A program made the position numbers and the translations under genes. Below are positions 1-47,824 of a stretch of 47,824 nt of DNA, in pieces. The notes beneath the pieces are model-generated. The model was not told the origin of the DNA. It did not search any database and saw only the letters and a program-made list of their open reading frames with translations. Within the stretch, counting starts at the first letter, position 1; every line of letters begins with the position of its first letter. The DNA is from Gemmatimonadota bacterium (GTDB lineage: Bacteria > Gemmatimonadota > Gemmatimonadetes > Gemmatimonadales > Gemmatimonadaceae), in the NCBI GenBank assembly GCA_014192065.1, contig BJHH01000003.1, positions 1-47,824 on the forward strand. Direction: 5' to 3'.

Positions 1-66
1 GGGCTACGCACGTAGGCGCTGCGGGAGATCCTATGCAAGACGGGAGTTCGATTCTCCCCGCCTCCA
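1..66 (+). ncRNA. ssrA: tmRNA (transfer-messenger RNA), 3' end only
   Basis: Partial gene cut by the left window edge. The sequence shows a T-arm with a five-pair stem (42-46 with 54-58) around the loop TTCGATT at 47-53. It is followed by an acceptor strand CGCCTCC (59-65) and discriminator A66. CCA is not encoded, so it would be added after transcription. The upstream CTACGCACGTAG-like segment is typical of the region before the tRNA-like 3' domain of bacterial tmRNA. tmRNA rescues stalled ribosomes and tags their products for proteolysis. An ordinary tRNA is less likely because the segment before the T-arm has no anticodon arm at the right spacing. The end of this gene is repeated at 5482-5553. 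Confidence 0.85.
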
Positions 67-127
67 CTCCCTGAGGTGAACGATACGAGGGAAGGGGCGT
101 CCGAAAGGGCGCCCCTTTTTCGTTTTC
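56..127 (+). repeat. 72-bp direct repeat, copy 1 (attL-like, tmRNA 3' end)
   Basis: Bases 56-127 are identical, base for base, to 5482-5553. The repeat starts inside the 3' strand of the tmRNA T-stem, covers the acceptor strand and runs through the whole tmRNA terminator. Identity stops at both edges (T55 versus C5481, T128 versus G5554). A duplicated ssrA 3' end flanking accessory DNA is the expected product of a tyrosine-recombinase integration event. That interpretation is inference; the identity itself is directly visible. Confidence 0.9.
92..120 (+). terminator. Intrinsic terminator of tmRNA
   Basis: An 11-bp stem pairs 92-102 with 107-117 (one G-U pair) around a GAAA tetraloop, followed by a T-run at 116-120. 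It lies 25 nt after the tmRNA end. It is contained in the 72-bp repeat and therefore recurs at 5518-5546. Confidence 0.85.
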
Positions 128-350
128 TTAAGATTGCTCTGAACATCCGGACACCGTCGGACTCCCCTCTGGAAGGGACTGTGCTATTCCCGGTACCGGT
201 TATATTGCTTCCTAGAGCTGTAACGAATACGTGACAGACCGCACCGATTTGGTGACGAAATCACGCACCGGCTTGGTACAGTGAAGTAAGCCATCGACCA
301 TCGAATGCTTCACGGTGAATCATTCCACAGTGATGGCGGCTCAGTACGAT

Positions 351-367
351 ATCGCACGTCGTGCGAT
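351..367. promoter_or_regulatory. Inverted repeat in the susC leader
   Basis: A perfect 7-bp inverted repeat (351-357 with 361-367, 3-nt centre) lies 28 nt before the susC start and about 15 nt before its Shine-Dalgarno. A weaker GTGA-N5-TCAC palindrome lies at about 252-264. Either could be an operator or a leader hairpin controlling the susCD pair. No function can be assigned from sequence alone. The rest of 128-350 holds no gene. Confidence 0.3.
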
Positions 368-395
368 CATCCCACCCCACAGTAAGGAGTTGCTG

Positions 396-3300
396 ATGTT
401 CCACCGAGCGAGTCTTCGTCGCTTGGCTCTTGCGGCCACTGTCCTGGTGTTGGCGCTTCCGACGCGCGTGTTTGCGCAGACGGGCACCATCACCGGTAAA
501 GTGACCGATGTGGCCACGAAGCAGCCGATCGCTGAAGCCCGCGTTGTTCTGCCGGGCACGGCGTTCCAAACGCAGACGACCAAAGATGGTGAATTCCGCT
601 TCACGAACGTTCGTCCGGGGTCGATCACCGTCGGCGCCTTCCGTCTTGGCTTCAAGGCGGTGTCGGACACTGTTCGCGTCGTCGCCGGCCAGACGGTGAC
701 GGTGAACCTCCAGATGAGCGCCTCCCTCGTCAACCTGACCGAAGTCGTCGTGACGGGTACCGCCGGCAACCAGGAGCGTAAGGCGCAGGCCGCGCTTGTC
801 GCGTCGGTGAAGACGTCGGACGTTATGAAGGATGCACCGATCGCCTCGGTCGCCAATCTCCTCCAGTCGCGCGTGCCGGGCGTTGCCCTGAGCGCGCAGT
901 CGGGCACGGCGGGCACCGCGACGACGATCCGCATCCGCGGCGCCTCGTCGATCAACCTGTCGAACCAGCCGCTGCTCTTCATCGACGGCATTCGAATCAT
1001 TGAGGGCCAGATTGGGTCGGGTCAGAGCGGCCAGGTGTACGACCGCATGAACGACATCAATCCGGACGAAATCGAGAGCATCGAAGTCGTGAAGGGTCCG
1101 GCTGCCGCGACGCTGTACGGCGCCGACGCCTCGGCCGGCGTGATCCAGATGATTACGAAGAAGGGTCGCGCGGGTTCGAACACCTTCCAGCAGTCCGTCC
1201 GCGTCGAAACCGGCACGACCGACCGCAACTACACGCCGCCGAGCAACTATGCGCTCTGCACCGCTGCGCTTGTCGCGACGACGAGCACCAACCCGCTCTG
1301 CCGTGGGCAGGCCGTGGGCGCGCTGATCAGCGACAACCCGCTGATGCGCGTCGGCGCATTCCGCACCGGCACGGATCTGACGCTCGGCTGGAGCGCGCGT
1401 GGCGGTGGCCAGAACCACGGCTACAACCTGACGTACGGCTCGCAAAACACGAAGGGCGTGTTCGGCAATAACCAGTACGACCGCTACAATGTCCGCACGA
1501 ACTTCAACTACGTCCCGAACAGCAAGCTCACGATCGATGCCGGTCTCGGCCTCACGCAGAGCAAGACCCAGCTGCCGGACAACGACAACAACATCTACGG
1601 ATGGCTCGGCGGCGCACTGCTCGGCAACCCGGCGACCCGCACGGACGCAGTGGGCGCGGCGAACGACGGCTGGTACGGCTTCAACCGTCACCTCAACGCG
1701 ATCAACTCGATTGATCACACGCTGCTCACGCACCGCGTGACGTACAACCTTACCGCGAACTACTTGCCGCTCCCGTGGTTCACGAACCGCTTCACGCTCG
1801 GCATGGACTACGCGCAGGACGAGCAGAAGACCTTCTACCCGAAGAACGACAGCATCTGGTACGGCGGTGCACGTGACGGTGGCGACATGTCAGCCAACGC
1901 GCGCGGCGCCGAGCGCTATACGTTCGATTACCTCGGCAACATCCGCCGGGAAATCGGCACGCGCTACGAGGCAAACCTCTCGTTCGGCCTCCAGGTGATT
2001 TCGACGCGGAATACACAGCTCAACGCGTCGGGCCTCTCCTACGTCACCAACGCCAATAACTCGATCAGCTCGGCGGCGACGACGACTGGCGGCAGCAGCT
2101 TCACGGAGCAGCGCCAGTTCGGCTATCTGACGCAGCTCCAGCTCGGGATGGACAACAAGCGCTTCCTCCAGCTCGGCGTCCGTATCGACAAGAACTCGTC
2201 GTTCGGCACCACCGCACCGGCATTCATCCTCCCGAAGGTCGGCGTCAGCTGGGCAATCTCGGAAGAAAAGTTCTTCGAGCGCTATTCCAAGTATGTGAAC
2301 ACCTTCCGCGCCCGTGCCGCCTACGGCACCACGGGTCGCTCGCCGAATCCGGGCGACGCGCTCACGACGCTCAGCGCGGCCGCGTACAACATCACCGGCA
2401 CGACCGGCGCTGGCGCCATCCCGGGCAACCCGGGTAACGCCGCACTGAAGCCGGAGAAGGGCACGGAGTTTGAAGCTGGCCTCGACGCTGGGTTCTTCGA
2501 CAACCGTGTCTCGGCGGAACTCACGTATTTCGTCAAGAAGACGAACGACCTGATCATCGCCAAGCCGATTCCGCCGTCCCTCGGTTTCGCCTCGAACCCG
2601 TTGGCGAACATCGGCAACATCGAGAACCGCGGCGTCGAGCTGGCGCTGAACATCAATGCGGTTCGTCGTCGCAACATCGAGTGGGATGTGCGTGCCGGCA
2701 TCAGCACCCTGCATAACGAACTCACGAGCCTCGGCGGCATCTCGCCGTTCCCGCTCGGCGGCGCCGGTCGTGCGCTCGTCGGTCAGCAGCTCGGCGTCTT
2801 CGTCTCGAAGAAGATCCAGTCGATCGACGTTGCGAACAACAAGGTCATCGTCGCCGATACGCTGACGCCGATGGGCAACCTGTTCCCGACGCTTGAGTGG
2901 AACCTCACCAACACGGTGACGCTCTTCAAGAACCTGCGTCTTTCGGCGCTGCTCGATGCGAAGCGTGGCTTCCTCGTGCAGAACTCCACGCGCTATTTCC
3001 GTGAAACGCAGCTGACCCGCGCCCGCGAGCGCATCGACGTCACGTATCTCTCGGCCTACGAGCGTCTCCGCCGCTATGGCAACCTGACGCCCGGCCAGCC
3101 GGCCTTTGTGACGATCACGGGCAAATCGGAGTCGGTGAGCAATGTCATCGACGCCTTCCTCGAACAGGGTGACTTCACCCGCCTCCGCGAACTCTCGGCG
3201 ACGTACACGCTGCCGACCTCGTGGCTCAAGGGACTCGGTCAGGCCGTGCAGGGCCTCTCGATCACCCTCGCCATGCAGAACGTCAAGCTCTGGACGAACT

Positions 3301-3413
3301 ACAGCGGCTCTGATCCTGAAGTGAACTCGCAGGCTGGTGCGTTCTCGCGCCAGGACTTCCTGACGCTACCGAACCCGAAGAAGACCTCTCTTCGTGCCAA
3401 CTTCACCTTCTAA
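396..3413 (+). CDS. susC: SusC/RagA family TonB-linked outer membrane protein
   Basis: A 1005-aa TonB-dependent outer-membrane transporter that would work with the adjacent SusD lipoprotein to import an oligosaccharide, peptide or other ligand. The start ATG at 396 is set by the Shine-Dalgarno AAGGAG at 384-389; it opens a signal peptide (about residues 1-27, cut near VFA-Q). Next come a carboxypeptidase regulatory-like domain (about 30-106), a TonB-box-like LTEVVVTG (about 114-121), the plug with the RIRGASS and FIDGIRI motifs, and a long beta-barrel. The C-terminus ends in Phe (NFTF), the usual BAM signal. Length matches the family. The stop lies 7 nt before the susD start, so the two form an operon. 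The ligand cannot be predicted: no carbohydrate-active enzyme is present in the window. The pair sits between the two copies of the tmRNA-end repeat. Confidence 0.93.
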   Translation: MFHRASLRRLALAATVLVLALPTRVFAQTGTITGKVTDVATKQPIAEARVVLPGTAFQTQTTKDGEFRFTNVRPGSITVGAFRLGFKAVSDTVRVVAGQTVTVNLQMSASLVNLTEVVVTGTAGNQERKAQAALVASVKTSDVMKDAPIASVANLLQSRVPGVALSAQSGTAGTATTIRIRGASSINLSNQPLLFIDGIRIIEGQIGSGQSGQVYDRMNDINPDEIESIEVVKGPAAATLYGADASAGVIQMITKKGRAGSNTFQQSVRVETGTTDRNYTPPSNYALCTAALVATTSTNPLCRGQAVGALISDNPLMRVGAFRTGTDLTLGWSARGGGQNHGYNLTYGSQNTKGVFGNNQYDRYNVRTNFNYVPNSKLTIDAGLGLTQSKTQLPDNDNNIYGWLGGALLGNPATRTDAVGAANDGWYGFNRHLNAINSIDHTLLTHRVTYNLTANYLPLPWFTNRFTLGMDYAQDEQKTFYPKNDSIWYGGARDGGDMSANARGAERYTFDYLGNIRREIGTRYEANLSFGLQVISTRNTQLNASGLSYVTNANNSISSAATTTGGSSFTEQRQFGYLTQLQLGMDNKRFLQLGVRIDKNSSFGTTAPAFILPKVGVSWAISEEKFFERYSKYVNTFRARAAYGTTGRSPNPGDALTTLSAAAYNITGTTGAGAIPGNPGNAALKPEKGTEFEAGLDAGFFDNRVSAELTYFVKKTNDLIIAKPIPPSLGFASNPLANIGNIENRGVELALNINAVRRRNIEWDVRAGISTLHNELTSLGGISPFPLGGAGRALVGQQLGVFVSKKIQSIDVANNKVIVADTLTPMGNLFPTLEWNLTNTVTLFKNLRLSALLDAKRGFLVQNSTRYFRETQLTRARERIDVTYLSAYERLRRYGNLTPGQPAFVTITGKSESVSNVIDAFLEQGDFTRLRELSATYTLPTSWLKGLGQAVQGLSITLAMQNVKLWTNYSGSDPEVNSQAGAFSRQDFLTLPNPKKTSLRANFTF

Positions 3414-3420
3414 CCGCAAA

Positions 3421-4686
3421 ATGATCATGAAGCAGACGATTCGTCGCGCGGTTACGCGCACACTTGCGGTTTCGACGCTCCTCGTGGGCGCCGCCGCATG
3501 CTCCGACAAGTTCCTCGCCGTCACCAACCCGAACATCATCGATGCGTCCACGGTCGATCCGACGTCCGGCGCTGCGACGCTCTCCGCCTCCGCCCAGCAG
3601 AACTTTGCCACGGCAGTCGGCTGGCTCTCGATGTACAGCGGCTGGTTCGCCGGCGAAGCGAACGTCTCCGATACCTTCCCGACGCGCAACGAGTTCGGTT
3701 TCCGCCTCGTCGTGCCCGAGAACGGTTCACTTCAGAGCGATTTATGGGCGCCGATTTCGCTGGCTGCGGCCTCGAGCAAGATCGTTCTTGATCTGACGCT
3801 CCCGACCCCGACCACGAACATCAATATTGCCCGTGCCGCGACGTTCCGTGGGTTCGCGATCCTCTTCATGGCGACCGATTTCTGCACCGGTGCGCTGTCG
3901 TCGGGGCCGGAACTCACGACCGCACAGATGCTCGATTCGGCCATTTTCTGGCTCGGGAAAGGCATCGACGTCGGCACGGCCAACGCGACCACGGACGGCA
4001 TCGCCATGGCGAACGCCGCCCGCGTCGGTCGCGCTCGCGCGAAGTTGCAGAAGGGCGACAAGGCCGGTGCCGCGACGGATGCCGCGGCGACGCCGGCCGG
4101 CTTCGTCTACAACCTTCGCTACACGGATGACCTGACCAACCGCACGCGTTTGGCGAACCGCCTTTATCAGTTCTCGTTCGACCGCGGTTCGATCAGCGTT
4201 GCTCCGGCGTTCCGGGTGACCAACGACCCACGCCTGACGTACAACCCGGCGGACAAGGGCACGGCCCAGCCCCCAGACGTCGTGCCTGGTGGCTGGTTCC
4301 AGCAGACGAAGTTCACCGGCTATGCTTCGGCCCTCCGTCTGGCTTCGAAGCTCGAGGCCGATTACATCGCGGCTGAAGCATCGGGCAACGCCCCGACAAT
4401 GCTGACGCTCATCAACGCCCGTCGTACCGCGAACAACCAGGCGGTCTACGCTGGAGCGACCGACAACGCGAGCGTTATGACCGAGCTCTACAACCAGCGT
4501 GGGATCGAGTTCTACCTCGAAGGCAGGCGCCTGGCGGACTATCGCCGTTCGCCGTCCTCGGTGTCGAACATCACGCCGGCCGGCGCGCCGTACTTCAAGC
4601 CGGGCTACGCGAACACGGGAACGCAGACCTGCTACCCGCTGCCGCGTCAGGAACGCGACAACAACCCGAACATGAAGACGAACTAA
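3421..4686 (+). CDS. susD: SusD/RagB family nutrient-binding outer membrane lipoprotein
   Basis: A 421-aa lipoprotein partner of SusC. It caps the transporter on the cell surface and captures ligand. The start is ATG 3421; ATG 3427 is an equally possible start two codons later. The signal peptide ends in a lipobox LVGAAAC with the lipidated Cys at residue 27. The protein is rich in TPR-like helices. Its C-terminal LPRQERDNNPNM resembles the conserved SusD ending. It is somewhat shorter than the 500-600 aa Bacteroides members, as is common in the RagB/SusD group outside Bacteroidota. It directly follows susC and is followed by a very strong hairpin terminator. Confidence 0.9.
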   Translation: MIMKQTIRRAVTRTLAVSTLLVGAAACSDKFLAVTNPNIIDASTVDPTSGAATLSASAQQNFATAVGWLSMYSGWFAGEANVSDTFPTRNEFGFRLVVPENGSLQSDLWAPISLAAASSKIVLDLTLPTPTTNINIARAATFRGFAILFMATDFCTGALSSGPELTTAQMLDSAIFWLGKGIDVGTANATTDGIAMANAARVGRARAKLQKGDKAGAATDAAATPAGFVYNLRYTDDLTNRTRLANRLYQFSFDRGSISVAPAFRVTNDPRLTYNPADKGTAQPPDVVPGGWFQQTKFTGYASALRLASKLEADYIAAEASGNAPTMLTLINARRTANNQAVYAGATDNASVMTELYNQRGIEFYLEGRRLADYRRSPSSVSNITPAGAPYFKPGYANTGTQTCYPLPRQERDNNPNMKTN

Positions 4687-4703
4687 CCTTCGGGTTCTGA
4701 AAG

Positions 4704-4745
4704 ACGATAAAGGCCGCAGGGAAGTTTCCCTGCGGCCTTTATCGT
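4704..4745. terminator. Strong hairpin terminator between susD and the convergent PspC gene
   Basis: A perfect 20-bp inverted repeat (4704-4723 with 4726-4745) starts 17 nt after the susD stop and is followed by only a short T-run. The gene on the other side (4891-5319) is convergent, so the hairpin may stop transcription in both directions. The downstream DNA (about 4785-4880) is visibly more AT-rich than its surroundings and holds no gene. Confidence 0.8.
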
Positions 4746-4890
4746 TTCCGTCGCCCGGTGCGCTCCGGCGTCAGTCAAACAAGCAGCAGCAATATTGTCC
4801 GTGACAGAACGAACAATCTTGTTATGGTGTACGAATAAATCTTTACCATCAAATCGCATTGGCAACACCACTCGCATCATCGCTGACCAA

Positions 4891-5319
4891 TCACCGGGGG
4901 AGATACTTGGTCGGAAGTTTCGGCAGCAGCAGTGCGAACCAGTAGATCCAGAACGTAACGGAGTAGGTGAACAACCACGTCAGCACGAGTACGAACCTGA
5001 CGACACCGGCATTGATTCCCAACTTGTGCGCAAGGCCACCACACAAACCAACGAAAAGCTTCTCGTCGGAGGAGCGGTAAATGCCACTGTACTCGGACGG
5101 TAACGGAGGCGGCGGTGCGGACTGTGCGGGAGGCGGCGGGAATGCCAGCTTCGGAAACTGGACTCCCGGAACGGTGACGAGCTTTACCCAGACCGTGGCC
5201 CCCTCCTGAAGAGCGTCATCGGTCGGCTGGAAGTTGCCAGCCAGGGCGCCTTCGGCGATCTGCTCCGGCGTGAAATCGCCAAGCACCGCGCCGTTCCTCG
5301 CAATCCGACAATGGGACAT
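4891..5319 (-). CDS. GYF-like / PspC domain membrane protein
   Basis: A 142-aa protein of unknown specific role. The N-terminal 50 residues fit a GYF_2-type domain (MSHCRIARNGAVLGDFTPEQI). A proline-rich linker follows (about 60-78). The C-terminal part is a PspC domain: RSSDEKLFVGLCGGLAHKLG, then one or two hydrophobic segments (about 106-138). PspC domains occur in phage-shock/envelope-stress membrane proteins; the GYF_2 plus PspC combination is a common but uncharacterised bacterial architecture. The start at 5319 has a GGAG Shine-Dalgarno about 8 nt upstream. The gene is monocistronic and convergent to susCD. It lies inside the segment bounded by the tmRNA-end repeats. Confidence 0.85.
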   Translation of the reverse strand: MSHCRIARNGAVLGDFTPEQIAEGALAGNFQPTDDALQEGATVWVKLVTVPGVQFPKLAFPPPPAQSAPPPPLPSEYSGIYRSSDEKLFVGLCGGLAHKLGINAGVVRFVLVLTWLFTYSVTFWIYWFALLLPKLPTKYLPR

Positions 5320-5481
5320 TGACTAACTCCGCAGTAGTGAGGTCGAGGCATTTCGCTTTGAAGCTACTGATCGCGTTGGGTTGTCAGTAGGGGTATCGCA
5401 GCGAACACGACACGCAGCGCATTGTCCGACATTGTCCGTATGTGTCTAGCGACGTGCGAAAAGAGCGGAGAGTTTGCTAGC

Positions 5482-5553
5482 CCCCGCCTCCACTCCCTGA
5501 GGTGAACGATACGAGGGAAGGGGCGTCCGAAAGGGCGCCCCTTTTTCGTTTTC
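5482..5553 (+). repeat. 72-bp direct repeat, copy 2 (attR-like, displaced tmRNA 3' end)
   Basis: Exact copy of 56-127. It holds only the acceptor strand and terminator (hairpin 5518-5528 with 5533-5543, T-run 5542-5546) and no upstream tmRNA sequence, so it cannot encode a functional tmRNA. In the usual model this is the original chromosomal 3' end, displaced when an element carrying a replacement end inserted. Confidence 0.9.
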
Positions 5554-5648
5554 GATCCGGTAAGCCCCGGCTACGGCGGCGCACGACGGTTTAGCGACTT
5601 GCGGGGGCGAGGCAGCTTGACTTACTCAACGAATAGTTGATATTCCAT

Positions 5649-5684
5649 GTGCGCGGCGATTTCCCGACTTGACGGGCCGCGCAC
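5649..5684. repeat. Hairpin-forming inverted repeat
   Basis: A perfect 9-bp inverted repeat (5649-5657 with 5676-5684) encloses a second small stem (CCCG 5663-5666 with CGGG 5673-5676). No T-run follows, so it is not a typical terminator. Function unknown. Confidence 0.5.
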
Positions 5685-5732
5685 GGGGTTCGCCCTGAGA
5701 ATATCCGTCTAAGTCCCGTGCCAAACGGCCCG

Positions 5733-5749
5733 CGACTGACAGTCAGTCG
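5733..5749. repeat. 8-bp palindrome with one-base centre
   Basis: CGACTGAC and GTCAGTCG flank A5741. The very short centre favours a protein-binding palindrome over an RNA hairpin. It lies about 215 bp before the unrecognised gene at 5964. Confidence 0.4.
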
Positions 5750-5963
5750 GGGGTCGTCGCTTTTTCTACAACTGAAAGGCCCGGTCACCTGCGCCTCGGT
5801 GGCCAACATGAAGAGAGACGGCGAGAGCATCGGCTCGTTGACCCGTCCGCCAGACCGTAGTCCTGCCCATTCCGGGCACCACGGTGGCTCAGCCGACCGG
5901 CGTCGATCTAGACGCTGGACCCATGTGCGAGCGAGGCGCGACCTCTTTCGAAAGGACTGCATC

Positions 5964-6323
5964 ATGGAGCTCCAGCCCTCGCGTTACGAACGTGTCACCA
6001 AGTCCGGCGAAATACTCCTTTCGCACCACCACATTTCGCTGTTGCACGGCCTGATGGATCGACCAGAGGGCATTGCCCTGTCCGTCGGTGACTGGCTGTT
6101 GGCATCGCTGCCCTACGGCAGGCGCTATCTGGACTACGTGTCAGTCGGGATGCTCCAGAAGGCCATTCGTACTATGCACCCATCGTGGGTTCACCGACAA
6201 AAGACTGGGCGCTGCATTCAGGCGACACTGCTCTCGCGTGGCCGCGCTATCATCGATCGTGATCTGGCGGCGCGCATCCGAGGGCATGGCACGTATGACG
6301 GGTTGCCGAAGATCAGGCGGTGA
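5964..6323 (+). CDS. Hypothetical protein (119 aa)
   Basis: Not recognised. ATG 5964 follows the Shine-Dalgarno GAAAGGA at 5950-5956, which decides the start; the longer open frame upstream runs through the palindromic non-coding region. The protein is soluble, basic towards the C-terminus (ends PKIRR) and has no signal peptide or membrane segment. It is rich in His and Leu near the N-terminus (LLSHHHISLLHGLMDRP). No catalytic motif is visible. A small DNA-binding or regulatory protein is possible but unsupported. It is followed after 33 nt by another unrecognised gene and lies next to the displaced tmRNA end, in what may be transferred DNA. Confidence 0.6.
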   Translation: MELQPSRYERVTKSGEILLSHHHISLLHGLMDRPEGIALSVGDWLLASLPYGRRYLDYVSVGMLQKAIRTMHPSWVHRQKTGRCIQATLLSRGRAIIDRDLAARIRGHGTYDGLPKIRR

Positions 6324-6356
6324 GGATGCTCACGTTGAAGCGGACGATACAGACGC

Positions 6357-6629
6357 ATGACTCGTAAGGTGGCGGAGGGTTTGATCATTCTCCTCGACAG
6401 CGGGCTGATTTATACACTCAAGCCGTCGGCCAGTATCGATGCCGCTATCATCGTCTACACGGTGAAGTCTGACCAGGCGGACATGGCGCGATCGATCCTG
6501 TTAGGCCTCATGCACGAAGACGGTCAATTTCAAGTGCTCGGTCGATGCGGCGGCCCGTCCATCCGAGTGTTAGCATCTACGCTCCTCATAGATGACTTGA
6601 ACCAGCCACGTCAAGCCTATACTAAATAA
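6357..6629 (+). CDS. Hypothetical protein (90 aa)
   Basis: Not recognised. The 90-aa product has alternating hydrophobic stretches (GLIILLDSGLIYTL, AAIIVYTV) but no clear membrane helix, so a small alpha/beta fold is plausible. The start ATG 6357 has no strong Shine-Dalgarno; the coding evidence is an uninterrupted frame with GC-rich third positions in part, and the same strand as its neighbours. Base composition is more AT-rich than the housekeeping genes to the right, as in the next gene. Confidence 0.45.
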   Translation: MTRKVAEGLIILLDSGLIYTLKPSASIDAAIIVYTVKSDQADMARSILLGLMHEDGQFQVLGRCGGPSIRVLASTLLIDDLNQPRQAYTK

Positions 6630-6714
6630 CGACTTACGGCGCATATGCAGGTGACGCTGAACGCGGCATTACCATCTGCACCACCTCCACGCCGTACCAA
6701 AATCTCACAAACGC

Positions 6715-6748
6715 CTCTGTGGTAGCGGTGAAAGCAATCCACGGGGGG
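6715..6748 (+). repeat. 34-bp direct repeat, copy A
   Basis: 6715-6748 matches 7125-7158 at 31 of 34 positions (offset 410; mismatches at 6727, 6731 and 6743). Both copies sit immediately before a gene and end in a G-run that may serve as Shine-Dalgarno. A shared CGTACCAA lies just upstream in both, separated from copy A by about 14 extra bases. The unit includes a potential small hairpin (GTGGA-AGCAA-TCCAC in copy B). Confidence 0.85.
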
Positions 6749-6763
6749 TCTACATTATTACAG

Positions 6764-7135
6764 ATGATCTCATCAGTGCTAATTCTTTTGGTTGGCGGAG
6801 TGCTGCTAGGGCACTTGGCGAGTCGGCTCTTTCAAGTTCTGGCAATCCTCCCTGCGAGCATTGTCGGAGTTGGAGGGCGCGAGGAGGGCCGGTGGAGTCA
6901 GGTAGCTCAACTCATCAAAGAAGACATTCCCCTATTCGCTGCAGTTGTGGTGATGATTATCGCGTTTGTCGCGTTGCTATTCGTGCCAACGTGGATGATC
7001 GCGTTTGGGATCTCTCTCTACCCAATTGCCAACATTTTGATTTCTAGTGAGTCCACTAAAGAAGCCATTCCTCTATTCGCTGCAGCTGTGGTGACGATTA
7101 TCGCGTTTTTCGCGTTCGTACCAACTCTGTGGTAG
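6764..7135 (+). CDS. Small integral membrane protein with duplicated segment
   Basis: Not recognised as a known family. From ATG 6764 the product is 123 aa with four probable membrane segments: about residues 2-24, 53-74, 74-92 and 103-121. The third and last quarters derive from a duplicated DNA stretch (6917-6990 and 7058-7125). Both copies encode the near-identical I-P-L-F-A-A-hydrophobic block and a VPT motif. An in-frame GTG at 6719 would add 15 residues (VAVKAIHGGST) but falls inside a 34-bp repeat that also precedes the asparaginase, so the ATG is preferred. A, T-rich codons (ATT, CTA, TTG) set it apart from neighbouring genes. Role unknown. Confidence 0.55.
   Translation: MISSVLILLVGGVLLGHLASRLFQVLAILPASIVGVGGREEGRWSQVAQLIKEDIPLFAAVVVMIIAFVALLFVPTWMIAFGISLYPIANILISSESTKEAIPLFAAAVVTIIAFFAFVPTLW
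6917..6990 (+). repeat. Intragenic duplication, copy 1 (about 74 bp)
   Basis: About 74 bp matching 7058-7125 (offset 141) with five or so substitutions and a 6-bp gap (GCTATT present only here). The reading frame is kept in both copies, so the duplication lengthened the membrane protein by one repeat module. Confidence 0.8.
7058..7125 (+). repeat. Intragenic duplication, copy 2 (about 68 bp)
   Basis: Second copy of the module at 6917-6990. It runs directly into copy B of the 34-bp repeat (7125-7158), so the two repeat types abut here. Confidence 0.8.
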
Positions 7136-7158
7136 CCGTGGAAGCAATCCACCGGGGG
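7125..7158 (+). repeat. 34-bp direct repeat, copy B
   Basis: Partner of 6715-6748. It spans the last codons of the membrane protein gene and the leader of the asparaginase gene, and supplies the G-rich Shine-Dalgarno (7154-7160) for the latter. Confidence 0.85.
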
Positions 7159-7167
7159 AGCTATAGC

Positions 7168-8265
7168 GTGACGTCGGCAATTAGTGCCGTCACACCTGCG
7201 CTGCTGCTCGCCTTAGCGGCGTGCCAACGCGGCCAGGCGATCCCACAGCCTATCCCGCAGGCAGCAGCGGTTGTTCTCGCGGTCAGCACCCCGGGCCCGC
7301 TGGGACCACGCCCTCTCATTCGGGTGCTCGGAACCGGCGGTACGATCGGCTCGGCCGGAGCCTATTGGACGGGGAGCTCTACTCGTGTGGCGATCGATCA
7401 GCTCCTGCGCGTCCCTGGCATCGATTCGATCGCGACAGTCGAGACGGAACAGTTCCTCAACTTGGCGTCGAGCGCGATCGGGCCAGCTCGCTGGCTTGAG
7501 CTGTCACGGCGTATTGCACAGCTATTTGCCGAACGCAGCGACCTGCGCGGAATCGTCGTGACGCACGGCACCGACACAATGGAAGAGACGGCGTACTTTC
7601 TCGATCTCACGGTCGGTGGCATCCGCCCGGTCGTTGTCACTGGATCGATGCGGCCATCGGACATGGCTGGCGCAGACGGGCCGGCGAACCTGACGAGTGC
7701 CGCGCGCGTCGCGGTCGACACCAATGCGCGTGGCCGTGGCACGATGGTCGTGATGGATGACCGGCTGTTCGCCGCGCGCGATGTGACCAAGTCGAACAGC
7801 ACACGGGTGGAGGCATTCCAGGCGCCAGAGCGTGGGCCACTCGCGATCATTGACCCGGAGGGCGTGGTCTACCGGCGGAAGTCCGACCACCGGAACGCGC
7901 CGCAGTTCGACATCAGCGCGGTGACGGAGTTGCCGCGCGTGGACGTCATTTACGCGTATGCGGGCGCCGACGGCGCCGCTATCGACGCCGTGGTCGCCGC
8001 CGGAGCCAAGGGTATCGTCGTGGCGGGAGTGGGTCGCGGCGGATCGACCCAACTGCAGAGTGCCGCGCTCGCGCGTGCGCGGGAGCGTGGCGTCGTCATC
8101 GTCACATCGACCCGCACCGGATCTGGCGCCGTGCCAGTGGGGACGGGAGCCAACGTTGGTGCCGGCGATCTCAATCCGCAAAAGGCGCGTGTGCTGCTCA
8201 TGCTGGCGCTCACTCGCACGAGCGACGTGGTACAGCTGCGAAAGGTCTTCGCCGAGAATCAGTAG
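7168..8265 (+). CDS. L-asparaginase, exported lipoprotein-type
   Basis: Hydrolyses L-asparagine to aspartate and ammonia. The start chosen is GTG 7168, 7 nt after GGGGGAG (7154-7160), giving 365 aa. An upstream in-frame GTG (7129) overlaps the previous gene. The N-terminus is a hydrophobic leader with lipobox LALAAC (Cys about 19), so the enzyme is probably a periplasmic lipoprotein. Both family signatures are present: GTGGTIGS with catalytic Thr at about 59, and VVTHGTDTMEETAY with the second catalytic Thr-Asp at about 135-136. The Lys of VTKSNS completes the triad. Length fits the type II class. It stands alone, convergent with purF 61 nt away; a weak 6-bp inverted repeat (8297-8302 with 8315-8320) lies between. 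The N-region lacks basic residues if GTG 7168 is right, so the start is not certain. Confidence 0.9.
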   Translation: MTSAISAVTPALLLALAACQRGQAIPQPIPQAAAVVLAVSTPGPLGPRPLIRVLGTGGTIGSAGAYWTGSSTRVAIDQLLRVPGIDSIATVETEQFLNLASSAIGPARWLELSRRIAQLFAERSDLRGIVVTHGTDTMEETAYFLDLTVGGIRPVVVTGSMRPSDMAGADGPANLTSAARVAVDTNARGRGTMVVMDDRLFAARDVTKSNSTRVEAFQAPERGPLAIIDPEGVVYRRKSDHRNAPQFDISAVTELPRVDVIYAYAGADGAAIDAVVAAGAKGIVVAGVGRGGSTQLQSAALARARERGVVIVTSTRTGSGAVPVGTGANVGAGDLNPQKARVLLMLALTRTSDVVQLRKVFAENQ

Positions 8266-8326
8266 GGCCAAACGTCCGCGCTGCTGACCACTCGGTTGGC
8301 GAGCTGCCAGCGCGTCGCCAGCACCG

Positions 8327-9697
8327 TTACCCCATTCGCTGTTTCGACGCGATAGTTGGCGCCGCGGTCGGGTAGTTGCCGCTGAAGCAGGAATCGCAGA
8401 ATCCGGTCGGTCCATCGGGCACCGCGCCAAGCATACCGTCGAGCGAGATGTAGCCGAGTGAATCCACGCCGATGTGCTGCGCCACTTGATCGATGGACAT
8501 GTTCGCCGCGATGAGTTCCTTCTTGTCGGGCGTATCGATGCCATACCAGCAGGGCCCGATGATCGGCGGCGAACTCACACGCATGTGCACTTCGCGCGCT
8601 CCGGCGGCGCGCACCAAGGCCACCAGCCCCCGAGTTGTCGTGCCACGAACGATCGAGTCGTCCACCATCACGACGCTCTTCCCGGCAAGAATTTCCCGGA
8701 CCGGGTTGTACTTGACCTTCACCTTCGCGTCGCGTCCTTGCTGGGTGGGCTGGATGAATGTCCGGCCGACGTAGTGATTGCGGATGAGCGCGTGTTCGAG
8801 TGGCAGCCCCGACTGAACGGAGAACCCCAGCGCGGCGGCGTTCGACGAATCGGGGACGGCAAAGACAAAGTCCGCCCCAGGGGCAGGGTGTTCGATCGCG
8901 AGCTGACGCCCAAGCGCACGTCGTGCGCCGTCCACCGATCCGCCGAACACGCGGCTGTCAGGGCGGGCGAAGTAAACATGCTCGAACACGCATCGGTGGA
9001 GTGGCGTCGCGCGCTCAAGCTGGAGGGTGCGGATCCCTGTGGCGTCCACGGCGATGATCTCACCGGGCTCGACGTCTCGCACATAGGTGGCGCCGACGAT
9101 ATCGAGGGCGCAGGTCTCCGACGCGAAGACCGTCGCGCCGTTGAGAGTTCCCATGGCGAGCGGGCGCCAGCCATTCGGGTCGCGGGCTGCCAGCAGCGTG
9201 TCATTGATCAGTACGAGCAACGAATAGGCACCTTCGATTCCCTGGAGTGCTTCGGCGAGCTGCCGCTCCGGCTGCTTGGAGTGAGCGCGGGCGAGGCGGT
9301 GGACGATGACCTCGGAGTCCATCGTGGAGCTGAAAATCGAACCGCTGCCTTCAAGCGCCTGTCGCAGTTCGGTCGCGTTGGTCAGGTTCCCGTTGTGGGC
9401 CAGCCCGATGTGGCCACCGCGGAACTGCACCAGCGACGGTTGCGCGTTCTCGATCGTAGACGCGCCCGCGGTGGAATATCGGGTGTGGCCAAGGGCGGTA
9501 CGGCCCGCTAGGCCCTTGAGCGCTTCAGGGGAAAAGGCGTCGCCGAGCATGCCCATCGCTCGGAGACTGGTTCCGCGCCCGTTGTCGCTGGCGATGATGC
9601 CGGCTGATTCCTGTCCGCGGTGCTGGAGCGAGTAAAGTCCCAGATGCGTGAGGACGGCCGCCGAGTCATGTCCGCTGATTCCAAAAATACCGCACAT
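8327..9697 (-). CDS. purF: Amidophosphoribosyltransferase
   Basis: First committed step of purine synthesis: PRPP plus glutamine gives 5-phosphoribosylamine. The 456-aa product starts Met-Cys-Gly-Ile-Phe-Gly, so removal of Met exposes Cys as the N-terminal glutaminase nucleophile; there is no propeptide. The PRPP-binding loop is VMVDDSIVRGTTTRG in the C-terminal phosphoribosyltransferase domain. Four cysteines match the 4Fe-4S ligands of the Bacillus-type enzyme (RCVFEHVYF, GPCWYGID and the CDSC pair near the end). Last gene of the minus-strand operon; its ATG overlaps the purL stop by one base (TGATG, 9695-9699). A longer open frame exists upstream but runs through purL and lacks plausible start codons near the Cys. 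Confidence 0.96.
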   Translation of the reverse strand: MCGIFGISGHDSAAVLTHLGLYSLQHRGQESAGIIASDNGRGTSLRAMGMLGDAFSPEALKGLAGRTALGHTRYSTAGASTIENAQPSLVQFRGGHIGLAHNGNLTNATELRQALEGSGSIFSSTMDSEVIVHRLARAHSKQPERQLAEALQGIEGAYSLLVLINDTLLAARDPNGWRPLAMGTLNGATVFASETCALDIVGATYVRDVEPGEIIAVDATGIRTLQLERATPLHRCVFEHVYFARPDSRVFGGSVDGARRALGRQLAIEHPAPGADFVFAVPDSSNAAALGFSVQSGLPLEHALIRNHYVGRTFIQPTQQGRDAKVKVKYNPVREILAGKSVVMVDDSIVRGTTTRGLVALVRAAGAREVHMRVSSPPIIGPCWYGIDTPDKKELIAANMSIDQVAQHIGVDSLGYISLDGMLGAVPDGPTGFCDSCFSGNYPTAAPTIASKQRMG

Positions 9698-11994
9698 CAG
9701 GCCGTTACCTCGGCAACAGGAAGTTCTGACGACACCGCGCGGCTGAGTGCTCGTTCGAGCGCGCCGTGGTACGCGTACGCGAGTTCTTCCAGCGACGCCC
9801 GCAGTTCGCGGCCTGCACCTGTGATCACGAGGCCGCTCGCCGCTGGCGACGTTGACCCGATGACCTGTGCCGGTACCCCGTGCTTTGCGGCGACCGCCAG
9901 CAACGCGGGGAGGTCCGACGCGGTGGCAATGATGCGTCCTTGCGCTTCTCCAAAGAAGAGCGCACGGTCTGGCAGCGCATCCCACGGCGACAGCGAGACC
10001 GTCGCGCCAATCGGCGCGAGCGTGTCGGCGATGCAGCATTCGCTCAGCGCGACGGCGATGCCACCTTCACTACAATCGTGGGCGGAGTTTACGTAGCCTC
10101 CTTGGATTGCTTCGACAATCGCGTCGATCAGCGCGCGCTCTCGGGTCAGGTCGCACGCCGGCGGTGCGCCGGCCACAACGCCATGAATCCACGAGAGATA
10201 CTCGCTCGCGCCGAGCTCGGCGGTCGGCTCGCCAAGGAGGACGATCGGGTGGCCCGCCGCCTTGAAGGCCATGCCGGTGGCGTGCGCCACGTCGTCGAGC
10301 ACGCCGACCATCCCGATCGTCGGCGTCGGGTAGATCGCGCCGTGCGGGTTCTCGTTATAGAGCGACACGTTGCCGCCGGTGACTGGCGTATCGAGCGCGA
10401 CACAGGCTTCGCCCATACCGCCGACGGCTTCCTTGAACTGCCAGAACACGTCCGGCTTCTTTGGGTTGCCGAAGTTGAGGCAGTTGGTGATCGCGCGCGG
10501 ACGTGCACCGGTGCAGGCGACGTTTCGAGCCGCTTCAGCTACGGCAATGCGTCCGCCGACTCGTGGTTCGAGGTAGACGTAGCGGCCGTTACAGTCGGTC
10601 TTCACCGCCAGTCCGCGTGTGGTGCCCCGAATCCGCAGCACCGCCGCGTCGGCCGCCCCAGGGCCGAGCACCGTGCTGGTGCGCACGGTGGAATCATACT
10701 GGCGGTAGACCCATTGTTTGGACGCGATCGTCGGCGAGGAGAGCAGGCGCGTGAGCGTCCATGCAAGATCCCGTTCCTCAGCCTTGGGAGGAATGGCATG
10801 CACGTCACGAGCCCGAAGGGCGATGACCGCGGCGCCTTCTTTTGCCTCAGGCGTATACATCGGGCAGTCGGTGACGAGGCGCGTGCCGGGGAACTCGGCC
10901 ACCACGTGGTCGCCTTCTACGACACGGTACACGGGTTCGGCGATCACCTCGCCGATCACTTCAGCGTGCAAGTCCCACTTAGCCAGAATGGCGCGCACCG
11001 CCTCTTCGCGGCCTTTGTGCGCCACTACCAGCATCCGTTCCTGCGATTCGCTGAGCAGGATCTCGTACGGTGTCATCCCCTGTTCGCGCACCGGAACCTT
11101 GAGGGTATCGATGACCACGCCAACATCACCGCGCTCCGCCATCTCCGCGCTCGACGACGTGAGTCCTGCAGCGCCCATGTCCTGTACGGCCACCACGTTG
11201 CCGCTCGCAATCATTTCGAGCGTCGCTTCGAGTAGCAACTTTTCTGTGAAGGGATCACCGACCTGGACGCGCGGCCGCTTGGCGTCGCTGTCGTGCGAGA
11301 GGTCTTCGGACGCAAATGAGGCGCCGTGAATGCCGTCGCGCCCGGTCCTTGCACCGACGGCGATGACTGGGTTGCCGACCCCTTCGGCCTTGGCGCGGAT
11401 CAGGTCCTCCTCACGGAGAATCCCGACGCACATCGCGTTGACGAGCGGATTGCCATCGTACGCAGCGTCGAACATGATATCGCCAGCAACGGTCGGCACG
11501 CCGATGCAGTTCCCGTAATCGCCGATCCCTTTGACCACGCCGCCGACGAGGTATCGCACCCGCGGCGATTCGAGCGAGCCAAATCGGAGCGAGTTCAGCA
11601 TCGCGATCGGCCGCGCTCCCATTGTGAACACGTCGCGCAGAATGCCACCGACGCCGGTGGCGGCGCCCTGGTACGGTTCGATGGCCGACGGGTGGTTGTG
11701 CGACTCGATCTTGAACGCCACGGCAAGTCCGTCGCCAATGGAGATCACGCCAGCATTTTCACCGGGACCTTGGAGTACCCAGGGCGCCTCGGTCGGCAGG
11801 GTGCGCAGGACCGCACGGGAATGCTTGTACGAGCAGTGCTCGCTCCATAGCGCGCTGATGATCCCGAGTTCGGTAAATGTTGGCTGGCGGCCGAGCATGG
11901 CGACCAGCTTGTCGAACTCGGCGGGCGTGAGACCATGCTCTGCGACGAGTGCTGGTGAGATGACGGGATCGCCCTGCCGTGGCGTGGCGGTCAC
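9697..11994 (-). CDS. purL: Phosphoribosylformylglycinamidine synthase, subunit PurL
   Basis: Catalytic subunit that converts FGAR to FGAM using ATP and ammonia delivered by PurQ. At 765 aa it is the small PurL type that needs separate PurQ and PurS, both encoded just upstream. Seen: the N-terminal [10 protein letters not shown] motif (about 50-59), the nucleotide/metal SHNHPS motif, and the duplicated PurM-like AIRS folds. The start is GTG 11994, which directly abuts the TAG stop of the zinc-ribbon gene with no gap, so translation is probably coupled. Its stop overlaps the purF start. Confidence 0.96.
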
Positions 11995-12306
11995 CTACTT
12001 CTTGCCCGGCAGCGCACTGAGCAGTTCGTGGAACAGGGTCCCGAAGCGATGCGTGGCCACCTTGCGGAGCAGGTCGAGCTCGCCGGGGTCGAGCCAGAGT
12101 CCGCCGCAATCGCCGCAGACGTCCACGGCCACATGCTCGCGGGTGACTTCGATCAAGTTGGCGCCACACTTTGGGCACTTCATGAAATGCGATTTGCGTT
12201 CCGTCGACTGGCGGTCGGCGTCGAGTTTGGCGCGCAGCGCCTTGACGAGTTCGGCGTCCTGCTTGAGGAAGTACTCGTCTTCGTTATGGCTGGGCTTGTC
12301 GGTCAT
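11995..12306 (-). CDS. TFIIB-type zinc-ribbon protein
   Basis: A 103-aa protein with a zf-TFIIB-like domain: CPKCG (about 44-48) and [10 protein letters not shown] (about 64-73), followed by GELDLL. Four cysteines should bind one zinc. The N-terminal 40 residues are charged and probably helical. Family members are small and uncharacterised. It lies between purQ (29 nt upstream) and purL (0 nt) in the purine operon. Co-expression with the PurLQS complex is certain from layout; a role in that complex is only a guess. Confidence 0.85.
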
Positions 12307-12335
12307 TGGAGTCAGGCAGAGGGAGGGAGTGGAGT

Positions 12336-13025
12336 TCAGGCGTTCGCAGCAACGAGCAGCGATTCAAAGAGCACGCGCCCATCGGATGAGCCGAGCAATG
12401 GTTCCATCGCTCGTTCGGGGTGCGGCATCAGGCCAACGACGTTGCGACCAGCGTTGCAGATGCCGGCGATGTTGCGCATCGAACCGTTTGGATTCGCATC
12501 AGGAGTCGGCTGGCCATCGGCATTCACGTACCGGAACAGCACCTGGCCGTCGCCTTCGAGGCGGTCGAGTTCGGCTTCACTCATCGTGAAGCGGCCTTCG
12601 CCATGTGCGATCGGCATGGTGAGGCAGGCTCCGATTGGTGCAGCCGCGGTCATCGGCGAGTCTGTGCGCTCAACCCGAATGGTCACTGACAGCGAACGGT
12701 AGCCGACGTTGTTGCGGAGCAATGCGCCGGGGAGGAGCTGCGCCTCGCATGCGATCTGAAAACCATTGCAGATGCCGATCACGACACCGCCGCGTTCCGC
12801 GTGCGCCGCCACCTGCTGCATGATCGGGCTGAATCGCGCGATGGCGCCGGCCCGGAGGTAGTCGCCGTGCGAGAAACCGCCTGGCAGCACGATCACATCC
12901 GCTCCCTGGAGGTCGTGGTCTTTGTGCCAGAGCATCACCGCCTGCTCGTGCAGTTGGTCAACGACCGCGAACCAAGCGTCCTCGTCGCAGTTCGACCCCG
13001 GAAACTGGACGATGCCGACCTTCAC
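12336..13025 (-). CDS. purQ: Phosphoribosylformylglycinamidine synthase, glutaminase subunit PurQ
   Basis: Class I glutamine amidotransferase that feeds ammonia to PurL. The start is GTG 13025 ([14 protein letters not shown]), giving 229 aa and a GTGA overlap with purS. Nucleophile Cys lies in the elbow [11 protein letters not shown]. The C-terminal His-Pro-Glu of [11 protein letters not shown] completes the triad. Oxyanion-loop motif [14 protein letters not shown] is intact. Length matches the family. Confidence 0.96.
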
Positions 13026-13276
13026 GTGGACTCCACCGATGCAATCGAGAAATCTTCGGTGACGGGGTTGGCGAGCAGTTTGTGGCACATCGCCGTGACC
13101 GATGCCGAAGCCGCAGCGGCGGACTCAGCGGTCGTCTCGATGACGATATGGCGGCCCACATGCACGTCGGCGACCTGAGCGAATCCAAGGGAATGCAGGG
13201 CGCCACACACCGCCTTGCCCTGCGGGTCGAGGATGCCGCGGCGGGGCAGGACGTGGACGGCGACGCGAAAGGTCAT
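13022..13276 (-). CDS. purS: Phosphoribosylformylglycinamidine synthase subunit PurS
   Basis: Small (84 aa) scaffold subunit that bridges PurL and PurQ. N-terminal FRVAVHVLPRRGILDPQGKAV matches the PurS fold. It overlaps purQ (GTGA 13022-13025) and pssA (ATGA 13273-13276), so it lies between lipid and purine genes without any gap. Confidence 0.93.
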   Translation of the reverse strand: MTFRVAVHVLPRRGILDPQGKAVCGALHSLGFAQVADVHVGRHIVIETTAESAAAASASVTAMCHKLLANPVTEDFSIASVEST

Positions 13277-14229
13277 TCGGGTGATTCCGGTGGAGTGTTG
13301 CGGTCTGGAGCTAATGGGGCGCTCTGCGGCCCCCTGCGTGATCGCCGCCGCCGGCGGCGACGGCGGGACGACTGAGGTTCCTCGATAGGCGCTGGATCTG
13401 CGTCGTCGATGTCGTCGCCCTCGTCCTGGTCTTCATCGTGGTCGTCTGTGTCGAACTCCGCGGCGGCCGCGAGCAGTTCGTCTTCGTCCACGCGCGAGCT
13501 GCGGTCGACCAGGCCGCGCACGACGGCCGCCACGACACCGTAGAGCACGTACAGCATGCCGACGGGGAAGAAGAACTCTCGCGGCAGGAAGACGAGGCCG
13601 AACGCGAGCGAGATGAACAGCAATAAGCCGAGTGCGCCGCGAATTGTCTTGAGGCTGAACGTCGGCCATGCCGGGTAGGGCACTTCGCTCACCATCAGCA
13701 TCGCGAGGCCAGCCATCAGATACCGCAGCAGGATGTGCCACGGCAGGTCGCCGATCAGTGTTTCATTATAGAACGGCGTCTGGCTGAACCAGTAGTAACT
13801 GGCGAGCACACCGCCAGCAGCCGGGCTCGGTAGTCCCTGGAAGTAAGTTTTGGCCCGACCGGACTGCTCGACATTGAATCGCGCGAGTCGAAGTACCGCG
13901 CACGCGATGAAGCCGAACACGAAAAGCCAGTCCCAGCCTTCCTTGTGCAGCACGGCGAAGTACATAATCATCGCCGGCGCGAGTCCGAACGAGATGGCAT
14001 CCACGAGTGAGTCGAGCTCTTCCCCGAAGCGCGTTCCGGTGTGCGTGGCCCGCGCCACGCGCCCATCGACGGCATCACAGAGTGCGCCGATCATCACGTA
14101 CAGTACGGCTCGGCCGAAATCTCCCCGCGACGCGGCTACAATCGCGAAGACGCCGAAGAACAGGTTCAGGAGGGTGACGCCGCTGGGCAGCATCACCATC
14201 GAAGGGCGTGGGAGCCGGGGACGGCGCAT
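13273..14229 (-). CDS. pssA: CDP-diacylglycerol-serine O-phosphatidyltransferase with charged C-terminal tail
   Basis: Makes phosphatidylserine from CDP-diacylglycerol and serine in the inner membrane. The CDP-alcohol phosphotransferase signature D-G-x2-A-R-x8-G-x3-D-x3-D is present at about residues 54-76 (DGRVARATHTGTRFGEELDS). Several membrane helices follow up to about residue 240. Odd: about 75 C-terminal residues form an acidic block (DEDQDEGDDIDD) and then an almost pure arginine run of eight plus RSRR, encoded by a CGC/CGG-rich triplet tract at about 13330-13375. The core alone has family length. The gene product feeds Psd, whose gene is directly upstream with a 1-nt overlap. Confidence 0.93.
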   Translation of the reverse strand: MRRPRLPRPSMVMLPSGVTLLNLFFGVFAIVAASRGDFGRAVLYVMIGALCDAVDGRVARATHTGTRFGEELDSLVDAISFGLAPAMIMYFAVLHKEGWDWLFVFGFIACAVLRLARFNVEQSGRAKTYFQGLPSPAAGGVLASYYWFSQTPFYNETLIGDLPWHILLRYLMAGLAMLMVSEVPYPAWPTFSLKTIRGALGLLLFISLAFGLVFLPREFFFPVGMLYVLYGVVAAVVRGLVDRSSRVDEDELLAAAAEFDTDDHDEDQDEGDDIDDADPAPIEEPQSSRRRRRRRRSRRGPQSAPLAPDRNTPPESPE

Positions 14230-14873
14230 CAGCGTTTGGCGAGGGTCGTGAGGCCGGCGAACACCTGCTCACCTTCACGCACCGTCACCGTGCAGTCCGT
14301 TGGCACGAAGACGTCCACACGGGAACCGAAGCGGATGATGCCGAAGCGCGTGCCTTGCTCGGCCGTGTCGCCGGCCCGGCTGTACGTCAGAATGCGTCTC
14401 GCGACCAGCCCGGCGATCTGTCGGACCAGCACGCGCCCGATCGGCGACTCGATGCCGACGGAACTCTGTTCATTTTCGAGGCTCGCCTTTTCGATCGCGG
14501 CGTTGAGAAACTTGCCTGGGTTGTAATGGATGTAGCGGACGGCGCCGGATACCGGATACCGGTTGACATGCACGCTGAAAATGTTCATGAACACCGAGAT
14601 ACGCGTGCATTCGCCGCGAATGAATGCCGGTTCGTGCACTTTCGCGATCAAGACGATTTTGCCGTCCGCCGGCGAGATCACCAACCCCTCACCCCGTATG
14701 CCTTCACGGTCGGGGTCGCGAAAGAAATAGACGACCCAGCCGGCGACGATGGTGAGTGCGGCCGCGAGCGCCCAGAGCCACAGGGAGCCGGTGCGATACG
14801 CGCTGAAGCTCGCCGCGAGCAGGAGCGCGTTGCTGATGATGATGAAGGGGATGCCTTCGCGGGCGACGCGCAT
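14229..14873 (-). CDS. psd: Phosphatidylserine decarboxylase, short type
   Basis: Converts phosphatidylserine to phosphatidylethanolamine with a self-made pyruvoyl group. 214 aa places it in the short PSD-A class. N-terminal membrane segments at about residues 13-46 precede FFRDPDRE. The conserved HVNRYPVSG motif and the autocleavage site Gly-Ser in RFGSRVDVFVP (about 180-190) are intact. It overlaps purC by one base upstream and pssA by one base downstream. Confidence 0.94.
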   Translation of the reverse strand: MRVAREGIPFIIISNALLLAASFSAYRTGSLWLWALAAALTIVAGWVVYFFRDPDREGIRGEGLVISPADGKIVLIAKVHEPAFIRGECTRISVFMNIFSVHVNRYPVSGAVRYIHYNPGKFLNAAIEKASLENEQSSVGIESPIGRVLVRQIAGLVARRILTYSRAGDTAEQGTRFGIIRFGSRVDVFVPTDCTVTVREGEQVFAGLTTLAKR

Positions 14874-15799
14874 CAGGCGCCCGGTACCGGAAGCGTGTTC
14901 CCGGTGAGGAGGCGGAATGCCTGGCGGTATCGGCTGCTGGTGGCTTCGATGACTTCCGCAGGCAGCGTTGGCGGCGGCGCGTTACCGTCCCAACGCCCCC
15001 CCTGCTTTTCGCCCTCGAGATAATCGCGAAGCGGCTGCTTGTCGAAACTCGGCTGCGACCCGCCAGGCTGGTACCGGTCGGCCGGCCAGAAGCGTGAGCT
15101 GTCTGGGGTCAGGGCTTCGTCGATCAGGATGATCTGCCCGCTCTTCGTCATTCCGAATTCGAACTTGGTATCGGCGATGATGATGCCTCGCCGAGCGGCC
15201 AGGTCGCGGCCGCGGCCATAGACCAGTCGCGTGAGCCGTTCCAGTTCGGCAGCCGTGGCGTCGCCGAGCAGCGCGCGAACCTGAGCGACCGTGATGTTCT
15301 CGTCATGCCCGACATCGGCCTTCGTGGACGGGCTAAAGATTGGCGGGTCGAAGCGCGCGCTCTCGGTCAGTCCGGCCGGCAGCGCTTCGCCAGCGAGTGT
15401 CCCGCTCGCCTTGTACTCCTTCCACGCCGAGCCGGAGAGGTAGCCGCGGATAACACATTCGACTGGGATCACGTCGGCGCGTTGGCAGAGCATCGAGCGG
15501 CCGACCAGCGTGGCGTGATGCGGCGCCAGCGTCGGGACGGCGCGCACGATCTCGTCGGCATCGGCGGTGATCATGTGGTGCGCTACGTCCTGCGCGAAGT
15601 GTTGTAACCACCAGGCAGTGATCTGCGTGAGCACGGCGCCCTTGAAGGGCACGAGTTCGTTCATCACGACGTCGAACGCACTAACCCGATCGCTCGCAAC
15701 GAGGAGTACCCGGTCCCCGTCTACGGCGTACACGTCACGGACCTTGCCGCGGCGAATCCGTTCGAGTGGGAGGTCGGTCTGGCCAACGACGATCGTCAT
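14873..15799 (-). CDS. purC: Phosphoribosylaminoimidazole-succinocarboxamide synthase
   Basis: SAICAR synthase: joins aspartate to CAIR with ATP. The 308-aa product has the N-terminal RRGKVRDVY motif, [14 protein letters not shown] and the [16 protein letters not shown] signature. The longer length and sequence ([25 protein letters not shown] block) resemble the yeast-like/longer PurC group. It overlaps purB by ATGA (15796-15799). Confidence 0.96.
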
Positions 15800-17229
15800 A
15801 CGCGAACATCCTCACGGGTCACGGGATTGGATGGAGCGGTGGCGAGAATCGGCTCGACCACCTCGGTCAGAAACTCGTCAACTTGCTGCGCCGAGCGGCC
15901 GATGAACCGCGACGGCGACGCGGTCGCCATCAGGTCGTCCATTGGCACGCCGAACTCCGGGTCGCTCGCCAGCCGGCGGAATAGGTCATTCGGCACGCCG
16001 GAATCTTTCATCGCGCGCGCGGCCTCGACGCTATGGCGTCGAATCACTTCGTGGGCCACCTGCCGGTCGCCGCCGCGCTCGACGGCGCGGACGATCAGCG
16101 CTTCGGTGGCCATGAACGGCAGTTCATCGGCGACGCGGGACTTGATGCGCGCCGGGTGCACTTCGAGACCGCTTACCACGTTTTCCCAGAGAATCAGGAT
16201 GGCGTCGGCGGCGAGGAACGCTTCGGGAATCGTGATGCGCCGGTTGGCGCTGTCGTCGAGCGTGCGCTCGAAGTATTGCACGCTGTGCGTCTGATTGGCA
16301 TTCGATTCCAGCGAGAGCACGAACCGGGCGAGGGAGTTGATCCGCTCGCACCGCATCGGATTGCGCTTGTAGGCCATCGCGCTCGATCCGATCTGGTCCT
16401 TCTCGAACGGTTCCTCAATCTCCCCGAAGGCCTGCAACATGCGGAGGTCGCCCGCAAACTTCGCCGCGCTGGCGGCAAGGCCGCTCACGCACGAGAGCAC
16501 GAAGGCGTCGAGCTTGCGGGTGTAGGTCTGCCCCGACACGGGGATCGAGTGATCGAATCCGAGCGCGTGCACCACCAGCCGGTCGAGCTCGCGCACCTTG
16601 GCGTGATCGCCGCGGAACAGTTCGAGGAAACTTGCCTGCGTGCCGGTGGTGCCCTTGACGCCTCGGAGCGGCAGCGTCGCGATGCGTCGGTCGATTTCCG
16701 CAAGATCGAGCACGATGTCCTGCATCCAGAGCGTCGCACGCTTTCCAACGGTCACTAGCTGCGCGGGCTGCAGGTGCGTGTACCCCAGTGCCGGTTCGGC
16801 CCGCCAGGTGCGCGCAAAGTCCGCGAGCCGCGCCAATACCGCCGCGGCGCGCCCGCGGAGCAGCGCGAGGCCGCGCCGCATCTGGATCAGGTCGGCGTTG
16901 TCGGTCACGAAGGCGCTCGTGGCTCCGAGGTGAATGACGCCCTTCGCGGCTGGGGCGGCATCGCCGAAGGCGTGGATATGTGCCATCACGTCGTGCCGGA
17001 ACCGCTTCTCATACAGGGCGACGGCGGCGAAGTCGATGTCGTCGAGATGGGACCGCATCTCTTCGATCGCGGCGGCGGGGATATCCACGCCGAGCGCCCG
17101 CTCCGATTCGGCCAGGGCCAGCCAGAGGCGACGCCACAGCCCGTGTCGGGTCTGGGCCGACCAGAGCTCGAGCATCGCGGTGGATGCGTAGCGTTCGGAG
17201 AGCGGAGAGGAGTAGCGGGACGTGCTCAT
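15796..17229 (-). CDS. purB: Adenylosuccinate lyase
   Basis: Cleaves SAICAR and adenylosuccinate with release of fumarate, acting twice in purine synthesis. ATG 17229 ([16 protein letters not shown]) gives 477 aa; the start lies 10 nt after the htrA stop. The fumarase/aspartase superfamily signature [15 protein letters not shown] is intact at about residues 283-297, and the [10 protein letters not shown] and TGTQASF motifs are present. Confidence 0.96.
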
Positions 17230-17239
17230 AGGGTGGTCA

Positions 17240-18676
17240 TTACTGGATCGCGAAGTCGGTGCTAAACACCTGCCCGCGCCGTTCGAGGAACATGCGGATG
17301 CGTCCCTTACCGGAATATGCCTCAAGCACCTGCTTGGCCTGACGCGCGTCCTTGATCGCGGTGTTCATCACCTGGACGATGACATCGCCGTTTTGAATGC
17401 CCAAATCCTCGGCCACGCGGCCGTTGACGCTCACGATGAGCGCCCCGCCAGCGTTCCGGATGCTGCGTTCGGTGCGAATGGCCGCGGTCACGTCGACCAG
17501 TTCGAGGTCCTTGAGCACGCTTACACGTTGCGCGGTCACCTCGGGCCGGTCGGCAACGGTTACGCGCACTTGCTGTTCGCGTCCGCCACGCCGGAGGGTG
17601 AGCACCACCACGTCACCAACCCTGAGCTCGAGCTGTTCGGCTTCCCAGTCGTACGAGTTTTTCACGGCCCGATCGCGCGAGCGGATCAGCATGTCACCCT
17701 TCCGGATCCCTGCCGTGGCGGCGGGCGAGTCGGGTGTCACCTGGCTGACGACCGCGCCGCGGTTGAGGACGAGGCGCTCGTTCGGGTCACTGCCGGGCTC
17801 GGTGATGCGTACGCCGATCCACGGTTGCCGAGCCTTACCGTGGGCGATGAGGTCCTCGGCCACGCGCTTGGCACGGTCGATCGGGATGGCGAAACCGAGG
17901 CCGACGGAGCTACCGGTAGGAGAATAGATCGCGCTGTTGACGCCGATCACCTCACCGAGCGAGTTGACCAGCGGGCCGCCGGAATTGCCCTGATTGATCG
18001 ATGCGTCGGTCTGAATCATGTCGACGTACAGCGCGCCGCCTTCCGTTCGAGCGGTGAGGTTACGGCCAGTCCCGCTGATGACGCCGGCGGTGACCGTCGG
18101 CTCGGTGTTGCCAAGTACGAACCCGAACGGATTGCCGATCGCGATCGCCCACTCACCGATCAGCAGGTTGCGCGACGTACCGAGCGTGGCGACGGGGAGG
18201 TTCTTCGCCTTGATCTGCAATACGGCGAGGTCGTTCAGCTCGTCGCTGCCAAGCAACGTGGCGCTGTAGGTCTGCCCGTCGCGCATCGCCACGTTGATCT
18301 TTCTCGCGCCAGCGATGACGTGAGCATTGGTGAGAATGACGCCGTCAGCGCGAATGATGAACCCCGATCCGAGGCCGGCCGATGTCTGTTCGCGGCTCTG
18401 TGCGCCGAAGAAAAAGTCATACGTGGTGACCGTCTGCACGGCTTCGGTCTGTACGGTGACGACGGCGGGAGACACTTTGCTCGTCGCATCGGTGATCGCT
18501 GTGCGGCGCTGAGCCGCAATCGCCTCCGGCCGCGGGTCTGGGCGGGTGGCAGCCTGCGCTTCGGCCGCCCGTGGGGAGGCTCCTTGATAGGCGAAAAGGC
18601 TGACGAACAACGCGTGCGTGAGCGCGCCGCACCTGATGGTGCGACGCAGGGCAGGGGGCTTCGTGGCGACGTTCAC
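17240..18676 (-). CDS. HtrA/DegP-like periplasmic serine protease with two PDZ domains
   Basis: Envelope quality-control protease or chaperone. The 478-aa protein has an N-terminal signal/anchor segment (about 16-42), a trypsin-like domain with the triad His119 (TNAHV), Asp149 (NDLAVL) and Ser232 (GNSGGPL), then two PDZ domains (about 280-370 and 385-475). All catalytic residues are intact. GTG 18676 overlaps the stop of the upstream transaldolase-like gene (GTGA 18673-18676). Position between tal-like and purB genes means it is made along with purine and phospholipid enzymes. Confidence 0.93.
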   Translation of the reverse strand: MNVATKPPALRRTIRCGALTHALFVSLFAYQGASPRAAEAQAATRPDPRPEAIAAQRRTAITDATSKVSPAVVTVQTEAVQTVTTYDFFFGAQSREQTSAGLGSGFIIRADGVILTNAHVIAGARKINVAMRDGQTYSATLLGSDELNDLAVLQIKAKNLPVATLGTSRNLLIGEWAIAIGNPFGFVLGNTEPTVTAGVISGTGRNLTARTEGGALYVDMIQTDASINQGNSGGPLVNSLGEVIGVNSAIYSPTGSSVGLGFAIPIDRAKRVAEDLIAHGKARQPWIGVRITEPGSDPNERLVLNRGAVVSQVTPDSPAATAGIRKGDMLIRSRDRAVKNSYDWEAEQLELRVGDVVVLTLRRGGREQQVRVTVADRPEVTAQRVSVLKDLELVDVTAAIRTERSIRNAGGALIVSVNGRVAEDLGIQNGDVIVQVMNTAIKDARQAKQVLEAYSGKGRIRMFLERRGQVFSTDFAIQ

Positions 18677-19338
18677 TTGCCTCGCTTGCCTTTGGGTCGG
18701 CGGCTGATTGCGCCGAGGAAGCGGTCAAGTCCACGGTCGGTCAGCGGATGCTGTAACAGAGACCGCAGCACATCAGGCGTCACAATTGCGATGTCGGCGC
18801 CGACGCCGGCGGCAGCCGCGAAACTCGCCGCCGTGCTCGGGCCGGCGGCGGTGACATCGCATTCAGCTGCGCTATGGTCGAAGGCCGCGCGAAGGTCGGC
18901 GATCACCGCGTTCCCGTCGCTGCCCACGGAGTTCAGGGCGTCGATCGAGACGGTGACCATGCTGGCGCCGGCGTGCGCGGCGAGAATCCCCTGCGCGGCG
19001 GAATAGACCAGCGTCGCGGCGACCGGAATGCCGTCGGCCGATAGCTTCGCGATCGCCGGCACGGCGTCGTCGATGAACGGGATCGCGACGATCAACCGGT
19101 CGACGATCTTGGCCAGGTCGCGGGCGCCGCGGACGATGTCCTTCGCGGCGATCGCTGGTACGCTCGCGCAGATCGGCAGGCGCGACGCGCGTGCCAGGTC
19201 GGTGAGTACCTCACGGGCGTCGGCCGACGGCGATTCGGCCGCGATGATCGTCGGTGTAGCGACGATGCCGTCGATGAGTCCAGCTTCCGTGGCCCAGCGA
19301 ATGTCGTTGAGCGACGTGGTGGCGAGAAAAATGCGCAT
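18673..19338 (-). CDS. Transaldolase/FSA-family protein lacking catalytic residues (probable pseudoenzyme)
   Basis: At 221 aa this matches fructose-6-phosphate aldolase/TalC length and aligns without early gaps to E. coli FSA as I recall it. However, the active-site positions are changed: Asp6 is Ala (FLATTS), Asn28 is Thr (ATPT instead of TNPS), Gln59 is Ser, the Schiff-base Lys85 is Ala (VAIPF instead of VKVPV), Tyr131 is Ser, Arg134 is Ala and Ser166 is Gly. Thr109 and the VYxAAQG core are kept. The frame is intact and codon use is normal, so it is not a decaying gene. Aldolase or transaldolase activity is unlikely; a binding or regulatory role is inferred. It starts 4 nt after the truA stop. 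Confidence 0.85.
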   Translation of the reverse strand: MRIFLATTSLNDIRWATEAGLIDGIVATPTIIAAESPSADAREVLTDLARASRLPICASVPAIAAKDIVRGARDLAKIVDRLIVAIPFIDDAVPAIAKLSADGIPVAATLVYSAAQGILAAHAGASMVTVSIDALNSVGSDGNAVIADLRAAFDHSAAECDVTAAGPSTAASFAAAAGVGADIAIVTPDVLRSLLQHPLTDRGLDRFLGAISRRPKGKRGK

Positions 19339-19342
19339 CGAT

Positions 19343-20122
19343 TCAGGCTCTGATGTAAAGGTGGTCCGGGTACGTCACCCGTTCGAGCGAAAGGCCGGTG
19401 GCCGGTGCCGGTGCGGAAACTTCGTCATTCTCAGTTGCGGTAAGCAGCGCAGCAAAGTCGCCGCGGGATCGGCGCCCGCTCGCGACGTCGAGCATCGTGC
19501 CGACCAAGAAGCGGACCATGTGATGCAGAAACCGATTCGCTTCGATCTCGAATGCGAGCGTGTCCCCCACGTCGGTCCATCGGCACTCGCGCACGTCGCA
19601 ATGGTGGTTGTCGTCGGCCGGCGCGGTGCCGCGAACGGCAAAACCGCGGAACGCGTGCTCTCCCAGCGTCGCGGCTGCGCACCACGCCAGCGCGTCCCTG
19701 TCGAGTGGACGGTTGCCGGGCCACGGATGGAGGAAGCGACGTCGGAATGGCGACCACGAATCATCGTGAAGTCCAACCACGTAGCGGTAGCGCCGGCTGA
19801 GGGCGCTGAACCGCGCGTGGAACGAGGGATCCATCTCATGCGATGCGGCGATCCAAATGTCTCCGGGCAGCTTCTGGTTCACGGCCCGACGTAATCGTTC
19901 CGGAGTCCAGTGCGGCTCGACGGTCACTCCAGCACACTGTCCGCCGGCATGCACTCCGGCGTCGGTGCGGCCGGCACCTGTGACCCGCACCGGCTTACCC
20001 GTCAGCCGTCCCAGCACCTCTTCCAGTACGCCCTGCACCGTGCGGGTTTCCGGCTGCACCTGCCAGCCGGAAAAGTCCGTTCCGTCGTATTGGACGACGA
20101 GCTGGATCAGATGCTCCGGCAT
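19343..20122 (-). CDS. truA: tRNA pseudouridine(38-40) synthase
   Basis: Isomerises uridines 38-40 in the tRNA anticodon arm. 259 aa from ATG 20122. The catalytic Asp54 lies in GAGRTDAGVHA; the RYRYVV and FLHHMVRFLVGT motifs are also present. It is the first gene of the 12-gene minus-strand operon. No Shine-Dalgarno is seen, but TAATTT lies 7 nt before the ATG on the coding strand (20135-20130), so the mRNA may be leaderless. Confidence 0.95.
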   Translation of the reverse strand: MPEHLIQLVVQYDGTDFSGWQVQPETRTVQGVLEEVLGRLTGKPVRVTGAGRTDAGVHAGGQCAGVTVEPHWTPERLRRAVNQKLPGDIWIAASHEMDPSFHARFSALSRRYRYVVGLHDDSWSPFRRRFLHPWPGNRPLDRDALAWCAAATLGEHAFRGFAVRGTAPADDNHHCDVRECRWTDVGDTLAFEIEANRFLHHMVRFLVGTMLDVASGRRSRGDFAALLTATENDEVSAPAPATGLSLERVTYPDHLYIRA

Positions 20123-20129
20123 TGGCCTG

Positions 20130-20135
20130 AAATTA
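20130..20135 (-). promoter_or_regulatory. Candidate -10 element for truA operon
   Basis: TAATTT read on the minus strand, separated from the truA ATG by 7 nt. This places the expected transcription start at or next to the start codon. No convincing -35 hexamer is visible. Confidence 0.35.
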
Positions 20136-20261
20136 TTCGTATGACACGCTGGGTTCAAGGAAACGCGCGTTATCGTGATTGACTTTGCCAGGGGCGACCC
20201 GCAAGCTTCGGCTCCACGCGACCGGGCACTGGGGCATTCTTTTTGCCATCGGGACCTCCCC

Positions 20262-20293
20262 GGCGTGGGAACCCCCCCCCATGATTCCACGCC
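20262..20293. promoter_or_regulatory. Hairpin with nine-C loop upstream of trpD
   Basis: Arms 20262-20268 and 20287-20293 (GGCGTGG/CCACGCC) pair around a loop containing C9 (20272-20280). It lies 37 nt before the trpD ATG in the truA-trpD divergent region. No T-run follows. It could shape trpD leader RNA, but there is no direct support. Confidence 0.3.
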
Positions 20294-20329
20294 CCGTCCG
20301 TTCGCTGACACACGCCCTTGGCGCCATCG

Positions 20330-21364
20330 ATGCCAGCTAACGCCCTCCAAGAGGCTGTCCGTCGGCTTGCCCGCCGCGAGTCGTTGTCGGCTGAGCAGTC
20401 CGCCGGGGCCTTCAGGGTGGTCATGGCGGGCGACGGCACGCCGGTGTTGATCGCCGCATTGCTCGCTGCGCTGCGCGTGAAGGGCGAGACCCCGGCGGAA
20501 ATCGCCGGCGCGGCCCAGGCGCTGCGCGACGCGATGACCGTGCTGGTCGCACCGGATGCGGACGCACTCGTCGATACCTGCGGAACCGGTGGCGGTGCGA
20601 TCGCGACCTTCAATATCTCTACTGCCGCCGCGCTGGTCGCGGCGGGCGCTGGGGTGCGAATCGCCAAGCACGGGAACCGGTCGTTCACCACACGCTCCGG
20701 CAGTGCGGATGTGCTCGAAGCGCTTGGCGTGGCGATCGATATTCCTGTCGAGCGCATGGTCCCGGTGCTCGAAGCGGCCGGGATCGTGTTCATGTTCGCG
20801 CCGACGATGCATCCGGCGATGCGGCACGTCGGGCCGGTACGTCGCGAACTCGGCATGGAAACCGTGATGAACATGGTCGGCCCGCTGGCGAATCCCGCAC
20901 GGGCGGGGCGACAGGTCGTGGGCGTGTCGGATCCAGCGCGGGCTGAACTCATCGCGGGAGCGCTCGCGTCGCTCGGCTCCGTGCACGCCCTCGTGGTCCA
21001 TGGAGAGCCCGGCATGGACGAGATCTCCCCAATGGGTCAGTCCAGCGTGATCGAGATTCGTGGTGGCGCCCTGTCACGATGGACGATCGATCCCGATGAG
21101 CACGGATTCGCGCTCGCCAGCGCCTCCGAACTTGCTGGTGGCGAGCCGGCGCAGAACGCCGCTCTGATCACTGCCGTGCTCGAGGGCAGCGCGTCGGCCG
21201 GCGCCACGGCGGCCGTCCTGTTGAACGCAGCCGCGGCAATTTATGTGTCGGGTCGCGTACCGACTCTCGCCGCAGGCGTCTCCGTCGCCCGCGAGTCCGT
21301 CACGAGCGGCGCCGCGATGGCCTCGCTCGAACGCCTTCGACGCGCGACGGCCGGTACCGGCTAG
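20330..21364 (+). CDS. trpD: Anthranilate phosphoribosyltransferase
   Basis: Second step of tryptophan synthesis: transfers phosphoribose from PRPP to anthranilate. ATG 20330 gives 344 aa; a TTG 12 nt upstream is a possible alternative. The PRPP motif DTCGTGGG (about 83-90), KHGNRSFTT and NMVGPLANPA are intact. No obvious Shine-Dalgarno. It is separate from trpCFBA by lexA, which is convergent with only 5 nt between the stop codons. Confidence 0.95.
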   Translation: MPANALQEAVRRLARRESLSAEQSAGAFRVVMAGDGTPVLIAALLAALRVKGETPAEIAGAAQALRDAMTVLVAPDADALVDTCGTGGGAIATFNISTAAALVAAGAGVRIAKHGNRSFTTRSGSADVLEALGVAIDIPVERMVPVLEAAGIVFMFAPTMHPAMRHVGPVRRELGMETVMNMVGPLANPARAGRQVVGVSDPARAELIAGALASLGSVHALVVHGEPGMDEISPMGQSSVIEIRGGALSRWTIDPDEHGFALASASELAGGEPAQNAALITAVLEGSASAGATAAVLLNAAAAIYVSGRVPTLAAGVSVARESVTSGAAMASLERLRRATAGTG

Positions 21365-21369
21365 AGGCG

Positions 21370-21978
21370 CTAGTAGCGGCGGAGCACTCCGACCACGATC
21401 CCGCGCACCTGCATCTGATCTTCGCGGACATAGATGGGCGCCATCTGGTCGTTCGACGGTTGCAGCCGGATGCGCCCGTCTCGTTCACGATAGTATCGCT
21501 TCACCGTGGCGGATGATCCCTCGAGCATGGCGATCACCATCTCACCGTTATCGGCTGAGCTTCGGTCGTTCACCACGACCAGGTCGCCGTCGCGGATCTG
21601 GTCGTCGATCATGGACTGGCCACGTACGCGCAACGCGTAGTGGTTCCCCGGCCGGCGCACAAACTCTTCCGGCACGGACACCGTTTCGTCCGATGTGGAC
21701 ACGTCGATCGGGGAGCCGGCGGCGACGGCGCCAAGCAGTGGGATTTCGACTGCTCTCGAGATCACGTCGGACGGCAGAATCTCGATGGCGCGGCTCTCGT
21801 TGTACGTGCGCTTGATGTAGCCCTTGCGCTCGATATTCGTGAGATGTTCGTGCACCGTTGCCAACGAGTTATAGTTGAAGTGTTCGGCGATCTCCTCGAA
21901 ACTCGGCGCATATCCGTGTTCGCCGGAGTAGCTGTTCAGATAGTCGAGGATCTGGCGCTGGCGTCGTGTGAGAGGCAT
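21370..21978 (-). CDS. lexA: SOS-response repressor LexA
   Basis: Transcriptional repressor of DNA-damage genes that self-cleaves when RecA filaments form. ATG 21978 (MPLTRRQRQILDYL) gives 202 aa; upstream ATGs are possible but would extend past the family start. Winged helix-turn-helix at about residues 1-65, cleavage site Ala87-Gly88 (GAVAAGSP), catalytic Ser122 (RGQSMID) and Lys160 (ATVKRYY). It is transcribed divergently from trpC. CCGAA repeats in the intergenic region (22046-22087) may be its operator. Confidence 0.96.
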   Translation of the reverse strand: MPLTRRQRQILDYLNSYSGEHGYAPSFEEIAEHFNYNSLATVHEHLTNIERKGYIKRTYNESRAIEILPSDVISRAVEIPLLGAVAAGSPIDVSTSDETVSVPEEFVRRPGNHYALRVRGQSMIDDQIRDGDLVVVNDRSSADNGEMVIAMLEGSSATVKRYYRERDGRIRLQPSNDQMAPIYVREDQMQVRGIVVGVLRRY

Positions 21979-22045
21979 CGCGTGTCCGAGGAGAAGGGGT
22001 TGGCGCGGCACCGGGCGGCCGCAATTTCTTGTAGCGTCTTGACGC

Positions 22046-22087
22046 CCGAATAACTCCCGAAGTAACGGTAGCCGAACATTGACCGAA
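22046..22087. promoter_or_regulatory. Four CCGAA repeats between lexA and trpC (candidate operator)
   Basis: CCGAA occurs at 22046, 22057, 22072 and 22083, i.e. as two pairs each with 11-bp spacing, the pairs 26 bp apart (one and about two and a half helical turns). Neither the E. coli CTGT-N8-ACAG nor the Bacillus GAAC-N4-GTTC box is present. Autoregulation by LexA or control of the trp operon are the obvious alternatives. Confidence 0.4.
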
Positions 22088-22909
22088 ACGCAAGCGAACG
22101 ATCAGGGCTGGAAGCCGCCAACGGGGGTGCTGGGCGAGCTTGTCGCCGCGGCGCTGGAGCGGGCAGCGGTGCTGGTTCGCGCCGCCACCCCCGGCGAAGT
22201 GCTGCACGCCGGATTCCCTGTACCAGGCGCATTCGTCTCGGCGTTGCGGCGTCCAACCGTCGTCGTGATCGCGGAGATCAAGCGGAGGAGCCCGAGTAAG
22301 GGTTCGATCAACGAAGCGCTCGCCGGCGGACCACGAGCGGCGGAATACGAAGCTGGCGGCGCGGCGGCGATTTCGGTGCTTACGGAACCGGTCCGCTTTG
22401 GTGGAAGCGTGGCCGACCTGACCGAAGTTCGGCGCGCAGTCAGCATTCCCGTTTTGCGCAAGGACTTCATCGTGCATGAAGCCCAGCTCGCAGAGGCCAG
22501 GTCAGCTGGCGCCAGCGCCGTGTTGTTGATCGCGCGCGCACTCGCGCCGTCGCAGGCCGCGGACCTTGCCGATGCCGCTGGCTCGCTCGGCCTCGACGTG
22601 TTGTTCGAGGTGCGCGATGAAGCAGAGCTGGCCCGGGCCATCGCGATTCGTGCCTGCGCGATCGGCGTGAACACGCGCAATCTTGAAACGCTGCAGATCG
22701 ACCCAGCGGTGGGCCAACGATTGCTCGCCCAGGTGCCACCCGAGCGGGTGGCCGTGTACGAAAGTGGAATTGCCACTCGTGCCGATCTGGAGCGCGCGGC
22801 TGGCTGGGGTGCCGACGCCGTATTGGTTGGCTCATCGCTGTCCGTGGCGACCGACGCGTCAGCGGCGGTACGCGCGCTGTGCGGCGTGCCGGTGACGCGT
22901 CGTGGCTGA
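22079..22909 (+). CDS. trpC: Indole-3-glycerol phosphate synthase
   Basis: Ring closure step of tryptophan synthesis. Intact barrel motifs: IAEIKRRSPSKG, VLTEPVRFGGS, LRKDFIVHEAQ, GVNTRNLETL and ESGI. The start is uncertain: TTG 22079 gives 276 aa and would lie inside the CCGAA repeat array. GTG 22127 gives 260 aa, nearer the family norm, with GGAAG about 12 nt upstream. The 3' end overlaps trpF by 8 nt. Confidence 0.94.
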   Translation: MTETQANDQGWKPPTGVLGELVAAALERAAVLVRAATPGEVLHAGFPVPGAFVSALRRPTVVVIAEIKRRSPSKGSINEALAGGPRAAEYEAGGAAAISVLTEPVRFGGSVADLTEVRRAVSIPVLRKDFIVHEAQLAEARSAGASAVLLIARALAPSQAADLADAAGSLGLDVLFEVRDEAELARAIAIRACAIGVNTRNLETLQIDPAVGQRLLAQVPPERVAVYESGIATRADLERAAGWGADAVLVGSSLSVATDASAAVRALCGVPVTRRG

Positions 22910-23546
22910 GGTAAAGTTTTGCGGCTTGACGCAGGAAGCCGATGCCGAAATGGCCGCCGAACTGGGCGCATCGCACGCCGGCGTGATCTTCGCGGGAGGT
23001 CCACGCGAGATCTCGCCCGAACGTGCCACGGCGGTGCTTGAAGCCGCCGGTCGCGGTGTCCTCCGGGTCGGCGTCTTTGGCGCAGACGCTCGGACCCGCG
23101 TGCCCACGGTAATCCGGTCAACTCCGCTCGACGTGATCCAGCTGCACGCGGATCCGTGTGCAGCCGACATCGTTGACGCGAGGCAATACTTCGCTGGCAC
23201 CGTCTGGGCGGCGCTCCGCGTTGCGGGCACAAACATCCCTGAGACTTCGGCGGCGCTATTCGGCGAGGCGGATGCCGTGCTGCTCGACGCGAGGGTACCG
23301 GAAAAACTTGGCGGCGCCGGTGTCGCGATCGCGTGGTGGGAAATAGCCGATGCGATTGGTCGTATCCGGGCCGGCGGCAAGTTGGTACTGGCCGGGGGGT
23401 TGTCGCCGGAGAATGTTCAGGAGGCGATAGCGGCGCTCAATCCCGACATCGTAGACATTTCGTCCGGTGTGGAGTCAGCGCCGGGAATCAAGGACCATTT
23501 GCGGATGCGGGCATTTGCACGCGCCGTGCGAGGGATTGCCGAATGA
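22902..23546 (+). CDS. trpF: Phosphoribosylanthranilate isomerase
   Basis: Converts PRA to CdRP. GTG 22902, 214 aa. The N-terminal EVKFCGLT motif carries the catalytic Cys; VIQLHAD and the phosphate loops [10 protein letters not shown] and [14 protein letters not shown] are present. It overlaps trpB by ATGA (23543-23546). Confidence 0.95.
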
Positions 23547-24733
23547 CAGGGCATGCGAGCGAAACTGGTCGGTTTGGCGTTTACGGCGGACAGTATGTCC
23601 CGGAGACGCTGATTCCCGCGCTCGACGAACTCACGGCCGCATTCGACGCGGCGGTGAAGGATTCGGCGTTCATGGACACGCTGAACGGGATGCTCTCGAC
23701 CTATGTCGGTCGCCCGTCGCCGCTGTCTGAGGCGCCCCGACTGTCCGAACGCGTCGGCGCCCGCGTGCTGCTGAAGCGTGAGGACCTCAACCACACCGGC
23801 GCGCACAAGATCAACAATGCGCTGGCGCAGGCACTGCTCGCGCAGCGCATGGGCAAGCGGCGGATTATCGCCGAGACTGGCGCGGGGCAACACGGTGTCG
23901 CCACGGCCACCGCCTGTGCGCGCCTCGGGCTCGACTGCGTGGTGTACATGGGTGAAGAGGACATGCGCCGCCAGGAACTGAATGTGTTCCGGATGCGGCT
24001 CATGGGCGCGGAGGTGATCCCGGTGACGTCGGGTACACGTACGCTCAAAGACGCGACGAGTGAGGCGATTCGTGACTGGGTCGGTAGCTGCGACCACAGT
24101 CATTACATCATTGGATCCGTCGTTGGGCCCGCGCCATATCCGCGCATGGTGCGTGATCTCCAGTCGATCATCGGCCGCGAGGCGCGCGCGCAGGTACTCG
24201 AGCGCGTTGGCCGGCTGCCGCGCTCGGTGGTGGCATGCATTGGCGGAGGATCAAACGCCATCGGCATCTTCCACGCGTTCGTTGCCGACGCCGACGTGCA
24301 ACTGATCGGCGTCGAGGCGGCCGGCAAGGGGCTCGATACCGAGGAGCATTCTGCGTCGCTGCTTCGCGGAAAACCCGGCGTCCTGCACGGGACGTTGAGT
24401 TACCTGCTCCAGGATGAGCAAGGCCAGGTCCATCCCGCTCACTCGGTGTCCGCAGGGCTCGACTATCCAGGGGTCGGCCCCGAACATGCCTGGCTCAAGG
24501 ATTCAGGGCGTGCGGAATACGTCGCCTGCACGGATGCCGACGCGTTGGCGGCATTCGGCTTGATGGGCCGGCTCGAAGGGGTGATCCCGGCACTCGAAAC
24601 GGCACACGCTGTAGCGTGGATGTTGGCGCAGCGCGGCCGCTGGACAGCCGACGAACCAGTCCTGCTCTGCGTGAGCGGCCGCGGTGATAAAGACGTGGCG
24701 CAGGTCGCCAAAACAGAGGCGTTGAACCAGTGA
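23543..24733 (+). CDS. trpB: Tryptophan synthase beta chain
   Basis: PLP enzyme that joins indole and serine. ATG 23543, 396 aa. N-terminal [18 protein letters not shown]-binding Lys89 in [10 protein letters not shown], phosphate cup [10 protein letters not shown] and the E-T-G-A-G-Q-H substrate loop are all intact. This is the TrpB1 type that partners TrpA. It overlaps trpA by GTGA (24730-24733). Confidence 0.96.
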
Positions 24734-25533
24734 TCAATCCCACCGCGCCCCAAGCGATCGCTGCCTTGCTGACCGACCGAATGCTGGAGCTGCGCGCGTC
24801 GCGCCGGCGTGCGCTCGTGTGCTACGTGACGGCTGGTCACCCCGACCGCGCAGCGAGCATCGCTTTGGTGCAGGGGATCGCTGACGCGGGCGCAGACGTG
24901 ATTGAGCTCGGTGTGCCTTTCAGCGACCCGGTCGCCGATGGCCCCGTGATTCAGGCATCGAGTCAGCGGGCGCTTGACGGGGGGATGACGCTTGACCGTA
25001 CGCTCGAGATCGCAGCAGCGGCAGCCGTGCGCGTGCCGCTGGTCCTCTTTAGCTACCTGAATCCGCTGTTGGCCTCTGGAGCCGATGTATTGATCCGGTC
25101 GCGCGACGCTGGGATTTCCGGAATCCTTGTGACCGACCTGCCGGTCGGCGCGGACCCTGAGCGGGAGCAGTGGATCGGCGGCGGCCCGCTGGCGTTTGTG
25201 CGCCTGGTGGCGCCGACGACGCCTGTTGAGCGGATGGCCGCAATCGCGAGCCATGGAAGCGGATTCGTCTATCTGATCAGTCGCCTTGGAGTGACCGGCG
25301 CGCGCGACGATCTGCCAGTCGACCTCCCGGCCACGGTTGCGCGGTTGCGCGGAGTCTGTTCGTTGCCGATCTGCGTGGGATTCGGTGTGTCGACGCCTAC
25401 GCAGGCTCGCGCGGTGGCGCACCTCGCCGATGGTGTCGTGGTCGGCAGCGCACTCGTCCAGGCTGCCGAACGGTCGGTGGACGAGGCCGTGGCATTCGTG
25501 CGTTCGCTCCGCGCGGCGCTCGACGGAGCATGA
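24730..25533 (+). CDS. trpA: Tryptophan synthase alpha chain
   Basis: Releases indole from indole-3-glycerol phosphate and channels it to TrpB. GTG 24730, 267 aa. The acid-base Glu and Asp lie in [19 protein letters not shown]. The flexible loop is around [10 protein letters not shown], and the phosphate site is [11 protein letters not shown]. It overlaps the next gene by ATGA (25530-25533), linking trp synthesis to the yqeK gene. Confidence 0.95.
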
Positions 25534-26069
25534 GCGGATCGGTGGAGTTGCCGGACTGGGCAGTCGTGAGCGACAAGCGACGGGCTCACATCTCACGCGT
25601 GACGGCACTGCTCGACCAATGGGCCGTCGCGATGCACGTCGGCGCCGACGAAGCACTGGCCTGGCACGACGCGGGGCGCTGGCACGACGCACTGCGCGAT
25701 GCCGCCGAGCCGCAGCTGCGCGCCATCGTGCCCGATCCGCTCTTGCCGTACGGCGTGCTCCATGGACCGGCGGCGGCGGTGCTGCTCGAACGCGACGGTG
25801 AACGGCGCACGTCCGTGCTGGAAGCAGTGCGTTGGCACACAGTTGGGTTGGCCACCTGGGATCGTACGGGCCGCGCACTCTTCATGGCGGATTTCCTTGA
25901 ACCGGGACGCTCGTTCCTGGTGCAGGACCGCGCATTCCTCGCCGCGCAGCTGCCGCATGACTTTGATGCCGTGTTCCGCCAGGCTGTGCGGATACGCCTC
26001 GAATGGACGCTTCGCGAAGCGAAGGGACTGTTCCCCCAGACGGTGGATCTCTGGAACTCGGTGCGATGA
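25530..26069 (+). CDS. yqeK: YqeK-like HD-domain hydrolase
   Basis: Probable Ap4A-type hydrolase, or related HD phosphohydrolase, by family. 179 aa. HD-type metal ligands: H in AHISRV, WHD-A-G-R-WHD, LHGPAAAVLL, VRWHTVG, and the C-terminal MADFLEPGR typical of YqeK. In many bacteria yqeK lies with nadD, rsfS and a LytR_C gene. Here only the LytR_C gene follows, with an ATGA overlap (26066-26069), and the trp operon precedes. Confidence 0.8.
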   Translation: MSGSVELPDWAVVSDKRRAHISRVTALLDQWAVAMHVGADEALAWHDAGRWHDALRDAAEPQLRAIVPDPLLPYGVLHGPAAAVLLERDGERRTSVLEAVRWHTVGLATWDRTGRALFMADFLEPGRSFLVQDRAFLAAQLPHDFDAVFRQAVRIRLEWTLREAKGLFPQTVDLWNSVR

Positions 26070-26533
26070 TCGATTCGCAGCCAACGCGACCCGCCGGTCG
26101 CCGTGTGCGGCGAATCGTGGTTGCTGTGGTAGTGGTGGTCGTCGCGCTGGCGGCGGTCGCAATTCGTTTCGTCGGTCCGCGGCAGCTCTCGGTGATCGGG
26201 GAAACGCCGGTCCGTGTGACACGCGCGATTCCCGAAGGCACGCGCGTCAAGGTGGAGCTGCTCAATGCTACCGATACTCGTGGACTGGCGCGCACGGCAG
26301 CCGCGGTATTGCGGGACGCCGGCTTTGACGTCGTGTTTTTCGGAAACACCCAAGAGCGTCACGACACGACTCTGGTTCGCGACCGCTCGAATCACCCGGA
26401 CTGGGCGACGCTGGCGGCCGGCGTGTTGCATCCAGCGCGCACCGAAGTGCGCGCTGACTCAGGGCGCCTGGTGGACCTCACGGTCCTGATCGGTGGGAGC
26501 TGGCGGCCCCCGACGCAGCCGTTCCGCCCGTAA
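26066..26533 (+). CDS. LytR C-terminal (LytR_C) domain membrane protein
   Basis: 155 aa from ATG 26066. A basic N-terminus (RPAGRRVRR) precedes one membrane helix (about residues 17-36). The extracytoplasmic part is a LytR_C-type domain (VKVELLNATDTRGLARTAAAVLRDAGFDV, split by loops), whose molecular function is not established. It has no LytR-CpsA-Psr catalytic domain, so it is a stand-alone version. Its last 75 nt overlap rlmN on the other strand. Confidence 0.82.
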   Translation: MIDSQPTRPAGRRVRRIVVAVVVVVVALAAVAIRFVGPRQLSVIGETPVRVTRAIPEGTRVKVELLNATDTRGLARTAAAVLRDAGFDVVFFGNTQERHDTTLVRDRSNHPDWATLAAGVLHPARTEVRADSGRLVDLTVLIGGSWRPPTQPFRP

Positions 26534-27550
26534 CTGCCCGCAGGCGGCCGCGATGTCGAGGCCGCGGCTCTTTCGGATCGCCACTTCGATCCGTGCCCCG
26601 CGCAGGCGCGCGGCGAAGCGTGCAATCCGATCGGCGGACGACGGCACGAATCCCATCGTTCCGCCGGGGTGCAGTGGAATCAGGTTGACGAACGCGCCGC
26701 AGCTTCTGGCGAGCGCGGCGAGTTCGGCGGCATGTTCGTCCGCGTCGTTGACACTGCCGAGCATGACGTACTCGAATGTCACGCGGCGCGAGAATCGGGC
26801 GGCGCGTGCAATGACATCGGCGAGCGGGAACTTTGTGTTCACCGGCATCAGCGTGGCGCGCAAGGCATCGGTTGGTGCGTGAATCGAGATCGCCAAGCGG
26901 AATTGTTCCTTGCGCGCCTCCAGCGCTTCGATCCCCGGAAGCCATCCAACGGTAGACAGTGTGATATGGCGCGCGCCGATGCCGAACCCAGCCGGGTTGT
27001 TGAGAATCGTGAGCGTGCGGTCCACGGCGGGCCAGTTCATCAACGGCTCGCCCATGCCCATGAAGACGATGTTCGTAGGATTGAGCGCCGGAGAAACGAA
27101 TGCCAACTCGCGCACCTGGCAGGCGATTTCGAATGCGTCGAGGTTGCGGATAAACCCCATCGCGCCAGTGGCACAGAACGCACACTGCAGCGCGCACCCC
27201 GCTTGCGATGAGACGCACAGGGTGAGCCGTTTGCCATCGGGAATCGCCACCGTTTCGATCGCTTGGCCGTCAGCCAATCTGAACAGAAACTTCCGGGTGC
27301 CGTCGGTCGAGGTCTGTTCACCAGCCAGTGCAAGGCGGGGGAGCGTGAACCGTTCGGCCAGCTGCGCGCGAAAAACTCCGGGAAGATCCGACATCGCCTC
27401 GAAGGTCGGTGCAGGCGACTGCCAGAGGTGGCGCGCGACCTGCGCGGCGCGGTACGGGGCTTCGCCGATGGACAGGGCGAACTCGCGCAGCGCGGTCAGC
27501 GCCTCCGCCGGCGTGAGGTTCAGCAGGTTGACCGGCTGGTGCGTCGTCAT
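26459..27550 (-). CDS. rlmN: 23S rRNA/tRNA adenine C2 methyltransferase
   Basis: Radical SAM enzyme that methylates A2503 of 23S rRNA and A37 of some tRNAs. ATG 27550, 363 aa. The 4Fe-4S motif CxxxCxxC is at Cys119, Cys123 and Cys126 (CALQCAFC), GMGEPLMN follows, and the methyl-transfer cysteine is in GLDIAAACGQL. The tail after that motif (about 25 residues) runs into the LytR_C gene, giving a 75-nt tail-to-tail overlap (26459-26533). The start overlaps the stop of the outer-membrane protein gene (ATGA 27547-27550). Confidence 0.95.
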   Translation of the reverse strand: MTTHQPVNLLNLTPAEALTALREFALSIGEAPYRAAQVARHLWQSPAPTFEAMSDLPGVFRAQLAERFTLPRLALAGEQTSTDGTRKFLFRLADGQAIETVAIPDGKRLTLCVSSQAGCALQCAFCATGAMGFIRNLDAFEIACQVRELAFVSPALNPTNIVFMGMGEPLMNWPAVDRTLTILNNPAGFGIGARHITLSTVGWLPGIEALEARKEQFRLAISIHAPTDALRATLMPVNTKFPLADVIARAARFSRRVTFEYVMLGSVNDADEHAAELAALARSCGAFVNLIPLHPGGTMGFVPSSADRIARFAARLRGARIEVAIRKSRGLDIAAACGQLRAERLRRGPPAPTDQDREVHQAP

Positions 27551-28455
27551 CGGAGCAGAGAACTCAGGGCAAACTGGTAGCTCGGCGCAAGCCCGTTGGG
27601 CGTTCCCTCGCGCGCGACGCCAATCGCGTAGCCGGCGTAGTGGATCGTGACGGCCATGCGGGCGCGGATGTTTACGCTGCCGTGAGCCGTCGTGCGCGCA
27701 GGACCGGCGCGTCCTTCCCACGCTCCATATCTGGCGCTCAGATAGGCGAACTGTTCGCTGCCACCGAACTGCGTCGACGCGGCCGACATCCCGACCCGTA
27801 CTGAGCGAACGGAGTCGCGTTGGATCAGGCGGGCGTCCGCGCCGGCGAGGTAGGTCGCCAGTTCGCTACCGCGGCTCCACGGGCTCGCCAGGAAGGTCGA
27901 TGCGCCCACGCGTAGGTCGAATCGCGTGAGATGGTCGGCCACGAAGCCGGCGTCTACCGACACCGCCGCCCTCTTCTTGAGTTCTATCTGGCCGGTCCGC
28001 ACGCGCCCTGCGACTCCCCATGTGAGATGGGATCCGTATGTCCGTGCGATGCCCAGCGAGGTCACGAAGGTCGAATACGGGAGATCGGCACTCACGGTCA
28101 GTGGGTCGCTCTCAGTGCGCACCAGACCCGGCACCGAAGCGCGCACGATCGATGCCGTGATCGTGGATCCCTGCCAAGTACCGCTGACCGCTCCGGCGTG
28201 TGCGTTGACCGACAGATCCGATGGTGTGCTTATGGCAGCTGCCGACAGTCGCCACCTCGATCCGTCCGGGAGGCGTGTCGATGCAGGATTCCAGAAGCCT
28301 CCGCCGAACACGTTCGGGAGTGCCCCTGCTTCGGCGATGAGCCCGACGGGGAACGCCAGAAGGTCCCGTCCGGGAATCTCCGGGTTCTGGCACTCACCGT
28401 TTGCGGCTATCAGAGCCGAAGCCAGTAACGCTATGTAATGACGTGAGATGCGCAC
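27547..28455 (-). CDS. Predicted outer membrane beta-barrel protein
   Basis: 302 aa from GTG 28455. The signal peptide at about residues 1-22 ends near NGECQN. The rest shows alternating hydrophobic and aromatic strands and a Gly-rich FGGGFWNPAS motif like PorV/UPF0164-type or other small barrels. No specific family is recognised. It precedes rlmN in a two-gene operon. A TAAATAT -10-like sequence lies upstream. Confidence 0.65.
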   Translation of the reverse strand: MRISRHYIALLASALIAANGECQNPEIPGRDLLAFPVGLIAEAGALPNVFGGGFWNPASTRLPDGSRWRLSAAAISTPSDLSVNAHAGAVSGTWQGSTITASIVRASVPGLVRTESDPLTVSADLPYSTFVTSLGIARTYGSHLTWGVAGRVRTGQIELKKRAAVSVDAGFVADHLTRFDLRVGASTFLASPWSRGSELATYLAGADARLIQRDSVRSVRVGMSAASTQFGGSEQFAYLSARYGAWEGRAGPARTTAHGSVNIRARMAVTIHYAGYAIGVAREGTPNGLAPSYQFALSSLLR

Positions 28456-28512
28456 TCGTGTTTCAAGTCAAATGTTTCGGTTCGGCGCTTCCACCAACTC
28501 CGTGCGATTCAT

Positions 28513-28519
28513 ATATTTA
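28513..28519 (-). promoter_or_regulatory. Candidate -10 element for the OMP-rlmN operon
   Basis: TAAATAT on the minus strand, about 58 nt before the GTG start at 28455, in the only AT-rich spot of the 28456-28626 divergent region. No clear -35 element. The vanZ promoter should lie in the same 171-bp region. Confidence 0.35.
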
Positions 28520-28626
28520 GCACACTTTCCGCTTGGAGTCTTGCCGTTGTCGGACATGAAGCCTGGTTTGGTGCCGGTCGCCGCGGTCGAGATCGGGCAC
28601 GCGGCACGATTTCCATTGTGCCCCCA

Positions 28627-28992
28627 ATGATGCGCGGCCGATGGATCGCCCCGGTCCTGTGGGCTCTGCTGATCGAGACGCTCACCAGTTGGCCGAACGT
28701 TCCGTCGGCGTCGACCGGTCACGGCTTCGACAAGGTCGTACACTTTGGACTGTATGCCGTATTTGCTTTCCTCGTGGTTCGCGCAGCGCAGCCGGCTGTT
28801 CCCGGATGGCGCGTCATGGGTGTGGTGCTCGTGGTGTTGTGTGTCTGGGCCGCGCTCGATGAATGGCATCAGACGTGGATTCCGGGCCGCGGAGCCGAAG
28901 TCGCCGACTGGGCGGCCGATGCGACCGGCGTGGTGGTCGGCCTCCTCATCCGCAGGCTTCGGTCGCAGCGGGTCATGATGGGCGCCGCGTGA
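28627..28992 (+). CDS. VanZ-like membrane protein
   Basis: 121 aa, start at ATG 28627 (ATG 28630 or GTG 28618 also possible; no clear Shine-Dalgarno). VanZ-family features: DKVVHFGLYAVFAFL and DEWHQTWIPGRGAEVADWAADATG, with about four membrane helices. Family members are linked to teicoplanin resistance or envelope functions but the biochemistry is unknown. First gene of a 13-gene plus-strand chain; GTGA overlap with aspS. Confidence 0.85.
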   Translation: MMRGRWIAPVLWALLIETLTSWPNVPSASTGHGFDKVVHFGLYAVFAFLVVRAAQPAVPGWRVMGVVLVVLCVWAALDEWHQTWIPGRGAEVADWAADATGVVVGLLIRRLRSQRVMMGAA

Positions 28993-30776
28993 ACGAGAAG
29001 CGCTCTGTGTATTCGACAGCGTACCGCACCGGGCGCGTTGGCGCGCTCCGCGCCACTGACGTCGGCACGCAGGTGACCTTGGGCGGCTGGGTGCACCGAT
29101 CACGCAATCTTGGCGGTCTCGTGTTTATCGATCTCCGTGACATCGACGGGATCGTGCAGGTGGCGTTCGGAACCGACTGGGCTGCCGCGTCGGTGCTCGC
29201 CATGGCTGCCGCCGTTGGCGTGGAAAGCGTTGTGCTCGTCGAGGGTACGGTGGTCGCTCGGTCCGATAGCACGAAGAATCCTGAGATGGGTACGGGCGAC
29301 ATCGAGGTGCACGCGACGGCGATGCGCGTACTCGGTCCGGCCGTGACGCCGGCGATTCCCGTCGCGCGCGGCAAGGGTGAGAAGATGGCCGCTGAGGAGC
29401 TCCGGTTGCGCCATCGGCATCTCGATCTCCGTCGCCCGGAACTGCAGGCGAATCTCGTGCTGCGCCATCGACTCATGCAAACGACGCGCGCGTATCTGAG
29501 CGAACGTGGCTACCTCGAGCTCGAAACCCCGGTGCTGACGAAGCCGACACCGGAAGGCGCGAGAGATTACCTCGTGCCGAGCCGCGTGCATCCCGGCGAG
29601 TTCTACGCGCTGCCGCAGTCGCCGCAGATCTACAAGCAGCTGTTCATGGTCAGCGGGTTCGATCGGTACTTTCAGATCGCGCGCTGCTTTCGCGACGAAG
29701 ATCTTCGGGCTGACCGACAGCCCGAATTCACGCAGATCGATATCGAGGCGTCGTTCGTTTCGCAGGACGACATCCTCGCGCTCGCCGAAGGACTGATCGT
29801 GTCGCTCTGGCGCGAAGCGGGATTCGACATCCCCTCGGTCTTTCCGCGGATGACCTATGCTGCGGCGATGGAGCGGTATGGCTGCGATCGGCCCGACCTC
29901 CGCTACGGTCTCGAGATCGTCGATTACACCGACGCGTTTCGCGAGGTGGCGTTCAATATCAGCCAAGCGGCGATCGACGCCGGCGGCCGCGTCCGCGGAA
30001 TCATCGTGCCAGGTGGGGCGGTATGGAGCCGGAAACAGGTAGACGAGGTCGAGGCGCTTGCCAAGGACGCCGGCGCTGGCGGCCTGCTGCGTCTGCGGCG
30101 CCTTGACGGCAAACTCGACGGACCACTGGCGAAGTTCGTCGACGGCGTCGGCGCGTTTGACGCACTGCCGGACGGCGCGTTGATGCTCTTCGTGGCCGGC
30201 AGCGACCGGGTCTCGAACCCCGCGCTCGACCGTGCCCGTCAGGAATGCGCGCGCCGGCTCGCCATCGTGCGCGACGACGATCGGCAATTCGTCATCGTGA
30301 CAGACTTTCCAATGTTTGAGCGTGACCCGGCAACGGGGGCGCTTGCCGCGGTTCACCATCCGTTCACGGCGGCGCTCGCGGCCGACGTCGCCGCGCACCC
30401 GGACCACCCGGAGCGTTGGCGTGCCCAGGCGTACGATGTGGTGCTCAACGGCACGGAACTTGGTGGGGGCAGCATCCGCACGCATGATCCCGTGACGCAG
30501 TCGCACATGTTCGATCTTCTCGGTATTGGCGATCGTGAGGAGCAGGAACGACGGTTCGGATTCCTCCTCGAAGCGTTGCGCTCCGGTGCGCCGCCGCACG
30601 GCGGAGTCGCGTTTGGTTTTGACCGCATTGCGATGTTGCTGTCCGGTGCGCCGTCGCTGCGCGATGTGATCGCGTTCCCCAAGACGACCGCGGCACGCGC
30701 ACTGTTCGAGCAGGCGCCGACGCGCGTGCCGGCCGCCGATCTTAAGGATTTGCATATCCGCAGCGACGAGTCGTGA
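28989..30776 (+). CDS. aspS: Aspartyl-tRNA synthetase
   Basis: Class II synthetase, 595 aa, start GTG 28989. N-terminal OB-fold (GGWVHRSRNLGGLVFIDLRD), motif 2 (CFRDEDLRADRQPEFTQID), the bacterial GAD insertion in the middle and motif 3 (GVAFGFDRIAMLL). Length matches bacterial AspRS. Whether it also charges tRNA-Asn cannot be told from sequence by eye. Confidence 0.96.
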   Translation: MNEKRSVYSTAYRTGRVGALRATDVGTQVTLGGWVHRSRNLGGLVFIDLRDIDGIVQVAFGTDWAAASVLAMAAAVGVESVVLVEGTVVARSDSTKNPEMGTGDIEVHATAMRVLGPAVTPAIPVARGKGEKMAAEELRLRHRHLDLRRPELQANLVLRHRLMQTTRAYLSERGYLELETPVLTKPTPEGARDYLVPSRVHPGEFYALPQSPQIYKQLFMVSGFDRYFQIARCFRDEDLRADRQPEFTQIDIEASFVSQDDILALAEGLIVSLWREAGFDIPSVFPRMTYAAAMERYGCDRPDLRYGLEIVDYTDAFREVAFNISQAAIDAGGRVRGIIVPGGAVWSRKQVDEVEALAKDAGAGGLLRLRRLDGKLDGPLAKFVDGVGAFDALPDGALMLFVAGSDRVSNPALDRARQECARRLAIVRDDDRQFVIVTDFPMFERDPATGALAAVHHPFTAALAADVAAHPDHPERWRAQAYDVVLNGTELGGGSIRTHDPVTQSHMFDLLGIGDREEQERRFGFLLEALRSGAPPHGGVAFGFDRIAMLLSGAPSLRDVIAFPKTTAARALFEQAPTRVPAADLKDLHIRSDES

Positions 30777-31750
30777 TGGGCGACGCCGGTCACGGAGTGG
30801 GGACGATCGAAGGCACCACCGCGCGGCTTCCGACTGAGGGCGCCGACCTGCTCACGCTCGCCGGCGTGGGCGACGCCAACCTGCTCGAACTGCAAAAGCA
30901 ATTCGCAGTCCGCGCCACGCTCCGCGGAGAGGCGCTGGTCCTCGCTGGTACAGCGTCCGCGGTCGACAAGGCGACGCTAGTGGCCCAGCGGATGATCGAT
31001 TCCGCCAGACGCCGCGAGTCGCTCGAGCCAGACGATGTCATCCGGCTCGCGTGTGATTCGAGCGGCGACCCGACGGTCGGCCCGAGGCTCGTCCTGCCAG
31101 GAATCCGCAAGGTCGTGCAGGGAAAGACGCCGGGGCAGTCCGCATACCTGCAGTCGATTCTCGAGCACGACATCGTATTCGGGATCGGGCCGGCCGGTAC
31201 AGGCAAGACCTATCTCGCCGTCGCCGCAGCCGTCGATGCATTGGTGCGTAAGCGGGTCAAGCGGATTGTGCTCGCGAGGCCGGCGGTCGAGGCTGGTGAA
31301 TCGCTCGGATTTCTCCCGGGCGACATGCAAGCCAAGGTGGATCCCTACCTCCGGCCGTTGTACGACGCGCTGGAGGACATGATGCCCGGCGAGCGTGTGC
31401 AAAAGGCCCTCGAAACGCGCGTGATTGAGATCGCGCCGCTCGCCTATATGCGTGGACGGACGCTGGCGGACGCGTTCGTCATCCTCGACGAGGCGCAGAA
31501 TGCCACCCGCGCGCAGATGAAAATGTTCTTGACGAGGCTTGGCGTGAATTCGCGCGCGGTGATCACTGGTGACAAGACGCAGGTTGACCTGCCTCGCCGC
31601 GAAGACAGTGGTCTCTTTCAGGTCGAGCGTATCCTCCCCGGCATTGAGGGGATCGCGATCCATTACCTCACCGAATCCGACGTGATGCGGCATCGCATCG
31701 TCCGCGACATCGTCCGGGCGTACGCGGCCGACGCGGAACCCCGGGCGTGA
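30776..31750 (+). CDS. phoH: PhoH-like ATPase
   Basis: PhoH/YbeZ family ATPase, 324 aa. ATG 30776 is preferred; GTG 30773 gives one extra residue and a GTGA overlap with aspS. Walker A GPAGTGKT (about 139-146) and Walker B VILDEAQNA are intact. As usual it is followed by ybeY, with which it acts in rRNA metabolism. Overlap with ybeY is GTGA 31747-31750. Confidence 0.94.
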   Translation: MGDAGHGVGTIEGTTARLPTEGADLLTLAGVGDANLLELQKQFAVRATLRGEALVLAGTASAVDKATLVAQRMIDSARRRESLEPDDVIRLACDSSGDPTVGPRLVLPGIRKVVQGKTPGQSAYLQSILEHDIVFGIGPAGTGKTYLAVAAAVDALVRKRVKRIVLARPAVEAGESLGFLPGDMQAKVDPYLRPLYDALEDMMPGERVQKALETRVIEIAPLAYMRGRTLADAFVILDEAQNATRAQMKMFLTRLGVNSRAVITGDKTQVDLPRREDSGLFQVERILPGIEGIAIHYLTESDVMRHRIVRDIVRAYAADAEPRA

Positions 31751-32250
31751 AGCGGCTGGTGCGCAGCAGGGTGAGGTCGCTGACTGAGCCGCAGCGCACG
31801 GGGCGCGCCAGACTCGATGTGACGGTGTCGCGCGAACTCGCGGTGACGGGCGCACCGGGCACCGCGGTCACTCGTGTCGCCCGCCTCGTGCTGCGTTCGG
31901 AAGGCGTCCGCCGTGCGACGGTGTCGATCACGCTCGTGAGCGATGCGACGATTCGCCGCCTGAATGCGCGCTACTTAGGCCATCGGCGTCCAACCGACGT
32001 GATCGCGTTTGCCTTGCCGACGCCAGACGGCGCGATCGCGGGCGATGTGTACATCGCACCGGGCGTCGCGGCGCGCGCGGCGATCGAGCACGCGATCCCG
32101 CTCCGGGAAGAAGTACTGCGTCTGGTTGTCCACGCCGTGCTGCACCTGCTTGGCTACGATCACCCGGCGGGGCCAAGTCGCACCCGCTCGGTGATGTGGC
32201 GCCGGCAGGAAGCATTGCTCGCGCGCGCGCTGGCCGAGGGCGCCGCGTGA
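31747..32250 (+). CDS. ybeY: Endoribonuclease YbeY
   Basis: Zinc-dependent RNase in rRNA maturation and ribosome quality control. 167 aa from GTG 31747. Metal motif H-x3-H-x5-H in HAVLHLLGYDH. The conserved TDVIAFALP strand lies before it. An Arg-rich N-terminal 25 residues is longer than usual. The preceding phoH and following CBS-domain gene reproduce the common phoH-ybeY-corC/hlyC order. Confidence 0.94.
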   Translation: MKRLVRSRVRSLTEPQRTGRARLDVTVSRELAVTGAPGTAVTRVARLVLRSEGVRRATVSITLVSDATIRRLNARYLGHRRPTDVIAFALPTPDGAIAGDVYIAPGVAARAAIEHAIPLREEVLRLVVHAVLHLLGYDHPAGPSRTRSVMWRRQEALLARALAEGAA

Positions 32251-33488
32251 CGCTGCTGCTCGTGTTGCTGGCTCTGGCGGCGACGTCCGCCGCTGCGTAC
32301 TGCGCCTTCGCCGATGGCGCGCTGCTCGCGATCGACGAGGAGTTGGTTGCCCCGTCGCCGGCGGTGGCGGCACTCGTGGAACGACGTGAACGGGCGCACC
32401 GGGCCCTCGCGTTCGCCCGCATCCTTTCTCAACTGCTGGCCGGCGCCTGCGCCGCCTCCGCGCTCAAGATGTCGGACGTCCCGAGCGTGCAGCTTGCGCC
32501 ACTCGTCGTGGCGACGGGCATCCTTATCGTGGTCTTTGCGGAGAGTTCGGCTCGCGCCGCAGGCGACATGGTCGGCGCTGGCGGTGTAGTGAGGCACCTT
32601 CGGTTCATTCACTCCGTTGAACGCCTGATGCGCCCATTCGTCTGGGCGGGGTCCGTCGCCGATCGTGCGCTCGAGTCGCTGCTCCCGGAGCCCCCCGACA
32701 CGGTGGAAGAGCGCGAATCGAGCGTCGAGCAGTTCCGGGAAGTCGTGGCCGCGGAATCCGGGGTGTCGCAGGATGATGCGCTCCTGCTCCACGGCGTCTT
32801 TTCGCTCGGTGACACCAGCGTACTGGACATCATGGTGCCGCGCGTGAATGTTGTCGGCCTCGACCAGTCATGGTCGTGGGTCCGAGTGGTCGAGCGGGTG
32901 CGCGCGAGCGGCCATTCTCGCTATGTCGTGTACGATCGGTCACTGGACAATGTCGCTGGCCTGTTTCATGCGAAGGACTTGTTGCCGTCTGTACTGCTTG
33001 GCGCGGAGCCGACGGAAGGCTGGCAATCGCTGATCCGCCCGGCGCAGTTCATTCCAGCCACGAAACCGGTCGACGACCAGCTTCGGGACTTCAAAGCCTC
33101 ACGTCGGCACCTAGCCGTCGTCGTCGATGAGTTTGGCGGCACCGCCGGAATCGTCACGCTCGAGGACGCCCTTGAGGTGATCGTCGGAGACATCCGCGAC
33201 GAGCACGATGTGGAGGAGCCCGACGTACGCTGGGAGTCTGGGTCGCGCTTCTCTGTCTCGGCGCGGCTCACGCTCGATGACCTGTCCGAACTCATCGGCG
33301 AACCCGTTGCGTGTGACGATGTGAATACCGTCGGGGGATTGGTGTATGCGAAGGTCGGTGGTGCCCCGAAATGCGGCGATGTCGTAATCGTTGGTTCCCG
33401 GCGGCTCGTCGTTGAACGGGTCGTCCGCCGTCAGATCGAGCGAGTAGCGATCGAGCCAGCAACATCGACAGCCGCGGAGCGTCCATGA
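32247..33488 (+). CDS. CNNM/CorC-HlyC type transporter-associated protein
   Basis: 413 aa from GTG 32247. N-terminal membrane region (about 1-135, DUF21-like), a pair of CBS domains (about 190-310, with MVPRVNVVGLD and VDEFGGTAGIVTLEDALEVIVGDI split over the two), and a C-terminal CorC_HlyC domain (about 330-400). Members of this family are linked to magnesium or cobalt efflux and metal homeostasis. Old hemolysin labels are not meaningful here. ATGA overlap with a second related gene. Confidence 0.88.
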   Translation: MTLLLVLLALAATSAAAYCAFADGALLAIDEELVAPSPAVAALVERRERAHRALAFARILSQLLAGACAASALKMSDVPSVQLAPLVVATGILIVVFAESSARAAGDMVGAGGVVRHLRFIHSVERLMRPFVWAGSVADRALESLLPEPPDTVEERESSVEQFREVVAAESGVSQDDALLLHGVFSLGDTSVLDIMVPRVNVVGLDQSWSWVRVVERVRASGHSRYVVYDRSLDNVAGLFHAKDLLPSVLLGAEPTEGWQSLIRPAQFIPATKPVDDQLRDFKASRRHLAVVVDEFGGTAGIVTLEDALEVIVGDIRDEHDVEEPDVRWESGSRFSVSARLTLDDLSELIGEPVACDDVNTVGGLVYAKVGGAPKCGDVVIVGSRRLVVERVVRRQIERVAIEPATSTAAERP

Positions 33489-34447
33489 GCACGGTCGCGC
33501 TCATCCTCGTGTTCGCGCTGTTGGTCGGGGCCTTTACCGCGGCGGCTACGTCGGTACGGTCGGTCAGTCGCATCTGGCTTCGTCATTGGGCCGAGCGGCA
33601 GATCGCCGGCGACACCGATCAAGCGGCGCCGGCGCTTGGGCGTTCGCACCAACTCCTGCTAGCGGCCGGCACTGGCATTGCCGCGGCCGTCTTTGCGCTC
33701 GGCGCGGTCATCGCGTTCCGTGAAGAACGGTCAGCGCTGGTCGCGGATCTCGCGTTCGGCGCGGCCATGCTGCTCGTCGTGGGCCAGCTGGTGCCGCGCG
33801 CAATCGCGCGTCGGTGGGCGACGTCGCTGATTCCGGTGCTGATGCCGCTACTGAAGGTGCTCGATGCGCTGTTCGGTCCGATTCTCGGGTTCGCTTCGCG
33901 CATCGCGCGCCAGGCGGTTCCGCCAGAGAACGCCGCCGAACTGCCCGCGCCGACCGATCCGCTAGAGGATCTGTTGCGCGAAGCGGAGATGGAAGGACTC
34001 GGTGAGGCGGCGGAATCCGAAATCATCAGCGGGGTCGTCGAGTTCGGCGAAACGCGGGTCGAGGGCGTGATGACGCCGCGCGAGCGCGTCACCTTCGTGA
34101 CGCCGTCCATGTCGGCGGATGACGTAGCGCAGTCCGTGGCGCAGTCGAAGTACACGCGCATTCCGGTGATCGCGGCTGACGGTCAGCAGGTGTTGGGTGT
34201 GGTGCATGCGTTTGATGTGCTTGCGCATCCCCTGGAACCCTTGTCGACGCTGCGTGCGGTCGCCGCTGCGCACGTCGATGATACGTGCGCTGTTGTGATG
34301 CGTCGAATGCTTCGGGAACACCGCCACCTGGCCGTAGTTCGCAGCCCATCAGGCGACATTGCCGGTATCGTTACACTCGAGGACCTCGTGGAGGAACTGG
34401 TGGGCGAAATCGGCGACGAACACGACGAACCGGGGGCAGGCTCGTGA
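33485..34447 (+). CDS. CNNM-like CBS-domain membrane protein lacking CorC_HlyC domain
   Basis: 320 aa from ATG 33485. Same architecture as the upstream gene (membrane region about 1-140; CBS pair about 180-310 with VMTPRERVTFV and AGIVTLEDLVEELVGEIGDE), but it stops right after the second CBS domain. Tandem paralogues of this kind probably form hetero-oligomers; that is inference. It is coupled by GTGA (34444-34447) to meaB. Confidence 0.86.
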   Translation: MSTVALILVFALLVGAFTAAATSVRSVSRIWLRHWAERQIAGDTDQAAPALGRSHQLLLAAGTGIAAAVFALGAVIAFREERSALVADLAFGAAMLLVVGQLVPRAIARRWATSLIPVLMPLLKVLDALFGPILGFASRIARQAVPPENAAELPAPTDPLEDLLREAEMEGLGEAAESEIISGVVEFGETRVEGVMTPRERVTFVTPSMSADDVAQSVAQSKYTRIPVIAADGQQVLGVVHAFDVLAHPLEPLSTLRAVAAAHVDDTCAVVMRRMLREHRHLAVVRSPSGDIAGIVTLEDLVEELVGEIGDEHDEPGAGS

Positions 34448-35526
34448 CCATGGCGGTGCAAGCGCTTGTGGATGCCTTTCTCGCCGGACGGCGCGCATCG
34501 CTCGCTCGCGCCATGTCGATCGTTGAGGACGGACGGCCTGGTTGCGATGAACTGCTCGCTCTGTTGCATCCACGGCTCGGCCGTGCGCGGCGCATCGGGA
34601 TCACTGGCCCGCCGGGAGCGGGAAAGAGCACGCTCACGACGCTGCTCGCCGCCGGGTACCGCGCAGCCGGTCACACCGTTGGGATCCTAGCGGTCGACCC
34701 CACCTCGCCGTTCACCGGAGGCGCGCTGCTGGGCGATCGCGTGCGGATGGAACCGGTGGCCCTCGATCCAGGGGTGTTCATCCGCTCAATGGCCACACGC
34801 GGCTCGCTCGGCGGACTCGCCGGCACAACGCGCGAGCTCTGCGACGTACTGGATGCTTTTGGCATGGACCGTATTCTGATCGAAACCGTCGGCGTCGGGC
34901 AGAGCGAACTCGAGGTCGCGCGCACCGCTGACCAGACCGTCGTGGTGCTCGTACCCGAGTCGGGTGACTCGATCCAGACCATGAAGGCGGGATTGATGGA
35001 GATTGCCGACCTCTTCGTCGTCAACAAGGCCGATCGTTCCGGTGCTGACCGGGTGAAGCACGACCTCGAAGTCATGCTGGGGATGCGCAGCGGGCACGCG
35101 CTCGGCGGCGACGATCCGGCGCATCACGGAGTCGACCTCACGAATCTTCGACAGATTGCGAATCCGGCGAAGGCGGCACGGAAGGCTGCGGTGAGCACGG
35201 ATGGCGATTCGTGGACGCCGGCGGTGATTCAATGCGTGGGCACGACGGGGTTGGGAGTTGTTGAATTGTCCGCCGCACTCGACCGCCATTTCGTCTATCT
35301 TGAGCGACGTGGTGTGTTGGCCGCGAGGCGCCGTGTGCGCCTGCGGCAGCGCGTAGTTGACGTGGTGGAAGATCGGGTGAGACATCGGCTCTGGCTTGAT
35401 GCGGCGACGAATGGTTGGCTCGATGGCGAAATGCCAAAAGTCGAGTCGGGTGAAGCGACACCGTTCGCGGTGGCCGATGCCTTGCTCGCGCGAAGTGGAC
35501 CCCTCCTGACGGGAGTGACCCGATGA
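34444..35526 (+). CDS. meaB: MeaB/ArgK family GTPase, acyl-CoA mutase chaperone
   Basis: G3E-type P-loop GTPase that loads and protects the B12 cofactor of acyl-CoA mutases. 360 aa from GTG 34444 (ATG 34450 possible). Walker [30 protein letters not shown]3-like ETVGVGQSE and NKAD (G4) are present. It directly precedes the mutase gene with an ATGA overlap, which supports its partner. Confidence 0.93.
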
Positions 35527-37217
35527 CGGGTGTGCAGACCGACGCCGATGCAACGATTGCCGAGATGCAGCGCGAACTCGACGATCTCCGCCGCCAGGTG
35601 GCGGCGTGGCGCACGCGGTACGACGCCGGCGCGCGTCGTGACCTGAACTTTACGAATTCAGCAAAAGAAGTCGGGCCGGTCTACACGGCACTCGACCTTG
35701 AAGGTTCGGCGGGGACTGCGCTTGAAGTGCCGGGAGAATTTCCCTACACGAGGGGCATCCACCCGACCGGCTATCGCGGCCGCCTCTGGACGATGCGCCA
35801 GTTCGCCGGGTTCGGCTCGGCCAAGGAAACCAACGAGCGTTACAAGTTTCTGCTCGAACACGGCACCACCGGACTCTCCGTCGCGTTCGATTTTCCAACG
35901 CTGATGGGCTACGACTCCGATCACGCGCGTTCCGAAGGTGAAGTGGGTAAGTGTGGTGTCGCCATCAGTTCGCTGGCCGACATGGAGGCGCTCTTCGAAG
36001 GGATCCCACTCGGCGACGTGTCCACGTCGATGACGATCAATGGCCCGGCGATCATCCTCTGGTGTTTCTACATCGCGGCGGCGGAAAAGCAGGGTGTTCC
36101 TGCCGAGAAGCTCCGTGGCACGGTGCAGAACGACATCCTGAAGGAGTACATGGCGCAGCACGCCTGGTGCTTCCCGATCGAACCGGCGCTGCGACTGATC
36201 GTGGATATGTTCGAATGGGGGGCGAAGCACACGCCTCAGTGGAACACGATTTCGATCTCGGGCTACCATATCCGTGAGGCCGGTGCGACCGCGGCGCAGG
36301 AACTGGCCTTCACCCTCGCCGACGGCTTCACCTATGTCGAGCGCGGCATCGCGCGAGGGTTAGCGGTAGACGACTTTGCGCCACGCCTCTCGTTCTTCTG
36401 GGACGTCCACAATGACTTCTTCGAGGAGATCGCCAAGTTGCGCGCGGCCCGGCGCATCTGGGCCCGCCACATGCGCGACCGGTTCAAGGCCAAGGACCCG
36501 CGTTCGTGGATGATGCGCTTCCATTCGCAGACCGCGGGCGTGACGCTGACCGCGCAGCAGCCAATGAACAACGTGGTGCGCGTCGCCTATCAGGCGCTGG
36601 CGGCCACCCTTGGCGGGACGCAGTCGTTGCACACCAACTCAATGGACGAAACACTCGCGCTGCCGACCGAGCAGGCGGTACAGGTGGCGCTGCGCACGCA
36701 GCAGGTTCTTGCGTATGAGACCGGCGTGCCCAATGTGTCGGACCCGCTTGGCGGATCGTACTACGTCGAACGGCTCACCGATGAACTCGAAGCCGATGCC
36801 GAGGCATTGTTCGCCGAGATCGATGGTGTCGGCGGCGTCGTGAACGCGCTCGAGGCCGGCTGGTTGCAACGCAAGATTTCCGAAAGCGCCATGCGTCAGC
36901 AGTGGGAGATTGAGCAGCAACGCCGCGTGATCGTTGGTGTGAACGCCTTCGAGACCGATGAGTCGCTCAGCATCCCGCTGCTCAAAATGGACGAGGAAGC
37001 GACTCGTGAGCAGGGGCTGCGCCTCCAGCGGCTCCGTGAGACCCGTGACAGCGCCACATGCACCGCTAACCTCGACCGGCTGCGTACGGCGGCCCGCGGG
37101 AGCGAGAATGTCGTGCCATACATCCTCGCGTGCGCGCGGTCGTACTGCACGCTGTACGAGATCCGCGCCGCGCTCGAAGACGTGTTCGGCGCATATCGTG
37201 AGCCGGTGTTCTTCTAA
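35523..37217 (+). CDS. B12-dependent acyl-CoA mutase, large catalytic subunit (methylmalonyl-CoA mutase family)
   Basis: 564 aa, a separate TIM-barrel subunit; the cobalamin domain is the next gene. Carbon-skeleton rearrangement of an acyl-CoA is certain by family: [58 protein letters not shown] and SLHTNS motifs are all present. The substrate is less clear. The Tyr that contacts the methylmalonyl carboxylate (Tyr89 in Propionibacterium) appears kept as Tyr84. The partner Arg207, found in a MVRNTYI-like stretch, is Gln212 here (MAQHAWCF), a change also seen in isobutyryl-CoA mutase. Related sequences are usually labelled methylmalonyl-CoA mutase, so either assignment is possible. Confidence 0.9.
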
Positions 37218-37231
37218 CTAACTTTGATCAC

Positions 37232-37645
37232 ATGTCACGTCCCATTCGCGTTCTAGTCGCCAAGCCCGGCCTCGACGGCCATGACCGGGGGGCTAAAGTC
37301 GTTGCAGCGGCGCTGCGCGACGCCGGGATGGAGGTCATCTACACCGGGTTGCATCAAACGCCGGAGATGATCGCCACCGCTGCGATCCAGGAAGATGTGG
37401 ACGTGGTGGGCCTTTCGATCCTGTCCGGCGCGCACATGACGCTGTTCCCGCGAGTGCTCGATCTGATCCGTGCCGAGGGACGTGACGATCTCCTGCTGAC
37501 CGGCGGAGGCATCATCCCGCAGGAAGACATGGACGCGCTCGCCGCGCTCGGTACGGGCAAGCTGTTCGGACCGGGGTCGTCTACCGGCGACCTGGTGGCG
37601 TACATCAAGGACTGGTTCGCACAGCGCCATCCGCAACACGTGTGA
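37232..37645 (+). CDS. Cobalamin-binding subunit of acyl-CoA mutase
   Basis: 137 aa. B12-binding Rossmann domain with the base-off/His-on motif DxHxxG (DGHDRG, His17), SILSGAH and the GGG of LLTGGGII. It follows the large subunit after 14 nt, the only real gap in this part of the operon, and is coupled to the carboxyltransferase by GTGA. Confidence 0.95.
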
Positions 37646-39264
37646 CGTCGAGATTGCGTGCGTTGAGCGACGCGTCCCGCGCTCTGGAGGCGCGGCTCCG
37701 GGAGGGCGGCGGTTCGGACAAGGCCGCGAAGCAGCATGCGCAGGGTAAGCTCACGGCGCGCGAGCGCGTCACGCAGCTCACCGATTCCGATGCCCCGTTG
37801 CTTGAACTCGGCCTGCTCGTGGCACACGACAAGTATGACGGTCAGGCGCCGGGCGCCGGCGTCATCACGGCGGTCGGGTATGTGTCGAGCCGCGAGTGTG
37901 TGATCGTCGCCAACGACGCAACCGTGAAGGCAGGGTCGTGGTGGCCCGAGACCATTGCGAAAATTCTACGCGCGCAGGAATGCGCGATGCGGTCGCGTGT
38001 ACCGATCATCTACTTGGTCGATTCGGCAGGCGTGAACCTTCCGTATCAAGGCGGAGTGTTTCCCGGGCAGTATGGTGCGGCGCGCATCTTCTATTACAAC
38101 TCGCTCATGCGCCGGTACCTTCGGGTGCCGCAAATCGCCGCGGTGATGGGTCAGTGCGTCGCTGGCGGTGCATACTTGCCCGCGCTGTCCGATGTGATCT
38201 TGATGGTGAAAGGCACATCGTTCATGGGACTCGGCGGGCCGAACTTGGTGAAGGGGGCGACAGGTCAGACGATCGACGGTGAGGTGCTTGGCGGAGCGGC
38301 CACGCATACGGAGATCAGTGCGGTCGCGCACTATGCCATGGACTCCGACCCCGACTGCCTCCGGCAGATTCGTGAACTCGTGGCGCGCCTCCCTGAACCG
38401 AAGAGCAGGCCCCGCCGACCTGATCCCACGGTCGCGCTGGTCGCTGGCGGCGATCCTGAATCACTTTACGACCTGTTGCCGGCGGATCATCGGATGGCGT
38501 ACGACATGCACGCCGTACTTCGGTGCATCGTCGACGAGGGTACGATGGACGAGTTCCAGCCGCACATCGCGAAAGAGATGATCTGCGCCGATGCTTCCAT
38601 TGAAGGCATCACGGTCGGCATCGTCGCGAACTATCGCGGACTCCTCAAACAGCCTGACGGAGGTGCACGGTTCGGCGGAATCATTTACGCAGAAAGTGCG
38701 GAAAAGACCGCCTATTTTATCGACCGATGTGACCGCCAGGGGATCCCGCTTCTATTTGTGCAGGACGTCTCTGGGTTTATGGTAGGTCCGGAAGCCGAAC
38801 ATGCGGGCATTATCCGTGCCGGCGCGCGATTTGTTGAAGCGATGGCCACCGCGACCGTTCCCAAGATCGTCTTGACGGTCAACCACGCTTCGGGTGCCGG
38901 GTACTATGCCATGGCCGGCCAGGGCTTCGACCCAGACTTCATTCTCTCCTGGCCCACTGGCCGCATGGCGGTCATGGAAGGAGGCAGTGCCGTGCAGGCC
39001 GTGCATGGACCGGCGCTCGACGCTGCGCGAAAGGCGGGCGGGGCTCCGACTCCGGCGGTCAGCGAGGCGGTGGATGCGATGCGAAGCGACTATGAGCATC
39101 AGCTGGACGCACAGTTCGCCGGCGCCCGTGGATTCATCGACGCGATCGTCTATCCTGAAGACACCCGCACCATGCTCGCGCTCACGCTGCGCACGGCGCT
39201 GAACAATCCGGGGCCGCACCTCGGGCCCTATGTGCTTCCCGCGCGCATGCAGGCGGGCGAGTGA
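37642..39264 (+). CDS. Acyl-CoA carboxylase, carboxyltransferase (beta) subunit
   Basis: 540 aa from GTG 37642. Crotonase-fold carboxyltransferase of the MCC/PCC beta group: KLTARERV near the N-terminus, [42 protein letters not shown] and the ASGAGYYAM loop. It needs a biotin carboxylase/biotin carrier subunit, which is not in this window. The resemblance is closest to methylcrotonyl/geranyl-CoA-type beta subunits, and the following AtuA genes agree; propionyl-CoA cannot be ruled out. Confidence 0.9.
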
Positions 39265-40631
39265 CCTCGCGCGTCGTTCGCATCGGCGGTGGTTCCGGGA
39301 TGTGGGGAGACGACCTCGATGCGCCCCGTCGGCTGGTAGAAGGTGGGCCGCTCGACTACCTGATGCTCGACTACTTGGCCGAAGTCACGATGTCGGTGCT
39401 TCAGCGCCAGAAGGAACGCAACCCGGCCGAAGGCTTTGCGCGCGATGTGGTCGGTGCGATCGAAAGCGTGTTGCCGGCGCTCGTCGCAGCGCGGGTCAAG
39501 GTGCTGGCAAATGCGGGTGGCGTGAATCCCGAGGCGTGCGCCGCCGCAGTGCTCGCGATGCTTGACCGCAATGCGGCCCGCGGTACCGTGCGCGTCGGGC
39601 TCGTGACGGGAGACGATTTGCTCCCGCGGGTGGACGCGCTGCTCGCAGCGGGACACGAGTTGCAGAACATGGAGACCGGCGAGCCGCTCGCTGTCGTTCG
39701 TGATCGTCTCGTGTCGGCCAATGCGTACTTGGGGTCGGCGCCGTTAGCGGAAGCGCTCGCGCTCGGCGCGCAGGTCGTACTCTCAGGACGTTGCCACGAT
39801 GCCGCGCTCACCGTGGCCCCGTTGCGCCACGAGTTTGGCTGGACGTCCAGCGACGCTGATCTCCTGGCCGCGGGCACCGTCGCGGGGCACGTGATCGAAT
39901 GCGGCGCCCAGGCCACGGGCGGTAACTGCTCGGCGGACTGGCAGACCATCGGAGCGCTCGACGACATCGGCTATCCCATTGTCGAAGTCGCCTCCGATGG
40001 ATCGTTCGTCGTCACGAAGCACGCTGGCACCGGCGGTCGGGTGTCGCGGCAAACGGTCACTGAACAGCTCATCTATGAAATCGGTGATCCAGCCCGCTAC
40101 GTCACGGCCGACGTCGTCACGGACTTCACGAGTATCCGGCTCGACGATCTGGGCAACGACCGCGTGAGACTGTCCGGTGTCCGCGGTTCGCCAGCGACTG
40201 GCAAACTGAAGGTGAGTGCCGCTTACCGAGACGGGTTCAAAGCCGTCGGCACCTTGGTGTACGCGTGGCCGGACGCGCGGGCCAAGGCCGAAGCCGCCGA
40301 TCGGTTGCTCCGTGCGCGTCTCGAGCGGCTTGGCCTGCGGTTCGAACGGGTGCATACGGAAATCATCGGCGCGGGTGCCGTGCATGGCGCGCTGGCGGGT
40401 CCCGACGCGGGCCGTGATGCGCCAGAAGTGCAGCTGCGTGTCGGCGTTCGTGACGCCGACCGCGCCAAGGTCTCGCGGTTCACGCGAGAGATCGCACCGC
40501 TGGTCCTGAACGGTCCGCCGAGCGTCACGGGGTATTTCGGCGCGCGCGCGAAGGTGGAGGAAATCCTCGCGTATTGGCCGGCCCTGATTGATGCGGCCGC
40601 GGTGATACCACGCGTGGAGTTGCTGGCATGA
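39261..40631 (+). CDS. AtuA family protein (acyclic terpene utilisation, DUF1446)
   Basis: 456 aa from GTG 39261. N-terminal VVRIGGGSGMWGDDLDAP, DYLMLDYLAE, LANAGGVNPEACA, VLSGRCHDAALT and GTVAGHVIECGAQATGGNCSAD are typical of AtuA/DUF1446. AtuA is needed for citronellol/geranyl-CoA degradation in Pseudomonas but its reaction is not known. In Pseudomonas one chain carries both parts; here the C-terminal part is the next gene (ATGA overlap 40628-40631). Confidence 0.88.
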   Translation: MTSRVVRIGGGSGMWGDDLDAPRRLVEGGPLDYLMLDYLAEVTMSVLQRQKERNPAEGFARDVVGAIESVLPALVAARVKVLANAGGVNPEACAAAVLAMLDRNAARGTVRVGLVTGDDLLPRVDALLAAGHELQNMETGEPLAVVRDRLVSANAYLGSAPLAEALALGAQVVLSGRCHDAALTVAPLRHEFGWTSSDADLLAAGTVAGHVIECGAQATGGNCSADWQTIGALDDIGYPIVEVASDGSFVVTKHAGTGGRVSRQTVTEQLIYEIGDPARYVTADVVTDFTSIRLDDLGNDRVRLSGVRGSPATGKLKVSAAYRDGFKAVGTLVYAWPDARAKAEAADRLLRARLERLGLRFERVHTEIIGAGAVHGALAGPDAGRDAPEVQLRVGVRDADRAKVSRFTREIAPLVLNGPPSVTGYFGARAKVEEILAYWPALIDAAAVIPRVELLA

Positions 40632-40978
40632 AGATCCGCCTTCGCGACGTGGCGCACGCCCGGTCTGGCGACAAGGGGGACATGGCGAACGTTGGTGTGA
40701 TTGCGCTGAAGCAGGAGTGGTATGCGCTGCTGGAACACCACCTCACTGTCGATGCCGTCGCCTTGCACTTTGCCCAGCTCATCACGGGACCGGTCGAACG
40801 CTATGAACTGCCGAATCTCTGGGCCCTGAACTTCCTGTTGCATGGCGCGCTCGACGGCGGTGGCACTCGCTCGCTCAAGATCGACGCGCAGGGCAAAGTG
40901 TTGTCCACGGCGCTCCTGCGAATGACGCTCGACGTGTCAGACACTGAGGCACGCGCGCTGGGGCTCTCCGCAGCATGA
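40628..40978 (+). CDS. AtuA C-terminal-like ferredoxin-fold protein
   Basis: 116 aa starting at ATG 40628. MKIRLRDVAHARSGDKGDMANVGVIAL is the signature of the C-terminal domain of AtuA/DUF1446 proteins, encoded as a separate gene. It presumably forms a complex with the preceding protein. It overlaps a 59-aa gene by ATGA (40975-40978). Confidence 0.87.
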   Translation: MKIRLRDVAHARSGDKGDMANVGVIALKQEWYALLEHHLTVDAVALHFAQLITGPVERYELPNLWALNFLLHGALDGGGTRSLKIDAQGKVLSTALLRMTLDVSDTEARALGLSAA

Positions 40979-41154
40979 CCGATGCTAGCAACGGCGGGAT
41001 GTCGAAGCTTTCGATAGCGAAAAGTGCATTGGCCGTCGGCGGCATCGCAGCGTTCGGTGTTGGGATCCGGATCGATAGCGCCGCAGTCCGCTGGGCCGCA
41101 ATCGGCTTCGTGGCGGTCGCTTGGTTTCTTCGGTTCGCGAAACGTTCGGACTAG
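40975..41154 (+). CDS. Small membrane protein (59 aa)
   Basis: ATG 40975 overlaps the stop of the AtuA-C gene by ATGA, as for most genes in this operon, which is the best evidence for it. The peptide MTDASNGGMSKLSIAKSAL begins a mildly amphipathic N-terminus. Two hydrophobic segments follow (about residues 18-30 and 39-52) and a basic end (RFAKRSD). No family recognised. It closes the operon. Confidence 0.55.
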   Translation: MTDASNGGMSKLSIAKSALAVGGIAAFGVGIRIDSAAVRWAAIGFVAVAWFLRFAKRSD

Positions 41155-41487
41155 CGGCCTGGCGAGACGAGGTCCCTACGCTTCACATCGGTCGCGCCGG
41201 CGCCACGGCCGATGCGACCTAACGAAGGCGTTCGCGTACGAAGCGGCGGGCGGCGCCATGGCCGATCCATGAAGCCGCGAGGGTGACCCCGAGCGAAATC
41301 CACCAGGCCATGTCAGCTCCTTGACATATCTCGCTACGGAGCCGGCGGGAACGCGGTTTCAGCCTGTGGATGACTACATTTGTGTGGAGAATCTGTTGAC
41401 CATGCAACGCTCAGCATACCCCCGCCTCGCGAACCGCGCCGTTAGCTCCGGCGGGCCCCTGCACGCGCCGGTCGCTGTGGGCGCGGC
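41155..41487. other. Intergenic stretch with one tiny gene
   Basis: 333 bp between the end of the vanZ-aspS-AtuA operon and the U32 gene. Apart from the 30-aa gene on the minus strand (41219-41311), I see no gene, terminator hairpin or repeat here. Confidence 0.6.
41219..41311 (-). CDS. Very small single-pass membrane protein (30 aa)
   Basis: ATG 41311 lies 6-7 nt after a near-consensus Shine-Dalgarno AAGGAG on the minus strand, the strongest in this part of the window. The peptide has an N-terminal hydrophobic helix (MAWWISLGVTLAASWIG) and a basic tail (RRFVRERLR), a typical pattern for small inner-membrane proteins. No family recognised. A longer frame upstream exists but has no ribosome-binding site. 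Confidence 0.5.
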   Translation of the reverse strand: MAWWISLGVTLAASWIGHGAARRFVRERLR

Positions 41488-43983
41488 ATGACGAACCTTC
41501 CAGAGCTCCTGGCGCCAGCCGGTTCGCTCGACGCCGTACGCGCCGCGTTCGCCAATGGAGCCGATGCGGTCTACCTAGGGGTGGGTCGTTTCAACGCGCG
41601 CGATGAAGGCGCGCAGATATCCCTCGACGATCTCAGGCGGGCCTGCCGCGTGGCGCACGGGCGCGGCGGCAAGGTGTATCTCACGCTCAATACGTTGATC
41701 AAGAGGCACGAGCTGGCAGACGCGCTTGAGCTGCTCGGCGATTGCGTCGATGCGGGGATCGATGCCGTGCTGGTCCAGGATCTCGGGATGGTGCGCCTCA
41801 TACGCGATCTCTACCCGTCGCTCGCCGTGCACGGCTCGACGCAGATGTCGGTGCACGACGCGGCGGCGGCGCGCGTGGTGCGCGAGATGGGCGCGGAACG
41901 CGTCGTGCTCGCCCGCGAGAATTCGCTTGACGACATCCGCGCCATCCGGAAGGAAATCCCGGACATCGGCCTCGAGACGTTTGTGCACGGCGCGCTCTGC
42001 ATCTCGTATTCGGGGCAGTGCTTCATGTCCGGAATGATCTCCGAGCGCAGCGCAAACCGTGGGTCGTGTGCGCAGTCGTGCCGGAAGGACTACGTGCTCA
42101 ACGAGGCTGACGGTGGCGCAGAGCTAGACCGTGGATACCTCATCTCAGCGAAAGACCTTGGCGCATACGATCACCTCCAGGCAATTGCGGAAGCCGGCAT
42201 CGGCTGCCTCAAGATCGAAGGCCGCAAGAAGCAGCCCGAGTACGTGGCCACGGTCACCAAGGCCTATCGGGAGTTTCTGACGCGTATCGAAAACGGATCG
42301 TTCGAACCACCGTCTTTCGAGGAGACGCAGCCGCTCGTACAGATATTTTCCCGCGGATTCACCGGCGGCATGTACGGCGGGCGTGAAGGCCGTGGGTATG
42401 TCACGCGTACGCACCCCGACAACCACGGGCTCGAACTTGGCGTGGTGGTCGAGTCGGACGACCACGAGGTCATCGTCGATGTGCGGTCACCGTTGCGCGT
42501 TGGCGACGGCCTCGGTTTCGAACCGGCGGCCGGTGCGGCGCCCGAGCAGACGATTGGGTTCTCCGTGCGGCATGTGCGGACGGTGAGCGTGCGGAATGGC
42601 GTACACCGCCAGGCCATCGCGTCGCGGGATCGGGTCCCCCAAGGGTGGGCGGTGATTCGCACGGCAGATCCGGAACTGAAGCGGCTGGCGCGCGAATCGT
42701 TCGCAGGCATCGACGGCGATCCGCAGATCGGGGTGGAGGGGCTGGATGTGCGGCTGTTCGGGAACGCCGGAGGCGCCCTCAAGGCAGTGTTCTCGACGGG
42801 CGGCGACAGTGAATCCGTTGAGTCGGCCCTGCCGCTCCGGCCCGCGACCGCCCACCCGCTCGACGAAGCGCGACTCCGGGAGCAACTTGGCCGGCTCGGC
42901 GGCACGCCCTATGTCCTCGGCGGAGTCGACATTCGCGGGCTGGCCGATGGCCTCTTCCTGCCGATGAGTGAGCTCAATCGGTTGCGTCAGGCGGCCGTCG
43001 CGGTGCTACTCGAGCGACGGGAGCTTTCGCAGAGTGCGCGCCGTGCGCAACGTTCGGCGCGCATTGGCGAGCGCGTGCAGGCGATCGCAATCACCGACCG
43101 CTCCGCGGCGTTGGAGCAGCATCCGCCGTTCCGCGTTATCGCCGAAGTGTGGCGCATCGAGGACGCGCAGGCCGCCGCCGCGGCCGGAGCAAACGAGGTG
43201 GTGCTCGACCCATTTCTACGGCAACCTGCTACGCCACGCGCGCGGGTGATGAAGCTGCGCGACGAACTTGCTGCGCTCGGCGTGTCGCTACGGATTCGTA
43301 CGCCGACGGTCGTGCGTCCCGATGATCGCCGCGCGCTGGAACCCTGGCTCGCTACCGGACTTCCGCTGCTGACCGGTCACCTCGGACTGCTCGCGGAGCA
43401 GGGTGCTGCAGGGCACGACGTCGTGGCCGATTACGCAGTGAACGCATTCAATCCGCACACGGCGCGCGAACTGTTTCGGCTCGGCGCCAGCCGCATCACG
43501 CCGTCGATCGAGTTGACGACCGCCGAAATCGAGGCGCTGGTCGCTCCGTGGAACGGGCGCGGCTTTGAGTTGCTGGTGTACGGCCGCACCGAAGGCATGA
43601 CTATCGAGCATTGCGTGCTTTCCGCTGCATTCGACCGCGCACCGACCACCTGTCGTGACCTCTGCGTTCAAAAGCACCCCAATGTCGAGCTCACCGATCC
43701 AACCGGATACGTCTTTCCGGTCGCGACCGACAGTGATTGTCGTAACCGGTTGTTGCATTCACGCCCCGTCGATGGGTCAGCGTATCTGCCTCGCCTGTGG
43801 GCGGCAGGTGTTCGCAACTTCAAGCTCGTGTTCAATGTCCCGGGCGATGACGTCGCTCGGGTGGTGCGCGTCTTTCGCGACCAGCTTGATGCATTGGACT
43901 CGGGTGTCAGGCCAGATGCATCGGCCGTGCGTGCCGTCGTCGGTGGCGCCTATACACGCGGCCATTTCGAACGGGCCGTCTAG
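41488..43983 (+). CDS. U32 family (RlhA/TrhP-like) protein, two-part
   Basis: 831 aa. The N-terminal half is a full U32 domain: LLAPAGSLDAVRAAFANGADAVYLG, HGSTQMSVHD, FVHGALCISYSGQCFMSG and RGSCAQSCRKDY, with four cysteines for a likely iron-sulfur cluster, and LKIEGRKK. A DUF3656-like region follows (about 390-500). The C-terminal third (about 550-825) is another barrel-like part with ADYAVNAFNPHTARELFRLGA and a second Cys set (CVLS, CRDLC, CRNR). E. coli RlhA hydroxylates C2501 of 23S rRNA and TrhP acts on tRNA U34. The rRNA/tRNA hydroxylation role is inferred; older peptidase labels are doubtful. Confidence 0.87.
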   Translation: MTNLPELLAPAGSLDAVRAAFANGADAVYLGVGRFNARDEGAQISLDDLRRACRVAHGRGGKVYLTLNTLIKRHELADALELLGDCVDAGIDAVLVQDLGMVRLIRDLYPSLAVHGSTQMSVHDAAAARVVREMGAERVVLARENSLDDIRAIRKEIPDIGLETFVHGALCISYSGQCFMSGMISERSANRGSCAQSCRKDYVLNEADGGAELDRGYLISAKDLGAYDHLQAIAEAGIGCLKIEGRKKQPEYVATVTKAYREFLTRIENGSFEPPSFEETQPLVQIFSRGFTGGMYGGREGRGYVTRTHPDNHGLELGVVVESDDHEVIVDVRSPLRVGDGLGFEPAAGAAPEQTIGFSVRHVRTVSVRNGVHRQAIASRDRVPQGWAVIRTADPELKRLARESFAGIDGDPQIGVEGLDVRLFGNAGGALKAVFSTGGDSESVESALPLRPATAHPLDEARLREQLGRLGGTPYVLGGVDIRGLADGLFLPMSELNRLRQAAVAVLLERRELSQSARRAQRSARIGERVQAIAITDRSAALEQHPPFRVIAEVWRIEDAQAAAAAGANEVVLDPFLRQPATPRARVMKLRDELAALGVSLRIRTPTVVRPDDRRALEPWLATGLPLLTGHLGLLAEQGAAGHDVVADYAVNAFNPHTARELFRLGASRITPSIELTTAEIEALVAPWNGRGFELLVYGRTEGMTIEHCVLSAAFDRAPTTCRDLCVQKHPNVELTDPTGYVFPVATDSDCRNRLLHSRPVDGSAYLPRLWAAGVRNFKLVFNVPGDDVARVVRVFRDQLDALDSGVRPDASAVRAVVGGAYTRGHFERAV

Positions 43984-44020
43984 CGCGTTTGTGGTACCCC
44001 GCGGCATGTGGGGATGATGG

Positions 44021-45754
44021 TTGAGCGTGGCGGGTGCCGTACCGTCCGACATGCGCCCCACCATCGAAGCGGCCGAAGCGCTGCTCGCGCAACGATTCGG
44101 CTTCCCCTGTTTTCGTGCGTCGCAGCGCCGGGCCGTATCCGCGGTGCTCGCCGGTCGCGACGTGTTGGCCGTCATGCCGACCGGCGGCGGCAAGTCGCTC
44201 TGTTTTCAGGTGCCGGCGCTGCTGCTCGACGGCCTGACGGTGGTGCTGTCACCGCTGGTGTCTTTGATGAAGGACCAGGTCGATACCCTCCTTCGGCGTG
44301 GTTTGCCGGCGGTGGCGCTGCATGGCGGGATGACCGGTGGCGAGCAGGCGGACGCGCTGTCGCGCGCGATTCACGGCGAGGCCAAGCTGCTCTACGTCGC
44401 GCCGGAGCGGCTCGTCACCGGCGCGACGTTGCAGACGCTGTCGCGGCTCCGGGTGTCGCTGCTGGCCGTTGATGAGGCCCATTGCATCTCCGAATGGGGT
44501 CATGAGTTCAGGCCGTCCTATCGAGCGCTGCAATCCATGCGCAGAACGCTCGGTTCTCCACCGGTCATCGCGCTGACGGCGACCGTGACGCCGGCCGTTC
44601 GCGACGACATCGCCCGCGTATGCGGACTGAGGACGCCGGTTCGTGTGGTCGCGGGCTTCGACCGTCCAAACCTGCGGTATGTGGTGCATCGGGTGTCGCG
44701 TGCGGCGGACCGGGATCACCAGATCCAGCAACGCGTGCCTGTTCGCGACGGCGCATCGATCATCTACGCAGCGTCGCGCGCGCGCGTCGAGAGAATCGCG
44801 GCCTCGCTGGCACGGGTCGGTGTTTCCGCAGCGGCCTACCATGCCGGTCAGGCCCCTGAACTTCGCCGAGTCACGCAAGAGCGGTTCATGGCCGGCGTGA
44901 TCACCACCATCGTCGCGACCAGTGCATTCGGGATGGGCGTGGATAAGGCCAACGTGCGTGTCGTCGTTCACGATGCCATGCCGGGCTCTCTCGAGTCGTA
45001 TTACCAGGAGGCGGGGCGCGCGGGTCGCGACGCCGCCGCCGCTGAGTGTGTGCTGCTCTACGCACGCGGAGACCGCCGGTCGCCAGAGTACTTCATCCAA
45101 TCGGCAGCGCCAGCGCGCCAGGTGATTGAACGAGCGTACGAGTCGGCACTCGCCATTGGCGCGGGTGGGGCACCGATCGGCGCGACGGCCGCTGCGTCGC
45201 ACGCGAAGTTGTCACGAGGTCAGATTCGCGGCGCGTTTGCAATCCTCGTCCGCGCCGGAGCGCTTCGTGACGAAGTTGGTGATCCGGGTGCCATCTGGGT
45301 TCGCCTGCTCGCGTCCGCAGCGAGGATTCGGGAGACCTGCGCTCCAGGCTCGTTGGAGCGCGACCTGCTCCGTGCGCTCTGGTCGTCGTCGCGCGGAGCG
45401 ATTGCCAGCGGTGCGTCACTCCCACACTCAGCGCTCCCGCCAGGACTTGGCGAAGTCGGCCTCGCGAGTGCGCTGGATGCACTAATGCGCGCATCCATGC
45501 TGGTCTGGCGACGGCCTCGTTCAGGGCTGGTCATCGCAAATGCGGCGGTGTCGTCGAACCAGGTTCGGGTTGACTGGGTGTCAGTCGCTGAACACCGACG
45601 GTCCGCTCTGAGCCGGTTGTCCGCCATGATCCGCTACGCTGAGGCACGGACGTGCCGACGCGAAGTGCTCCTGGGCTATTTCGGCGACGGACTGAACGGT
45701 CGGCGTTGCGCGGGCTGCGATTGCTGCGACCGCCGCGACAGCGGTCGCGCCTAA
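44021..45754 (+). CDS. recQ: RecQ-family ATP-dependent DNA helicase
   Basis: 3'-5' helicase for recombination and repair. 577 aa if TTG 44021 is used (GGGGA 6-10 nt upstream); ATG 44051 gives 567 aa and begins just before the conserved region. Walker A PTGGGKSLCFQ, DEAHCISEWGHEFRPSY, TATVTPAVRDDI, SAFGMGVDKANVR and SYYQEAGRAGRD. Zinc-binding cysteines are at the C-terminus (ARTCRRE, RCAGCDCCD). There is no HRDC domain; the protein is shorter than E. coli RecQ. Confidence 0.93.
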   Translation: MSVAGAVPSDMRPTIEAAEALLAQRFGFPCFRASQRRAVSAVLAGRDVLAVMPTGGGKSLCFQVPALLLDGLTVVLSPLVSLMKDQVDTLLRRGLPAVALHGGMTGGEQADALSRAIHGEAKLLYVAPERLVTGATLQTLSRLRVSLLAVDEAHCISEWGHEFRPSYRALQSMRRTLGSPPVIALTATVTPAVRDDIARVCGLRTPVRVVAGFDRPNLRYVVHRVSRAADRDHQIQQRVPVRDGASIIYAASRARVERIAASLARVGVSAAAYHAGQAPELRRVTQERFMAGVITTIVATSAFGMGVDKANVRVVVHDAMPGSLESYYQEAGRAGRDAAAAECVLLYARGDRRSPEYFIQSAAPARQVIERAYESALAIGAGGAPIGATAAASHAKLSRGQIRGAFAILVRAGALRDEVGDPGAIWVRLLASAARIRETCAPGSLERDLLRALWSSSRGAIASGASLPHSALPPGLGEVGLASALDALMRASMLVWRRPRSGLVIANAAVSSNQVRVDWVSVAEHRRSALSRLSAMIRYAEARTCRREVLLGYFGDGLNGRRCAGCDCCDRRDSGRA

Positions 45755-45816
45755 TCGCTTGATTGTGCACTTGTGGCGCGCCGTCCGCCGCCGACGAACA
45801 CCCGAGGCGCCCGTGT

Positions 45817-45822
45817 TATCAT
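45817..45822 (+). promoter_or_regulatory. Candidate -10 element of acyl-CoA dehydrogenase gene (leaderless)
   Basis: TATCAT lies 6 nt before the ATG at 45829, and no Shine-Dalgarno precedes that ATG. The expected transcription start then falls on the A of the ATG. No good -35 is visible. Confidence 0.35.
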
Positions 45823-45828
45823 TCGGGC

Positions 45829-47049
45829 ATGCACGATGCGACCTATTTCACTGAACAGCACGTCGCGGTCCGCAACATGGTCAGGGAGTTCGCCCGCGAC
45901 GAGGTCGCGCCGGTCGCCAGCCAGTTCGACGCGAGCCAGGACTTCCCTTGGGAAAATGTTCGCCGGATGGGCAAGCTCGGATTGCTCGGTATCCCGTGGC
46001 CGGAGGCGCTCGGTGGCGCCGGCCTCGACACCTTGAGCTTTATGATCGCTATCGAGGAGATGGCGCGCGTCGACGCCTCGCACGCGATCACGATTTCTGC
46101 CCATACCACGCTGGGCACGTCGCCGATTGTGAACTTCGGGACCGATGCCCAGCGAGCAAAGTACGTGCCGATGCTGGCGTCTGGCCGCGTGCTTGGCGGG
46201 TTCGGCCTCACGGAGCCTGATGCGGGGAGCGACGCCGGCGGAACGAAGACCACGGCGGTGAAGACGGCGAACGGGTATTGCCTTAACGGGTCCAAACGTT
46301 TCATCACGCATGGCGGTGTCGGTGAGGTGTTCATCGTCACCGCCGTGACCGCGCCGGGCAAAGGCACGAAGGGCATCAGCGCGTTCATCCTGACGAAACA
46401 CACCTGCGACATCGCGAAAGCCGTGTCGGTGGGCGTCGGGCACGATGACTCCATCCTCGCGATGAAGGGCTTTAGCTCTGGCAAGAAGGAAGACAAGCTC
46501 GGATGGCGCGCGTCGGACACTCGTGAACTCATCCTCGAGGATGTGGACGTGTCGTCCGATGCACTGCTTGGAGTAGAAGGTCAGGGCTTCACAAACTTTA
46601 TGAAGACGCTCGACGCGGGCCGCATCGGTATCGCGGCGTTGTCGGTTGGACTGGCCCGTGGAGCGCTGGATGAGGCCATCCAATACACCTCCACCAGACG
46701 GCAGTTCGGACGGGCGATCGCCGAGTTTCAGGGTGTGCATTTCTCAATTGCCGACATTGCCACGGGTATCGAAGCAGGCAGGCACCTCGTGTATCACGCG
46801 GCCTGGCTTGCGCAGAACGGGCATCCGTATGCGAAGGAAGCGGCCATGGCCAAGCTGTTTTGTTCTGAGTTGGCGATGCGCGCCACGATCGCGGCGGTGC
46901 AGTTGCACGGAGGCTACGGCTACACGAAGGACTATCCGGTAGAGCGCATGATGCGCGACGCCAAGATCGGCGAAATCGGTGAGGGGACGAGCGAAATCCA
47001 GCGCATCGTCATTGCCCGGCACCTGTTCAAGGACCTGGTGCGCATCTAG
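45829..47049 (+). CDS. Acyl-CoA dehydrogenase
   Basis: 406 aa from ATG 45829. FAD enzyme that introduces a double bond next to the thioester. GFGLTEPDAGSDAGG and the RFITHG FAD/substrate motifs, RRQFGRAIAEFQ, QLHGGYGYTKDYPVERMMRDAK and the catalytic Glu in IGEGTSEIQRI are intact. Substrate length cannot be called; it could serve the branched acyl-CoA module encoded upstream, but it is a separate transcription unit. Confidence 0.93.
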   Translation: MHDATYFTEQHVAVRNMVREFARDEVAPVASQFDASQDFPWENVRRMGKLGLLGIPWPEALGGAGLDTLSFMIAIEEMARVDASHAITISAHTTLGTSPIVNFGTDAQRAKYVPMLASGRVLGGFGLTEPDAGSDAGGTKTTAVKTANGYCLNGSKRFITHGGVGEVFIVTAVTAPGKGTKGISAFILTKHTCDIAKAVSVGVGHDDSILAMKGFSSGKKEDKLGWRASDTRELILEDVDVSSDALLGVEGQGFTNFMKTLDAGRIGIAALSVGLARGALDEAIQYTSTRRQFGRAIAEFQGVHFSIADIATGIEAGRHLVYHAAWLAQNGHPYAKEAAMAKLFCSELAMRATIAAVQLHGGYGYTKDYPVERMMRDAKIGEIGEGTSEIQRIVIARHLFKDLVRI

Positions 47050-47542
47050 GCAGCAAACGAGACGGGTCCGTGACCGGGCAGGCAAACCGCTCGTCGCCAT
47101 TGCGTGGCTGGGTCGCGCCCCGTTACCAATAGGGGCGCCGTACACGGCGCGCAGTTTCAGAACCATGTGCTGGCGGCTTGCGACCCGGGCGGCTGGCACG
47201 ACATGAAGGTTGCGGGAGTCAGGCGCTTTCGTTGCGCCGCGGCCACACCGTAACCGCTTCCTCCAGTCACGAGACCCATCTCCGGGATGCTCACCGCATT
47301 CGATCGTACGTCGGGCCGTTCCATGTCCGGGCAGAACGCACTCCTTCGTGGAGTCGTCGCCGGGCCGGCCGCGCCGTGTCCGATCAGCCGTGACGTTGGA
47401 AGCCAACCACATAGCGAAGCGTGCCGAACCGGTGCCCATCAAGGCAGTCCGGCGTTGGCGCCATACGCCCACAATTCCATGAGCCGCACCGCGGCGGATG
47501 TCAGTTTCGGGTCGCCATCCGCACGAATCGGAGCGGTACAAG
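47050..47542. other. 493-bp stretch without a clear gene
   Basis: Two overlapping inverted repeats lie near its start (47115-47121 with 47132-47138; 47135-47141 with 47144-47150). No T-run follows, so termination is possible but weak. On the minus strand one frame (about 47460-47550) reads like a protein C-terminus (LTSAAVRLMELWAYGANAGLP then stop, shown in parts) and another nearby reads LRYVVGFQRHG then stop. No start or continuous frame joins them. It may be a decayed gene. Confidence 0.35.
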
Positions 47543-47824
47543 ATGAAGCGAGAAATTTTGATCAGTGGGACGCAACGCGAGATCCGCGTTGCGATTATGG
47601 AGGACGACCAGCTCGTTGAATTGCAGATCGACCGGCCCGAAGCTCGGCGCATGGTCGGCGACATTTATCTCGGAAAGGTTGATGCGGTGCTGCCTGGTAT
47701 TCAGGCGGCGTTTGTGGATATCGGCACCGGGAAGAGCGCATTCCTGCATTCCTCGGACCTCGTATACGATGAGGGCGGGGACGACGATGATGACGACGAT
47801 GACGACGATGACGATGACGATGAT
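47543..47824 (+). CDS. rng: Ribonuclease E/G family protein, 5' part
   Basis: Starts at ATG 47543 with GGAG 12-15 nt upstream and runs off the right edge (94 codons visible). The N-terminus (MKREILISGTQREIRVAIME, VGDIYLGKVDAVLPGIQAAFVDIG, GKSAFLHSSDL) is the start of the S1 RNA-binding domain of RNase E/G. Immediately afterwards comes an acidic insertion DEGG and then at least 15 consecutive Asp, encoded by GAC/GAT repeats up to the window edge. Acidic inserts at this point of the S1 domain occur in some RNase E/G proteins; a pure Asp run is unusual. Confidence 0.85.
   Translation, partial: MKREILISGTQREIRVAIMEDDQLVELQIDRPEARRMVGDIYLGKVDAVLPGIQAAFVDIGTGKSAFLHSSDLVYDEGGDDDDDDDDDDDDDDD

Follow-up and report, generated by a model that had tools for sequence, protein, structure and literature searches.

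Positions 56 to 5553 of the window, that is, of the whole stretch of 47,824 nucleotides that was analysed, probably constitute a small genomic island that was placed by site-specific recombination into the 3′ end of ssrA, the tmRNA gene, and that lacks an integrase in the manner of a cis-mobilizable element (CIME). Sequence comparison supports this view through the repeat of the ssrA end that bounds the island, the insertion of the region relative to congeners, and the ssrA-specific integrase elements found in the genus. The principle of such islands is already known from Dehalococcoides and streptococci; the element type is thus an established one, and it is the cargo that is new. These data document ssrA as an integration hotspot of P4-type integrase elements in one Gemmatimonadota family, with filled and empty sites in one genus, while the presence of a SusCD pair as island cargo without a mobility gene suggests a route by which nutrient-uptake systems could spread in this largely uncultured group.

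The repeated ssrA end and its cargo

Bases 56-127 and 5482-5553, both on the plus strand, are identical at 72 of 72 positions and form an exact maximal direct repeat, with mismatches flanking it on both sides; this reproduces exactly what had been proposed in a sequence-only reading of the same DNA, namely an identity running from the T-stem of the tmRNA to just past its terminator. The complete ssrA gene, encoding the tag ANQNFALAA, was located by ARAGORN on the minus strand of contig C8 (61-427), where it also matches Rfam RF00023 with 132 bits, and its 3′ part occupies positions 1-67 (plus) of the window, as C8 shares exactly 127 bases with the window start. With the 3′ end of the gene falling at 67-69, the ssrA-proximal, attL-like copy 1 (56-127) starts in the T-stem and includes the final 12-14 nt of ssrA together with an intrinsic hairpin-T terminator (hairpin at about 85-123; -28.3 kcal/mol, z -3.5), and the distal, attR-like copy 2 (5482-5553) consists of a displaced ssrA end plus terminator. 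Throughout the genome (2,447,829 bases in 16 contigs, 97.75% complete) the 72-mer is present at only two loci, which disposes of the concern that the repeat might be a common terminator occurring many times; a third match, C8:1-72, represents the same tmRNA locus rather than a third copy because of the 127-base overlap between C8 and the window.

It is highly improbable that the repeat is an assembly or binning artefact joining unrelated sequences, a suspicion that arises from the start of the window at a contig end and from the draft state of a genome in 16 contigs. The repeat, at 72 bp, is shorter than the apparent k of the assembly graph (127), a single 354-kb contig contains both copies, and the ends of C8 and C3 hold the gene order that is conserved around ssrA. 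Four contig pairs, C8/C3 among them, overlap by exactly 127 bases, which is the pattern of a k=127 assembly graph, and the 127-mer shared by C8 and C3 stops at the last base of copy 1. De Bruijn graphs split at points of sequence divergence, and the sample therefore probably contains molecules with another sequence immediately beyond the repeat; this suggests that reads diverge exactly at the repeat boundary, the branch being deduced from the 127-base overlap. Contig C3 is unbroken through copy 2, and the coexistence of filled and empty sites does not by itself account for this.

Between the copies (128-5481) there are genes only for SusC, SusD and a PspC-domain protein, and no integration or transfer genes, as domain matches and a genome-wide survey of PF00589 confirm for the gene content originally described. 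The susC gene (315-3413, plus; likely start ATG at 396) encodes a TonB-linked outer-membrane transporter matching TIGR04056 above cut-off, and susD (3394-4686, plus; likely start 3421) a SusD/RagB-type surface lipoprotein matching Pfam SusD_RagB above cut-off; by family membership, this pair is predicted to import a glycan or another nutrient in a TonB-linked manner. The third gene (4891-5319, minus), recognized by its PspC domain match, shows in addition a weak N-terminal GYF_2-like match, and no homologue was found among the 17 further genomes of the genus. No integrase was found between the repeat copies, PF00589 genes of this genome being located only at C3:107994, C6:8626 and C1:152696, nor was an integrase remnant detected in the window with a related ssrA integrase as query or an ssrA-type integrase anywhere in the genome. 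An IntI-like gene is present on another contig (C1), away from the island.

The nearest relatives of the island SusC share 75% identity (G002, G006 and G007) or 72% (G001) with it and are all encoded away from ssrA, and no SusC of comparable similarity was found in the near relatives G011, G012, G013 (61% complete) and G003. In the gene tree the island copy clusters with those of G002, G001/G004 and G006/G007, the nearest relatives lacking it, a distribution with which vertical descent of SusC accompanied by losses may remain compatible. Atypical composition was considered as a sign of foreignness and dropped: the tetranucleotide distance of the island is 0.215 versus 0.114 ± 0.010, and it does not discriminate because the other susCD locus of the genome (0.206) is equally atypical.

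Inserted DNA and integrase elements at ssrA in relatives

In the congeners G003 and G005, ssrA directly adjoins the convergent purF gene with a gap of about 70-100 bp (ssrA end 3660 and purF start 3733 in L082 of G003; about 100 bp in G005), whereas the distance between the two genes here is 8.2 kb. The order of genes upstream (MATE transporter, PTS-type gene, dus, larB, ssrA) and downstream (purF, purL, purQ, pssA, psd, purC, purB) is conserved, so that the ssrA-purF gap is the variable part and the region represents inserted DNA, with purF (8327-9703, minus) as its right-hand boundary. It follows that the relatives do not all share the two copies and the genes between them. An ancestral arrangement, in which susCD has stood beside ssrA in this lineage from the start, is contradicted by the same observation and is very unlikely: a susCD pair also closely follows ssrA in G017, but the SusC of that genome is just 29% identical, and the nearest susCD lies away from ssrA in G001, G002, G004, G005, G006, G007 and G016.

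The inserted DNA does not end with copy 2. In G003 and G005 the ssrA-purF gap lacks positions 5554-8326 as well; this stretch contains three small ORFs that match no family (5718-6323, 6357-6629 and 6719-7135) and a gene for a type II-like asparaginase (7129-8265). Given the 8.2-kb gap, 5554 to about 8326 may well be a second, degraded insertion. Thus, the proposed island at 56-5553 is indeed inserted relative to G003 and G005, but the foreign DNA reaches to about 8326 and not only to 5481.

Relatives show ssrA to be a target of P4-type tyrosine integrases within the genus. The G001 genome encodes a 451-aa tyrosine integrase (Arm-DNA-bind_3, Phage_int_M and Phage_integrase domains) whose gene starts about 160 bp past the tmRNA end; genes for AlpA (excisionase), an AAA_25 ATPase and the large subunit of a terminase come next. 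The element spans 8.7 kb and terminates in 11 bp repeated from the ssrA end, past which G001 aligns with the region downstream of ssrA in G004, a genome without the element. By this alignment, G001 represents the filled site and G004 the empty one, where the flanking genes adjoin; this bears out within the genus the earlier statement that tmRNA ends serve as integration sites for tyrosine recombinases. An integrase homologue (47% over 143 aa) occupies the same place in G012, of the same genus, where it is cut by a contig end, and others are encoded directly downstream of ssrA in G118 and G093, which belong to other genera of the family, the copies of a 21-bp repeat lying 14.2 kb apart in G093. 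Further traces are an integrase homologue beside a matching ssrA-type 3′ end in G160 and a fragment of an AAA_25 ATPase immediately after ssrA in G011.

Island ends, repeat length and mode of insertion

The distal end of the island (5391-5481, plus) resembles that of the ssrA element in G001: the 110 bp preceding copy 2 align with the 110 bp preceding the distal ssrA end of that element, with 69% identity over 105 bp when counted into the repeat. This alignment score was reached by 1 of 2000 dinucleotide shuffles and by none of 746 window segments, and among 179 genomes of the family G001 was the sole match reaching into the distal-arm part of the query. In addition, an inverted 20-bp motif, GTCCGACNNTGTCCGNATGT, is common to both island ends; it is found at 143-162 on the minus strand (GTCCGACGGTGTCCGGATGT) and close to the distal end at 5424-5443 on the plus strand (GTCCGACATTGTCCGTATGT). 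An equally good inverted pair was obtained in 5 of 2000 shuffles, and there is no further perfect match in the genome, a count that is descriptive because the motif was defined from those two copies. Both similarities are short, and the 20-bp motifs may be regarded as candidate arm-type integrase sites.

The proposal of a cargo-only tmRNA island accordingly stands in part, being borne out by the inserted DNA and by a distal end like that of the integrase-bearing G001 element, but no genome was found with a single 72-bp copy and matching flanks. An exact search of genome contigs for a 27-mer of the ssrA end and spacer returned as sole match a Lac Pavin MAG contig that corresponds to G011, the same 27-mer had no match in viral contigs, and the island ends had no DNA match among phage and plasmid records. 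A 24-nt near-match to the spacer of the repeat in G028 was set aside as probable chance, with no detectable tmRNA nearby.

The length of the repeat calls for particular attention. The end repeats of integrase-bearing relatives measure 11 bp (G001) and 21 bp (G093), so the 72 bp of the island are longer, and the integrase-bearing elements bring their own terminator whereas here the terminator is included in both copies. The expectation that integration at tmRNA leaves exactly this duplication is therefore too simple. The excess length, together with the missing integrase, would fit an illegitimate or homologous duplication of the ssrA end without any integrase, susCD having come separately; this is nevertheless quite unlikely, because the start in the T-stem, the orientation and the side are all as in tmRNA-targeted integration, integrase elements occur at the same site in the genus, and the distal ends are alike. 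A 72-bp repeat with terminator implies either a long copy of the ssrA end borne by the element or two related elements in tandem. Put differently, either the attP of the element held a long copy of the ssrA end of this very lineage, or copy 2 marks where an older, now degraded element of the same family has its left end.

The latter possibility, tandem accretion at ssrA, is a variant of site-specific insertion whose chances appear appreciable but less than even. It would make 56-5481 the younger element and 5482 to about 8326 an older one that has lost its right end and integrase, with copy 2 as the left end of this older element and its terminator as element-borne. In line with this, left ends of integrase-bearing elements have their own terminator just past the ssrA end, and the terminator in copies 1 and 2 matches the one in the G012 element at 97% identity (36 nt) and the one in the G001 element at 88% (33 nt); that 5554-8326 is lacking between ssrA and purF in G003 and G005 points the same way. 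Against it, GNRA-loop terminators of similar type are found elsewhere too, 5554-8326 contains no phage-like gene, and no third remnant of the ssrA end stands out above shuffles within 5554-8330 (score 24; shuffle mean 26). Furthermore, the non-terminator half of the repeat, or spacer (ACTCCCTGAGGTGAACGATACGA), is shared by G011 and may be a native sequence of this lineage.

Under site-specific insertion of the island, the recombinase would be a P4-like tyrosine integrase of the family found at ssrA in relatives, and the attP of the element, with its copy of the ssrA end and terminator, would have joined the chromosomal ssrA end, copy 1 then restoring ssrA and its terminator and copy 2 being the displaced end. 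The element would comprise the cargo (susC, susD and the PspC-domain gene) and ends bearing the inverted pair of candidate arm sites, without integrase, excisionase or transfer gene. Since these genes are absent, the island may be a decayed element or one that is moved by an integrase acting in trans or, from a tandem neighbour, in cis, and it may be mobile at present. A stronger version, in which it is a minimal SusCD cassette that still moves, with non-autonomous islands carrying the transporter pair between ssrA att sites by means of integrases of ssrA-targeted phage satellites acting in trans, is rather doubtful; were it true, natural populations of Gemmatimonadota would exchange nutrient specificity at one site of the chromosome.

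Comparison with known integrative elements

Although the island was at first taken to be unusually small for carrying cargo only, cargo-only islands at ssrA are not unusual: among the ssrA-specific islands of Dehalococcoides, 15 of 31 are without an integration module and have been termed possible cis-mobilizable elements (PMC3146451). Like these (PMC3146451), the present island lies at ssrA, with the gene on one side and a direct repeat of the gene's 3′ end on the other, and has niche-specific cargo. The Dehalococcoides islands are associated with a large serine recombinase (DsiB), a 20-bp repeat and reductive dehalogenase cargo (PMC3146451), whereas here the corresponding features are the P4-like tyrosine integrase of relatives, a 72-bp repeat and SusC/SusD/PspC-domain cargo.

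CIMEs, as defined in PMC5704250 after Pavlovic et al. 2004, lack integration and transfer genes, keep attL and attR, occupy the 3′ end of a target gene and have tandem accretion as a likely origin and route (PMC5704250). The island lacks the same genes and has apparently retained both att sites, with both 72-bp copies intact and a candidate arm motif at each end. Classical CIMEs derive from integrative and conjugative or mobilizable elements (ICEs or IMEs), with experimental mobilization achieved for some (PMC5704250); in contrast, the relatives here look phage-satellite-like, the distal end of the island resembling that of an integrase-bearing element in G001 which has the look of a phage satellite and not of an ICE. 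The island thus appears to fit the CIME description; strict membership would in addition call for descent from an ICE or IME and for cis-mobilization.

Islands in tRNA and tmRNA genes as catalogued by Islander share with this one an intact tmRNA gene with a displaced 3′ fragment downstream in the same orientation, and a length above 2 kb (PMC4383910); the 5.4-kb interval falls within the 2-200 kb range, but Islander demands an integrase gene inside (PMC4383910), and the island has none. Tycheposons, in which a tyrosine recombinase lies near a tRNA gene and the cargo is nutrient-related, were considered and rejected as a class, the island having no recombinase and its target being tmRNA. As regards integron cassette arrays (CALIN), in which attC-flanked cassettes lie near an integron integrase, the repeat here is an ssrA end and the IntI-like gene is on contig C1. 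The nearest counterpart within the genus is the ssrA element of G001 (G001:C50), which differs in having integrase, AlpA, AAA_25 ATPase and terminase, a length of 8.7 kb and an 11-bp repeat, and in being without susCD, yet shares with the island the same target, the same crossover region (CCCCGCCTCCA) and a similar distal arm and terminator.

Repeats between the island and purF, and a doubtful tRNA call

The further inserted DNA that separates the susC/susD island from purF (5554-8326) is itself duplicated internally, within 6715-7158, where direct repeats of 59 bp (6917-6975 and 7058-7116) and 34 bp (6715-6748 and 7125-7158) occur with copies that are 91-92% identical, and the starts of both orf6719 (6719-7135) and the asparaginase ORF (7129-8265) fall within these repeats. 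Elsewhere in the window, ARAGORN called a 96-nt tRNA-Gly(CCC) at 39201-39296, which overlaps the end of a carboxyltransferase-like ORF and is probably a false call.

Other susCD loci and other contents at ssrA

The second susCD locus of this genome, on contig C7, is surrounded by a stretch (~21470-25350; L127:7472-11352) whose DNA is 98-99% identical over 3.8 kb to contig C98 of G009 (L068), an otherwise distant genome, indicating either recent transfer or a contig misbinned in one of the two genomes. Two small contigs of the window's genome, C15 and C16, match each other exactly over their first 200 and last 200 bases, whichever orientation is compared, which means that their ends consist of simple sequence, repeats or masked bases.

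In the congener G017, a different susCD pair lies immediately downstream of ssrA (L070 10641-14955), its SusC being 29% identical to that of the island, and the next genes along encode an anti-sigma-like RskA_C product and a PAP2 protein; a flanking repeat was sought around this pair in L070 and none was found. The Lac Pavin MAG of a further congener, G011, carries, immediately after ssrA, a fragment of an AAA_25/primase-helicase-like gene (L072 10375-11484), apparently the leftover of another ssrA element.

Tyrosine recombinases

In G037, a homologue of the ssrA integrase adjoins not ssrA but a tRNA 3' region that is duplicated (L159, 1184 and 10379) and has CAT as its anticodon sequence, which suggests that the target has switched in this family of integrases. 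Contig C1 of the window's genome encodes, next to a formate-tetrahydrofolate ligase-like gene, a tyrosine recombinase of 371 aa (152504-153619; L146:2005-3120, minus strand) with an insertion that, read by eye (...FLHWQWVFPA...RHHMHDTVVQRA), is similar to the integron-integrase patch.
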